A stretch of 64,000 bases of DNA, from assembly GCA_964023205.1 (NCBI GenBank), contig OZ026850.1, positions 1,076,368 through 1,140,367 of the forward strand, written 5' to 3'. Positions 1 to 64,000 of the stretch are shown here, one piece after another. The translations under genes were made by a program, and so were the position numbers. How positions within the stretch are numbered: position 1 is the first letter of the stretch; each line of letters opens with the position of its first letter. The notes below the pieces were generated by a model, which worked only from the letters and a program-made list of their open reading frames with translations, did not search any database and was not told the DNA's origin. Source of the DNA: Lutraria lutraria. Taxonomy: Eukaryota > Mollusca > Bivalvia > Venerida > Mactridae.

Positions 1-2419
1 CATTTCTAATTCAGAACAGAATTAATAAATAAATTTCTAATGTGTGAGCATGATTCATGACACAGTTCTGAATCGTGTTTAGCTCAGGTTCATTTCGTCT
101 CAATTCACATCTTTAGGTTTTTACACTAACTTCTCTATATACTTTCTGTTCATGTCTACACCTATCCTGATAAAAAGAGCTAATCGAGCCGCTTTCTAGC
201 TTTTTCAAAAGCTGACCTTGTAATTCAATCTAAAATGTGAATGTACATAAAATATGCAACGGTTCGTGTTTGCACACAGCGACTGTTGCTGGGTCGTATT
301 TGTAAAAATAAAACACGTTTCAATCTATCGAACATTTGATTGGTCTACAGTTTGCTTCTGTGATCACGTGATGACAGCATTTGGCACATGCCCAGAACTT
401 ATAGGACATAAGAAGGCCGAGCCCAGATGAAGCGGATACAGCTTAAGTGAAACGTACATTGAATTATCTACCTGATTTTAGGTTTGATTTCGTATCTTCC
501 ATCTTATAAACATTATATTACATCAAATTTTACCTGTGTGACTTTATTACCTTGTTTATACGAGTGAAAACTGAGTTTATGTGACATAATTATCGTGTCT
601 GTACGAGTGAAAACTTAAGATTATTTTAACTTCCCTGTTGCCATCGTCGGTGGAAGGAGGGTGAGAAAATTTAAATTTACAGAATATTTGCACTTGTGAT
701 GTTTCCTTGACTAAACATGTTGTGACAAAGGGTATATTGTTAATTAATAAAACATTAAGGCAAAGATTATGAGTTAAAATGATAAAAATGTCTTAACTAC
801 GTAGAAGCTAAAACAAGTCGGTAATTTGTATTGTCATTCAGTACCGTAAGATAAAAATCAATTTCTGTCAGATTTGGCAAGTTATAAACCTTTACCGAAG
901 AGTGTCTAGTAAGAGTGTCTAGTAATCGAGAGACTACATGGGGTATGAAGTATTTATACAAATCAAAATCAACCGACTCATCTAGATGAACTTTAAACAC
1001 GGAATCAGCCGATGTATTCCGAATGTTCCCAGCACATGCGCAAAAATGTTTGTTCGTCAATGGAATTAAGAGGGAAATAACCGAATGAAACCGGAGCTAT
1101 AATTTTCTGATACATAATGTCACGCGTACTCAAACCCGACTGTGGATTGGAGGACACTAGTCATGCATACATAGAACGGATTTATAAAATTAAGAGAACA
1201 ATTATGCTTGTATAGTTATACCCGTTGATTGGTTAAAAGCAAAACTTTCTTAACCTTTATAACACATATTCATACTCTTTTACATAAAGTGCTATAAGAG
1301 AAGTGAATTAAGGTGGAATTCGAATCCAACGTCAATAAAAAACATTCGTAAACAGTACGCCATCATTATGTGCCACACAGAAGGAGAAAAATGACGGATT
1401 GATGACCCTTGCTAGGACATAATTCATGTAAGACATAATTATTATGTTTTTTTTCTGTATGTGTGTAATGCATTAAATCTACACGTATTTGATAAAATAT
1501 TGAACGATATATATAAACGGGAAACCAAACACCATAAATTTTGTCCTAAAGGTAGTTTTATCAACAAGATTTCATTGAAAAGATACGTGCGGAGGCGTAT
1601 CCAGGATTTCAGGCTAGGGCGGGCGTCTTAATATTTTAAGATATTAGGTTAACATTTAATGCATCCCACCCTTGAATCCGCTAATGTATATTTTTTTTTA
1701 TTATGTGTACATGTACTTTTAAGTCACTAGTGACTATGATACAGTGCGCCTCATGGAAGATTAAGCTTGTAAAATATGGCATAATTTTATTTTCTTCTTC
1801 CCCTGGAATAAGGGTAAGGTTTTGCCGGCCTAAACTATTTCAAACATCATGTAGCTTAGAACGATACCTTGACTTGTTGTTAATTTGATTGGTCCACCGT
1901 TGTCAATAGTGACAGCTTTCCATATGACCGCTTAATTTCTCCATCGGATGTTATTTCTGCCATCATATAAATATTTTTTATTATACTTAATTTTACTTAT
2001 TCTTTTTAATAACCGCGTTTACACGAATTATAGAATGAAGTTGATTTTACTTTCTAGTTTACGTACGTATTGGTGGGTGAAGTATGGGAAAAGTAAAATC
2101 ACTTAAACAGACATAGTGATGGTTTCCCGAGTAATTGTGTTTTTAAAAGCGATCATTTTGATTAAAATGATCATAAATATTATCATTATAAAACTATTAA
2201 GATATTGAAAACAAAGTTTATATAACGGGGCCGACCTTTCAACAGTACTAATTAAGTGGAGTTTGACCGTGTCACCTAGACATACAAGAGTTGTTTCCCT
2301 TTTACCATTTTTTTGTTCACTATTTCCCGCCTCTTTACAAATGCAGTCGTCTGACACAGTTCGTTAGGACAGTTTGATTATTTTACTGCAGTTTATACAT
2401 TTATTTGGGTTATTTTCAG
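1..2419. other. upstream non-coding region, no supported gene
   Basis: No open frame here has an ATG, splice sites and recognisable domain together. A reverse frame at 797-1060 lacks an ATG and matches nothing I know. The end of the stretch, 2411-2419, is a pyrimidine-rich acceptor (tattttcag) leading into the first coding exon of the NLR gene, so an untranslated first exon and the promoter probably lie in this region. I cannot place them. Confidence 0.5.
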
Positions 2420-2427
2420 ATATAAAT

Positions 2428-2611
2428 ATGGGTGTAGACCTTACAACCTACCGATGTAGGGTGGGAACGTTTGTCCCTCAAAGGGGTGCTGGACTGACGA
2501 TGATGCCGGTTTTTATTGATTTTAGCAAATTAGTGAAGCTGATTGGAGTCGTGATATTTATCAAAATGTTGTTGTTCCGGGCGGGTATAGAACAAAATCC
2601 AGGACCTACCA
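2428..2611 (+). CDS. coding exon 1: leader peptide ending in a 2A-like motif
   Basis: This exon encodes 61 residues plus one base of the next codon. The first half is polar (CRVGTFVPQRGAG). A hydrophobic stretch at about residues 35-50 (LVKLIGVVIFIKMLLF) follows, and then RAGIEQNPGPT. The C-terminal motif fits the 2A consensus D-V/I-E-x-N-P-G|P except that Gly replaces Asp. Such Gly variants are known among 2A-like sequences. 2A peptides make the ribosome skip the Gly-Pro bond, releasing the upstream peptide; N-terminal 2A leaders that double as signal sequences are described in sea urchin NLRs. The acceptor at 2411-2419 places the ATG 8 nt into the exon, and the donor is A|GTAAGA at 2612. 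Confidence 0.8.
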
Positions 2612-5600
2612 GTAAGAATACACATTCTTGTTTTTAAATTGACTTAATACTTAATTGATGAGCATGCTGACTGTGTATCATGTACAGTGCCATTTCTCCA
2701 AAGCAACAACCTTTGGGATCGAGTAGCAAAATTATGTTGTTGTTGAGAGGTTGTTGCTTAAGAGAGGTTAAATAAGTAGTTAAATTGTGCAGTGGGAAAA
2801 ATCATGCTGTTTGTGAAGGTAGGTTGTTGCTCAAAAGAGGACCTCTATGGAGAGGCTGTAATGTATAATGTATTGTCTTTGTCACTCACACGTCTAAAGT
2901 CATAAAATATATGCAATATGAATTTTATGCAAATTCTTACAAGTTGTTTAAAAACAATTTTTGTAAAATCAAAACCTTTTCAGACTTTTTGTCATTCGAA
3001 TCGTCTAACAAGGTCAGTTATGAAACTTGGCTATTTGAAAACCAAAATTTCATTTCCATCATTACATCTAAAATCAGGGATTAAAAACTGTAAATCTGGT
3101 TCACATCATCATGGTATTATATTCATTTTGTTTAGCAAGTATAAATGATATCAGAATGTACATGTATGTTGCATTTTTCGAAATTTCGAAGTTATAGATG
3201 CCTTTCAAAATCACAGGTCATTTCTATGTCAGTCATGAATAATTCAGTGGAGGCAGAAAGCTCTCTGCTGATAAGCCTCCAGTAGTGTAAACGGTACTGT
3301 CTAACTGTTGTAAATGTATATAGTTATACTAATCAATGCATTATATAAATCATTAAATGCTTATTCTGGAGATAATTTAACAAAACCCGTTAGTTCGAAT
3401 TCTGTAAAAAATAACACTAGATAAGATAATGCATGTAGTAAAAATATAAGAAATATATTTTATTTGCTCTAACAAATATTTACTTAATGCCTTTCTTAAG
3501 CTTCATCTTGTAAAAATCTTGTCAGATATTTTTTCTTATTTTCTGCAATGCTACATTTCTATTATAATGATAAGTACTTCATGATTAAAAACGAAAATTC
3601 AGGTGCGAGATGACGTAGTATCCTACAATTGTATTACCGAAAATTCAAAGAAGAATGTGCGTCCAAAAATGACCATATAACGCGCGCGTTGGTATTTGTA
3701 TGTCGGTTTGAATAAAAGGCTGTCAGCCTTTTATTGACGACAACGATATTTCCGATACGTCTTGAGAGTTTAACTGAGCATGTGCGCTGCCTTTCAAGTG
3801 AACATAACATGAGCAATACTTACCATTTCAGTTTGTTGACATTTTGAAGTATATTCTGACATTTGTAACTACTTAAAATCAACAGAACTAGTCATTTTCA
3901 CACCAAATTCTTTTATCTAATGATCTTGCCCAATGATTTTCTACTTGGTTTATGGCTTATCAGTGAAATGTTCTGCCTCCAGCTCTCGCGCTGGTCAGAT
4001 AATGATATGCAGTGTTTTATTTATAGTAATTTTGAAAGGGGTCTATACCCACTATAATATTTTAACCATAAGCTTTCAATGTGTGATTATATATAAACTA
4101 TTCATATAATTCATAAACATAATTTTGAATGTTCTGGAAATATGAGAGAAATTATCATTTTTAAATACCGATACGCACATAGTAACGCATTTCATTTTTA
4201 ACTTTTGTATAATTTCAGCAGCACCGACAATTGATACGAAAGTTGAAGATCAGACCAAGTCACTAGGAGAACCATGGGAACTAAACGTACCAATCAGTGG
4301 AGATGGTCCTTTTACAGTCAAGGTCATGAAGGATGATACTGAACTCATAGGGAATGATCATATTGAAATCTCACCCACTGCTGATCGTGTCACAGTTAAG
4401 GTCAATAAATTGATGATTGAGGATTCTGGATCATACCATATTGATGTGTCCAATGATATTGGTACTGACTCTTGCATGTTTGAGATGAAGGTTTTGGGTA
4501 AGTTACTTTTAAAGTCCTGTTGATTTGCTATCAGCTAATAATAACAGCAATGACAAATAATGCATAAACATAAAATACTTAAAAATGCAATTAATTTAGA
4601 AATAACTACATGTGATTTGATCAACAAAATCATTGTAAAAACAAAAAAAAAGAATATTTTATTCATTCTGGAATAAATATTTAACCTTTAAATTTAAAAA
4701 AGGAAATCATATTACATACATTACTCTTAAGAAAGATTATGTGTGATATGATAATGATAACAAAGTTAGCTATTTACTCAGTAAGTCATTTCCTCAATGG
4801 CATAAGCACGTATTCAATTAAGCAAGTAATTTAGTGTCTTCAAATAATTTTACCCTCAATGTTTCAGTTTGTCATGAGCATTATACAGTGTGTTTAGAAT
4901 ACTTTTGTATTTTACTCTTAATTTGGTTCCATTTATACTGTTTTACTCCCATCATTTTGAACTATGCTAATATTTTGGTTTAGGTAAATACAACTTTAGA
5001 TATCAGTACCTTCTAGTGGACATAGGAACAAAAGTGTTGAGGAAACTATTTGATTGTAAAGTTGGCAACAACTTTGGGCAGTACTTGGCTACTAACCCAG
5101 CTGCAAGTAGTAAGCTTACATCTCTGATGACTGGTAGGAATCGTAAAATAACAGTCGCCCAGGAACATTTACTACCACCTATCAAGGCAAAGCCTGTGTC
5201 TACAGATTTTGATATCACTCTGCTAACTTGCTTGTTAAGGAATGTGTGTGGTCTACATCCTCCAAGCAACCTAGCATGGATGAATCCAATGCCCACAGAC
5301 ACTTCAGTTGAGGCAACAATCACTCGATTAAAAGTTTGCAGGAACAATGTGAGTACCTAAAACATATCTAACTATGTTTATTCATTTTCTTTTATTTTGA
5401 AGTAATATCTAATCACACATAAGTTACATAACCTGGCTAAAATGGCTAAATCCAGACACAAAAATCGGCAATTTTGTGTTAACCAATTTCTTTTCTTTTT
5501 TGGAAGGTGAAATATTGGGATAAATTTGAAAATCATTAACGGAAATTTCAAGGACTTTTTATTTTCAGTTGTCACACAGTGGAACCGTGTTGTTTCCAGA

Positions 5601-8600
5601 AACCGACCTCAATGATAAATGGACAAAATTGCGTGATGTAAATATGAGATTAGATTCTATCTATGCCTGTTCAGTTGCTTGATTACAATGCTAGTTCTTA
5701 TTTTTCAAAATATAGCTAGGGGTTAGTTCCTGTATTTGTTTTGTGAATGATGTTTGGTAATTATAATCCTCTTATAATGCCTCACAAGTGTGTGGACATT
5801 GAGTTAATGTAACTTTTTGATAGTCTACTTCTTTTCATAGCACTGAGAGTACTGTCAGAAGCAAAAGTTAAAATGTAATTCATAATATCTGTAGATGTGC
5901 ATTAGATAATACCAAAAAGCTCAACCAACTCTAGGCACCATTTTTCAAACTCAGGTAACTGAATAATGGATATCACCCACATTTTGTCAGTCTGTGATAA
6001 TTATCTTTTGGGGGGGGGGGGGGGTTATTTTCATGAAACCTTTTGCTGCTATCTGTGTAACCTGAAGCTAGAAATATTATCTGTATTTAAAACTCACCAT
6101 TGAATTCTTAACTTAATATCTCAGTTCTCAAAATCAACCTCATGAATATGAGTGTGTAAATTATTTGCCCATGATTGTTATTATATACAAATGTATATAT
6201 CTTCTCAACCTCAGCTCTTGAAATGATTTCGCTATTCAGAGATTGTTGACGTCATCAGGACCATCAGTTGGATCCTTCTTTGATTTTTGTGAGAATGTTT
6301 AGTTGAAGTCTTAAGAAATATTCGCATAACAATATTATCTGATGTTTTGTATAAACTAATGTATCATTGTATCAAACAAAATACTCCAATCCATATTCAT
6401 TCTTTAGAAATTATATTTTCAGATTCTGTTGGAACTTAATAAGCATTGTGGTAAAGGTGGCTTCACTGACTTACCTGCATTAATAGATGCAGCTAGTCAT
6501 ATGGATATTGATGAAGAAATGCAAAATCATTTTACAGAAACTATCAAAATGTGGTATGAAAGTGATCAGGAGGTAAAGAAGTTACAAGATGAAGTAAAGA
6601 AATGTCAAGATGGTATTGGTGTAGTTGAAGAAAAAGTGATAGAAATGGCTAAAGATGTTAGCGGAATCAAGAGACACATAGAAGGTAAATAATTGTATTT
6701 CCAATGAGCAAATATTCCATTTATACAGTCATGTTTGGAAAAAATTGTGAGTTTTATAAATGAGTTTGTGAAGTGAAGCAATACTGTGCACCAGGTTATT
6801 TGGTATAAACTATATCAATGTAGTAAAGTTCATCTTTAGCTGTATATATGTTGAACATTTCCACGCCACCTTATTTTAAAGGCAGCCTAACAAAGCACAA
6901 TTTGTATTTATCCTGGGTCCAAAAGTTCAAACCTTGGTTGAGATGCATGTCCTCTTGATGGTTTGGTTGAATACATATAATGTCTAAGTCAATTAATCCT
7001 TCAAGTGGAAAAGTGAGCACAAACTTAGGTAGAGTAAGACTAGTAATGTTGAAGACTGATGAAAAAAAAACAATGATTCCTTTTGTACTTGCATAACTGC
7101 CAACAGAAATATTTTGTATAATGTAACGAATTTGTGATATGCTTAAAAAAGATGTATGTTACAATAACTAAATCCTTTTATATGTCCTTAAATTCAGAGG
7201 TTTATCTGTATTATCTAATGTTGTACTTGTACATGTATTGTCATTAGAACTTATCAGTTTAATTCATCTTTTTCATTCATGTATTCACAGCATTGATGAA
7301 TTTGGTACTTAAAACAACTTGAATTTTAAAACAATTATTTTGAATCCATTTTCAGACGAAGAACAAACAAGCTGTAAACGAGTGAAAGGAAAAGAAGGAA
7401 AATCGAATGTAGATGATGGTTCAGGTATATTTTATTCAGTAATGGGCCACTTACATATTCGTAAAATAATGTTACTAGATACATTTTACTTTTTTATTTA
7501 ATAATTAATTATTTGTTTAAACTATAGATCAGATTATTAGCAATATTCGTGTGTCACCCTCTGAATGATTTTAAACAACCAAAGAATAAATGTCTACAGG
7601 AACGTTCACGCCTATATGGGAAATGTTTGTAAATACATGTACATGTGTATATCTCTTTTTACTTTCTTGAAAGATCATCCCCTGAATTAATCTGGCTCTC
7701 ATAACTTAAATTATTTATCTTTTTTTGTACATTGTTACATGTATTTCCTATTGAATTTATCTTTGATATAAGTCTTTGAAATCTATGTAGCAATCAATAT
7801 CAAAATAAAAATAATATTTTCAGATATTAGAGAAAAGCTGATAAGAATTTATGAAGAAGATTGTTCCACCTTGTCAGTGTCTCCTTTGTTTGAAGATGAG
7901 ACTACTGATCTTTTAAAAGTCTATAAGAACCCGACTATGTTTCGGGTTAATTATAACAAAGAACAGAGAAAGGAAAACAGTAAACATGAACGTCGAGAAG
8001 AAAAAACAAAAGATGATAAAAAGGTTATATCATCTTATCAAGATATATTTTGCAAGGAAGACAGTCTGTGTAAGAAAATTTATGTTACGGGAAATGCCGG
8101 TGTAGGTAAAACATCTGAATGTAAACGAATGTGTCTGTTATGGTGTAAATCAAAGTTAAATAATCAAATTGAAGGCATAAACGATGACAAAGGCAATGAA
8201 CGCATAAAAACTGACAGTCAGTACATGTCTAGATTTGATTTTGTGTTTTATGTGACTCTACGTGACACTGATTTAATCGATGTTAATTCTATGATTGTTG
8301 AACAGTTATTTTATACAGATAATGATAAAGAAAGGGATGAAATGTACAAGCGCATAAAACATATTCTGATGAACAAAGATTGCCTTGTTATATTGGATGG
8401 TTTTGATGAATGGATGCCTAAGATGGTTGGAAAGAAGAAATATGACAAACCCCCCTGCATCAATTCTGAGAAATGTGTCGTATTGACAACTTGTAGACCG
8501 TACAAAATCAATAATACGAAATTGTCGCCTACTGAGATAGATCATCAAGTTCAGATTACTGGTCTTGATTCTAACTCTTCATATGCTTATGTTGAATATT

Positions 8601-10552
8601 TAGTAAAGTATACGAATGAGGCAAATCATGATAGCAAAAATCCAGATGAATTCGTCGAAGATGTACGGAAATATAAGCTTGATGACTTACTATGTATTCC
8701 AATGATTGCTTCACACTTGGTGGTGCTTTGGTTTGATAGAGGGTTAACTAAAGTATCTGTAGCACATATTTATTCACACATACTAGACATGCTTTTTGAA
8801 AGAGCTGAAAAAAGAGAAGTCAGTATTCCAAAATCAGCAGGAGGAGAACATCAACTACCAGATTCCCTTGCAGAGTTTACATATTTACAACAACATACCT
8901 CTTTATTGTCTAAATTATGTTTACTTTCATTTAAATCATTTTTTAACAAAGATGAACGGGCTGCAAATCTTGTTTTCACTAAACAACAGTTAATGTCTGA
9001 ACCATATAACTTGTCCAATGAAGAAAGTGATTTTCTGTGTCAAATTGGTATTTTGTCCAAAAAGAAAGTGATAGGGCATTATTTGAAACAAAAGCAAAAA
9101 ATGTCATTTATTCATAAGAGTTATATTGAATTTTTGGCTGCATTTTTTGTATCAACATTTGACAAAAATAATCATTTTGATGACATTATTAATGAATGGA
9201 CCTGTGTTAAAGATGTTGTACAATATGATAACTTCTTTCTCTTACTTACTGGATTTTCTTATCAAAAAACGAATATTTTGCTTGAGAAAATGTACCAATC
9301 TATATCAGATCATTTACATTTATGTAGAAAAAAATCTAAATTTCATGTTGATTATGATGATTATTATTTTGATGATTTTGATGATAATTACCGAGAACAG
9401 ATCAAAGCACTACTAATTATGATTGTCAGACTTTTCATTAAGGTCAGGAAATACAATGAACAAGATTGTAGACTTCTGATTGAAGATTTTGTTGATATTT
9501 ATTATTTTTATGATGGTGCTTATTATAATGATGTTGATTATTATGGTTATGTTGATTGTTTGAAACAACTTCTATTGTTAAATACAACATGTATAAAGTC
9601 AATATTTTCAGATAAATATTATGATGAGTTTGATAAAATCCATAGTCTGCAATATCTTAGTATAGAAGTGTCTGCTGATGACGTTGAAAAGTTCACTAAG
9701 TGTATACAGAATAATTCAGAACTGCACACTCTTTGTTTTAGAGGTCATTATACATTGATACCAGAATTACCTGTGAGAAGTCTCCATCATCTGACATCAT
9801 TGTCTCTGTGTGCTATTGAAATACAACATAAAAGTTTACATGATCTGGTGAAATTTCTGTCTGACAATGTTCTCATTGAAAATATAAAATTGTCTCAGGT
9901 GTCTTGTGTTAATCACCAGGATGATAATAGTGACTGGTATAATGATGATAGTGACTGTACATTGACTCTAAATCTTCCACAACATACAAAACTTACTTCA
10001 TTATATCTGCGGAGTGTTAATATTTTATGTAACAATGTAAACAGTTCTAGTTTACAGTCCTTCACATTGTGGTCATTATCTGAGAGGATTGTTAGACTTT
10101 GTTGTAGTGATTTATTTAATTGTATAAGGTATTCACAACTTGAAAAACTTTGTGTCTATGGTTTTTCTTACATGTTAGATAAGAAAACAATGAAAACATT
10201 GACATCATCTGTGAAATCTCTTCCATGTATCAAGGAGCTAAAACTTACGAACATGAAGTTACCTGATGATATTTCATTACAACTACATCCTCAGGTAACA
10301 CAAGCGAAGATACAGCTGTATAAGGTCACAATGAGTCGTCAATGTTTTCAATGTTTTATTGAAAGTTGTGTGAACACTAAATCTGAGATAAAAGTTGAGT
10401 TACGTTTTTGTCAGATTACATCAGTTGATGGAGAAACTCACAGTGAACTGTCAATGTCCGAGTCTTGGAAATACATGTTTAAATATCTTGAATCAATATC
10501 TACAATAGACATCACACGTAAAGATAACAAGTTACGCTTTATTAGTAATTAG
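2428..10552 (+). CDS. NLR-type protein: 2A leader - Ig - HEPN (DZIP3-like) - coiled coil - NACHT - LRR-like
   Basis: Seven exons (2428-2611, 4219-4497, 4984-5348, 5569-5637, 6423-6684, 7356-7424, 7824-10552) have consensus GT/AG borders and compatible phases (1,1,0,0,1,1). They give 3957 nt, 1318 residues plus TAG. Seen domains: leader with NPG|P at residues 57-60; I-set-like Ig about 62-154; HEPN about 155-305; coiled coil about 348-387; NACHT with Walker A GNAGVGKT at 499-506, Walker B LVILDGFDEW at 597-606 and a sensor-like TTCRP near 630; helical region ending FIHKSYIEFLAAFF near 838-851; LRR-like repeats from about 1020. STAND/NACHT proteins act as nucleotide-switched, self-assembling sensors. 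HEPN domains are often RNases, and DZIP3-like HEPN modules are common in bivalve proteins. Role as a cytosolic innate immune sensor/effector is inferred. The ATG has a purine at -3 and G at +4, just after a splice acceptor. The exon model is ab initio and lacks RNA support. Confidence 0.85.
2685..2862 (+). mobile_element. MITE family A (CAGTACAACCTCTC ends), intron copy
   Basis: Sits in intron 1 of the NLR gene. It has the family's internal text (aaagcaacaacctttggga, gttgttgagaggttgttgct, gtgcagtgggaaaaatcatg) between degenerate termini cagtgccatttctcc and ggagaggctgtaatgta. Non-coding. Confidence 0.75.
4219..4497 (+). CDS. coding exon 2: I-set-like immunoglobulin domain
   Basis: A symmetric phase 1-1 exon of exactly 93 codons, the usual organisation for an Ig module. 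The pattern PWELNVPISGDGPFTVKV, IEISPTADRVTVKVNKL, IEDSGSYHIDVSNDIG then a G strand fits I-set domains. The conserved B- and F-strand cysteines are absent: the F strand reads YHIDVSN where Y-x-C is usual. That suits an intracellular Ig fold as in titin-type proteins. The acceptor is cagcag, a NAGNAG tandem site that could add or drop one alanine. Confidence 0.8.
4984..5348 (+). CDS. coding exon 3: HEPN domain, DZIP3-like (first part)
   Basis: About 121 residues with the signature of DZIP3-type HEPN domains: LRKLFD near the start, TSLMTGRNRKITVAQEHLLP, DFDITLLTCLLRNVCGL and the final LKVCRNN. The acceptor is tttag at 4983 and the donor is aat|gtgagt at 5349, phase 0. The reverse strand also has an open frame over this region; it is a shadow. 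The helix-terminal Arg-Asn supplies the first half of the HEPN R-x4-H motif, completed by the next exon. Confidence 0.82.
5569..5637 (+). CDS. coding exon 4: HEPN domain, small exon completing R-x4-H
   Basis: A 69-nt, phase 0-0 exon starting LSHSGTVLFPETDLNDKW and ending KLRD, between ttttcag and gat|gtaaat. The first residues put His directly after RNN-LS of the previous exon, forming R-N-N-L-S-H, the catalytic-type HEPN motif. DZIP3-family proteins place a W-x(n)-I-LLEL helix after this point, which matches the end of this exon and the start of the next. Confidence 0.78.
6423..6684 (+). CDS. coding exon 5: HEPN end and coiled-coil linker
   Basis: Acceptor attttcag at 6422, donor gaag|gtaaat at 6685. 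The exon opens ILLELNKHCGKGGF, the last HEPN helix. It continues with an amphipathic acidic helix and a Lys/Glu-rich segment (QEVKKLQDEVKKCQDGIG, VVEEKVIEMAKDVSGIKRH) whose heptad-like spacing suggests a short coiled coil between HEPN and NACHT, possibly for oligomerisation. Ends in phase 1. Confidence 0.78.
7356..7424 (+). CDS. coding exon 6: short charged linker
   Basis: A 69-nt phase 1-1 exon between attttcag (7355) and tcag|gtatat (7425). It encodes DEEQTSCKRVKGKEGKSNV then DDGS, a hydrophilic linker. Because it is symmetric it could be skipped without a frame change. It is the weakest exon of the model since it carries no recognisable fold. Confidence 0.6.
7824..10552 (+). CDS. coding exon 7: NACHT NTPase and LRR-like C-terminus
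   Basis: A long terminal exon (910 residues) ending in TAG. After a basic linker (KEQRKENSKHERREEKTKDD) comes KKIYVTGNAGVGKTSECKRM (Walker A), then CLVILDGFDEW (Walker B, with the extra acidic residues typical of NACHT), VVLTTCRPYK and the QITGLD segment. The winged-helix/HD2 part ends with FIHKSYIEFLAAFF. Two Asp/Tyr-rich stretches (residues about 918-932 and 967-990) follow. Divergent leucine-rich repeats then run to the end (LTSLSLCAIEI, IENIKLSQVSC, LTSLYLRSVNI, IKELKLTNMKL). The exon is intact, without frameshifts. Confidence 0.9.
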
Positions 10553-11074
10553 TAAACGTTTCATTCTATTTCAGTAAACATTTTGTGCAAAAGTATGATT
10601 TTAAAGCATGTTTTGATGAACTCGTTAGCAAAATGTGCGGAAATTACACGGACGAAAATGGCCGTAAATTTTTTATTAGTGAATGGAAACATGTCATGTG
10701 ACCATTTATTTTCTTAATTAAATCATTTCCTACAAGTTGAGTCATGTTTTGGTGCAAAATTCCGAAAAAAGTTGTTTTTGGCATTTTTGTGATTTTGATG
10801 AAAATTCGGAAATTCTAATTTCTTTTTATAAAGAGCTTTATTTGCATTTGTTTTACTATAAAACATTCATTAAAGACTTTGTAAGACATATGTAACCAGA
10901 ATATGTAGTTTGAAGTATAAATTGTGTTTGTTTAATTGATAACATTTAACAAATTGTTTTGTTTTCCATGTTTTTTGTACTTCAAAGTTTACTATTGTGT
11001 AAATATTTACATGATTCACTGATTTTTTTGTGCACTGAATATACATTTATAGATATTTATGTCGTAATCAGAAT

Positions 11075-11080
11075 AATAAA
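11075..11080 (+). promoter_or_regulatory. possible polyadenylation signal of the NLR gene
   Basis: AATAAA, about 520 nt past the NLR stop codon. The 3' UTR in between is AT-rich with no open frame. Earlier variant signals may also be used. Confidence 0.35.
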
Positions 11081-12239
11081 ATAATATGTATCTTTGATAA
11101 TCTCTTCTTGCTTGTTATTATGAGACAAATCAGAAATTTACCTCAAGATATTGCTAGATGACTTAATGTATGATTTCTGTCAACAAGAAACAACAAGACA
11201 TCCAGAGATGTAAATTGTAGATAAATTCTACATTAATGTACATATTATAAAACTACATGTCCGTCCGTCCCCTTAAAATCTTGCTCTATCCACAAGTTTG
11301 GATATCTGCATGATGATCCAATACCTCTTCACACGAACCAGATTATAAAACATAAATACTTAAAAAACATTGATTGTTGGGTGAGAACGTGAACTCAGTT
11401 GTATTTTTCATTTGATACAGAATTTATTATCTCCCTTGGATAACCTAGTTTTGACACAAATACAAAATTAACATTAGAATGTTTTCATACCAAGTCAGGC
11501 CCGTAGGAATCTAGTTAGATTGGGGGAGATAATTATAAATTTTGCCCGACATCGGAGGGAGATAGGCGTGGAGAAATATTTAAGCCTTTTAATTACCATC
11601 TTAATCAAAACGAATGAGGTGCTAGTACTGAGTCCCCTTCGCTTCTTACGGCCCTGCAAGTTACCTCACAGTCAACATAATGAATGAATAATGTTTGTAG
11701 AACTAGCTGGAAACAAGTGTTTCCCTTCAAAGATAGAAATTAAAAGATGGAACAAAACAGTCTATACTGTTCATAGAATATCGCTTATTACTGAAAAAAA
11801 TCTTAACAAAACTAAAATTCATTTATAAACCAAACGGCTTGAATTAATATTGTCATGTGCAAAGAACGAAAACTCGTTTGTATCTATATGAATTAACTTT
11901 AAGTTCATTGCCTCTCTTTGATGAACTTTTATGCGATATTAGAACATCGTAGTTATAAAACAATGTAAAACACCATCATCACCTTCGTTAAAAGCATCAG
12001 TAACAACAACTAAAACATCGTTGTCAATTATTTTCTCACTCATCGACAACAACATAATTATATATCACACAAACAACAGTATATCACACAAACAACATTT
12101 TGATAAGCAACAGCAACAACAACATTAACACAATCAACAAAATACTAATCGACGTCATCACAAATTTACATTTTCTGTATACTAGGTTATTTATACCCAT
12201 ATAGCGTCAGATACATTAACTTACCAATCATGAACAGTT
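11081..12239. other. intergenic, no gene; CAACAA-rich tract at its end
   Basis: No supported coding sequence. From about 11950 to 12170 the sequence is rich in AACAAC/ATCA trinucleotide-like repeats. The rest is unremarkable AT-rich DNA. Confidence 0.5.
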
Positions 12240-13808
12240 TAATACTAGAGTTATGTACCTTTAATGTTAGTACTAGAGTTATGTACCTTTAATGTTGATA
12301 CTAGAGTTATGCACCTTTAATGTTGGTACTAGAGTTATGTACCTTTAATGTTGGTACTAGAGTTATGTACCTTTAATGTTGGTGTTAGAGTTATGCACCT
12401 TTAATGTTGGTACTATAGGTATGTACCTTTAATGTTAGTACTAGAGTTATTTATCTTTTATGTAAGTACTAGAGTTATGTACCTTTACTGTTGGTACAAG
12501 AGTTATGTACCTTTAATGTTAGTACTACAGTTATGTACCTTTAATGTTAGTACTAGAGTTATGTACCTTTAATGTCAGTACTACAGTTATGTACCTTTAA
12601 TATTAGTACTACAGTTATGTACCTTTAATGTTGGTACTAGAGTTATGTACCTTTACTGTTGGTACAAGAGTTATGTACCTTTAATGTTAGTACTACAGTT
12701 ATGTACCTTTAATGTTGGTACTACAGTTATGTACCTTTAATGTCAGTACTACAGTTATGTACCTTTAATGTTGGTACTAGAGTTATGTACCTTTATGTTA
12801 GTACTAGAGTTATTCATCTTTTATGTAAGTACAAGAGTTATATACCTTTAATGTTGGTACTATAGTTATGTACCTTTAATGTTAGTACTAGAGTTATTTA
12901 TCTTTTATGTAAGTACTAGAGTTATGTACCTTTACTGTTGGTACAAGAGTTATGTACCTTTAATGTTAGTACTACAGTTATGTACCTTTAATGTTGGTAC
13001 TAGAGTTATGTACCTTTAATGTCAGTACTACAGTTATGTACCTTTAATGTTGGTACTAGAGCTATGTACCTTTAATGTTAGTACTAGAGTTATTTATCTT
13101 TTATGTAAGTACAAGAGTTATGTACCTTCAATGTTGGTACTATAGTTATGTACCTTTAATGTTAGTACTAGAGTTATTTATCTTTTATGTAAGTACTAGA
13201 GTTATGTACCTTTAATGTTGGTACTAGAGTTATGTACCTTTAATGTCAGTACTATTGTAATGTACCTTTAATGTTTGTACTAGAGTTATGTACCTTTAAT
13301 GTTGGTACTAGAGTTATGTACCTTTAATATTAGTACTAGAGTTATGTACCTTTTATGTTGGTACTAGAGTTATGTACCTTTAATGTTAGTACTAGAGTTA
13401 TGTACCTTCAATGTTGGTACTAGAGTTATGTACCTTTAATGTTGGTACTAGAGTTATGTACCTTTAAATTAGTACTAGAGTTATGTACCTTTAATGTTGG
13501 TACTAGAGTTATGTACCTTTAATGTCAGTATTATAGTTATGTACCTTTAATGTCAGTACTATAGTTATGTACCTTTAATGTCAGTACTAGAGTTATGTAC
13601 CTTTAATGTTTGTACTAGAGTTATAAACCTTTAATATTAGTACTACAGTTATGTACCTTTAATGTTAGTACTAGAGTTATGTACCTTTAATGTTAGTACT
13701 AGAGTTATGTACCTTTAATATTAGTACTACAGTTATGTACCTTTAAATGAGTACAAGAGTTATGTACCTTTAATATTAGTACTAGAGTTATGTACCTTTA
13801 ATGTTGGT
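12240..13808. repeat. 28-bp minisatellite, about 56 units
   Basis: Head-to-tail copies of a 28-bp unit of the form tactagagttatgtacctt+taatgttag. Variants recur in a set order, notably gagttatttatcttttatg followed by taagtactagag at about 12446, 12806, 12893, 13086 and 13176. That indicates higher-order duplication of blocks of units. The length is not a multiple of three and all frames are broken, so it is not coding. Confidence 0.95.
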
Positions 13809-13930
13809 TATACAACATAATAACTTATGCAAAGACAAAACTCATTACTATCATACATAGATAGAAAATCAGAGCAACATATGTTATATTCAATTCCAAA
13901 CCATTATTTCCCACTTCACGATTGAACTAT

Positions 13931-14017
13931 TGATTTAACCTCACTAAAGCAACAACCTCTCAACAATAACATAATTTTGCTACTCACAAAGGATGTTGCT
14001 TTTGAGAGGTTGCACTG
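13931..14017 (-). mobile_element. MITE family A, partial copy
   Basis: One half of the element only (atttaacctcactaaagcaa ... ttttgagaggttgcactg), immediately after the 28-bp minisatellite. Confidence 0.7.
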
Positions 14018-15480
14018 TGTATTCAGTTCCAATGTAGCGTGCATTTAACTAAGTTTAACTATAGAGACTGTGCGGAAACAAATTAATGAATAACCAAGAA
14101 ACAGTGTAAACACAATCAATGGTCAACTAGGAAGTGGTGTATTAAATGTATTTTAATTAAGCCAATCTTAATTTCGATGCATAGAAAAATAAACATTGCA
14201 ACATTATAACATACTACATGTATATTTAATTATTTAGACATTGTAGACATGAAGTTATTGATAGACGGTCATGGTGTACACTGAATAAAACCTTTACCCC
14301 CCCCCCCCCCCCCCCCCTACAAACACCTAGATAAAATAAGATTTATTGGCACTCACTAAAAAGGCCATTGATCAATTTAAACAGTTTTGAGCTGGTAAAT
14401 TATTACATGACGTTGACAGAACAGAACAGATACTTTATTACATGACTTGAGCCTCGGTTCATCATTATTTGCATAATACAAATATATACATAATTTACAT
14501 TCAACATGAATAAGTAAGGAACAAAAACAGAGGGTAAGGGAAACTAAATATGTAAATTAAAAATTATATTTAAGCTAAATGTGCAGAAATATTAAGAGAA
14601 GTTAATTAGTCATGTTCTTACCACAATTCCTCAATATATGCGGTGAGGGTTTAAAATTTTTGATCAATGTATTTTTTATATACTCTCCTCTTTCATCGTT
14701 ATATATACAAGGGCTGTCCTAAAGTATCACATAAATATTTTCTGTTTATATCAAACATCACACAATTTCCAAAAAATATACTTTTTACAAATAGTATTAT
14801 CAGAGACGTAGATAACATTATCTATGTCTCTTGTATTGTCTTTTCCGTGGTAAATACAAAAAAATAGTTGCGTGTATCTCAGATAATAATATGTTTGCAC
14901 AACGTTCAATACAGTTCATATTAATACAATAGACTTCATAAGTACATTAGTAGCTGTTACCTTTTCTATAAGATTGGTCCATAGCTCTATAAGAAAGGCA
15001 AACAATAATTAACGATGAAATCTGTCAGTGCTTTGTTGAAATTAGCATTTATTAAAAAAAAAATTAATCAAGATCGTTTTCCCCTCACAATTGTACGAAC
15101 TATAAAAAGTACGAAATTCATACAGGAAACTGGAATTATTATTATTTATTAATTAGTTTATACTTGACACAAATATACAAGAATTTAATTGAAATTAACG
15201 TGTGAAGTAATTGTCGATCCGACCAAAATGGAGGAAGTGTCAAGTTTAGTGATTATCACATGAAAAGGGGCAATTTTAAGAGGTGACAAATCACTTAACA
15301 CGATTTTAAATAGAAAATACGCCGCTGCAGGCTAATCAGATAATTGTGTACATTGTATAAAACGAAACGAAATCTAACAATGATCATTAGCTGTTCGAAT
15401 ACCGTACAGTAAATACTGACTGATAACATTGCTTACAATTTTTTTCAAATCCAGAATTGTTTTATCTGCAGAATTAGCGC
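14018..15480. other. intergenic, AT-rich; poly-C tract
   Basis: No supported gene. A C homopolymer of about 20 nt lies near 14297-14318. The stretch from 14410 to 14990 might be the degraded tail of a LINE-like element, but I see no reverse-transcriptase motif. Confidence 0.4.
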
Positions 15481-15540
15481 CATTCCGGTCATTTTCGTTC
15501 ATTTCAAATTGCGACAGTGAAGTAACAAAGGTCATCCGCC

Positions 15541-16005
15541 ATGTTTGGAGCTACGTCAAGTCCATCACGTGTCAAGGTCATGTCAGCTAAAAGAATCATC
15601 CTACGTCGAGCTCAAAACAGTTTCCGCCGTGCTTGCGATCAAATAGTTTTGCTAAATCGTCGAATGGAGGGTGTTTTGTACCGATATCATAAAGCGCGGA
15701 CGAATACAAACCGTAGCTTCCGGTATAAACTGCGCCTGCGCCTTGCGATAGTTGAAGGTGCCCGGAATATGTTTTATGAATATGCAAACAGAAAGGCTCA
15801 TGAAATTGTTAAACTTCGCCGTGATCTCTTCGGTGAAATTGTAGAAGTGATCAGCGATGACTCCGCGTCTGATCATTTCTACGCAGCTGATACACAAGAC
15901 GCTGAGTATGACGACGATGATGATGATTATGACGTCACTTCCGGTGAATCAGATATAGAAGAAAACGAAGACGAGGAGGAGATGGAAGCTGAGTGGAGTC
16001 CCTGA
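15541..16005 (+). CDS. intronless 154-aa protein, possible IER2/IER5-like immediate-early protein
   Basis: The ATG is in a good context (ccgccATGt). Residues about 15-100 are basic and helical (RRAQNSFRRACDQIVLLNRR, VLYRYHKARTNTNRSF, YKLRLRLAIVEGARNMFYEY, ANRKAHEIVKLRRDLFGEIV). The last about 45 residues are very acidic (AEYDDDDDDYDV, EENEDEEEMEAEW). The central pattern Y-H-x-R...R-L...L-x-L-x-L-V...AR-x-x-Y...A-x-x-E resembles the conserved N-terminal module of IER2/IER5, which are also intronless, but this is by eye and weak. If right, the product would be a stress- or serum-induced nuclear regulator. Higher GC than its surroundings and a following AATAAA support a real gene. Reverse frames over it are shadows. 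Confidence 0.75.
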   Translation: MFGATSSPSRVKVMSAKRIILRRAQNSFRRACDQIVLLNRRMEGVLYRYHKARTNTNRSFRYKLRLRLAIVEGARNMFYEYANRKAHEIVKLRRDLFGEIVEVISDDSASDHFYAADTQDAEYDDDDDDYDVTSGESDIEENEDEEEMEAEWSP

Positions 16006-16237
16006 GACGGACCTACGTAGCAGACTGATGAAAACAAAGGCCCTTTTTAGGGCCAATATATTTTTCGAAAGAATAGTTTTACATTTTCTAGCTCTGTCTT
16101 GTGTCATGTTTTTACATCTTTATAAGCCAGGAAATTTATATAGCAAGCAATGTTTTACGTATCACGGCCTTTTCTTCGTTCATTATGTTTATAATGTCTG
16201 TTCCTGTTGAGGTGTTTTTTTTTGCCTAAATTCTATG

Positions 16238-16243
16238 AATAAA
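16238..16243 (+). promoter_or_regulatory. polyadenylation signal of the 154-aa gene
   Basis: AATAAA about 230 nt after the stop. The short 3' UTR contains at least one ATTTA motif (near 16131), as seen in unstable mRNAs. Confidence 0.5.
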
Positions 16244-17440
16244 TATTTTATAATCAATTAGAATCGGAGAAAAGTGCACTGAGAGTCTACGCTCGTATGC
16301 GAAAATTCCATTTTATCAGGTACGTATATAACGTTAAAAATAGTAATTTAAGGCCAATGAGATAATTGCCTGGTTTCCGCAAACATCCGTAAACTAAGAC
16401 AGCAGCTTCCGGGAAGGTCGACAGAATTAATTTTCAAGAACACATAAACGTTTTTACATACGAATATTAAGTTCAAGGCATATGAAAATAAGAAATGCAA
16501 GAAAAAAAACGACACTGAAAAGGTCCACGGGCGGTAGAAAAATGAGTCGACCGAGTTAGCGGAAATCAAGAACTTTTTCACGCCTGAAAACTAAGGTTTT
16601 GAACCAGCTCTTAGAAACAGATTAATATCTGGTATAACGGAGTGATGACTCTCCATGTTGCCGCAATAGTGTTGGCGAGGTGTAAATAAGAAATATTATC
16701 TTCTCACTGAAGAGCTACCTTCGAGTTGAAGAGCTATATTATCTCCTCATTGAAGAGCTACCATCGAGTTGAAGAGCTCTCACTAAAGTCAAACATGGCG
16801 GAATTATTGTCACCGGAAAGTATACAAAAAAGAGCATTTAAGTGATTTCGGATATTGACAGACGGGGATGTATTTGTTTGCTAATTTATTCATCTCAAAT
16901 AAAAATATACGAAAATAAGTCCTATCTGTGTATAAGTAAACATAATACAATTACCGTGGAAGTATATGATCTACAAGGCTCTCTTAAAATTGTTGAAACG
17001 TTCTACTTGTCAGTCTTTCCTCCTAATTATCCCCCAAAATGACTTAATTATGGCATTCTATTAACCAAACTGGGTGCTTGTATATTGAACAGAACAGAAT
17101 AGAACAAAATAGAGCAGATCAGAGCAGAACAGAACAGAACCGAGCAAATAAGAACTGAATAGAATATAAAATAGAGTTGAGTTGATCACATGTTCAAGTT
17201 GAGTTGATCACATGATTAAGTTGAGTTTGTCACATGATCAAGTTGAGTTAGTCACATGATCATAAAAATAAATTATCTGTATAATGAGAAGGTTTGCAAT
17301 ACTAGTATTGAAGTGATCTCAGCGTGGGATTATACAATATATCATATGTCCGGCCCTTTGGCGGGCCCCTTTTGTTGCAATCGGACAAAAAGACCCCTGT
17401 GATGTTATGTCATGTGATCGATCACCTCAAGCAAGTGTTT
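16244..17440. other. intergenic with short tandem repeats
   Basis: No gene. About 16700-16775 holds two copies of gaagagctaccatcgagttg. About 17090-17150 is a degenerate agaacagaac tract. About 17173-17266 holds five copies of a 22-bp unit gttgagttgatcacatgatc containing the palindrome TGATCA. Confidence 0.6.
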
Positions 17441-17446
17441 CGAAAA

Positions 17447-17654
17447 TACTGTATTTTCATTTATTTTCGCTGGGCTCAATTTTCGTGGTTTTTACTAAAA
17501 TGGCTATTTCGTGGGGACATAAATTCGTTGATTTAGATTTTTGAAAAAAGACTTATCTCTGCATTTAAATTTGTTGGTATTTGATTTCGTGAATGAGTCG
17601 ACCTACGAAATTCACGAAATTCAATCCCCAACGAAAATTGATGATTCCACAGTA
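17447..17654 (+). mobile_element. MITE family E (TACTGTATTTTCGTTGGG type), copy 1
   Basis: A 200-bp element shared with 47499-47691 and, inverted, 51058-51268. It starts tactgtattttc, carries tcaattttcgtggtttttac and ataaattcgttgattt, and ends attgatgattccacagta. The two ends are inverted relative to each other (TACTGT...ACAGTA). Confidence 0.8.
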
Positions 17655-18223
17655 ATTCTGGACGTATTTATTACTGTCTGGTAATTTCACGATGCCTTAC
17701 TGTAGGTCTGAATAAAAATGTTGGCATCTACTTTACATGTCCGCAATTGTGTGACGGGTTGATATTAAGTATTCTCTTTACATGAAACTGATTCATTCAT
17801 CGTGAGATGGTATAAAACAAACAAATCGTTGAAATCAATCAGTCAAGTAGTCTAATTTACTGATAAAACAACCCTAAGTAATACTTAACACTCGAATTCC
17901 CCTCCTGACAGATCCGGGAAGGTCCCGTATGACTCAACGTTAGACTTTACAACAGAATCATCGTTTTAGACCACTTGAAAATGTCTAACGACCTAATTGT
18001 GTTTGGTGACGAAGTAAAAGCGAATCAAATCGAAGAGACTCGCGGTTTCAAATATTTAAGTACATTTGTATATTAAAATGTTAAGTGAGGTCAAATATAT
18101 CATCATATAAGTATTACAGTCTTGCTATTTTAAGAAATCACCTATTGAAAGATTGCTTTACTGACTGAAGATATGACACAGTTATCTGGTAAACGTTACG
18201 AGAGAGTCACCTCTTAACACAGA

Positions 18224-18531
18224 GCCTGCCCGATTAGCTCAGTGGTTAGTGCGTTGGTCTACTGATCAAGAGGTTATGAGTTCGAAGCCGGGGCGATGCT
18301 CATATACTGTCCGTGACAAATTTAACTGAAGATATAACATCCTATGTTCAATGGTCCTCCGCCTCTGAGTTATGTGGGGTAGCTTTGCAGAAGCTTGCTG
18401 ATAGAATGTGGTTAGTACAAGCTAAGGCCCAAATGGAGTCCAGGAAAGCTGGTTAAGATAACTACCCGCCGCGATATGACTGAAATAATGTTGAAAATGG
18501 CGTTAAACCCGATGAAATAAAAATAAATCTC
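18224..18531 (+). mobile_element. tRNA-derived SINE, full length with target-site duplication
   Basis: The head looks like a tRNA with pol III boxes: A box TAGCTCAGTGGTTAG and B box GGTTATGAGTTCGAAGCC. A unique body follows, then gttgaaaatggcgttaaacc and an A/T-rich tail. AACACAGA occurs on both sides (18216-18223 and 18532-18539), a probable target-site duplication. The gttgaaaa..cgttaaac tail recurs in two other SINEs here and recalls the Meta-domain SINEs known from bivalves. Not a functional tRNA gene, because the acceptor stem is not paired. Confidence 0.85.
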
Positions 18532-19727
18532 AACACAGAACTTCACAATGAGATCCATCCGATGACTTTGGAAGAACAATGCAAGACTTAGGTATCAAAA
18601 TGGATGAGGGCGCGATGTTAAGGTTTACTGTTCAACCTAGGACTTTCCATTAAGTTGGCGACTTTTTAACGACAACAACGGTTTTATATTTCACTATTAA
18701 ATACAAATAAACTGTTTTATTCAAGGTCATTTAACTTTCTAAAAGCAAATTTAAAACGTTCACTTGTTACGCGATTAGATGTACTTAAACGAACCGCGTC
18801 GCCATGGCATTTAGCCACGACCTAAGACGGAATTCGGAAATTATCATCGACCTGAGGACAAAAATCTACGGACTGGTTCCCAATGACGCCTCTGCGTTCA
18901 TTAGGATCGTGGAACGGGTACCAATTTAACAAATTTCTTGCCTTGGATTCACGAAATTGAAGTGCACTTATGTGTAAAGTTAAATTCATTATATTTAGAC
19001 CTTTAATGCGACGTAAGTGGAAAGTGGTACAAACTGTAACGTGATTATATATAAGACTTTACATCAAGCGGTCAAATCAAAATCAATTTAATTATTGAAG
19101 ATTTAATCCGCGGAGGTAACTTTAGTCGAGATTAATGTAGGAATAATAGAATTTTGGAGATTTAAGCATTACATTAATTCCACGTCCTTCTGATATATCA
19201 CGTGATTACAGAAAACATGTAGGAGTGGAACATGTCGACATTTCGTGTTTTTTAATATAAAACTATATAATAATCAAAGATTTGGAGAAAAATTGTGAAA
19301 ATTGAATTTGTCGACATTTTGTGATTATTAATTAAAACTCAAAGATTTTGAGAAAAAATGTGAAAGTAGAATCTATTGACATTTTGTGTTTTTTAGTATA
19401 AAAAATAAAGCTTTTGTGAAGATTTTTTTAGATCACGCACAGGATAAAAACACAGATGATACAATCGACGATAAATTGAAATAAATCACTTTTTAAAATG
19501 TGATTTATGAAAAAGGTTACCACACAGTTTTCTACGTTTCGAGCAACTCGTTTTGTGGATTTTATGTTTTTTTTTTAAATTAATTTCATTATGAAATAAA
19601 TCTGGATTTGTTGTCACGTGAAGAAAACAACAATTAAATGTCAGGTAAATATGTTTTAGTTCTTTTTAAGTAGTTTTAAGTATATTCAATCAATTTCATT
19701 GTAACATTTATTTAAAAAATGTATAAC

Positions 19728-19889
19728 AGTGCAACCTCTACAGAACAACACCCTTCAGGATTAGCAAAGTTATGTTGTTGTTTTTGAGAGGTTGTTGCTC
19801 TTCAGAGGTTAAATTAATAGTAAAATTGTGCAATGGGGAAAATCATGCTATTGTTGAAGGGAGGTTGTTGCTCAAGAAAGGTTGTACTC
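19728..19889 (+). mobile_element. MITE family A copy
   Basis: Runs from cagtgcaacctctacagaac to ggttgtact. The interior matches the family (agcaaagttatgttgttgtt, gaggttgttgctcaagaaag). Confidence 0.8.
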
Positions 19890-20770
19890 TATCTAGTTTC
19901 TAAACATTATCGACATTTATAAAAAATAGCTATTTACCCTTTAAACGAACGAATGAACAGACGGACCCACGCTGGAACGAAATTGAATTTTCCTAAATAT
20001 ATACATGTATATGTGTGCGTAGTATAACTAGCGAATTAAATATATGTGTAACATGTTCTAAAGTGTAAGCCGACTAATACATATGTTGATTTTTGTTGTC
20101 CCACTAAAAGAAACGAAATTACCTAACCCTAAAATAAGATGTTTGTTAAAAGGAGCGAATTCACAGGGCACGAAACCCTGCTATACGTCTACAATACATT
20201 GTCCATTTAAAAACAATCAGTTTAGTTCTCCAATTAAGTCACGGGAATTTTAGACACGAGGTATCATGGTATAATCAGTTAAATACAGTAATGTCTCGAT
20301 ATTTAGACCACACAGGGGACATAAATCCTTAAATATTGCTTGGATGTCTTAAGAAATATAAAAAAAACCAGTCCGAAAATTTTGGTTAGTCGTCGAGTGA
20401 TGTTTTTACTTTGTATAAAGAACGAATCTGTCCCAGTTCCGGGGTTGTAAAACTTATATGAATCGGTCTCCGAGCCGAAATGTCTAAGACATTCTTGATG
20501 TACTATGGTTTAAATTGCTGTCTTGATATACATTCAGTCGATTATGTTGTTAGAATAATGTGTCAATAATATCAGTATTGTCTGATCATGATTAATTCAG
20601 AAATATAAAAAGTCAAGATGTGAGATTTGAGGTCGGAGACGGATCTCAAGTTTTATAACCTCGGGACCAGGATATCACGGCCATGTGAAATGGACTCAGT
20701 CACGTTATTTTACGCCTAGGAACACTTAAGTCAGTTATTGATTCCTTTCGTTTATTTAGCCCATATTTTG

Positions 20771-20968
20771 ATGAGGCGTGAAAAGTTCGTTTCTGGTGCG
20801 ATCCTAATTTTCGCCCGTGACCCTAAACTTTTCAGGCATACGGCTCGAGGAACGGTACACCCACATTATAACCTTTTCTACCTTTTCTACACGCTTTGAA
20901 GAGCAAAATACTCTGCCCTTAATGCACATACTCCTTTTTAATGAGCATGTAACCGGAAACAAACAAAT
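20771..20968 (+). repeat. dispersed repeat J, copy 1
   Basis: About 200 bp shared with 37935-38136 and 51314-51450. Common text includes gaggcgtgaaaagttcgttt, cttttcaggcatacggctcg, cacgctttgaagagc and taatgagcatgtaacc. Copies differ by many substitutions. The open frame over it is incidental. Confidence 0.7.
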
Positions 20969-22798
20969 TTATTCCCCCTTTGTATTTAGAAGGCTAACGT
21001 CTGACCTTTAGAAGTGGTAGATTTATTGAATAAAATATACATCAAATACTCCAGTGAGGTTACAGTAAACAATAGACCTATATTTAAGACGATTACGTTT
21101 ATCTTAGAGCTATTAAATAACGAATGAATTTTCTTTGGGATTATTAATGCTGTGAACAGCTTTTGAGTCCACTTTGTTGAAAATCATACGGTGAATTTAC
21201 CGACGTGCTATTTGTACGAGGAACCGTTGAGACGGTTTAAAGGCGATTTAATTAATCCACATAACTTAGTTGATTTGTTAATATTGTCAAACAACTTCAT
21301 GATTTAGAAACTTACAGACGGACGGACATTCTCATGAGTCGAAATTATCCCCACAATTCCAGTTTGTACGTAATTGAACCTCAAAATGCCGAAATTTACC
21401 AATCCTAACCACACAACCACCCTCTAGTGTGTACGGACGGACGGACGGGCAGACTATGAACAAACATATAGATTTTTTTTTATTATTATTTCATTTATCA
21501 ATTAAATACACTCACCAGAAGTTCATTACGTTTTATCGACTATTTCTACTTATTTCAAATAATTTATGTTCCATAATTACGTAATCATGACGTCATTTAA
21601 AGCCTTTTTGCATTTGTGTCTAAATGCGCATGCGCAAAGCTCACTCTGCAATGGTCATAAAATTAATTTCCAAATAAATCATTCGCTCTCATTTCAATCA
21701 TTTCAAAAGATGAAACGTCACTGTTTGCCATCTTATCTTCAAAACTTGGTAATAAATTTCAATTTGGTAATTTAACAATATGAAGATAAGATTTTAGATA
21801 ACAATGTATTTCCAATTTTAGAAAGGCAATAAAACAGGATTTGATTAAACTATCCGTGATATTGAATACGAAATGCACTTATTCAAAGATAAAAGTTGAA
21901 AGCTTTGAACTTTTTAACCGTCATACATTGTTATGTTTATAGAAACCGTAAAATGGCATATTTCATCTGGTCAGTGATAAAATCCAGTTAATGCCGTCTT
22001 TTGTCTACGTTTTGAAGATGTATTGAAAGTAGATTTATTTTGACGTGCGAAACTTAATTGTGTTAATCCATGGCTGAGAGATAAATGCTGCTGGTAGGTT
22101 TTAGGGGCCAGGAGCGTAGAGACGAACAATTAAGGGCTGGCAGAACAGAATAGGAACATATTTCTTTTTTTGTCTTCTTATTTCAGTTACTTATTATTTG
22201 ATCTAGTATAAAAAGAGAATTCCGCTAATTTATTTCATCCAAGGCCGGGTGGTTGACCACTTGTCAATCAAATCATATTCATTTTTCTGTACATTTTTGT
22301 TTGTATGTTTGTAATAATAGAGAAAATTCTGAAAATCGTATACTTAAAATTGTAAGGCGTAATACTGAAGCGGTGATTGGGTAAGATTTCACCGTATAAT
22401 TTTATATAATTGATTTAATTTTTTTGGGGGTAGGGGGTGAGGAATTTATCATACCCCGATGGGTCAGTTCATGGGACAAGATACACGCCAGGAATTCAAA
22501 TAATGATTGTAGGATGCAACATTGAGTTATATTAGACACTTGATTTCGATTTTGAACAAACACAACCACGCGTAATGGACGAATTAAAAGTTTGTTTATT
22601 TGGATTGTCGCGGTTAAAATGGTACGAATCAAAACTATTTATTTAAACGGAATATAGTCACTTAGTAAGTACAAGTATACTGGTCATATTTAATAACGCG
22701 ATGATTTTGTCACGATACAAAATTATCAGTATCCGATATTTTATACGACACTGAAAATGACAGTATATTTATGGCAAAATTTTACGAGATGGTGACAG

Positions 22799-22886
22799 AA
22801 ATCGTAACTACTCGGGTATTTCCGGGTTTTCCCGTCACTTGGAAATACGCATTATCTTCAGACAAACGCTGACGAGTTCCAACTGA
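22799..22886 (+). mobile_element. MITE family B (CAATCGTAACTACTCGG ends), short form
   Basis: Begins aatcgtaactactcgg, ends cgagttccaactg; shares aatacgcattatcttcagac with other copies. Terminal inverted repeats are imperfect here. Confidence 0.7.
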
Positions 22887-23642
22887 CGTCAATATTCGAA
22901 CTGCTGTCGTATGATGATGATTCGATTTTTGTTGAAATTGAAATGTACGATACGATATATCAGCCGGACGGTTAATATCGGAGTTATTTAAATGAAGAAA
23001 CCGATTCGCAGCAGTTATAATTTGTAGTATGTTTGGTACTCCGTTGTCTGCGTTTTTAAATGTGCTGAGTGTATATAACAAAATGATTGTTGTCTTTCAC
23101 CGACTACATGGCCATTAACCACTTCTGTTTATCGATAATGGACAGAACTTCGATTGATTTAAATGTCAAAAGTCTTCTTTATATAACGTTTAACAGTACG
23201 TTATGGAAATGTGATTTCTGTTAAAATTTTGAAAATAATTCATTTGTGAACTTAATTGTTTCACGATAACTTGGTTGATAGTTTTTTTTTCATTTAATTG
23301 AAACAGACGTGAGTATTATAATTATTTTCTACACTTTATGTAAAATATATTCGACGGTTAAAATGACAAAAATTTATTCAATTACTGAATGAAATAATAA
23401 CAAAGGCTGTTGAAGTATTATGAATTATATATTTTTCTTGTTAAGTCGACTTTATTACATGATAAAGTATATTTTTGTTTGGCTTCAGAATTAATAGACC
23501 CAATGAATAACCATGTGACAGTCAGCATCGAATGGATGAAAATCTTTCCGCTGCATTGAAATCTTTTCGTTACATTGAAATTCATCGCACAATCGATTAT
23601 TTAAGTCACTTTCTGACTAAGTGAAAGTTTTACTTTTAAATT

Positions 23643-24365
23643 ATGAGCAAAAACGGAAACAAAACGAAGCAAGTTCACGGAACAGCTCCGAGGAGATCCG
23701 AATATGATGATGGAATTCTGCGTAGCAACCAGAGAACCGGAAATAGACTTAAAATGGATATGCACTATTACGACCGAGCACAGAAAGTAATAATGAAAGA
23801 CTTAGGTAAAGAAAGTTTGTTACTACAAAACAAACTGGATAGTGATCGAAAAACGCTTTCTCTCGGACTTTATGGTTCGAAACTTGGGATGACGTCATCA
23901 AAAACTAATACGAAATACACACCTACGTCACCGATGGGACATGTGACGTCATCAAAGCCATTTAAAGCATCATCCATGACATCGCACAGTCGTGTTGAAA
24001 CAAAATTCCCATGGGACAAGGAATCTATTGACAATTCTGACAAAGAGACATCAGTGTCCATAAATTCCTCTCCTCAGCACATGTCAAAGAACGCCATGAG
24101 GTTTAAAACGCCCACACCGTCTGCGTATTCAACGCGAGGTCAGCCAGACGACTTTTTAGCAAGTATTTTAAATGACGCCATAAATGACGAATTACTTTAT
24201 ACACAACGAACGGATATGACGTCACAGTATAAAATCGAAACACCAAAACCACAGTCTTCCAGACGAAAGTCGAAGACACCCAGACGATCGTTGGCTACTC
24301 CATTAAATGACTCTATTGCGAACGCTTTGATGACCGCCGGAGAATCTGACGAAGTGTTATATTAG
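23643..24365 (+). CDS. intronless 240-aa hypothetical protein with C-terminal LNDxIxxxL repeats
   Basis: I do not recognise the family. The frame is open from ATG (aattATGa) to TAG and reads like real protein: Lys/Ser/Thr-rich, no signal peptide, no membrane segment. The N-terminal part has YDDGILRSNQRTGNRLKMDM and a helix (YYDRAQKVIMKDLGKESLLL). The middle is low-complexity Ser/Thr. The C-terminal third holds two related short repeats, DFLASILNDAINDELLY (about residues 171-187) and TPLNDSIANALMTAGESDEV (220-239), each after an Arg/Pro-rich SP/TP patch (TPRRS, SRRKSKTPRRS) that could be phosphorylated. It could be a cytoskeletal or signalling adaptor; I have no basis to choose. Confidence 0.65.
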   Translation: MSKNGNKTKQVHGTAPRRSEYDDGILRSNQRTGNRLKMDMHYYDRAQKVIMKDLGKESLLLQNKLDSDRKTLSLGLYGSKLGMTSSKTNTKYTPTSPMGHVTSSKPFKASSMTSHSRVETKFPWDKESIDNSDKETSVSINSSPQHMSKNAMRFKTPTPSAYSTRGQPDDFLASILNDAINDELLYTQRTDMTSQYKIETPKPQSSRRKSKTPRRSLATPLNDSIANALMTAGESDEVLY

Positions 24366-26151
24366 ATCTACAGTTTTAAATTTTAGAATGCTAGTGTATT
24401 ACTCGAGTATTGGTCAGTTAGTTGTGTAAGCTGAACAATTTCATAATACGTTTACTTTTATTGTGTAAACTATATAATGATATTTGTTATTTCAAATGTG
24501 TATTTATGTTTATATGTCTAGTCTGATTTACGAACATCCGAGCACTATACACAGGTGGCAATTAACACACGGACGGTGTCTCATTATTTATCATCGAAGC
24601 CAACCTGATACAAAATAATTCACAAAAATTATAGCCTGCTTCAAGAAATGATTTTAAACAATACTTTTAGTGAAGTTTGTCCTTGGCATTGTGACGTTTA
24701 AAAATAACTGGAAGAAGTCCGTCTGTTCAACGTCGTTTTCGGATATAGTGTAGTATTCGGATACGGAGGGCTATTTATACGCCCGAACACGCCTTTCTGT
24801 AATATGACAATCTCTGTCCAGAGTGGTCGTTACTTGTCATTCACACAGCTTTGTGTCAATGTATGAAAAATTGTTAAAAAACATGCAACCCAGTCTCCAT
24901 TAGATTCTAACTGATACTGCAATGTATGCTTTTGTTTTCACTAAATGTGCATTTTTGCCATATTTTTTCATGATTTCGACGAACTTTTGCGTTTTGTTTC
25001 CATTTAGGGAATTTGACATAGAAACCACATTACCGATTATAAATAAACACTCCGCCAAGAAATAGTGCGCTTGATAGATAAAAATGTTTTTCTTGTAATT
25101 TATACCATTGTGTGTCTTCAGCGAATTGTACGAAAGGAATTGTTTCAATCAGTTTTAAAACTTATACCATTTGTAACTTTATTTCTTGTTTTACAAGAAT
25201 CTTATAAAATCTGAGACATTGACAGAAATGTGCAGGAGACATAACGAACGATAAATCTGGATAGAGATTAGATATACATAATTATGCATGTATGTTATGA
25301 AATTAATTATTCATGTTCCACTACTGAGCTTGTTAGATATAGTGCAACTGATCATTATACTGTATGGATGTTTGATTGTTATCATAAATATAATTATATT
25401 TGTTGATTTATATATTATAATAAACCACTATCGCAAGACAAGACATCTACTGCCCATCATTTTGAAAGAAATTTACTTCTGAAAAATTACGTAAAATCGA
25501 ACATTTTTTCATAAGTTATTTCCAACTAAAGTTCGAACCTTTAAAATTAGTTTTCGATCATTTTTTGGTAACATGTGTAAGAACTGTATCGATATGTCTT
25601 AATCATAAGGTATTTTGTGTAAGTATTTTAACAGTAGCTAATGCAAAACACTCATAATATTACATTGACGAAAAAAATATTAACAGTTGCATTGAATGTT
25701 CAAGATTACAGTTTGAGAAGTTTCAAAGTCAAACAATATGACAACACGTCACATGACATGCTTCCATTATGACGTCATACGCTATAATCAGTCATGGTGC
25801 ATTAGTAAGAAAAAATCAGCTGTATATTTCTAACTTTTTTACACTGATCAGCGACGGAAGCACTATATTGAAATAATGCACTATCAAATAAGAATGTCTC
25901 CTCGAGCAAACAGGATCACCCTGAAAACAGTTTGTTCAGTTGTTCGTACGTAACAAAATGCAGACACAGTCATAACTTAATACATTTTATTATTATTTCA
26001 AAGTAGTTAATGATATGGTGCAAAAAAGAACAACGATAAAAGTGGAAGACATCTAAATGATGACACATCAAGAGAATAAACACAGGAATTATAGAAATAC
26101 GCATCATGCGCATGCGCACAAGTTACCACAACACGAATACAATCAACAGTT
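24366..26151. other. intergenic, no gene seen
   Basis: AT-rich DNA after the 240-aa gene. AATAAA near 25041 could serve as its polyadenylation signal. Short reverse frames are not convincing. A CATGCGCATGCGCA palindrome lies near 26105. Confidence 0.45.
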
Positions 26152-26219
26152 AAACTGGTTCCCGTTCCACGTTGCAGGGCACCATTGTCTATGTACAGTC
26201 AGACAACGGGAACCAGTTT
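26152..26219 (+). mobile_element. short hairpin MITE family C, copy 1
   Basis: About 68 bp with inverted ends: AAACTGGTTCCCGTT at the left and aacgggaaccagttt at the right. The interior is ccacgttgcagg...tgtacag. It could fold into a stable hairpin in RNA. Confidence 0.85.
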
Positions 26220-26848
26220 CATCAACACCGAATATTAACATAAAATATACGAAATACATAAAAAATTATAACCGGAATTATATGAAAGTTTTTTCCTTCA
26301 TTACAAAGAGAAGCGCTTACCTCCCCTGACAAGATAATGATTACGTACACACGTCAGATAACACGTGACGACAACTATTTAAGCCGGAATGCGGATCATA
26401 TCCGCTATGTATTCAAATCGTTTCTTCATTAAATCAATTTACATTAATCATACTTACATTAAATACTTATTACCATATTCATTACATTACCATATACTTT
26501 TTAATGAATAAAAAGACCTGAAACATCAATTTGACAAAAGTCCCGTCAAAATGTCATTTTGAGAAATTCAGATATCTTAAAGATAAAATTCGTTTTTCAC
26601 GTTTTTTTTTTCTTTGTACACTATAGTACGAGTGTGGTTTTCAACTATGTATTCGAATAATTTTCGTGCAATTACGTATGGGTACGTATGTACACAAAAC
26701 GAACACAATTCATATTACTGGCCAAGGTCCCAACATCAATTTATTACGGTACGAAATACAAAACAAAGGGACGTAAATGTGACTAGACAAATACAAAATC
26801 ACATACACACTGGTTACTTCCCTTGAAATTAAATCCGCCATTAATGTC

Positions 26849-26915
26849 AACTGGTTCTCGGTCCATGTCGCAAAGCACCACAGGCTTTGTACAGACAAGT
26901 CAATGGGAACCAGTT
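26849..26915 (+). mobile_element. short hairpin MITE family C, copy 2
   Basis: aactggttctcggtccatgt at the left, caatgggaaccagttt at the right, with the same ttgtacagacaagt interior as the 53455 copy. Confidence 0.85.
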
Positions 26916-27295
26916 TACCATTAATCAATTTCTGTGCAGAGTTGTCGTTCCTTGTCATGTATTTCTGTCAACGTATCAACCACGTGATTAGAGCTCCTTA
27001 TTTTCCATCTGATACTCAAAGGCACGTTTTATGTATATGTTGTCATAATCGGTCGCAATCACATATAAAACGTCTCCATTTTGTTTCCACTTAATTAAGC
27101 CATTTCATTTTGTACTCTAAATACCGAAAAATGAATAAACTTGTTCCGTTGAGAAATATTGCGCTTGATAAAACATATTTGCTCAGAATTTATTGCAAAT
27201 TATACCAATCTTTGTCTCAAAAGTATTAAACAATAGAAATTGGTCGACTGAGTTAAATAATCAAATTACTGAAGGTGCTCATCGCATTACAACAC

Positions 27296-27400
27296 GAAAC
27301 TGGAACTGATTTAACAATTGCATGGCGGATGTAGAAGAAACGTAGTGCTTTGGTCTACATAAAAATTCATGCGCACCGGTCGAGTGACAGCTATCGATTG
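27296..27400 (-). repeat. dispersed repeat D, partial
   Basis: Contains gaactgatttaacaattgca, tggcggatgtagaagaaacg, aaaaattcatgcgc and gagtgacagctatcg. Same family as 36313, 39239, 41618, 46536 and 54588. Confidence 0.7.
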
Positions 27401-27803
27401 TTTTATAATAATCTTGTAGAAGCCGAGACGTTAACAGATGATGTTTCCGAGAAATAACGAACGACAACTCTGGAGAAAGATTGCAGATAAATGATTAGTC
27501 TAGTTAAATGACCAAAAAAATATTACGACATCAAATTAATTTTCAGTCTATTTACAATAAATAAGTAAAAAAGAAAGTTTACAAGTAATTGATTGATAAA
27601 ACAACACAATAAAAATGGCAGAATGTCACACAAGAAAAATTGACGTCACTTCCGGTGCCCGGGGCTACATGTTTAAACGATAATGTTTCCAAAGTAACGT
27701 TTTGACAAAATGTGATCAAATCTTATTTGTTTGTTTCTTTGAGAAACATACTCACGTATACAAACCATTCACCACTTCTAACACAATCGTAAATTTCGAC
27801 CTA

Positions 27804-28016
27804 TCATCGATATTTATGAGTATGTTTACAATATCGAGGAATAAATTTTCCACGCGAGTCCGTCTCCTTTTCAGTTTTTTCGCCTTCGTCTTTATCCGGA
27901 CATTTGTACCCCAATGGGCATGCGCACAGGAAGTTGTAGCCTGCAACGATTTCCTCTTCACCCATTTCGGTGACATAAATTTTTGCACACGGAGATTTTT
28001 CTAGAGTACATTCCGG
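27804..28016 (-). CDS. exon 4 of the Cys-rich gene (terminal)
   Basis: Acceptor ttttatttttcag. Codes PECTLEKSPCAKIYV...NFLCACPLGYKCPDKDE, a charged loop, then IPRYCKHTHKYR and TGA; six cysteines. Forward frames over it are shadows. Confidence 0.78.
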   Translation of the reverse strand, partial: PECTLEKSPCAKIYVTEMGEEEIVAGYNFLCACPLGYKCPDKDEGEKTEKETDSRGKFIPRYCKHTHKYR

Positions 28017-30514
28017 CTGAAAAATAAAATTTTGTGTTGACAATACTGGTCAAAACTGCCTTTTCCTCAAATCCACAGTAACGAGGAAAAATCAATGAAT
28101 TCGCTAAAGTTTGCATAAATGAACCTCAAACTAAGTCAGTTTTCAGTTTCCTAAACGTGAATGGCTTGGCAGTGATGACGTAACGTGTCTTTTGTATATT
28201 AGCCTTTTCGTAAAGCTAGCCATTTCACATTGAGACTGGATAAGGGCATGCAAAGTTGGATCTTTTGAATACAGTATTGTCTTTATCGTTCAATTGATCG
28301 GATATGCCTTATTTTTCTTTGATGGTGAGACAAATGTACATGTGAAGCTTTTCCCCATAAAATGAGATACAAAATAATGCGTTTTTAAGTAGGGATCGAG
28401 TCATGGTTTATTGATCAAGTCGCAAAACAGTACGTAATAAGGACAAGAAATATTGTCATTCATTCCCAATTTGCTGACAAAAACCAAAGACTTATACTAT
28501 ACATGTGTTATTGTTTTGTACAATGGCCTTTACAGAAACTAACCTTCTCGCAAAAGTATTCGTAAATCCATTGTCCCGTGTTGTTGTTGTTTTTGTATGT
28601 ATGGTGGCGCCACCATCCCAATAGTTGATACATCTTGTCTGGGCATGCACAGCGAGCATCTCTAATATGCGGATTCCAGTCTCCCATGGTTGTTGCCATG
28701 GTAACAGCCAATTCACCGCGTTCACATTCTTGCTTTGGTATAATGGGGATACAAAACTTGTATTGTACTATTTTATCCGCTGTAATAAATAAAAATAATA
28801 AAAATATTTTATTATTAACTTATTTACAGTATTAAGTAACGGACAGACTCGCTTAATATCTAGATCACGTGATCAAAACTGATGTCGGGTCTACTATCGT
28901 TACAGTCTCAAAACATTTTAATATAGAGCAAATTTTTAAGAGAAGAATCGTAGACAGTAAAAAAATATTATTTGCAATGTTGTCAAATATCTGTCAGCTG
29001 TGCCTTATGGTGTGAACATTGGTTAAACTTTATCACTGGGTGAAACTTTATCACTGGGTGAAACTTTATCACTGGGTGAAACTTTATCACTGGGTGAAAC
29101 TTGAAGTTAGGCGGAGAGGTTAACCAGATATTAACCAGAAATAAACTTGATGGCTGCCTTTCTTGAACCAAACCCAAGTGGACCTCGGTATTTCAAATGA
29201 GCTAATATAGACAAACAGACGATCCGTATGGCTTAAATACCAATATCAGATGCAAGGACTTATACCAGATATTATATTAACCAAAATGTAATAAAATCAC
29301 TTTACCCAAAGCTTACCCAAATTTTCGACCTAACCATTTATAAAATCTAGGCTATGTTTATTTTTATACAATTAGATGCAGGAGTTAAAAGATGCTCAAC
29401 GTGTACTTAGATAATTCACCTCTATTATAATGTTGCCACGATAAGGACTGTTCATCTTTAGTCCACGCATGATTACATCCGGGACACTGGCAATATGGAC
29501 CTTCGTTCACGTCTGTACCATCCGGGTACTTCATCAATGATGTGCAGACATGTGCATTGGACTTACATTGCGGTTTCACTTTATTCGACTGCAAAAGAAG
29601 CATAGAATGGTGTACAATGCACGAGTATACTCACGTGACGCAATATTGGCAGGTTTTAGTCGAGTCTGGCCTAGATTTGAGTACCCGATCGATTTGACCC
29701 ATCAAAGGTCATCTGACTTATCAAAATGTTGGCTTACGGAAGAATATGAGAAAGTCCACTCATTTGTCATTTGAAACGTTCTTAAAACCATATAATTATA
29801 ATTAATTGCAGCACAGATAAAAATTCATTTAATATGGCAAGTATTTTTTTTCAGTATTATGACTTATCTATTAGGCTGGATTTACTTTGGTTCCTTTCTT
29901 TAACTAATTTCCAAATAAAACAGAAACCAGTTGTGGGTTTGAAAGAAATAAACATTTAATCAAATATCCACGAAAACTTTATTACGTATCAACCATGATA
30001 TTACATAAAGGGACTTACCCATAGATAAACAATAATACTGAAAAAATATAGGTAGTTACATAACATAGTAATTTTGTTAATTATTAAACAAATGCTATTA
30101 TGATACAGCACTACATTATTCAGACTGAAAAAAAAACAGTCAAGCGGCAATTTGAAATAGTTAACAAATAATAGTAAAACCTCTGAAATCCGGACCCCTT
30201 CCGGACTTGGCCAAAAGTCCGTTTTTCTGAGAATTCCGGTTTTCAGAGAATTTTGGAAAAAATCCGAAAATAATGGGACTTGAAAAAATCGTCCGATTTT
30301 CAGAGAATTTCGTCTTTTCTGGGAGTCCGGATGTCAAGGGTTTTAATGTATACTGAATATAGAACATGATACAACGAACGGACGGACGGATTCACGAGAT
30401 ATCGCTTGAATGAAACGAATAAAAAATGAAATGAATACTTACAAAATCCACAGCAGACGTTGTATGTAGAATATGACAAACAATAATCAATGAGAGCGAG
30501 ATGTAGTCTAACAT
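27804..30514 (-). CDS. secreted 229-aa cysteine-rich protein, four exons
   Basis: Exons on the minus strand: 30514-30443, 29588-29420, 28779-28544, 28016-27804. All borders are GT/AG, phases 0, 1, 0, total 690 nt including TGA. Exon 1 is a signal peptide (MLDYISLSLIIVCHILHTTS then AVDF). The mature chain has 16 cysteines in three exon-bounded modules, each holding CxC followed by P (YCQCPGC, RCACPDK, LCACPLGYKCP). Spacing such as KFC...QEC and the final YC suggests about eight disulfides. The family is not certain. The layout recalls an invertebrate family of secreted Cys-rich proteins that databases label by a centipede venom member (SLPTX11-like), which is found in many non-venomous animals, so no toxic role is implied. 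Confidence 0.78.
28544..28779 (-). CDS. exon 3 of the Cys-rich gene
   Basis: Acceptor tttatttattacag, donor GAGAAG|GTTAGT. Codes YKFCIPIIPKQECERGELAV ... RDARCACPDKMYQLLGWW ... YEYFCEK; five cysteines and an unusual Asn-rich stretch (KNNNNTG). Confidence 0.78.
29030..29102. repeat. 18-bp tandem repeat, about 4 units, in intron 2
   Basis: Four near-identical copies of gggtgaaactttatcact between exons 2 and 3 of the Cys-rich gene. Confidence 0.9.
29420..29588 (-). CDS. exon 2 of the Cys-rich gene
   Basis: Acceptor cttcttttgcag, donor AGAG|GTGAAT. Codes SNKVKPQCKSNAHVCTSL...GPYCQCPGCNHAW; five cysteines. Confidence 0.75.
30172..30347 (+). mobile_element. MITE family F (AGTAAAACC...CCGGA type), intron copy
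   Basis: Left end agtaaaacctctgaaatccg, right end gtccggatgtcaagggtttt. Same family as 62345-62516. Lies in intron 1 of the Cys-rich gene. Confidence 0.75.
30443..30514 (-). CDS. exon 1 of the Cys-rich gene: signal peptide
   Basis: Codes 24 residues from ATG: a short polar start, a hydrophobic core ISLSLIIVCHIL and small residues TTSA before likely cleavage. Donor TTTT|GTAAGT. Confidence 0.7.
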
Positions 30515-31169
30515 GGCTGATCCCAAAATATTTCTCCTAGAACCTCTGGTACGTTGAAATAAAACTTGAGGCAATGAAAGCTAATATAAACATCCAGAAA
30601 TAACCATATCGAAGGATGATCACGTCTTTATTATTTCACTAGTACGATTCTTTGTCCAAATCTTCGATCAGGATTACACGATTATGTCTCTCTTTGGTCC
30701 GTTTCACGCGCTGCTCAATGCAAGAGTTTATAGGAAAATCAATACTTAGTTGTTCTGTACAAAATGTTCCATTTACGTCGTATCCTAGCAGCGCTTTTCA
30801 AATCAATATCAATTTCTGGACTTCATTGAACCGTTACAATATTTACACACTTTGTTCCTTAGTATAAAATATTGGTATAAATAGATTCCAGTTGTCGATC
30901 TGTCAAAAGTTGTTCATTCAATTCTATTCTGTTTATTCGATACGGACAGTGCATCTTTCTGAGACGCATCGATTTCTATAAATGGACTATAATAATTAAT
31001 GCGCATAGCATTTCATTATGTACAATGGGTTTAATGCAGTTTTTCCAACCATATCTTAGTTATATACGGCGACTGTTTCACCTAAACAGTTTTCCTGGAC
31101 GGTATTCTAACCAGTACTAACTTATATCCTTCCATAAGGAGCCGATAACTTCTACACATATGGAGGAAA

Positions 31170-31506
31170 ATCGACATTTTTTGTCAAACAACTTGGTTCT
31201 ATTTCAATGGGAACTTGATGCCCGTTTATCAATCGATCGCGAACAATAAACATGTTTGAACGTCTATCATTCTGAGAACGATTCTTGAAAACGAGTGCCT
31301 AGTGTTGAAAAAGAAGTGACCGGAAACCACATGACCATAATTTGTAACCCTACACTTATGTACTTATGTACCGGAGCAATCGTAACTTCTCGGGCATTTT
31401 CCATAACTGAGAAATACGCACTTTTCTTTAGACAAACGGCGAAGAGTTCCGATTGATGTACGAGGCGTATTTCTCAGTGACGGAAATGCCCGAGTAGTCA
31501 CGATTG
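31170..31506 (+). mobile_element. MITE family B long form, 5'-truncated, with nested short copy
   Basis: Matches the 60164-60512 element over gtttatcaatcg, gagtgcctagtg, gaccggaaaccacatgacc and its right end (gaggcgtatttctcagtgac ... gattg). A 79-bp short copy (31377-31455, caatcgtaacttctcggg to gagttccgattg) interrupts it near the right end. Confidence 0.75.
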
Positions 31507-31904
31507 ATGTATGCAGTTAAGTCCGGAAATAATTCTATCTTTACTAAACACGCCAATGAAAGTTCAATATTCTATAATGTCTTCTTGGTAAGGTATTATT
31601 CAGAAAAATTTGATTTGAGTCTGTTATTTTAAAATTTGATTGTTGACTCAAACGAAAAATGGAGTTCTGAGACTTAATTTGTCTGCCATGTTCAACATGT
31701 TCTTAGTAAAAGACACAAAATTTCTAGACAGAAAAAACACTTGAGTCCATTATTGAGTTTCTACTAGCTGTTAAGGGAGATCACTGTGTTGGAGATTGCC
31801 TTCGTATTTTTAACAGTTACCTCCCTTCCTGAATTTTAACGTGCGCTTGAGTCCTGTTTTTTTATGATAATATGAATTATAAAAAATTATAAGTGAGTAT
31901 AAGA

Positions 31905-32170
31905 TTCGGATCATCATCATCATTATAATAATTACCACCACGACCCCACCCACTGTCATCATTATTACTAACAAATTCACCACCAGCATCATCATCACCA
32001 CCATCATCAGCATCAGCATTATCATCAATATCACTTCCACCACATACACCATCACTATCATCATCATCAAAACTATAACCACCACCAACAGCAGCAACAA
32101 CACAACCATCATCATCTCTAACACCATCAACACCACCACCATCATCATCAAAACGATCATCATCAAAATC
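31905..32170. repeat. ATC/CAC-rich trinucleotide microsatellite
   Basis: Imperfect (atc)n/(cac)n repeats. The reverse frames read as Met/Val- or Asp-rich low-complexity strings and are not genes. Confidence 0.85.
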
Positions 32171-32773
32171 ATATAATATTTTACACCAGAATGTTTTACG
32201 GGTACGGAATTGTAAGAATGTTTCCTTCCAATAAAATACACGGACCTGATAAGTTGCATTCATGCATTAGACACCTACAGGTAAATCTATATAACACGAA
32301 TTAAAACTTAAAAACAGAACTATATCCTGGCGCGAATGATTGTCAAACAGTAGGTGAATCATTATACGATTGTAATAGAACATTACAGACCCCGCTGTGC
32401 ACGTGATGTTAATATCATTTTTATCACCATCGATACAAGATAATTTAGATGAAAAATTGAAAATGCTCAGCACGATCGTAGTGTTGGTTTTTATGTAACT
32501 GATATCAGTTCATATAAATAGCATGGTGGATAAGTGTTGTGTAATCATAGTACTATCTTATCCAAATTGTGAACCAGAAATCTTCCAATATTTTGCCTCA
32601 CGGCAGAGGTTTGAACTTCATCTAAGATAATTAAGTTAATCGACAACAACGATATCGTTAAAACATAATTAAGCCAAACATGTTTCACGTTCTAAATTCA
32701 AAGTTAACTACATGTAGTTGTAAAGCAATTAGACTTTTTATGCGCGTCTCATTAAGCATCACTGCAAGACGGA
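32171..32773. other. intergenic, nothing recognised
   Basis: Unique-looking AT-rich sequence between two trinucleotide tracts. Only short chance open frames. Confidence 0.45.
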
Positions 32774-32973
32774 CTTGTTGATGTTGATGATGATGATTGT
32801 GATGGTAATAATGATGATAATGATGATGATGGTGATGATGATGTTGATGGTGATGATGTTGGTGGTGGTGGTGATGATGGTGATGATGATGTTGATGATG
32901 ATGATGATGATGTTGATGATGATGATGATGGTGGTGGTGGTGATGATGGTGATGATGATGTTGATGATGATGT

Positions 32974-33011
<38 letters not shown>

Positions 33012-33281
33012 GTGGTGGTGGCGATGATGGTGATGTTGATGATGATGATGGTGGTGGTGGTGATGATGATGTTGATGATGGTGGTGGTGGCGATGATGGT
33101 GATGTTGATGATGATGATGGTGGTGGTGGTGGTGATGATGGTGGTGGTGGTGATGATGGTGATGATGATGTTGATGATGATGATGATGATGATGGTAATG
33201 ATGATGGTGGTGGTGGTGATGATGATGATGATGTTGATGGTGATGATGATGGTGGTGGTGGTGATGATGGTGATGATGATG

Positions 33282-33312
<31 letters not shown>

Positions 33313-33543
33313 TGGTGGTGGCGATGATGGTGATGTTGATGATGATGGTGGTGGTGATGGTGATGATGATGTTGATGATGATGGTGGTGATGGTGATGTT
33401 GATGATGATGATGATGATGATGCTGGTGGCGATGATGGTGATGATGATGATGTTGATGGTGATGATGATGATGGTGGTGGTGGCGATGATGGTGATGTTG
33501 ATGGTGATGATGATGGTGGTGGTGATGGTGATGATGATGTTGT

Positions 33544-33575
<32 letters not shown>

Positions 33576-33675
33576 TTGTTGATGATGATGGTGATGATGA
33601 TGATGGTGGTGGTGGCGATGATGGTGATGTTGATGGTGATGATGGTGGTGGTGGCGATGTTGATAATGATGATGA
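32774..33675. repeat. GAT/GGT trinucleotide microsatellite, about 900 bp
   Basis: Almost pure in-phase (gatgat)(ggtggt)(gtt) triplets with recurring longer motifs such as gatgatgatggtggtggtgg. Both strands stay open for over 300 codons (Met/Val on one, Ser/Pro on the other) simply because the triplets lack stops. Confidence 0.97.
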
Positions 33676-34246
33676 TTGCTTATTTCGAGTCAACATTATG
33701 TATATAGTAGCAAATTCTTAAATCCCTCGGATGATAAGTAAATATAGTTGATGTATATCAGGTTTTGGCAGCTGATTTCTGATCATACAATTGTGTTATC
33801 TGTAAAACATTTTGCACAACAACGTGTATGCATGTCTGTGCATGTAATTTCAACGTTAAATAACAATCTATGCTGCATAAATAACTCCCATAAGAAACAG
33901 AAAGTATTTATATAACTATATGTTCAAAGTACGTTTTTATTCTTTATACAAAACATATACAATCAAACACTAAGGAAAGACAAATTATGGACTTTAGTAA
34001 CAGGTGCCCGTAATTCGAAGGTCACTTTGCTCAAAATGGCCAATTATGGCTTTAAAGAATGGCTTTTGTTCACAGAATGACCATTGTTAAGAGGTAGCCG
34101 CTAACACAGAATTGACTGTCGGTCTGATCAATTTATCCACTAATGAACTAGGAAGGAACATAATCAGACTAAATCATAATTAAACTAATACTTATATTTA
34201 TTCAGAGGTAAACATTACTGTTTTAGTGACTCAACACTTGTCAATT
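33676..34246. other. intergenic, no gene
   Basis: No supported feature; a short stretch near 34030-34110 recalls the ends of MITE family G but is degraded. Confidence 0.4.
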
Positions 34247-34249
34247 CAC

Positions 34250-34740
34250 AGATAATCTCCGTTATCAGATAGCCTCGTTTCCAAGATGGTCACCATTTTC
34301 AGGTAGCCTCGTTTCCAAGATGGTCACCATTTTCAGGTAGCCTCGTTTCCAAGATGGTCACCATTTTCAGGTCGCCTCGTTTCCAAGATTGTCACCATTT
34401 TCAGGTAGACTCGTTTCCACAGCGCTACCGTTTTCAGGTATCCTCGTTTCCAATAGTGCTTCCGTTTTCAGGTAGCCTCGTTTCCAAGATGGTCACCATT
34501 TTCAGGTCGCCTCGTTTCCAAGATTGTCACCATTTTCAGGTAGACTCGTTTCCACAGCGCTACCGTTTTCAGGTATCCTCGTTTCCAATAGTGCTTCCGT
34601 TCTTAGGTAGCCTCTCTATATTCAGATAGCCTCGTTTCTATGTTGGTCTCCATTTTCTAGTAGCCTCGTTTCCAAGATAATCTCTTTTCTGAGTTAGCCT
34701 CGTTTCTAAGTTGGTCTTCGTCCACAGATAGTGTCTGATT
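34250..34740. repeat. 34/35-bp minisatellite, about 14 units with a four-unit higher-order block
   Basis: Units read ttcaggtagcctcgtttcca+agatggtcaccat. A block of four variant units (starting ggtcgcctcg near 34371 and again near 34506) is repeated about 135 bp apart. Since 135 is 45 codons, one frame stays open over both blocks, but it has no start context or flanking gene structure. Confidence 0.93.
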
Positions 34741-36771
34741 TGTTAACGATAGTGTTCTTTTCAATAATGACAGAAATAAACGTAGCATAAAACTTTTATC
34801 TAAACTTCAGAATTATAACAATTCCATTAAATGATTTGTAACTTGAACCGTAAAATATAAAAGCATAAAAGAACTTGACGGTTTATGTTGCATTTAATCT
34901 GGGAATGATAGTTGATCTAGGGAGTAATGGCGGAAATATGGCGATCATGTAACATGCATAGTCAGTTCTCATCAAAACTATCAAAGGATTCACGCCATGT
35001 ATCTATTCAAATGTACTTTAATGTCCAGGTATGAAATATAAAAATATAAAGTGATTCTTTGTTTAATCGTACCCAACGGACTTCTTGATAAATTATTTTC
35101 TAACTATCGTTCGTGGTCGTCAAAGCAACAATTACAATGGATAAGGGAAGGGGCCAGGCTTGGAGTTTAAGAAATTAAACGTATCTCTTTCTGTTTTGAG
35201 TGCATGCAAATATTCTCTTTAATACTTTGAAGAACTCATTTCTGTAATGAGCACGAACTTATTTTCTCATTTCGCTGTTCAATTTCTAGTTTAAAAAAAA
35301 TAGTCGAAAAAGTCCTAACGAAGAATACCGACGGCTGTTGACACGTGATCTATGTTGGCACGTGATCTGTGTTGACATGTTGCAAGGTGATCTATATTGA
35401 CAGGTGATCTATGTTGACAGGTGATCTATGTTAACAGGAGATCTACACCGACAGGTGACCTATGTTGGATAACAGGCGTTTTTATAGTATAATTCTTACA
35501 TTTTTTTTAAAAGTGGTTTACAGTTCCAGTTTATCTTTTAAATCGCTCCCCTTCCTGACAAGATGATTTATGCGTTCACCTTCAGAAAGAATTTAACTAA
35601 TGGTTTACTGTTACATGTTTTGCGCATTTATCTGAATATTTCTCCCAGTAAATATTGTTAAAAAACAAAGTTTATGTTAAACTAGTAGTCTTAGAATATT
35701 TATTTGCTTGTAGATGAATTATGCATGGAATTAGAATACTTGAAATCTGACGTCATACTCAACAAACCCTGTCGAAAAGTGGGTGCGACTAATACGCGAG
35801 TTTAATTCATTCTAATTAGAATTTTACGTTGTGTAATGTATCAAATAAATATTTGCTGAGTAAGCTGCGATGTTAGGTGATACATGTAAATATTTCCATC
35901 AAATATTTGCTGACCAAGTGAAATTGTTTGTTTACGTGCAGTAAGTCCGCCTTATGAAGACCGCCTTTTTTTATCAAGGTTAACATCTTTTATTTTGAAC
36001 TGCAGATCTCATGATAAATAGACATTTTGAGAAAATATTGAAATCTTTCGTCCCGTTCAAACCTGTGTTACAGTCCACTTCTGAATAAAGACCACTACGT
36101 GCATAAAGGTTATTCTTTAAAAAACTGTTATTGATTATGTAGAACAAATGACCTCCGAATAAAGGCTACCTATCAATAAAGGACATATTTTGTCTTTCTC
36201 AAGGGTGTCCGTTGTTCACAGGTTTGAATGTGCTCATGGAAGTTGAACTTAATGCAGAAGGTTTTTATTTATGATCTCAAAAATAAATTTTCAAAATGGA
36301 AATATTTTCACAGCGGATGTAGATAACAGAAGTACGAAGGTCCGCATGAAAAATTCATGCGCCAAGCGAATGATGGCCTAGTGGAGTTGAACAAAAAAAA
36401 GTTGAATTCACAAAAATTCCATGTAGACACACGATGCGATCATGTTTCAAACACACAGGGGTAGATATATATTCCCAGGTACAAATATACCACAGCCTCT
36501 TTACAAAACGTTTTCCACTTAATTAGAACACTCGTACCTTTAATTAAATACTTGGCTACTGAACTTATCGAGGAATGCTTACCTAATATTAAGACTGGTA
36601 AAGAATTCGTCGGTTGTTGTTGTCACGTGGCAGACGTTTCGTTGATTAATTCGATTTTTAATGTATGGATAAATTATTAGTTAGAACCAAAGGACCTGTT
36701 TATTAGATTACTACAATATTCGGTGATTAAACTCAGCGTCAGACAAGTGCATGAGTATTGTTTATTATATA
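34741..36771. other. intergenic; about 20-bp repeat at 35335-35465
   Basis: No gene. About seven degenerate units of gacaggtgatctatgtt lie at 35335-35465. 36065-36210 has 'ccacttctgaataaagacc' text of a MITE related to family G. 36313-36378 is a fragment of repeat D. Confidence 0.5.
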
Positions 36772-36947
36772 CAGTACAATCTCTCCAGAGCGGCCCTCTG
36801 TAGAGCAATAACCTCTCTATAACAACACCTTCAAAATTTCCGTAAGCTGATATTTACTATAAATTTAACCTCTGTAGAGCAACAACCTCTAATCAACGGC
36901 CAATATTTGCAGCTTCAACTAGGTGTTGCTCTACAGAGGTTGGACTA
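36772..36947 (+). mobile_element. MITE family A copy
   Basis: cagtacaatctctccagagc at the left, ctctacagaggttggacta at the right, flanked by TA. The interior is diverged from the family consensus. Confidence 0.8.
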
Positions 36948-37141
36948 TACTTACAGTGAAACCTTACTAAGCGACCATTTTGATATTAAGGCCGCGACGA
37001 TTTTGTTCATGAGAGATTTTATATGAGAGGTTGACAGTTAAATGCGGAGAACAGGGTTAGAATCCATAAATACTGGCTAGGTTAACTGCTCGCCGATTTA
37101 TAACTAAAATACTGTTTTAATCAGGCGTAAAAACTGTCAAT

Positions 37142-37352
37142 CTACAGTATTGTTTTTAATTTATTAATTCCATCGAATTTAACGCCATTTTCAATATTAT
37201 TTCGGTCATATCGTGACAATTCAACATCGGAGACAATATCTTCAGTCAAATTTGTAACTGACAGTGTGGGCCACGTCCGGAGTTCGAACTCACAAATTTT
37301 AACCTCTAGATCAGTAGACCAACGCTTTAACCACTGAGCTAACCGGACGGAC
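37142..37352 (-). mobile_element. tRNA-derived SINE, minus strand
   Basis: On the minus strand: GGTTAGCTCAGTGGTTAAAG (A box), GAGTTCGAACTCCGG (B box), then gaccgaaataatattgaaaa and tggcgttaaattcgat. Same family as 18224-18531. Confidence 0.85.
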
Positions 37353-37501
37353 CAATCTAAAATAATACCAGTTAGAACTTTTATTTCCAATACAAATCTT
37401 TGCCGTATATTTTCAAGTCTGAATAAAGATCCCCTTTTAGAAAGACCACTTTTGTCACTTTCCTGCTTTGTCCGTTATTGATAGACGTGACTGTATATAT
37501 A

Positions 37502-37658
37502 CAATGCAACCTCTCTACAATAACCAACAATGAGAAGGACAGACAATGGCTGTTGTAAGGAGGTGGCTGTTATTGAGAGAGTGGAAACTGGGTAAAATGT
37601 CAATTTGGGTTGCTATACTGGCTGTAACAAGAAGGTGACCGTTCAATGAGGTTCACTG
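37502..37658 (+). mobile_element. MITE family H (CAATGCAACCTCTC ends)
   Basis: Left end caatgcaacctctctacaa, right end caatgaggttcactg, TA on both sides. Related to family A only at the termini, so probably mobilised by the same transposase type. Confidence 0.7.
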
Positions 37659-37934
37659 TATAAGAATAAGATACATTGCATTAAGCACTTATGATGCCAG
37701 AAACTTATAGATTTTGTCAGGTTTTATGGCACGATGTCTACCTTTGTTTTTGTCGGTGAAATTATGTTATAAAGACTAATCGCTACGTACTTTACTTTGC
37801 TAATAATTCTATGAGAAATTTTCTTTCCAAGAATCTAATTATAAAATTAAATTAAGTCATTAATTAATTTGTTATTATTAGGATCAAAAGGGAATTGAAT
37901 GTTGGTAATAAAGTTCTATAAGCGTCCGCATCAC

Positions 37935-38136
37935 GTTGTTTAAGGCCACTGTTTCTGGTTACACGACCAAACCTAATTTCTCCTCGCGACCCTAGACTTT
38001 TATTAGGCCAGGTGAATGGAAAACTCACTTTCGCACTTTTTTTACCCGTCTTTCCACACACTTTCAAGAGCCCATAAAATACCTCACCTGGCAACTTATT
38101 TTTTAATGAGCATGTAACCTGAAACAAACAATATTT
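37935..38136 (+). repeat. dispersed repeat J, copy 2
   Basis: Shares ctggttacacgacc, attaggccaggtgaa, cacactttcaagagccc and taatgagcatgtaacctg with the copies at 20771 and 51314. Confidence 0.7.
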
Positions 38137-38237
38137 TAGGTTTAACCAAATATTTGCTTGGAATTTTAAACACGGCGGACAAGAAAGTATAGTGCAATGA
38201 ATGGCGAATTGTCAGTAATTTAAGCTTTCGATATTGC

Positions 38238-38315
38238 CAATCGTAACTACTCGGTTATTTCCGGTACACAGAAATACGCACTTTTCTTTAGACAAACGCC
38301 GAGGAGTTCCGATTG
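38238..38315 (+). mobile_element. MITE family B, short form, intact ends
   Basis: 78 bp: caatcgtaactactcgg ... ccgaggagttccgattg. The terminal inverted repeats match at most positions. Confidence 0.85.
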
Positions 38316-39238
38316 CAATATTTCTACTGAATCTTGGACCTATAACAATCTTAATATTAAAGTTTTTTTTACTGAGTTATGCAATTCGATAAGATAAAAC
38401 GAATACATTTGCCTAACTAAGATAACAGGCTTATTTGTTAGTTAACTGAAATTCCAAGCGCTGGTAATTCGCTTTATGTTGCGGTACTTCAATAGTTTCT
38501 CGCTAGTGTTTGTTGCTGTAATTCTATTCAGTGAATATTAATCGTTTTGTTTACTGTGTTTTCATAACAGCGCATTGATATGTTTGTTGTTAATAAATAC
38601 TGCCTGGTTCCTAGTAAAATTATTTGGTTCCAAGCATCGTACGCGGTATATATCATGTTTACAAGAGTTGCTGGGTTTCAAACCGTCTTCAAACACAAAC
38701 AGTTAATTCGTGTCACGTGAGACAGAAATGATAAACAATTTCATGAAATAATAAAATTATCTTTTCTGTTATGATGTCGAATAAAACAAATTCAAAAACT
38801 TGAAGCCAATATATTAAAATCTACTCTTAACTATTTATCAGTTCACTTTCAAAATAATCCTGACTTATGTCTACGGACATGGTATTAGAGTGTTATGTAG
38901 TTATTTGTGTTGATTTAACTTTTATGGCGGCATAAAATAAAAATAAACAAAAAATGATAGCAATTTTTCACAACAAAACCATTTTCTAATATAATGTAAA
39001 CAAAAATAGATATTATATATCTATTTTTCATCGATAAATGACTGAGATATCCCGAACCTAAGTTTTTTGAAATTCTTCCGCTTAAAAATAGTTCCAATAT
39101 AAATGTTTTTAAAGCTTATTAACTAAAGTGGTTCATGACAATAAATGCTAAAAAATATAATCTTTTCATTAACATTCCGAAGAACAAGGCAATTAAAACA
39201 ATTCTTCAAAATTACGTCTGTCATTAATTTTTTGAATA
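38316..39238. other. intergenic, nothing recognised
   Basis: AT-rich unique sequence without coding or repeat signal that I can identify. Confidence 0.4.
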
Positions 39239-39424
39239 CCAAAGTACTGAAAATACTTATGGAAACCAAACTTACATAGACTCGCACTGCAACATGGAAC
39301 GGGAACCATTTTAACAATTGCATGGCGGATTTAGAAAACGTAGTGCTTAGGCCAGCATAAAAATTCATGCGCGCAGAGCGAGTGCCAGTGCAGTGCAAGT
39401 CTATGAAATTGCAGCTACCACGAG
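39239..39424 (-). repeat. dispersed repeat D, near-complete copy
   Basis: Inverse orientation to 46536-46722; shares aaagtactgaaaatact, ttgcatggcggatttag and aaaattcatgcgcgc. It also includes the family C motif gaacgggaacc, so C may derive from D. Confidence 0.7.
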
Positions 39425-39716
39425 TACGTTTAGTACTTTGATTTCTTTTATCAGTCTACGCACATTATAAACGCGTTCCTGTTAAATTGTTCTAGAGAGA
39501 TCAACTCAGAAGAAACATGCGTAACTAATTAACGAAAGTCTTTAAAATGTTATAACACGAGTTTTATACTCACTGGAAAACTTGAGATAAGTATATTTGT
39601 AGGTGTGTTGGTGTAATAATATCGGTACATTATAGATATATAACAATATGTATGATACATACCTGTTGATACATACACGAGTGTTATAATATATCATTCT
39701 AAATGATACTCATGTA

Positions 39717-39879
39717 CAGTACAACCTCTCCTGAGCGACCCTCTCTTTAGCAACAACCTCCCTGCAACAACAGTATAATGTTTTCCCACTGCACGTTTTA
39801 ACTCCATGTATTATAATTAATTTAACAGCAACATAATTTTACTACTACCAAAGGATGTTGCCTTGGAGAGGTTGCACTG
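39717..39879 (+). mobile_element. MITE family A, intact copy with TA target duplication
   Basis: 163 bp from cagtacaacctctcctg to gagaggttgcactg, flanked by TA on each side. The TA duplication and CAGT...ACTG ends are the pattern of Tc1/mariner and pogo-type elements. No transposase is encoded. Confidence 0.9.
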
Positions 39880-39940
39880 TACATACTGTATTAGTAAGTC
39901 AAATGTCGGTGATTTACCTGAACATGTATTAAGCATAATA

Positions 39941-40686
39941 CAGTACAACCTCTCCAAAGCAACACCCTTTGGAAGAAACAAAATTATGTTGTTGGTCTAG
40001 AGCGGTAAAATTAGTAGTTAAATCATGTACATGTAGTGGGAAAAAGTCATGCTGTTGTTGATGGGTGGTTGTTGCTCAAGAGAGATAGCCGCTCTGGAGA
40101 GGTTGTTGCTTACTAGACGGTCGCTCTGGAGAGGTTTTTGCTTACTAGAGGGTCGCTCTGGAGAGGTTGTTGCTTACTAGACGGTCGCTCTGGAGAGGTT
40201 GTTGCTTCCTAGACGGTCGCTCTGGAGAGGTTGTTGCTTACTAGACGGTCGCTCTGGAGAGGTTGTTGCTTACTAGAGGGCCGCTCTGGAGAGGTTGTTG
40301 CTTACTAAAGGGCCGCTCTGGAGAGGTTGTTGCTTACTAAAGGGTCGCTCTGGAGAGGTTGTTGCTCAAGAGAGGGCCACTCAGGAGAGGTTGTTTCTTA
40401 CTAGAGGGCCGCTCTGGAGAGGTTGTTGCTTACTAGAGAGCCGCTCTGAAGAGGTTGTTGCTTACTGGAGGGTCGCTCTGGAGAGGTTGTTGCTCAAGAG
40501 AGGGCCACTCAGGAGAGGTTGTTGCTTACTAGAGGGCCGCTCTGGAGAGGGTGTTGCTTACTAGAGGGCCGCTCTGGAGAGGTTGTTGCTCAAGAGAGGG
40601 CCGCTCTGGAGAGGATGATGCTTAATAGAGGGTCGCTCTGGAGAGGTTGTTGTTGAAGAGGGGCCGCTCTGGAGAGGTAGTACTAT
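39941..40686 (+). mobile_element. MITE family A copy expanded by an internal minisatellite
   Basis: The left end (TA|cagtacaacctctccaaag) and first 130 bp are normal. The right half (ctctggagaggttgttgc) is then amplified, and the element closes near 40686 with ggagaggtagtacta. Confidence 0.85.
40085..40675 (+). repeat. 32-bp minisatellite, about 18 units, derived from a MITE end
   Basis: Units read cgctctggagaggttgttgc+ttactagacggt. Alternating variants have ttactagaggg, ttactaaaggg or tcaagagaggg. The open frame across it is a consequence of the repeat. Confidence 0.95.
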
Positions 40687-41227
40687 AGTTTAATTTTTAT
40701 TTTTTCTGTTTGACTAAATCTAGTAATATATATACGGACTCGCTTCGTGTGAGAGGCAACAAACCCAGCCTATTGATTTGTAACGAGTAGCTAATTCGTG
40801 TCTACCGGGACAAACGCGTTAAACAAAAATACAAATGGTACCAAACAGAACTTCACAGAAATGTCAATTTAAATTCTCGAAGGGTTTCGTCGTTTCACAT
40901 TTACTAAAATTTGGAAACTAGCGGTTCCGTTCATTCTTCAGTCTGTAATCTCGCGAAAATCGATGCTAGAAAATTTCAACGTAGAATAAACAACTAAAAG
41001 TACAAAAACTCGTGAATTCCCGTGATAGTTGTGTACAAATTTGTCACAAGAATGATTTTTTAAATTTCGGTTATTAATGTATTTTACGACGACTCACGTT
41101 TTTTTATGCAACATTTTGAAGACGGGCCACAGAAGCCGAGATTTATACTTTTGACCTTTGCTTAGAAGTCCGAGGCTGTGTCACTTGACCACAACGACTT
41201 AATATTTAACTTTTTCGCATCACTACA

Positions 41228-41410
41228 CAGTAAACCTGAATATGTATTTAATCCACCAGTCGAACTCCAAAAACATGGTCTTTATTTTGAGTTGGTGTCA
41301 AGACTCAATAGCAGGTCGAATCATTGAAGATAATTTGAAAATCGGACCATAAGTCATCTTTATCTCGAGTTGGTCGAAATATTGAGGTGACCGCTAACGG
41401 TGTTTTACTG
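41228..41410 (+). mobile_element. MITE with CAGTAAAC...GTTTTACTG ends
   Basis: Starts cagtaaacctgaatatg, ends accgctaacggtgttttactg with TA following. The interior has diverged inverted text (gtctttattttgagttgg / catctttatctcgagttgg). Confidence 0.6.
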
Positions 41411-41418
41411 TATTTGTA

Positions 41419-41545
41419 CAGTACAACCTCCCCAGAGCGGCTCGTCTGAAGCAACTACCTCCCTTCAACAACAGTATGATTTTCCCACTGCACGATTTAA
41501 CTATTAATTTAACCTCTCTAGTGCAACAACCTCTCATGATTTCAT
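41419..41545 (+). mobile_element. MITE family A, 3'-truncated
   Basis: TA|cagtacaacctccccagagc, then the usual interior up to agtgcaacaacctctca, where the match stops. Confidence 0.75.
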
Positions 41546-41617
41546 GAAGTCCTTTCGAAAGGGGGTCAAGGTTGTCACGTAGATAAAGTTTACATCCTGA
41601 TATAGTCTAAGTACTGT

Positions 41618-41690
41618 AGAAAAAAACGTACTACTTAGGTCCGCATAAAAATTCATGCGCGCCTAGCGACTGACGGCTATGGATAGCTGA
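41618..41690 (-). repeat. dispersed repeat D, fragment
   Basis: tacttaggtccgcataaaaa, ttcatgcgcgcctagcg, ctgacggctatgg. Confidence 0.7.
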
Positions 41691-42447
41691 ACTATCGTTC
41701 AATTAAAACGAAAACAAACAAAAAGATTTTCGTAAAATATTCTGAACTAACTATGAGTTGAATTTGCTTTCGTGCGGTTTAAAGAAAAATAAATCCGCTT
41801 CGATGCAAGATGCTTTGAACAGGTGTTTCGAAATAGTGGTAATATTTTAAGTGATCTTAATTTAATTAACAGATTTTTAAAAAAAATATGGATCGTGTTC
41901 AATTTTACTTTTTATTCGCTTTACGATGTCTAAGGCTTCTTAATTGACTGTAATTAGTGCAGCACAGCAATAAAATCATATAAATAGACTACTGCACGTG
42001 AAAACATGTGCGGAAATGTAGAACACGTGTTGTTTTCTTGAATAATTTTCTAAAGCAGAAAATAGTTAAAAGTCAACAGTCACAAATTTGTTGGAATTTT
42101 ATCAAACTTTAATGCACGAGTTATGTTACACAAGTATTATCAAAATACACGTGCATGCTCAAAGATAATAATATCAACGATAACAATTATGATAAATTTG
42201 TTACAGTTCTGAGGATTTTTTTATCACAACATTTCAAAGGTCGTAGAAACATAACCATGGTCTAAAATCGAGCGATCGACGCCTTCGCTGAAAAACTTAT
42301 CATATCAAGGCAAATCATATAGCTAACAACGCCTTAACTTGCTACAAAAGTGTCTTCGGTCAATTATTCCATTTTCTTGTTAGAAACCGACGTCAGATAA
42401 CTCTTTTCAAATTCAGTTCAATTACCTCCCTTTATCAATTCCACAGA

Positions 42448-44046
42448 TTAACTTTTCCAGAATATTTCAATGACATTTTTTCTGTAGTCTTTATTCATGA
42501 TCGCGTAAATAAAAGGCCGAGTTATACTATTAAAGAAATAACTTCGTAAAAACACGTGATAAATGATTTGTTCCGTTCTACCAATTTTTCCCGGAATGTC
42601 CGGATACACGTATCTTAGCGTCACGATAATCAAAAAAGGGAGGTAACTCAACATAAACGTAAAAGTCACCACTCTCATTATTAACGTATTCCTTTTTATT
42701 GAAATCTCCTTGATACATGTAGGTCTTGGTTTGTCTACTAACTCGCTTGTTGAAAACATGTGGCTACCGTCAATACTGACACTACGAGGAAAAGAAATAT
42801 TTGACGCCTTAGGCTTAACATCACTAAATTGAAAGTTTGTGTAAGTTCCCGGATGTGAAAAAGGTCTAATGTTCACTTTATCAGGAATGCTTTCCTTCGC
42901 CTTACCTGTACTGTCTAGTTCAGTCTCTTGAAGTTGTGATTCTGCAGCAAGTTGCAAATGAATGTTACTTAAACTACGACTAATCGGGCCTCGCTTTGGT
43001 CTTGGTCTCCCATTGGACAATTCCTGAGTACATTTTGTATTTGAATTCTGGGATTCCTTTGTATTAACGACGTCATCGATATTCGACGGTCGCTTGTTCC
43101 TCATATACGGAAGGGCGTCATTGCTTACCGACTTTGATTTCCCTCCACAACAGACGGATCCAGTTATGGCTGATACTAAGCTATCTTTTAACATCCGGCT
43201 CTTTCTTCCCTTTGAATCGATACCGGAATGAGATGAGATGTACAGCCGGCGTCCTATGATTAAATACGTCACAAACAATGCAAAGAATATAATCACGTGA
43301 CAAATGAACAAAAATCCTTGGAAAGCATACGTCATAGTTGTGTCTTCATAGAAATGGTAATTCGTCACCAAGCAAGTTCGAGCCTCCACAACGGCTCGTG
43401 TTTCATTATGCTCTCTTGGCAACGGAATCTCGTAGCTAAATGTTCCATATATGAACATGGATGGCCACTGAGTGCAAATCCCGAGCATAAAGGCCCCAAT
43501 GCACGTTTTAACGGCATAAAATTCATCCAAAGTTATTCGCTTAAATGGACAACACACTAAGAGGTAGCGATCAAAGGCGACAGCAACGAGGACGAACGAA
43601 TATGAAGCTGTTGTGACGTAGGACAAATACCGGGAAATCTTGCAAAATATGTCAAAATCGAAAGAAATCGGTTTTGAAAGAATGACAATTTCTATCGGCA
43701 TGTTTACGGAACAATTGATTAAGTCAAGAATCGCAAGAGCTATTACGAATACGCAGGAATTATTGCGTGTCCACTTCATAGAGAAAACATAAAACACCAA
43801 AATGTTTCCAATTAGGCCTAGAAATATATAAAAACAAATAACGCACAAGGGATATACCATGATCCCAAACACTTTCTGCTCAGCAAGGTCGAAGTCAGGC
43901 CCAGATGTGATCACAGTTTTATTCAGTGCGGAGCTGTTACCGTGCTCTGATTGGATGATTTGAGCGGAAGTTGTCACAAAATGTCTACCGTCGGTTTGAT
44001 TGGACACAGGGTACGGAAAAGGAGATGTTGATGCCGACACAGCCAT
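42448..44046 (-). CDS. class A (rhodopsin-like) G protein-coupled receptor, single exon, 532 aa
   Basis: Start chosen at the ATG at 44046 (MAVSAST); an in-frame GTG lies just upstream. The N-terminus has three N-glycosylation sites (NQT 16, NSS 37, NKT 42). Seven membrane segments are visible: TM1 with GN 80-81, TM2 with D108, TM3 from C135 to the DRY motif at 159-161, TM4 near 180-200, TM5 240-264, TM6 457-478 with P470, TM7 496-515. C135 and C225 can form the usual disulfide. The third intracellular loop is about 185 residues and rich in Ser, Lys and Arg. TM6 lacks the CWxP signature (SYLP) and TM7 has RPFIY instead of NPxxY. It is most like invertebrate peptide- or amine-type orphan receptors; the ligand cannot be told. 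Confidence 0.92.
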   Translation of the reverse strand: MAVSASTSPFPYPVSNQTDGRHFVTTSAQIIQSEHGNSSALNKTVITSGPDFDLAEQKVFGIMVYPLCVICFYIFLGLIGNILVFYVFSMKWTRNNSCVFVIALAILDLINCSVNMPIEIVILSKPISFDFDIFCKISRYLSYVTTASYSFVLVAVAFDRYLLVCCPFKRITLDEFYAVKTCIGAFMLGICTQWPSMFIYGTFSYEIPLPREHNETRAVVEARTCLVTNYHFYEDTTMTYAFQGFLFICHVIIFFALFVTYLIIGRRLYISSHSGIDSKGRKSRMLKDSLVSAITGSVCCGGKSKSVSNDALPYMRNKRPSNIDDVVNTKESQNSNTKCTQELSNGRPRPKRGPISRSLSNIHLQLAAESQLQETELDSTGKAKESIPDKVNIRPFSHPGTYTNFQFSDVKPKASNISFPRSVSIDGSHMFSTSELVDKPRPTCIKEISIKRNTLIMRVVTFTFMLSYLPFLIIVTLRYVYPDIPGKIGRTEQIIYHVFLRSYFFNSITRPFIYAIMNKDYRKNVIEIFWKS

Positions 44047-46535
44047 ATTCACGTGTAACCAACCGACAACCCGAAAAATTAATTTGATATTTCACACACT
44101 GGCATTGTCACTAAAAACGAATGAAACTCTTTAATAAAACGTGTCCTGAAGTTAAGACTTTGATCGCACACTTCACTCGCGCAAATGTCGTATGTTTACA
44201 AATATTTATTTACTCCCATTTTCTAGAAAAAAAAGAAATCAAATTCTAATTGAACTTATAAGTTGAAGAAAAAAGTCCAAGTGTCAAATTCACTGTAATT
44301 TGTTTTAGTCTGAGTTCAGTACAAAATTGACTTAAGAATTATTGGCACCGTTTAAAACACTCCAAGCACTTTTAACTATCAATATCCAAGTTGTGTGTGT
44401 GGATTTTTTTCAGTGGAAAACATGACTAGTTTAACCACGTATTGTGAATATTTGTTTTCCTCACTTTCGTTGTGAAATCCAAAATGCAAATATATCGACA
44501 ATTTAACGAACCACGCAAACAACAAACAAACACCTAGCACAATAAATCCAGCCAAAAATGAATTCTACAGAGATGAGAATTCTCCGAACTCAAGATGAAG
44601 TCGTTACGTATTACAATCTGTGTGTTTTTTATATTCCATATGTTTCCAAAATAAAAAAATACAGTAAAACCTTGTCAAGCGACCATCTTCAGATTCCGAC
44701 CACTGCATTCATTACAACGAACATATTTTCGCAACTGATTTTCCACAATTTTTTAAGTTAATAATAAAACCACCTCACTTGTATTGCCATGTTTTTATCT
44801 TAATGTCGAGCTGTGACTGCGCAGTACATCCGTCTTCCTTCAAAATGATTGACTCGGTATCTCTCGTAAGACACATATTATCAGGCGTTCGTGATATCCG
44901 TCTGTCGATTAGTTCTGTGTAATATCATAATCATTCCGAAATAGAATATTCTTTATACATCCCCCTGTATATTAAGTTATAAACCGTAAGTGTTTTATAA
45001 TAAACGTATATCTCTGACAATGGTAAGATTAAAACAAAACAAAGAACGTTTGATGCCAAGAATGAATCATTCAGCGGAGTGAAGAAGTACGATTATCGAA
45101 TGATCCGATAATCGTTAAAAGTCTTATCAGATCAGTACTTCGATAATCGACCATTAGAAGTTATATCGATCAGAAGTTCGATGATTGTTAAAGGTCATAT
45201 CGATAACAAGTCCAATAATCGTTAAAGGTAATATCGATTAAAAGTTCGATAATCCTTAGAGGTCATGTCAACCAAAGGCCCGATAATCCACAGCCAATTA
45301 GATCCAGACTTAATCCGATTATGCTTGTTTAATCTCTCACTAAACCACTTTTTCATTAAATGCACAAACCCTTTGAAGATGTTAGACCGATAATCTAAAT
45401 CACTTCCCGATTATCGGTACAGATGAATTTACATCGATACATCACAAAACAAGATATAATATTATCGAATTAAATCCTTTCGTTGGAACCTTCATTTAGC
45501 CTTTATGTGCATAATGACAGCTACAAAGACATGCTTAAATTCAACTTTTTTAATTATTTAATCTAATTTCTGAAAAAAAACCTGATAATTCCGTGATGTA
45601 AATGTTTTGTAGAAGTTTATTTTCACAACTTTTCACAAAACACGTATCTTCAACTGTTTTAACATAATTATTTTCCCTCCGAATAACAAGAGAGCAAAAA
45701 CACAATTCAGTCTTACGTTGTAACTTTTCAAGCCTCTGAGCGTTTTACCACATATCAGTGTCATATAGACGCTCGGATAGCTGGCATAACTTCACAGTAG
45801 GAATCGTAATATATTTAGCGTGTTCGAATCAAACTTATACCACGTGGATATCAAATAAAAGATATAAACAACTCATAAGGTACATGTGTGTCTGAACAAC
45901 ACGTTACATAACCAATTGGTATGAAATCAATTCACGTTTTTTTCTTTCCTTCATAGAGTTGTTCACGGGAACTTAATCACGGATTCTCTGCAGGTGGAAA
46001 CCAAACAACAGTGAATCCGCGAATTAAGGTCACCAAAAAGTCAAATCTAAAGTTTTATGTACAGTTTGTCCTAAATCACAGGTCTATTAAATTGAGTCTT
46101 GTATAGCAAGGAGTGTTTGCAGAAGAAGGGTCATTCTTGAATTTCAGAATTTATACTAGTACGTTAAATTTGAATTAGTTTTGTATGCTATTTCTGATTT
46201 GAGCTCAATCTATCTAATGATCATAAAGATCGAATTAAATATACTAAAAAAATACACATGACTCTCCACAGACATTACAATGTGCAATTTATGATTATCA
46301 TATTTGCTTTAAATTTATTCGTGTTAATGTTATATGACTGTCAGTATTTTCATTATGTTAAGAGTCTTATACAAGTACCATTGTTTATACATTAACTTCC
46401 TCATATTTTCATGTACACGTGAAGTGAGAGAATAAAAGGATTTTGACTTTGAAAATTAAGTGGTTTTCGGTTACACACCCCTAAATTTCAACAGAGAGTT
46501 GATCGGTGGGATTTCTTTCCTTTTATTTGAAACTT
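44047..46535. other. intergenic; GATAATCG-rich degenerate repeat at 45100-45300
   Basis: The GPCR promoter presumably lies just above 44046 but no clear element is visible. A solo MITE end (cagtaaaaccttgtcaagcg) lies at 44662. At 45100-45300 about five degenerate units contain gttaaaggtcatatcgat and aagttcgataatc. Confidence 0.5.
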
Positions 46536-46722
46536 AACGATAGTTCTACGTCCCATAGCCGTCACTCGCTCGGCGCGCATGAATTTTGATGCGGACCGAA
46601 GTACAAGAACTGCGTATTTCTACATCCGCCATGCAATTGTTAAACTAGTTCCTGTTCCATGTTGCGATGAAAGTCTATGTAAGTTCAGTTTCCATGAGTA
46701 CTTTCAGTACTTTGATTTTTTA
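46536..46722 (+). repeat. dispersed repeat D, near-complete copy
   Basis: From cccatagccgtcactcgctc through gcgcatgaattttgatgcgg, acatccgccatgcaattg and ttcctgttccatgttgc to gagtactttcagtactttg. Best matched by 54588-54752. Confidence 0.75.
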
Positions 46723-46744
46723 AAAACATTTTTTCTGATCCTGA

Positions 46745-46862
46745 TGTAAATGAACATCTGGCTTTTCCAGGCTGGGACTTGAACTGATAGCTGTACCCGA
46801 GGGGCTAGTAATTACTAGTCAGAGACCGAAACCACTCGGCCTAGGAGGCCCAACTGGAGCTG
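46745..46862 (-). mobile_element. tRNA-like SINE head (Leu/Ser-type), minus strand
   Basis: On the minus strand GGCCGAGTGGTTTCGG (A box) and ATCAGTTCAAGTCC (B box) are spaced as in a tRNA with a long variable arm. The 3' flank (ccagatgttcatttacatca) is SINE-like. Stems are incomplete, so a functional tRNA gene is unlikely. Confidence 0.65.
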
Positions 46863-47498
46863 TGTTTTTATTTAATCATTTTGAGCAACAAACAGGATCA
46901 GAAACAGTCTTTCGTGTGAATAACCACCGCATTTAAACCCTAGAAGTGCACTGGCTTCAACAATTCAGGTCTTCAACGATCAACAGCCTTTATTGTCAAG
47001 CAGGCGTTAACGCTACAATGTTGTCGATATGTCGTTTATATGAGAAATGAAATACAGACGTTTCACGAAATTTCCGGGAAAAAAATAATATTTCTTGATT
47101 TTGTGAGTGAATTTGTCATAAAAATTAGTCCACTCGAATTAAAACTTTCGTGTAATTATGGATGTATCCGAAAATATTGGTGTCCGAAATAAGTGCAACA
47201 TGGAAACGACTAAAACCCGGTTTATGCAGTTGTTTAGCTTCTTTTACATTATGGCTGATTAACGCCATGTCGAAATTTCTTCTGGCATTTCGCACTGACA
47301 AGACGGGTGTAATGCGAAAGCGTGACACATTTTCTTTTTCTTTTAGCGAACTTTGTAGTCCTTTCATGTTTCGCATTTTTGCATTTCGTAGCGAAAATAC
47401 GACATGGCGTAAATAAGCTACCGTACTTATTCGTTATAATGATTAATAGATTAATAACATTTTACAGTAAAACATAACTGGAGAGACGATTACTTAAA

Positions 47499-47691
47499 TA
47501 CTGTATTTTCGTTGGGCTCAATTTTCGTGGTTTTTACTAAAATGGTTATTTCGTGCGGACATAAATTCGTGGATTTTTTAAAGAAAGGCCTTATCCCTGC
47601 ATCTTAATTCGTGGGGATTTGATTTCGTGGATTAGCCGACTCACTCATTCACGAAATTAAATCCCTAACGAAAATTTATGATTCCACGGTA
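47499..47691 (+). mobile_element. MITE family E, copy 2
   Basis: tactgtattttcgttgggct at the left, gattccacggta at the right; high identity with the 17447 copy. Confidence 0.8.
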
Positions 47692-47841
47692 TTTTACTAT
47701 ATCAACAACGACCAGAGTCAATGTAGCTACGTGTAGTTTGTTTGTCTGTCAAAGGGAGGCAACTGATTCAGATTCGATTGCTAAACAACATACTTATCTC
47801 CCTTGCTCTTCCCTTTTTTTTAAATCGAAATAATAAAATAC

Positions 47842-48006
47842 TTCTCTTGAGCAACACCCTTAGGAAGTAACAAAAGTATGTTGTTGTTGAGAGGTTGTTG
47901 CTCTAGAGATATTGAATTAATAATAAGACATTACAGGGGGAAGATCATGTTGCTGTTGAGGGTAGGTTGTTGCTCAAGAGAGGGCCGCTCTGGAGAGGTT
48001 GTACTG
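47842..48006 (+). mobile_element. MITE family A copy, left end degraded
   Basis: cttctcttgagcaacaccct at the left, interior as in the family, right end ggagaggttgtactg followed by TA. Confidence 0.8.
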
Positions 48007-48599
48007 TAGTGTGTGCAATTTTCAGTAAACATACATCGCACTGGAGTCTAGTTGCTTAGCTTTTTTACTCGAGCCAAATTTCGGAGCGAGAAGACTACGG
48101 AAAACATTTAGAAAAAAAAAATTGTTTCGGTGTGGTGCCATAAATAGTCGTCGATAGAATCGAGCGATTATTCATAAACAAATTAACGACCTTTCTTTTG
48201 ATAAAATGCTCTTTTGATAATTCACATAACGACACCCTGTTTCTTAACCGGCTCGTTTTATCATTAATTTTGATAAATGCGCCATCAGTTTTGTGTCTGT
48301 TTTTGAAATCATAGATCGATTGACAAAGTTATTCATTACGCGCACCTATAATACTGGTATGCATTATATTTGAGAACAATGGCGCTAATATAGTTTTATC
48401 TACGGATTATTGTTTTAAATCACATGCTCGGTTAACGTTTAAATACTAATTCTACTGTAATTATCTATATTTTGATGAGGTGCACACAGGGGCACCTGTC
48501 CTGTGTTCGCTCGGTCGCTTGACTAGTAAACTGAGTAATGACGGCTTGTATAAAGGATTTATTGTAGTTATACCATACAACGGCGTCAGATCGTGATAT

Positions 48600-48880
48600 T
48601 ATTGTGGTGATGTTGCTGGTTTGGTCGTCGTCGTCGTTGTTGTTGTTGCTATTGCTGCTGCTGATGATGATGAAAATGCTTTGTTGTTGTTACTGCTGGT
48701 GATGATGATAATGTTGTTGTTGCTGCTGCTTTTGCTGTTGCTGTTGTTGCTGCTGCTGATGATGATGATGATGAAAATGTTTTGTAGTTGTTACTGTTGG
48801 TGATGATAATAATGTTGTTGTTGTTGTTGCTGATGATGATAATGATGATTTGTTTTATTATTTTGGCTGCTGTTGTTGAC
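48600..48880. repeat. TTG/CTG/ATG trinucleotide microsatellite
   Basis: Interrupted runs of gttgtt, gctgct and gatgat. Open frames on both strands are artefacts of the repeat. Confidence 0.92.
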
Positions 48881-50269
48881 ATTAAAAATGATTTGAATAT
48901 TGTTTTGAACGTTGGGGTTAAGATAAATTAATTTTAATTTTGAATACTGTACCGACATTCATTTTACTCATTCGATACTTGATTAGTTTTTGTTATTTGT
49001 GTCAGTTTATATACAGCTTAATCGATCCTTTCAAATTATCAACATATTTACATAGGTGGTGCCTTTTCGAATTTTAATCAGTGCCTAAATACTTTAATTT
49101 ATTCCAACACGTAATATTGAAATGTTTATTTAAAACTGTAAATACCCCGTATGTACCTCCCCTGAAATCTAACTTGAAACAAGATATGTACCAAATTTAG
49201 ATAACGGTCATTTTTGTAAAATCCTCGATGGTTTAATGCAAAGGCGTATAAACTGATTGATACTTTTTTGGACTTATATGTTTAAAATACACCTTATCAA
49301 GTGTGATTTGTTCTCATGTGTTTATCTATTCTTTACCAACACAGTAAAAATAATGTTCTTCAGTGAAAAAAAGTTCATTTTTCCGGAGATCTGATCGACT
49401 GTGAGGTGAGTATTACATATATGCATGTCTAAATTAAGATGCCACAGTAAGGTAGCTATTGTTTGGTCTTGCTTAGCAACTGCGATTCAAGCCAAGACGA
49501 CGAGTCATCGACACAGGTTAGGAATTCGGATGCTTGTTTTGTAAACCGAAATAATCTTGACATTAACTTCTGCTGTTGTAGTAAAGTCATTAAAATCTTG
49601 GATATAAACTGTAAACGAAGATAGTGCAAGGGCAGTTAAATCGAAACGTCATGAACATCGATGTATTGATAATATCAGTTCGATTTCTTTTCCGACTTTC
49701 CGAAGCCTTGTATTAACTCCGCAAAGTAATCTCTTATCACATCGTTCTTAATTTAATGGTAAGTTTGTAATTTCTTTTTTCTATAATATGAACCGTAGTT
49801 GATTTTTTTATTTGTAAATAAAGTATGTTTCTGGATATGGTAGTTTTAGTCACATGGATGTATCGAATATTCGCAGAACTTGAGTAAATTTGCGGTTCAA
49901 TAAAACATGGGTATGTACTGTTCTGGTATATATGTTTGAATGTAAACTTCATGTATATATCAGTTTGTAGTTATATAGACAATGGACGTTGTGAATTTGT
50001 GAGGTAACATGTTTGATAATCACATTTTGATTTTTTCAGAGGGTAAAGTTCGTGGTGGGCTCGTGAATAAAGGGTCGAGGAAGCGTTAGGGGTCACAGAG
50101 GGAGCCAGAAGATTTTAGTAGGGAATAAGCAAAAAAGAAACTAGGATGTACCTTGTAATATAGAAATAAACAGTGTGAGATTTCAATTCGGATCGATATT
50201 TCAAATTCCATGGGAGAATTAATATAGCAAGAAGTTTTTAGTGTCAAAAAGCGAAAACTGAAAGCGACG
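48881..50269. other. upstream region of the doublecortin exon, no other gene
   Basis: No coding signal. A 5' UTR with purine-rich sequence (cgaggaagcgttaggggtca) runs from about 50040 to 50269; an untranslated exon ending or beginning near tttttcag at 50040 is possible. Confidence 0.4.
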
Positions 50270-50637
50270 ATGTCTTCAAAAAACGTATCAAAGAACCAAC
50301 AAGTTCAGAATGGGTTTGCCAATAAGGGCGGTGCTAGCGAGCACGATAATTATCATGCGGTGGCCTCGTACCATTCACAATATCCGAAACCAATCCACGT
50401 GCTCGTACATGAAAACAATGATAAATTTCAACCTGGTAAGAAAATGGTTGTTTCAAAACACGTAACTAAGACATTTGACAACTTCCTTGTAGATATAACT
50501 CAAAAACTAAAACCTAGGTACGGTGCTGCAAGGAGAGTGTTCACCGCACGTGGACGTACACAAATAAGGAGACTGGAAGATCTCACAGATGATGGCACTT
50601 ATGTTGTCACTGGTAACGAAAGATTCAAAAACTGCAA
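50270..50637 (+). CDS. doublecortin (DCX) domain protein, first coding exon
   Basis: ATG at 50270 with no splice acceptor needed. Residues 1-40 are hydrophilic. From about 41 the fold is DCX: PIHVLVHENNDKFQPGKKMV, the FDNFLVDITQKL helix, AARRVFTARGRTQIRRLEDL, TDDGTYVVTGNERFKNC. DCX domains are ubiquitin-like and bind microtubules or tubulin in neurons and cilia. The single-domain-first layout and FTARG..I..LEDL..G.YV pattern are closest to the DCDC2/RP1-like branch, by eye. The exon ends AA|GTAAGT in phase 2. Confidence 0.85.
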
Positions 50638-50756
50638 GTAAGTGACCTTGAACTTTGATAACTTAACAAAGGTCAGATATGTGAGGTCAGATATGGATTT
50701 GATGTAGTTAGAACGATAATTCTTTAACACGGACACGAGAGAATGAAATACACATA

Positions 50757-50931
50757 CAGTCAAACTTGTCGACAAAGGCCACCCTTGGGAAATACATTAT
50801 GTAGCCTTCATTGGCAGGCAGCCTTTATTCAGGGGTCATTTTGTTCTGAACAACCAATGTTTTTTTTAATAATGACCTTTATTCATCGGGCGAATTTTAT
50901 TCGGAGGTGGCCACCAACACGGATTTGACTG
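50757..50931 (+). mobile_element. MITE family G, intact, TA target duplication
   Basis: TA|cagtcaaacttgtcgacaaa at the left, caccaacacggatttgactg|TA at the right; 175 bp, inside the putative DCX intron. Confidence 0.85.
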
Positions 50932-51057
50932 TATATGATTTCTCCATGCTTGACCTTAATATTCTGACCATCTTTTTTTTCGGGGGGGGGGGCGGTCTCA
51001 GAGATGATATTAACACCGAGGCTTTACTGATTTTATGTAATAATGTTCTTAATGTAC

Positions 51058-51268
51058 TACTGTTGAATCATTAATTTTCGTTGGGGGTTTAATTTCGTGG
51101 ATTTCGGCGGTAGGCTCATCCACGAAATCAAATCCCCAAGAATTTAAATGCAGAGATAAGGCATTTCTTTTCAAAAATCAAAATCCACGAATTTATGTCC
51201 CCACGAAATAGCCATTTTAGTAAAAACCACGAAAATTGAGCCCAACGAAAATAAATGAAAATACAGTA
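51058..51268 (-). mobile_element. MITE family E, copy 3, inverted
   Basis: Reverse orientation to the 17447 and 47499 copies: tactgttgaatcattaattt at the left, caacgaaaataaatgaaaat then acagta at the right. Confidence 0.8.
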
Positions 51269-51313
51269 TATTACCTGCTAATTATTTTGAAAATTATAAC
51301 AAGATTTATTTAT

Positions 51314-51450
51314 TTTGGCGTAAAAAAGTGTTTTTTCTGGTTACATGACCTATCTTAATTTTTCCACAAGATTTTAGAATTTTTATTAGGCCAGAGGAAA
51401 GGTACCCCTACTTTCTTACTTTTTATCTCAGCACACACATTCAAGAGCCA
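51314..51450 (+). repeat. dispersed repeat J, copy 3, truncated
   Basis: ttctggttacatgacc, ttattaggccagagga and cacacattcaagagcc match the other copies. Confidence 0.65.
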
Positions 51451-51478
51451 AGGAAATAATAATAATAATAAAAAAAAA

Positions 51479-51593
51479 TGATTTTCCCACCGCATGATTT
51501 AACTAGATATATATTCTCTCTAGAGCAACAACCTCTTAACAACAACATAAATGTGCTACTTTCAAAGGGTGTTGCTTTGGAGAGGTTGTACTG
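51479..51593 (-). mobile_element. MITE family A, partial
   Basis: Begins inside the element (gattttcccaccgcatg) and ends ggagaggttgtactg|TA. Confidence 0.8.
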
Positions 51594-53454
51594 TACTTGT
51601 ATTTATGTTTTTTTTTCAATTATACTCGATTAATCGTAATCGATTAACCTAAATAATTTGATATATATATTATTTTGCATCAGTTGACTTATTAATATTG
51701 TCATACCTATGCAATAATATCGATATATCGATATCCGAACAGTGCAACATCGATATGATATTCATTCTGCATATCGCTGTTTGGTTTACACCAAATCGTT
51801 TTTTTGCGGTATTTTGATCAAGCCATACCAGTATCGATATATCTAGATATATTTATAACTTTCAATGATCGTCGTAAAGACATGTTGGCATCATTTTTAT
51901 GTCGATATATAGACAAGTTTGTAAAATACTTAAAAATCGCTGTATCGATATAATTTTTGTAAAATATTTCAAAAACCGTTATATCGATATGCTGGGAACA
52001 TTTAGATACTTGTATCGGAATGCTTGTGAATTTTTCGATTATCGCTATTTCGATATTTTTGCATAAATTTGAATCTATATTGATTGTTTAACGATGTCTT
52101 TATGTTTATACAAATCAATTATTTGATTTCTATCAGCACAAGTTTATTATTATGTCTTCTATCAAGGATTTCTTGTACCTAGGCATTCTATGTGTGTAGT
52201 GTAAGACTTTTTTTCAAATTTCGTTTCATTTGTCTAGTTCACAAGTTTTGTCAAAATGAATCCAAAGTGCTGATGGATTTTTTAACAAATCGAGTTCGAA
52301 CCCACGACCTCTTTATTTCGACTATGAAATCGGCTTCATTGTGGATAAATTTGATAAGAATATGTCAAACCATGAACTAAAACCCAACACGAAAGCAGTC
52401 GTTAACCTATTCTGACTGGTGAAGAATTCCCTCTTAGACAATAGTTTGGTAAACTGTTTCTACTAATGACATTTCAGACCGTTGAAGCCTTTTTGATGTT
52501 CTGTGAGACTGTTTGAGAATTGTAGTCAGCTGATTTTAAGTTCAAACGGCCCTTTTCAGTGTAGCAGTGTCCTAAAAATTCACAGCCTTCAAAAATTTCA
52601 CGAAGCGAATCAAAGCGCTGTAAGCCTTAGTACCGTGTAAAACTCGCTTCTATATCGTTTTTCTATATTTATTTACTTTTAACTAGATGTGCAACAATAA
52701 ATCTCACAACACAATATATCAAAGTTCTACATGTAGTCTTACCATATCGCTAATTTCTTTGTTTACCAAAAAAAAACACAGTATGATAAGCCCATGTTTC
52801 TAACTAAACCCATTGACCCAGCATGTTTTTGGTAGCCCGTATTTTATTGTCAACAATGTGTTATACAATGTGATCAAATATGTTTGGAGTGCTTTTCTGT
52901 AGCAGTATTTCAGACGATTTCAAGTGTTCAATAAATTCTTTTTTTATTTGGATGAAATCGGCAGAATTTTGCCATCTTGTTTTAATTGTTTTCTTTCGTT
53001 TTAATTAACACATTTAAGTACTTTGAACAAGTTTAGAATGTTTACAATAAAACTTATAAGTGTGACCAGTTTGGTTTGTGCCCACATTTCAATATTGTTA
53101 AGAGTTAGCAAAAAGTTTTGAAGTTTTATCCACATATGAACTCAGCGCACGTACGACCATTAATAGACTTTGTAATTTTGTGACGTCCATTATGCTTGGT
53201 AGTTTACATCGGTAAATTCCGGTAATTTCCGGACGGGATCGTGAGTATCACGGTTCGACGATAACATTTAAATTTTCAATAAGCGCGTATATATAGCCCT
53301 TCAATTTTCCTTTTAATAACCTAAATGACCTACCAGTGCGTTTGAATAAAGGCGCTTTGTCATAATCAAGTATCATGTTACCTTATTCTGTTATTTCTGA
53401 TCAAGATTCTTTTTGCGCACTGAGAAATATCCTCAGCTCAAGTTACCACAAACT
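51594..53454. other. intergenic or intronic, no gene; ATCGATAT-rich stretch
   Basis: About 51715-52080 contains many atatcgatat-type palindromes. No exon with a recognisable fold was found. Confidence 0.45.
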
Positions 53455-53527
53455 AAACTGGTTCCGGTTCCATGTTGCAGTGCTCGAATTAAATACTTTG
53501 TACAGGCAAGTCAACGGGAACCAGTTT
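53455..53527 (+). mobile_element. short hairpin MITE family C, copy 3
   Basis: aaactggttccggttccatg at the left, aacgggaaccagttt at the right. Confidence 0.85.
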
Positions 53528-54079
53528 AACCACAAACTTTATATATTTGTCTTAAAACAAAGCTATGTCGCTTGTGACGGGAGATTTTATAAGACAGTTA
53601 AAGTAAACAGAGTTTGATCAGTGTAAATAAAGTCCCGAAAATTGATTAACTTTATGACTTATGTCAACATATTAGATAAAGTTCCAAACCTTCACAAGTT
53701 GAGAAGTTGTCAAAATAGCTTGTTTTAGTCTATAATTGTTACATAACTCATCGAATTATTGATACGTTGAATGTTGGATCGGAATGTCAGTGTTTTAGCT
53801 TACACTCTTACATAACTCATCGAATTATTGATACTTCGGGTGTTGGGCCGGAATGTCAGTATTTTAGCCGGCACTGTTACGAAAAATATTGAAATTTTTG
53901 TTAGAGTTATTGCCCTTGTTGAAAGTAGAAAAATATCAATATCTGAGACAACGACATGGTGACCAATATTTTTCTTTATCAAAATAGATTGGTATTGTGT
54001 TTTTGCATCTTTTTGCTTTGAGCATCCATGGAAATGGATCTTCCTTTTTCATGATTCAGACCTCTAATTACTGTAACCT

Positions 54080-54285
54080 CTCACTGATAGAGGCTCGTGG
54101 GTTCGAGCCCAGTTACCGACCATGCCTCTTTATGTGAGAAAGTAGGCAGTTGCTTATGGAGGATAGGGGTCTAGTACTGGTTCCTCTCAGGAACGATGGT
54201 TAGGTGAACTGTCCGCCTCTAACTGTTGAAAAGGGTCGTTAAACACAAATAAATAAACAAATAAACAAACAAACCTATTTATGTC
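54080..54285 (+). mobile_element. tRNA-related SINE
   Basis: B box GGGTTCGAGCCC near 54100; 3' end gttgaaaagggtcgttaaac followed by (aaat/aaac)n. The A box is degraded. The 3' domain is shared with the other SINEs here although the body differs. Confidence 0.75.
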
Positions 54286-54587
54286 AATCTTATTTCTCGT
54301 GATTTTACCAGACTCGTTTTAATGATACTTATCTTCTCGTTTCTAACATATATTACCGAGATTTCCTTAGGAATTATAGTATTTTATTGTGTTCCCTTGA
54401 CAACGTAATGTGAACAAATCCGATACTTACTTGATTACTTAATTAGGGATACAGCTCACCTCATGTTGTCTTGTATGTTTCACCTATGATGGAATAAGGC
54501 TAAAATAGTCATAGTTACGTGTTTTACCCCCCCCCCCCCACAAAAAAATTGGGTAGGTAGCCTGCAAAAATTGTCTTTTAGGAAACT

Positions 54588-54752
54588 TTCCCGAGCCGTC
54601 ACTGGTTCCGCGCGCATGAATTTCATGCGGAGATAAGTACGTCTATCTACATACATCCGCCATGTAACAGTAAAACTAACGCACGTTTCATGTTGCAGTG
54701 CAAGTCTATATAAGTTCCGTTTCTATGAGTACTTCCAGTACTTTGATTTTAT
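54588..54752 (+). repeat. dispersed repeat D, copy
   Basis: gagccgtcactggttccgcg, catgaatttcatgcggag, catccgccatgtaacag, cagtgcaagtctatataag and acttccagtactttgat. Confidence 0.75.
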
Positions 54753-55339
54753 TGCTGTTGTTTTAAACATATCTTTCGTATTTTGGAGCTGAATTCGTCC
54801 ACAAATATTTTCGTACTATGGATTTTTCCTGTTAGAACTTTAGGATCGGCGCTTTAAAGAGGATCGGTAAATTCACCATAAGCGTAACTATTTTTTTCTG
54901 GCCTGATGAGTGATAGAACTTATTAGTCATTAATGCGGACAAAACCATGGATTTATCATTTATTAAACCTGCACAGCAGAGACTTAACACAAGGGTACCA
55001 GATATTTAAAGAATTTCCTTAATTAGATGTACACGCGCGGTATATTAATCCTTACGTTGTCATTTAGTATACCTAGTTTGTCAATCAAACAAGACTAATC
55101 ATATAAATACATGTTTGTAATTAATTTACTATGAAATTTTATATTTCAAAGCCTGCTATTAATTGACACCGCCAGTACGTGTTCAGCTTTCAAACTGCTT
55201 CATTATCAAATTCAATGTTGTATGATACTGTACATCTCAATGCTATACCGCACACTATCATTGAATCCAACACAATACGGAACGATCGATATAAACGTGA
55301 GTATTGAAACGATTCCACACGATACAACACAAAGAAAGC

Positions 55340-55750
55340 GATACCACTCGATATAATAATATAATACTTCAATACGATACAATACGATATCACCCGATAT
55401 ACTAATATAATACTTCAATACGATACATTACGATATCATCCGATATACTAATATAATACTTCAATACGATACTTTACGATATCACTCGATATACTAATAT
55501 AATACTTCAATACGATATATTACGATACCACCCGATATACTAATATAATACTTCAATACGATACATTACGATATCACCCGATATACTAATATAATACTTC
55601 AATACGATACATTATGATACCACCCGATATACTAATATAATACTTCAATACGATACATTACGATATCACTCGATATAATAATATAATACTTCAATACGAT
55701 ACATTACGTTATCACTCGATATGATAATATGATACTTCAATACGGTTCAA
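55340..55750. repeat. 46-bp minisatellite, about 9 units
   Basis: Units read aatacttcaatacgataca+ttacgatatcacccgatatactaatat with an exact 46-bp period in the core; TATA/CGATA-rich. Reverse open frames across it are not genes. Confidence 0.94.
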
Positions 55751-56592
55751 TACGATACGTTACGATATCACGTGGTACACAACGATACACTTAAGATTGC
55801 ATATATATTGGCGCAAATTGGCCAGAACATCTTCACGCTTTGTTATATATATACATTTGTACATTGTGTAGATAATCAAGTATGATTAGTACTTAATGGC
55901 CGAGTCAATCACAGGAATTAAAACACTCGTTTGATATATTTCGATAATGACTCTTACGTCTTCGCAGGTTCAGAATTGCAAATGTTTTCTCGTTGCTATG
56001 GTAACGGTTCTGTTAATGATGCTTCATTAACGATAAATGTATTGAACATCGTAGTCAATGTAAATTCCAATCGATGGATTGTCGTTAGTCGTGTGATCAA
56101 ATGGTAAAAACACAACATGACCTGAAGCTATAAATCACTTCCGGTGTCTTTTGTAAGAAATAAAATTTGTTACGTAAATTCATTTAACATCAGCTAGCAG
56201 ATTATCAGTTAGATAGTTAAATATACTCAACGATAATAGTCTGTGATACACACACTAGTACTACACACATATATCTATCGACGGTATAATCGCGAAGATA
56301 CAGGATTTTATGGAATTATAGTTAACAATAGTTATGCTTTTTCATTATTAGTACAGTTTTATTTGAGTTCATAATACATTAACACCAATCTCTATGTGTG
56401 GATTGGAAAGAAACGACAACTCTGTGTAGAGATTGCATTAACACGTGTTTATGGTCGAATATCAGGACCCTAAGGGATCTACTCTTGAAGTAAAAGTTAA
56501 AAAACACATCTTTAATATTACGTACATATTCGTGTTTAATCTCTGACTTGTAATCAGTGACCCTAAATCACTGTGAGTTCGTTTCCTATCCG
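55751..56592. other. intergenic or intronic, nothing recognised
   Basis: No coding or repeat signal that I can support. Confidence 0.4.
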
Positions 56593-56977
56593 CCAGGACC
56601 ATAGTTAATATATTAGGAAGCTGTGTAGAATCCTACCCAGGGTCATAGTTAATATATTAGGAAGCTGAGTAGAATCCTACCCAGGGTCATAGTTAATATA
56701 TTAGGAAGCTGTGTAGAATCCTACCCAGGACCATAGTTAATATATTAGGAAGCTGAGTAGAATCCTACCCAGGGCCATAGTTAAAATATTAGGAAGCTGT
56801 GTAGAATCCTACCCAGGGCCATAGTTAAAATATTAGGAAGCTGTGTAGAATCCTACCCAGGGCCATAGTTAAAATATTAGGAAGCTGAGTAGAATCCTAC
56901 CCAGGGTCATAGTTAATATATTAGGAAGCTGTGTAGAATCCTACCCAGGACCATAGTTAATATATTAGGAAGCTGTG
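56593..56977. repeat. 44-bp minisatellite, about 9 units
   Basis: Units read ccatagttaatatattagga+agctgtgtagaatcctacccagg. Units alternate between gtgtag/gagtag, gacc/gtcc/ggcc and aatata/aaaata variants. The array ends when the last unit runs into unique DNA (gctgtgaagccagcag). Confidence 0.95.
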
Positions 56978-57108
56978 AAGCCAGCAGCCTGCTAACAATA
57001 GCTGATAGCTGGTCTGTCTGGGTGTTTCCCCTCCGTTAATGCTTAAAAAGTAGCCAAATGATCCTGCTGGTTTTGGTGTTTGACTTTAAGCCCCAACAAC
57101 AAAATAGC

Positions 57109-57188
57109 CAATCGGAACTCCTCGGTATTTGTCTAAAGAAAAGTGCATTAATTTCTACCTTACGTAAATGTCCGGGTAGTTACGATTG
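57109..57188 (-). mobile_element. MITE family B, short form
   Basis: 80 bp in inverse orientation: caatcggaactcctcgg at the left, ccgggtagttacgattg at the right. Confidence 0.85.
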
Positions 57189-58094
57189 CAAAATAGCATA
57201 ATTTATGGCTTAAACCAACGATGACTCTTTTGTCTTTGGTCCATTATATTCTGAATATTTTTGAAGTCAGTACATAACACACAGTTATAGTGACATTACA
57301 TTTTTGTATTCAGATAAAATGTATTAAGTGGGTAAATTAAAAATAAAACATGTAGAAACAGTACTTCTATCTCAGGAGGTTTATTTTTGTAAATATTTCA
57401 GTTTTGGTGTCTTAATTCGATTAAACTTTCGAACAAACAAAAACCAAAATTCAGATGAAACGAAACCAGAATGTGTTCGATGATTTTGTCACCATGGTGT
57501 TATCTCACCTCAGTTTGATATTTTTGTCGAAATACTTTAGACCTATTAACAAAATCGACAACATTCGTGATGAAACAATATCTAACTGCGATTTGTACAC
57601 TGCTATAAATGCTTCAGCCTACTTGAAGTTTTGTCTATAAACATTTTAAATAATTCAAGTGTTTGTCAATGAATGTTTACATTGATAGTAAAATATTGGA
57701 TTTATTAGGCTATTAGCATTCTACATCAACAATCCGAGACCTTGACAAATAGTCACCTCAACGGCGACCGCCATTAATCAAGCTTTCAATGACTTGGAGT
57801 ACTAGCCTCGTTTTGGTTACTCGAAGGTAAAACGACCAAAGCGCTTGTTTGACATTGATATATACACCTAATTAATGATAAAATATAGCCGCATAAGTAA
57901 GATATAAATTCAATTTGTCACCAAATAATCATTAAATGCAAACATTTCACTGGTTATTTACTTGTGTTTAAGCAAATGTTACGCTAGCTATTTCGTTATT
58001 GGGTAAGTAAAGATTCGAATGACACTCGAACAAAATCCGTTTATTTTCTTGATTAATTGAGAAAAAAATGTATTTAAAAGATTAAACCAGAATA

Positions 58095-58335
58095 CTATGT
58101 GTCAGGAAGTATCTAAGTATGACGAAATGTCATCTGACAGGAAGTGACGAAGTATAACGTAATATCACCTGACAAGATGTGACGAAGTACAAACTCATGT
58201 CACATGACAGGAAGTGACGAGTTATAAAAGTACGTACATCACCTGACAGGAAGTGACGAAGTATAAAAAAAATTCCCTTGACAGGAAGTGACGAAGTATA
58301 AAACAAATGTCACCTGACAGGAAGTGACGAAGTGT
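58095..58335. repeat. about 36-bp minisatellite, about 7 units
   Basis: Units read caggaagtgacgaagtata+aaacaaatgtcacctga with length drift of 35-38 bp. Confidence 0.9.
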
Positions 58336-59792
58336 GTCATATTCAAGTGACGTAATTAATGATTCGTATCAAATACTAGTAACAATTATTCGATCCACCT
58401 AAAGCATGTGTCTGATTTAGTGACAAAAATTTATAGTTACAATTACTAGTGCCAGTTAATTTATTTTATTGTAAAGAAGTGTCCAGAAGAAAATTTTACA
58501 TTTTTTTGTATTTGCTCAATTTCAGCGAATAAATCTTTGTATGTTTCTATTTCGGATATTGTGTCTGAGAACGGTCGAGAGCAAGTTTTAAAAGAATTAT
58601 GGCAACGAATCCATTTAATCCTTAGTTGCATACAACCACTTTGATTAAACATGTAATGCGTGAAATAGATTAAACAATGACACAAACAAAAGATTGCTTG
58701 AAGCGTTTTGCACTTAGATGTCTTGAACGCACATGAGTTTTAATCTATCTTTAAGACGCGGAAATAAAATATATAAATTGCACGACGGTACGGTTCCAAT
58801 CAGTAATTAATCAACGTTCCCTAGGTGCTAAATTATCTCCTAATAAAAATAGTAATCTCCATTAACATGGGTGCGATAATGTCTCATCTGCAGGCCATTA
58901 AAAGTCGTTTTATGCCATTAAGGCTCTAGTTGTCAAAAGGCCTCGCCCAGTATTTTCGGTTTGAAAACTACATTTTGCTAAAGGGAGGCTACTCTGTTAA
59001 TGATATAGCCCAACTCGGGGTGGGGAGAATAACTCGCGAGTGATTAATCAAGTTATGCTACCATAATAGACAAATGCGTTTATGGTAAATGGACCGTCGT
59101 CTTGTTTATACACAAGATCAAATTTCATCTTTAAATACGCACAATCGTGATTCAATAACTTATTGACAAAATAGATTACCTTACAGTCGATGGTCCGTTT
59201 AGAAAATAGTTTTCTTAAGTTTAAAAGGAAGGATTATCTCGCATATTTGAGAACTATTTAATGAAATACTAACTTTTTTTGAAGTAGGATTAGCAAGAAT
59301 GAAGTGTGAGCAGTATAAGAATAGTCTACTATGTTTATTAAGCAATCATGTTATGAATACTGTGGTTCCAGTATATTAAATATACGTTTATTTAATGAAC
59401 GTCAGACTGTCGGGGCCACTGCCTTGTATACAGAGAATGTAATTATGTATACAAACATCTACAAGATGTTATAGATAGTAACACGAGATGACAAATGAAC
59501 TGAAATTTAAAGTTTGTTTTCTTGACTTTAAAGTTGGACCTGAAGTGCCGGGGCAAACATGGGTACGATATTCCGTGACCTTTTATCAGAGGCGTATGAC
59601 TTCATTTTTCGTTGGTGAGGAAAAATCGTTTTAAGACTGTTAGGTTACAAGAAATTGGGTGAGGCTTTTTGGCACACCGAGTTAGCTCCTTCATGTTTGA
59701 GTAGCAAGTAAATAAGTAAGTGTATGTTAAAGAGCGTTGTTGCACGTACCTATAATGATTCGAAACACTCCATTTTCGTCAAAGATGATATA
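58336..59792. other. intergenic or intronic, nothing recognised
   Basis: No exon or repeat that I can support; a short reverse frame at 58461-58685 has no recognisable fold. Confidence 0.4.
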
Positions 59793-59893
59793 CAGTGTAA
59801 CCTCTCTAAAGCACACCCTTTGGGAGAAGCAAACTTAAGTTGTTATTGAGAGGTTCTGACTCTAGAGAGGGCTGCTCTGTAGAGGTTGTACTG
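59793..59893 (+). mobile_element. MITE family A, internally deleted, TA target duplication
   Basis: 101 bp: TA|cagtgtaacctctctaaag ... gtagaggttgtactg|TA. About 60 bp of the interior is missing compared with the 163-bp copy. Confidence 0.85.
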
Positions 59894-60163
59894 TACATAC
59901 GCTTTTGGAATTAAGGTCACGATTTTGAGTACATTTGACTTAAAATCATTTATATAAACAAAGACCTGTACTATACATATATAATATAGGTCTTTGATAT
60001 AACAGAGTGTAAAAATTACTGCATTTTCATAGGACTGGAAAGAAGCCGTTTTTCCCGTCATCAGACCGTCCCTATACTTTTTGTACCGTTCTAGTCTCCG
60101 ACTGTAAATCTACATAATATCAGGAAAAAGAAATAGAAAGAGAAGTTTTCCGACCTACAGAGC

Positions 60164-60512
60164 CAATCGGAACACCTCGGCGTTTGTCTAAAGCAAGCTG
60201 CCTCGAACATAATATATAGACAGACCGCCATATTTGTTGTTGTTGTTCACGGGCTACTTTCCATTATGGCTGACCCTGGGAATCCAACGATGGAAACAAC
60301 TTGTTTCTCTTTCAATGGGAACTTGATGCTCAATTTATCAATCGCGAACGACGAGCATGTTTGAAAGTCTGTAATTCTGAGAATTATTCCTGAAAACGAG
60401 TACCTAATTTTAAAAAGTAGTAACCGGAAACCGCATAACCAGAACTTGTATCCCTACACTTATGTACGAGGCGTATTTCTCAGTAACGGAAATGCTAAAG
60501 TAGTTACGATTG
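60164..60512 (-). mobile_element. MITE family B, full-length form (about 350 bp)
   Basis: caatcggaacacctcggc at the left, aaagtagttacgattg at the right. The interior matches 31170-31506. No coding capacity, but it is long enough to show that the 79-bp copies are internal deletions of this form. Confidence 0.8.
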
Positions 60513-61299
60513 ACAGACCCTATTAGACAACCCTTTTTCTGGACTGAAAACCTTCAAATTATATAATTAAAATATACACTTTAATTAAAAAGTAATTTTA
60601 ACAATAGTTCAGTATAATAAAATACATCTTAAATATTACCCTCCAGGGAGGTTTATTTTGGAAAATCTGTATATGAACTTCGAAGCACGATTTAGGATAA
60701 ACTGAATATGTCTTATACATATAAAAAGATATATTTGTTGTAGTGTTGCTATGGTAACATTGCTATTGATATAAAGCAATCAGATAAAGGAAAAAAATAG
60801 GCAAAGCCTAGATACGATTGTTATGATTCAAACAAGACCGACCAGGCGTTGTATATGAATTTCTAATGAATGTTTGTTGAATTAGTATACATTAAATGTA
60901 TACACACATCATCATGGTTCTTTTAATCTACATACGAAGTTCACCAAGTTTAATAGTTAAATTAGAATGTACAGACGTGTTCTTATTGACATGTGAGCTT
61001 TAATCAAAGTCTATGTCATTTAAATTACATGAAAACTACTTAGCCAAATTAATTTTGGTACTTCAATACCCTCAAAATTGATTTTTATATTTTATATACA
61101 ATTTACCGTAAAACCTGAACTCAATGTAACAGACTTAATTTAAAGCTTGCTATTGGTCAATTTTCCGATGATTGCCAGAATCCACCGATCAGCTGCTCGT
61201 AAACTAGCGAAAAGACAAACAACGTAAACAGAACATTTTGATTGTTGTCGATGCTTCCTTATTTCCATGTGGCGCGGGGAGGGACATGGCACAAAAAGA

Positions 61300-61497
61300 A
61301 TTAGGCACAACGTCAGGGGAATAAGGCGTAAATTCGCAAAATAAGGCGTAAATTCTCGAAATATGCGTAACTTAAAACAACAAGTAAGGCGAAACCTCAT
61401 TGATATAAGGTGTAACTTCGGGGAAAATAGGTGTAACTTCAGGAAAATAGGCGTAACTTTACAAAAAATAAGGCGTAGCTTCTAGAAAAATGGGCGT
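61300..61497. repeat. degenerate about 25-bp repeat (aaataaggcgtaactt)
   Basis: Seven or more imperfect units such as aaataaggcgtaaattc and aaaataggtgtaacttc. The reverse frame at 61140-61400 overlaps it and is not convincing. Confidence 0.8.
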
Positions 61498-62344
61498 TCA
61501 TATTGTGGACATTTTAAAATCTGCTTAAAGTACCACTGTTCCTACAATAGGGATGATCTATTTTTTAGGGATGTTGTTTTATATTTTGATATCAATAAAG
61601 ACATTGTCGTTGTAATTCTATTTGTATCAAAGTGTCTCTTGTATGGGGTTCGACGATGAATTTAATTCATTCTATCGGTGTATGCAGTTAATCGGTAGGA
61701 TGTGAGTGCATTGACTTAATTATAAATTCTTTTGATCAGTATAACTTCAATATATTCCATTCTAATAATGCTTAAGTTTATCACTGTGGACCATTTTGTC
61801 TAGAATATATTAAAGCCCCATTAGCATTTTAGATGTTAAAATTAAAGTAGGTCTTATTTTACCTAGAAAGATATCTTTCCAGTGAAATTGACTTTTAATT
61901 GCAATAAAAGCATTCCGAAATTTTCTTTTTTTAATCACAAAGTACATATAGAAATATAGCACAGTATTTTTTTCAATGCTGTTGCAAAAAATAAGAAAAA
62001 GCGTCTGACAACATGTCTATGAGATTTGGCCAAAGAAAAACATTGTGTAAATATGTTTTAAAGCAAATAAGATATATTTCTTATATTTTACTATCATTAC
62101 ATCTAATGTTCTGTATTACTAAATTTAAAACGCTAATGGGGCTTTAATCATGTTTTATGCTCTATGCTGAACATTATTCTCGTATCTAATTAGAAATTTT
62201 AAAAAAAGAAGACGAGTCACACGCTGTTCAGTTTTTAGTGGTTTAATTGAAAGATACGGAGTTTTGTTTTTGTAACGTAAAATGTAAAACTCCATGTTTT
62301 TCGGGGACATTTGTATTGATCATAGGACACATGCAATTTATATA
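61498..62344. other. intergenic or intronic, nothing recognised
   Basis: AT-rich; attaaagccccattagcatt at 61809 has a matching inverted text gctaatggggctttaat at 62132, so 61809-62150 may be a diverged inverted-repeat element. Confidence 0.45.
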
Positions 62345-62516
62345 CAGTAACCCATGAAAACCAAACTCTCTGAAAACCGGAATTCCCAGAAAATCGAACA
62401 ATTTCCAAGTCCCATTTTTTTCGTTTTTTTTATCAAAAGTTCTGTGAAAAACGGAATTTTCAGAAAACCGGACTTGGCCCAGTCCAGAAGGGGTCCGGTT
62501 TTGACGGGTTTTACTG
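62345..62516 (+). mobile_element. MITE family F, intact copy
   Basis: cagtaacccatgaaaaccaa at the left, ggtccggttttgacgggttt then tactg at the right. Relatives at 30172 and, partial, at about 63370-63460. Confidence 0.8.
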
Positions 62517-62863
62517 AATATATAGTACATGTTCTGATGTTTATCATTTTAAAATTTCGTTTGTTTTCTAAGCATACTTAAATTGTACATATCCAATCAT
62601 ATCGTCTTTGACTTTCACTAATCATATTTTGGAGTCGTCGGGGGGGGGGGGGGGATGTTGTTAGGTGAAAGTTATGCCGTTGTAGCAAATGATGTACAAA
62701 TAATGATGTTTTGTCTTTTCTATTACGACATTTATCTAATATGGCGTTATTGATCAATTCAGACAAGAGTTGTATTTGACATAACAAGCCATTAGAACTT
62801 AACCATAACCAATGAAGTAGGTTACAGTGACATCATAAGATAGTTGTTCAAGAATCACTGGTA

Positions 62864-63015
62864 CAGTACAACCTCTCAAGAGCAGTCCTCTCTTGAGCAA
62901 CAATCTCCCTCCAACGACAGCATGTTTTTCCAGCTGCGCGATTTAACCTCAGCCTCTCAATAACAACATATTTGTTGTTATTCCCAAAGGGTGTTGCTTT
63001 TGACAGGTTGTTCTG
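62864..63015 (-). mobile_element. MITE family A, intact copy
   Basis: TA|cagtacaacctctcaagagc ... tttgacaggttgttctg|TA; interior in the reverse orientation to the 2685 copy. Confidence 0.88.
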
Positions 63016-63220
63016 TATAGATAGATAAAGTCGTTTTTTTCTACAGATAATCAGAAATACGTACAAAATCACGTTAGAACCATTGTCTGTTTGAATTCCA
63101 TTCAGACAGTTTGTGGAATGTACATTTTAGACATGTTAGTGTAACCTCCCTTGGCAGTGAATTCATACACTTTTATCATCACTCAGATGCTGATGTAAAT
63201 AAGGAAACTGTCTTAAATTT

Positions 63221-63287
63221 ACACTGGTTCCCGTTCCATGTTGCATTGCATTGCAAGGTATCTGTACAGCCAGTCAACGGGAACCAT
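63221..63287 (+). mobile_element. short hairpin MITE family C, copy 4
   Basis: acactggttcccgttccatg at the left, gtcaacgggaaccatg at the right; the right terminus has mutated. Confidence 0.75.
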
Positions 63288-63851
63288 GGGAGTTTATCTT
63301 GAATTCTGCTAAATTGATGAAAACTATAAGCGCTGAAAATTTCCCATTGTGATAACCAATGGGAAATTCCCGAAAAGCCGGACACTTTGAAAGCCGGAAT
63401 ATTTAGAAAATTGGACTTTTGGCACCGCCAGGAAAGGTCCGGTTGCTGGAGTTCACTGCTAATGTGGTCGTATTCATATAACTAACTGCAAAATGTATTT
63501 TGTTAATTGAAACAAATTGGGACACTTACAATTCGTAGTACTTTTGTAATAAAATCACTCACAATATATTGTATACCACTCGTAAATGCTTCAGCATGCA
63601 ATGTTTTCAATAATGAAAAATTTACGCGCGTAATGACATGGCGCAGGCAGATCAAGCGTTCGTTGAGAGCGACGTCGTTAACAATAAGCATTCCCGTCAT
63701 ACACAGCGCGCTTAATATCCAACGTCGCTACTAGGGAGAAGTCTTTGCGTTTATTTTTTGCTATATTGAAAAGAAAATTTATGGCATAAGAAAGATTTTC
63801 ATAAGTTTGTGTCGCCGCCGAATTCTGGATCTTACACGGTTATAAAATCAG

Positions 63852-64000
63852 GGATTTGTCCGCCGATTTTGCCATGAGCCATTATCCTTCAACCATGCAA
63901 GGGAAACGTATCACCGTATACGTTAATGGTGATCCTTTCATGACAGGAAAATCCGTGACTTTAAACCAACATCAGATTCCACAATTCGACAAATTCTGTT
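63852..64000 (+). CDS. doublecortin domain exon, partial at the window edge
   Basis: From the ATG at 63874 the frame reads MSHYPSTMQGKRITVYVNGD then PFMTGKSVTLNQHQIPQFDK and FC, the first half of a DCX domain (I-x-V-Y-x-N-G-D-P-F...G...FDxF). Two readings fit. The ATG has a good context (tgccATGa) and could start a new gene. Or an acceptor at 63849-63851 (aaatcag) joins it in frame to the phase-2 donor at 50638, giving a tandem-DCX protein with a 13.2-kb intron. The acceptor has a poor pyrimidine tract and the first DCX domain would end abruptly, so a separate gene or a missed middle exon is at least as likely. Confidence 0.75.

Follow-up and report, generated by a model that had tools for sequence, protein, structure and literature searches.

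Why would an immune sensor shed its N-terminus while it is still being translated? At a 2A signal the ribosome lets the first piece of a protein go and then continues, and a gene of the bivalve Lutraria lutraria appears to place such a signal ahead of Ig, HEPN and NACHT domains, so that one message would yield two separate proteins, a trick known from sea urchin sensors of other design. Within the window (the whole 64,000-nt stretch of DNA that was analysed), a seven-exon model on the + strand extends from 2428 to 10552 and encodes 1318 aa with a single terminal stop. All six putative introns are of the GT-AG type and the reading frame is maintained across the junctions, confirming the seven-exon 2A-Ig-HEPN-NACHT gene model of the preliminary description. 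Tblastn of the protein against the window returned its own exons and three further matches, all with E > 2. The 2A-leader NLR is known here from one gene.

Domain architecture downstream of the leader

Exon 2 (4219..4497, +) encodes an I-set Ig domain (aa 64-153), exons 3 to 5 a DZIP3/hRUL138-like HEPN domain (aa 195-332), and exon 7 (7824..10552, +; stop TAG) a NACHT ATPase; the Pfam matches (I-set, E=1.3e-11; HEPN_DZIP3, E=2.4e-26; NACHT, E=2.4e-7) all lie above curated cut-offs and bear out the earlier assignments. The Ig fold is backed by a single-sequence structure model, with TM-scores about 0.5-0.6. New relative to the preliminary description is that this Ig is titin-like and without the expected cysteines: it is nearest to titin domains, has neither the canonical Cys of strands B and F nor the core Trp, and carries Val and Ile where the aligned titin domains have Cys. 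Judged from its sequence, it would not belong to the usual extracellular kind with a Cys-Cys pair.

The first part of the HEPN domain lies in exon 3 (4984..5348, +), the 3′ end of which encodes R274-N-N, and the motif RNN/LSH is completed across the exon 3/4 junction by exon 4 (5569..5637, +). The resulting Rx4H, RNNLSH (aa 274-279; R274, H279), is accompanied by a second HEPN-type match, Rx5H, at 240. HEPN motifs have been defined as Rx4-6H, with N after R in the conserved ones (PMC3710099), and N follows R here in agreement with that description; profile and motif together argue for a DZIP3-like HEPN. Exon 5 (6423..6684, +) contains the end of the HEPN domain and then a charged linker, helical-looking by eye, and exon 6 (7356..7424, +) continues the charged linker. 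Together with Walker A GNAGVGKT (aa 499-506; 8090..8113, +) and Walker B LVILDGFDE (aa 597-605; 8384..8410, +), the NACHT match points to a NACHT STAND ATPase.

The LRR-like region proposed earlier for the rest of exon 7, where degenerate LRR-like patterns occur, is retained only in part. One leucine pattern was enriched in the C-terminal 378 aa (6 against a shuffle mean of 2.3, with 1.85% of 2000 shuffles reaching 6), but the second was not (7 against 7.6, with 64% of shuffles reaching 7), and Pfam LRR families gave nothing at E<=1 on the 1318-aa protein. A PDB sequence search with exon 7 gave nothing at E<=1, and the structure model of the C-terminal part (9485-10549) had a pLDDT of 45.6, too low to use; C-terminal LRRs are at most hinted at. 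Beyond the stop, ATTAAA occurs at 10717 and 10869 (+), and the first AATAAA (11075..11080, +) is a candidate polyadenylation signal.

Several pairings of these parts are already in print, namely 2A-NLR in sea urchin, HEPN(DZIP3)-NACHT in molluscs and Ig-NACHT in sea cucumber. NLRs have been named as cellular 2A carriers (PMC11512398), and 2A-like sequences lie at or near the N-terminus of 85 of 241 S. purpuratus NLRs, a 26-aa N-terminal one being present in 14 of 87 current NCBI entries (PMC4981915). The sea urchin SpNLR2A proteins share with this gene a hydrophobic N-terminal 2A leader on a NACHT immune protein, and by the gene model a 2A would open a NACHT protein here as it does there, so that the parallel drawn earlier is backed by that source. 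However, the SpNLR2A leader has 26 aa and D(V/I)ExNPGP, whereas here it has 59 aa and GIEQNPGP, and the sea urchin NLRs are DEATH-NACHT-LRR instead of Ig-HEPN-NACHT (PMC4981915). Pfam DEATH families gave nothing at E<=1 on the 1318-aa protein, and since HEPN and Ig are found instead, the kind of leader matches sea urchin but the NLR family differs.

Pearl oyster has > 50 DZIP3-like HEPN-NACHT proteins with the HEPN N-terminal, a class overrepresented in bivalves; these molluscan proteins share HEPN_DZIP3, NACHT and Rx4-6H with this gene, but their available descriptions give neither a 2A leader nor an Ig in the same protein (PMC9646362, PMC9334734, PMC3710099). In the sea cucumber proteins AjNLRC4 and AjNLR-new an Ig is N-terminal to NACHT, as here, but both have two transmembrane segments, unlike this protein, and the word HEPN occurs in neither text, nor is a 2A described in the accessible passages (PMC8699970, PMC13133943). 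HEPN-Ig-DED-TRADD-N of Crassostrea gigas likewise joins HEPN and Ig in a single bivalve immune protein, although the C. gigas HEPN-Ig proteins carry TRADD-N with WD40 or cGAS-like parts, not NACHT, and no 2A is described in the accessible text (PMC8195603). The suggestion that the architecture is undescribed therefore holds for the combination but not for the component pairings, each of which is published: 2A, HEPN, Ig and NACHT joined were found in none of the open-licence literature matches listed, a coverage outside which the main 2025 eukaryotic-2A survey lies.

The 2A-type motif of the leader exon

Exon 1 (2420..2611, +) contains the putative start codon (ATG 2428, flanked by an A at -3 and a G at +4), the leader (aa 1-59) and the first post-skip residues. 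The leader ends in the StopGo/2A core octamer GIEQNPGP (aa 53-60; 2584..2607, +), with the skip predicted at NPG/P, after the codon that ends at 2604 and before the one that starts at 2605; the earlier arithmetic of a 59-residue leader and a 1259-residue remainder beginning with Pro is right. The octamer fits the expanded consensus (D/G/C/N)(V/I)ExNPGP (PMC12846837), as the earlier reading of a 2A-type motif implied. A chance motif was considered and ruled out: six-frame translation of the window contains NPGP a single time, the analytical expectation for the consensus in six frames is 1.0e-4 per window, and the core arose in 1 of 200 and 1 of 3000 simulated first-order Markov windows (2/3200 overall), and none of the windows in the 3000-window simulation combined the core with an open frame whose ATG lay 25 or more codons before it. 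Searched as a degenerate DNA pattern, GIEQNPGP hit 9 stretches in 257 billion bases of genome contigs and 0 stretches in viral contigs; these collections, of viruses and prokaryotes, gauge rarity only, not animal relatives.

G is found at p12 in 1,207 of 2,465 viral octapeptides (PMC12846837), and an active GxExNPGP is known from DHAV-1 2A1 (PMC6249498). Such sites have the same GxExNPGP core as here but stand in viral polyproteins, whereas this one is N-terminal in the product of a cellular gene (PMC12846837, PMC6249498). The upstream context MLLFRA-G, with A at p11, G at p12 and the Leu-containing MLLFR before, resembles by eye the ending of motif 5 of PMC12846837; the upstream motifs assayed in the available part of that source are 1, 3, 4 and 6, motif 5 not among them. 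In addition, p15 is Q here, whereas motifs with G at p12 favour P at that position (PMC12846837). R11, L13 and L14 are important in sea urchin SpNLR2A6 (PMC4981915); the Arg and the Leu pair are shifted one residue closer here (R10, L12, L13), similar to the one-residue offset between motifs 4 and 1 (PMC12846837).

Proposed fate of the leader and of the sensor

We consider it probable, with moderate confidence, that the gene encodes a 2A-leader NACHT sensor with a predicted HEPN RNase, the leader of which is mostly shed to give a cytosolic Ig-HEPN-NACHT product. In this NACHT-family immune sensor, translation from 2428 would make the 59-residue hydrophobic leader, which would mostly be released at the StopGo/2A ending the leader exon, the Gly-Pro bond not being formed; the ribosome would go on to make a cytosolic Ig-HEPN-NACHT of 1259 residues with an N-terminal Pro. 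NACHT activation could then bring the HEPN domains, the predicted RNase effector, together for RNA cutting, as a defence against viruses or a form of cell suicide. Binding of partners, e.g. the cytoskeleton, may be the role of the titin-like Ig, and the minor fraction left unskipped would still carry the leader and could end up at a membrane. The Ig of AjNLR-new is intracellular and recruits cytoskeletal factors (PMC8699970, PMC13133943).

A tentative alternative, which overlaps this explanation, is dual targeting in sea urchin style, with a substantial unskipped pool that the leader would direct to the secretory pathway or a membrane and that would have its own job. SpNLR2A6 was estimated to recode at ~80% in vitro, the wild type leaves about 15% of reporter in the medium (PMC4981915), and 2A can be inhibited by ER translocation (PMC2978324). 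AjNLRC4 is a membrane receptor with an extracellular Ig (PMC8699970, PMC13133943), so an Ig adjacent to NACHT is not necessarily cytosolic. In the leader, hydrophobicity also reaches its maximum for the entire protein (aa 35-50, LVKLIGVVIFIKMLLF; 2530..2577, +; Kyte-Doolittle, windows 11, 15, 19, 21). However, the hydrophobic part of the leader is interrupted by K37, K46 and R51, its core being merely 8 unbroken apolar residues between K37 and K46, and the Ig is titin-like without the canonical cysteines and Trp, which favours a cytosolic product freed of the leader. Of the two pools of immune protein suggested earlier, the secretory form is accordingly weakened, because the Ig is of the titin-like kind without a canonical disulfide and the leader is broken by charged residues.

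It is unlikely that the motif is inactive, in which case the leader would be a plain anchor or presequence at the N-terminus and translation would give one chain. 2A activity is strongly governed by upstream context and chimeras are often inactive (PMC12846837), but the octamer with A-G at p11-p12 fits the published class and the core is improbable by chance (~1e-4).

Also unlikely, and placed just below it, is a stray exon 1, a fragment that is in phase by accident and derives from either another gene or a 2A-bearing retrotransposon. 2A-like sequences are present in many non-LTR retrotransposons (PMC4981915), and the GC of exon 1 (0.446) is higher than that of the other exons (0.311-0.420). 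Its codon usage is not coding-like. The initial score of +5.6 against a noncoding mean of -16.6 arose because the controls contained stop codons; with stops unscored, exon 1 scored -2.6 in its own frame and -6.2 and -1.1 in the others, while exons 2, 3 and 5 scored +13.9, +2.8 and +12.8. Its score was reached by 1070 of 4972 noncoding 180-mers and by 13 of the 57 that are stop-free. Codon usage was dropped as support, the exon being indistinguishable from noncoding DNA, and exon 1 is distinguished by its open frame, phase and motif instead. Against a stray origin, it has a canonical donor in the correct phase and an acceptor-like site (ttattttcag) immediately 5′ of 2420, and in blastn of 2201-2800 against the window it gave just two matches, of 14-16 bases (E 0.03 and 0.38); intron-1 DNA, in contrast, is multi-copy from 2677 onward. 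Met is absent between 47 and 98, so a gene lacking exon 1 would have to supply the Ig domain with a different coding start, the NLR being otherwise startless before Met98.

A lipid switch, with the unskipped form tethered at the cytosolic face of the membrane and the skipped form soluble, is highly improbable: the leader N-terminus MGVDLT (with Cys10), which we take to match the N-myristoylation pattern, would be easier to reconcile with a cytosolic-type Ig than entry into the ER would be, but that pattern is short and false positives are frequent.

Implications for invertebrate NLRs

StopGo is reportedly seldom found in cellular genes (PMC12846837). The residues aa 1-66 provide a directly testable construct for why an immune sensor would shed its N-terminus in translation. 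It is a doubtful idea that skipping by each ribosome sets the RNase-armed NACHT sensor either free or tethered, through a signal anchor or lipid; if true, a shift in skipping when viruses take over or ribosomes are stressed would reset the balance between free and tethered sensor, and, together with the sea urchin cases, 2A leaders would have been recruited to differently built NLRs in distant phyla, possibly independently. A second NLR type with a G-type 2A leader, here one combining a predicted RNase effector with an Ig that appears to be cytosolic, would make recoding leaders a recurrent feature of invertebrate NLRs, beyond sea urchin.

Gene architecture and published relatives

The seven-exon in-frame model of the preliminary description was borne out. 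Exons at 2428-2611, 4219-4497, 4984-5348, 5569-5637, 6423-6684, 7356-7424 and 7824-10552 of the forward strand are separated by six introns, all with a GT donor and an AG acceptor, and the frame is kept through a product of 1318 residues with a single stop at its end. Of the four domains proposed, three were recovered by Pfam: an I-set Ig domain (aa 64-153, E=1.3e-11), HEPN_DZIP3 (aa 195-332, E=2.4e-26) and NACHT (E=2.4e-7), the last with Walker A (GNAGVGKT, aa 499-506) and Walker B (LVILDGFDE, aa 597-605) motifs. The HEPN motif RNNLSH (aa 274-279) is an Rx4H with N after R, a residue type reported as typical at this position in conserved HEPN motifs (PMC3710099); it arises only on joining exons 3 and 4, thus supporting that splice. 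The C-terminal region can be called LRR-like only with reserve: no Pfam LRR and no PDB sequence matched it at E<=1, one of two leucine patterns was enriched over shuffles, and its structure model was unusable.

The combination of 2A, Ig, HEPN and NACHT, which had been thought undescribed, was not found among the best-ranked results of a search of open-licence papers; its parts are each published. For sea urchin, 2A-like sequences located at the N-terminus or close to it are given for 85 of 241 NLRs; of 87 current NCBI entries, 14 carry a 2A-like sequence of 26 aa, which in 12 of these 14 is a predicted signal sequence (PMC4981915). A table of 2013 lists animal proteins in which HEPN(DZIP3) is fused to NACHT or to LRR (PMC3710099), and HEPN(DZIP3)-NACHT is reported in Aplysia (PMC9334734) and in >50 pearl oyster proteins (PMC9646362). 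In Crassostrea gigas, HEPN and Ig repeats are described in one protein, there with TRADD-N in place of NACHT (PMC8195603). Two sea cucumber Ig-NACHT proteins are described, one with an extracellular Ig (PMC8699970) and the other with an intracellular Ig that recruits cytoskeletal factors (PMC13133943).

Elsewhere, a dispersed repeat in intron 1 (2677-2800) has partial copies on both strands, about 70-89% identical, at 13907-14018, 19726-19841, around 39740-40084, 41480-41536, 47842-47917, 51482-51599 and 59785-59870. Downstream of the gene lies a tandem array (12239-13805; 28-base unit, 56 copies, 88% matches), and five of the six frames stay open across about 1 kb of low-complexity sequence (32688-33718), where the readings are rich in His, Asp/Gly, Met/Val, Ser/Pro and Ile/Thr. 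Reading frames for a rhodopsin-family GPCR (42451-44091, reverse strand, 547 codons, Pfam 7tm_1 E=1.2e-20) and a doublecortin domain (50228-50638, forward strand, Pfam DCX E=8.7e-18) are also present. Two forward open frames, 15526-16002 (159 codons; basic N-terminal part, Asp/Glu-rich tail) and 23640-24362 (241 codons), had no Pfam match at E<=0.01.

The 2A motif and the status of exon 1

NPGP occurs once in the six frames of the 64 kb, at aa 57-60, within the octamer GIEQNPGP (2584-2607, forward strand; aa 53-60). A 2026 study of such StopGo sequences expanded the core to (D/G/C/N)(V/I)ExNPGP, with G at its first residue, p12, in 1,207 of 2,465 octapeptides (PMC12846837). P is preferred at p15 when p12 is G, whereas the Lutraria lutraria motif has Q. 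The study's upstream motif 5 ends in (A/G/S)G at p12, and the residues preceding the core here are MLLFRA, then G; as its assays are described, motifs 1, 3, 4 and 6 were included and motif 5 was left out (PMC12846837). GxExNPGP of DHAV-1 was active in a separate study (PMC6249498). In sea urchin SpNLR2A6, R11, L13 and L14, numbered from the final Pro, are important; recoding by SpNLR2A6 was put at about 80% in vitro, and about 15% of the reporter appeared in the medium (PMC4981915). In the Lutraria lutraria leader the Arg and the Leu pair lie at 10, 12 and 13.

One alternative, that exon 1 is a stray fragment of another gene or of a 2A-bearing retrotransposon, in phase by accident, appears unlikely, if slightly less so in view of a codon-usage control. 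An initial codon score favoring exon 1 (+5.6, where noncoding DNA averaged -16.6) was discarded as inflated by stops in the controls. With stop codons unscored and 4972 noncoding 180-mers as controls (57 stop-free, the comparison for the open frame of exon 1), the exon scores -2.6 in its own frame and -6.2 and -1.1 in the others, and is matched or beaten by 1070 of all controls and by 13 of the stop-free ones; exons 2, 3 and 5 score +13.9, +2.8 and +12.8. Exon 1 is therefore without support from codon usage, which is not coding-like, and what remains in its favor is the open frame, a phase-compatible donor, the start context and the motif. Its first ATG (2428) is flanked by A at -3 and G at +4. 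Since the next Met after Met47 of the leader is Met98, inside the Ig domain, a protein without exon 1 would need a different coding start. Directly before the exon, an acceptor-like ttattttcag at 2419 is similar to the gene's other acceptors, so that an untranslated exon may lie upstream. Chance origin of the motif is not likely, with 1.0e-4 cores expected analytically in six frames of the window, 1 in 200 and, in a second run, 1 in 3000 simulated Markov windows containing one (none of the 3000 preceding it with an ATG-initiated open frame of 25 codons or more), and no match to the narrower G-type DNA pattern in 100 shuffles.

The Ig domain, the leader and the predicted products

Single-sequence folding of exon 2 by itself gave an eight-strand model (mean pLDDT 80.4, pTM 0.63). 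Most of the 50 Foldseek matches listed are Ig domains of intracellular muscle proteins, chiefly titin; extracellular DIP, Dscam and NCAM are also among them, and TM-scores are about 0.5-0.6. A PDB sequence search found 23 distinct chains at E<=0.01, the best being titin (3.7e-28 as the sum for a fragment of six Ig domains, 4e-4 for the best domain taken singly), with extracellular MDGA1, LRIG1, Dscam and VEGFR2 also matching. In the titin alignments the exon 2 domain carries Val and Ile at the B- and F-strand cysteine positions and Val at that of the core Trp; one cysteine or both are likewise missing from some of the aligned titin domains. Because extracellular Ig domains normally retain the B/F-strand disulfide, the domain looks cytosolic judging from its residues, which fits a product that has shed its leader by skipping and makes a folded extracellular role less likely for the unskipped form.

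With each of four window sizes, hydrophobicity along the full protein peaks around residues 35-50, in the leader, where LIGVVIFI, flanked by K37 and K46, is the longest unbroken apolar run. The ribosomal tunnel accommodates about 30-40 residues, so at the NPG stall the hydrophobic part would still be in the tunnel and the skip decision would precede its recognition by the targeting machinery. The leader starts with MGVDLTTYRC (2428-2457), in which MGVDLT..C10 fits an N-myristoylation-type pattern with a Cys nearby. A lipid-anchored unskipped form is speculation, and would suit a cytosolic Ig better.

The preliminary description was right overall in its model, motif and Ig, HEPN and NACHT domains. 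Its proposal that one mRNA yields leader-free and leader-bearing pools of the same immune protein is less probable, and its secretory form is weakened by the Ig chemistry. Our results favor a G-type 2A leader that probably separates itself during translation and leaves in the cytosol a NACHT sensor whose HEPN domain is a predicted RNase; the codon-usage control on exon 1 makes this reading slightly less firm.
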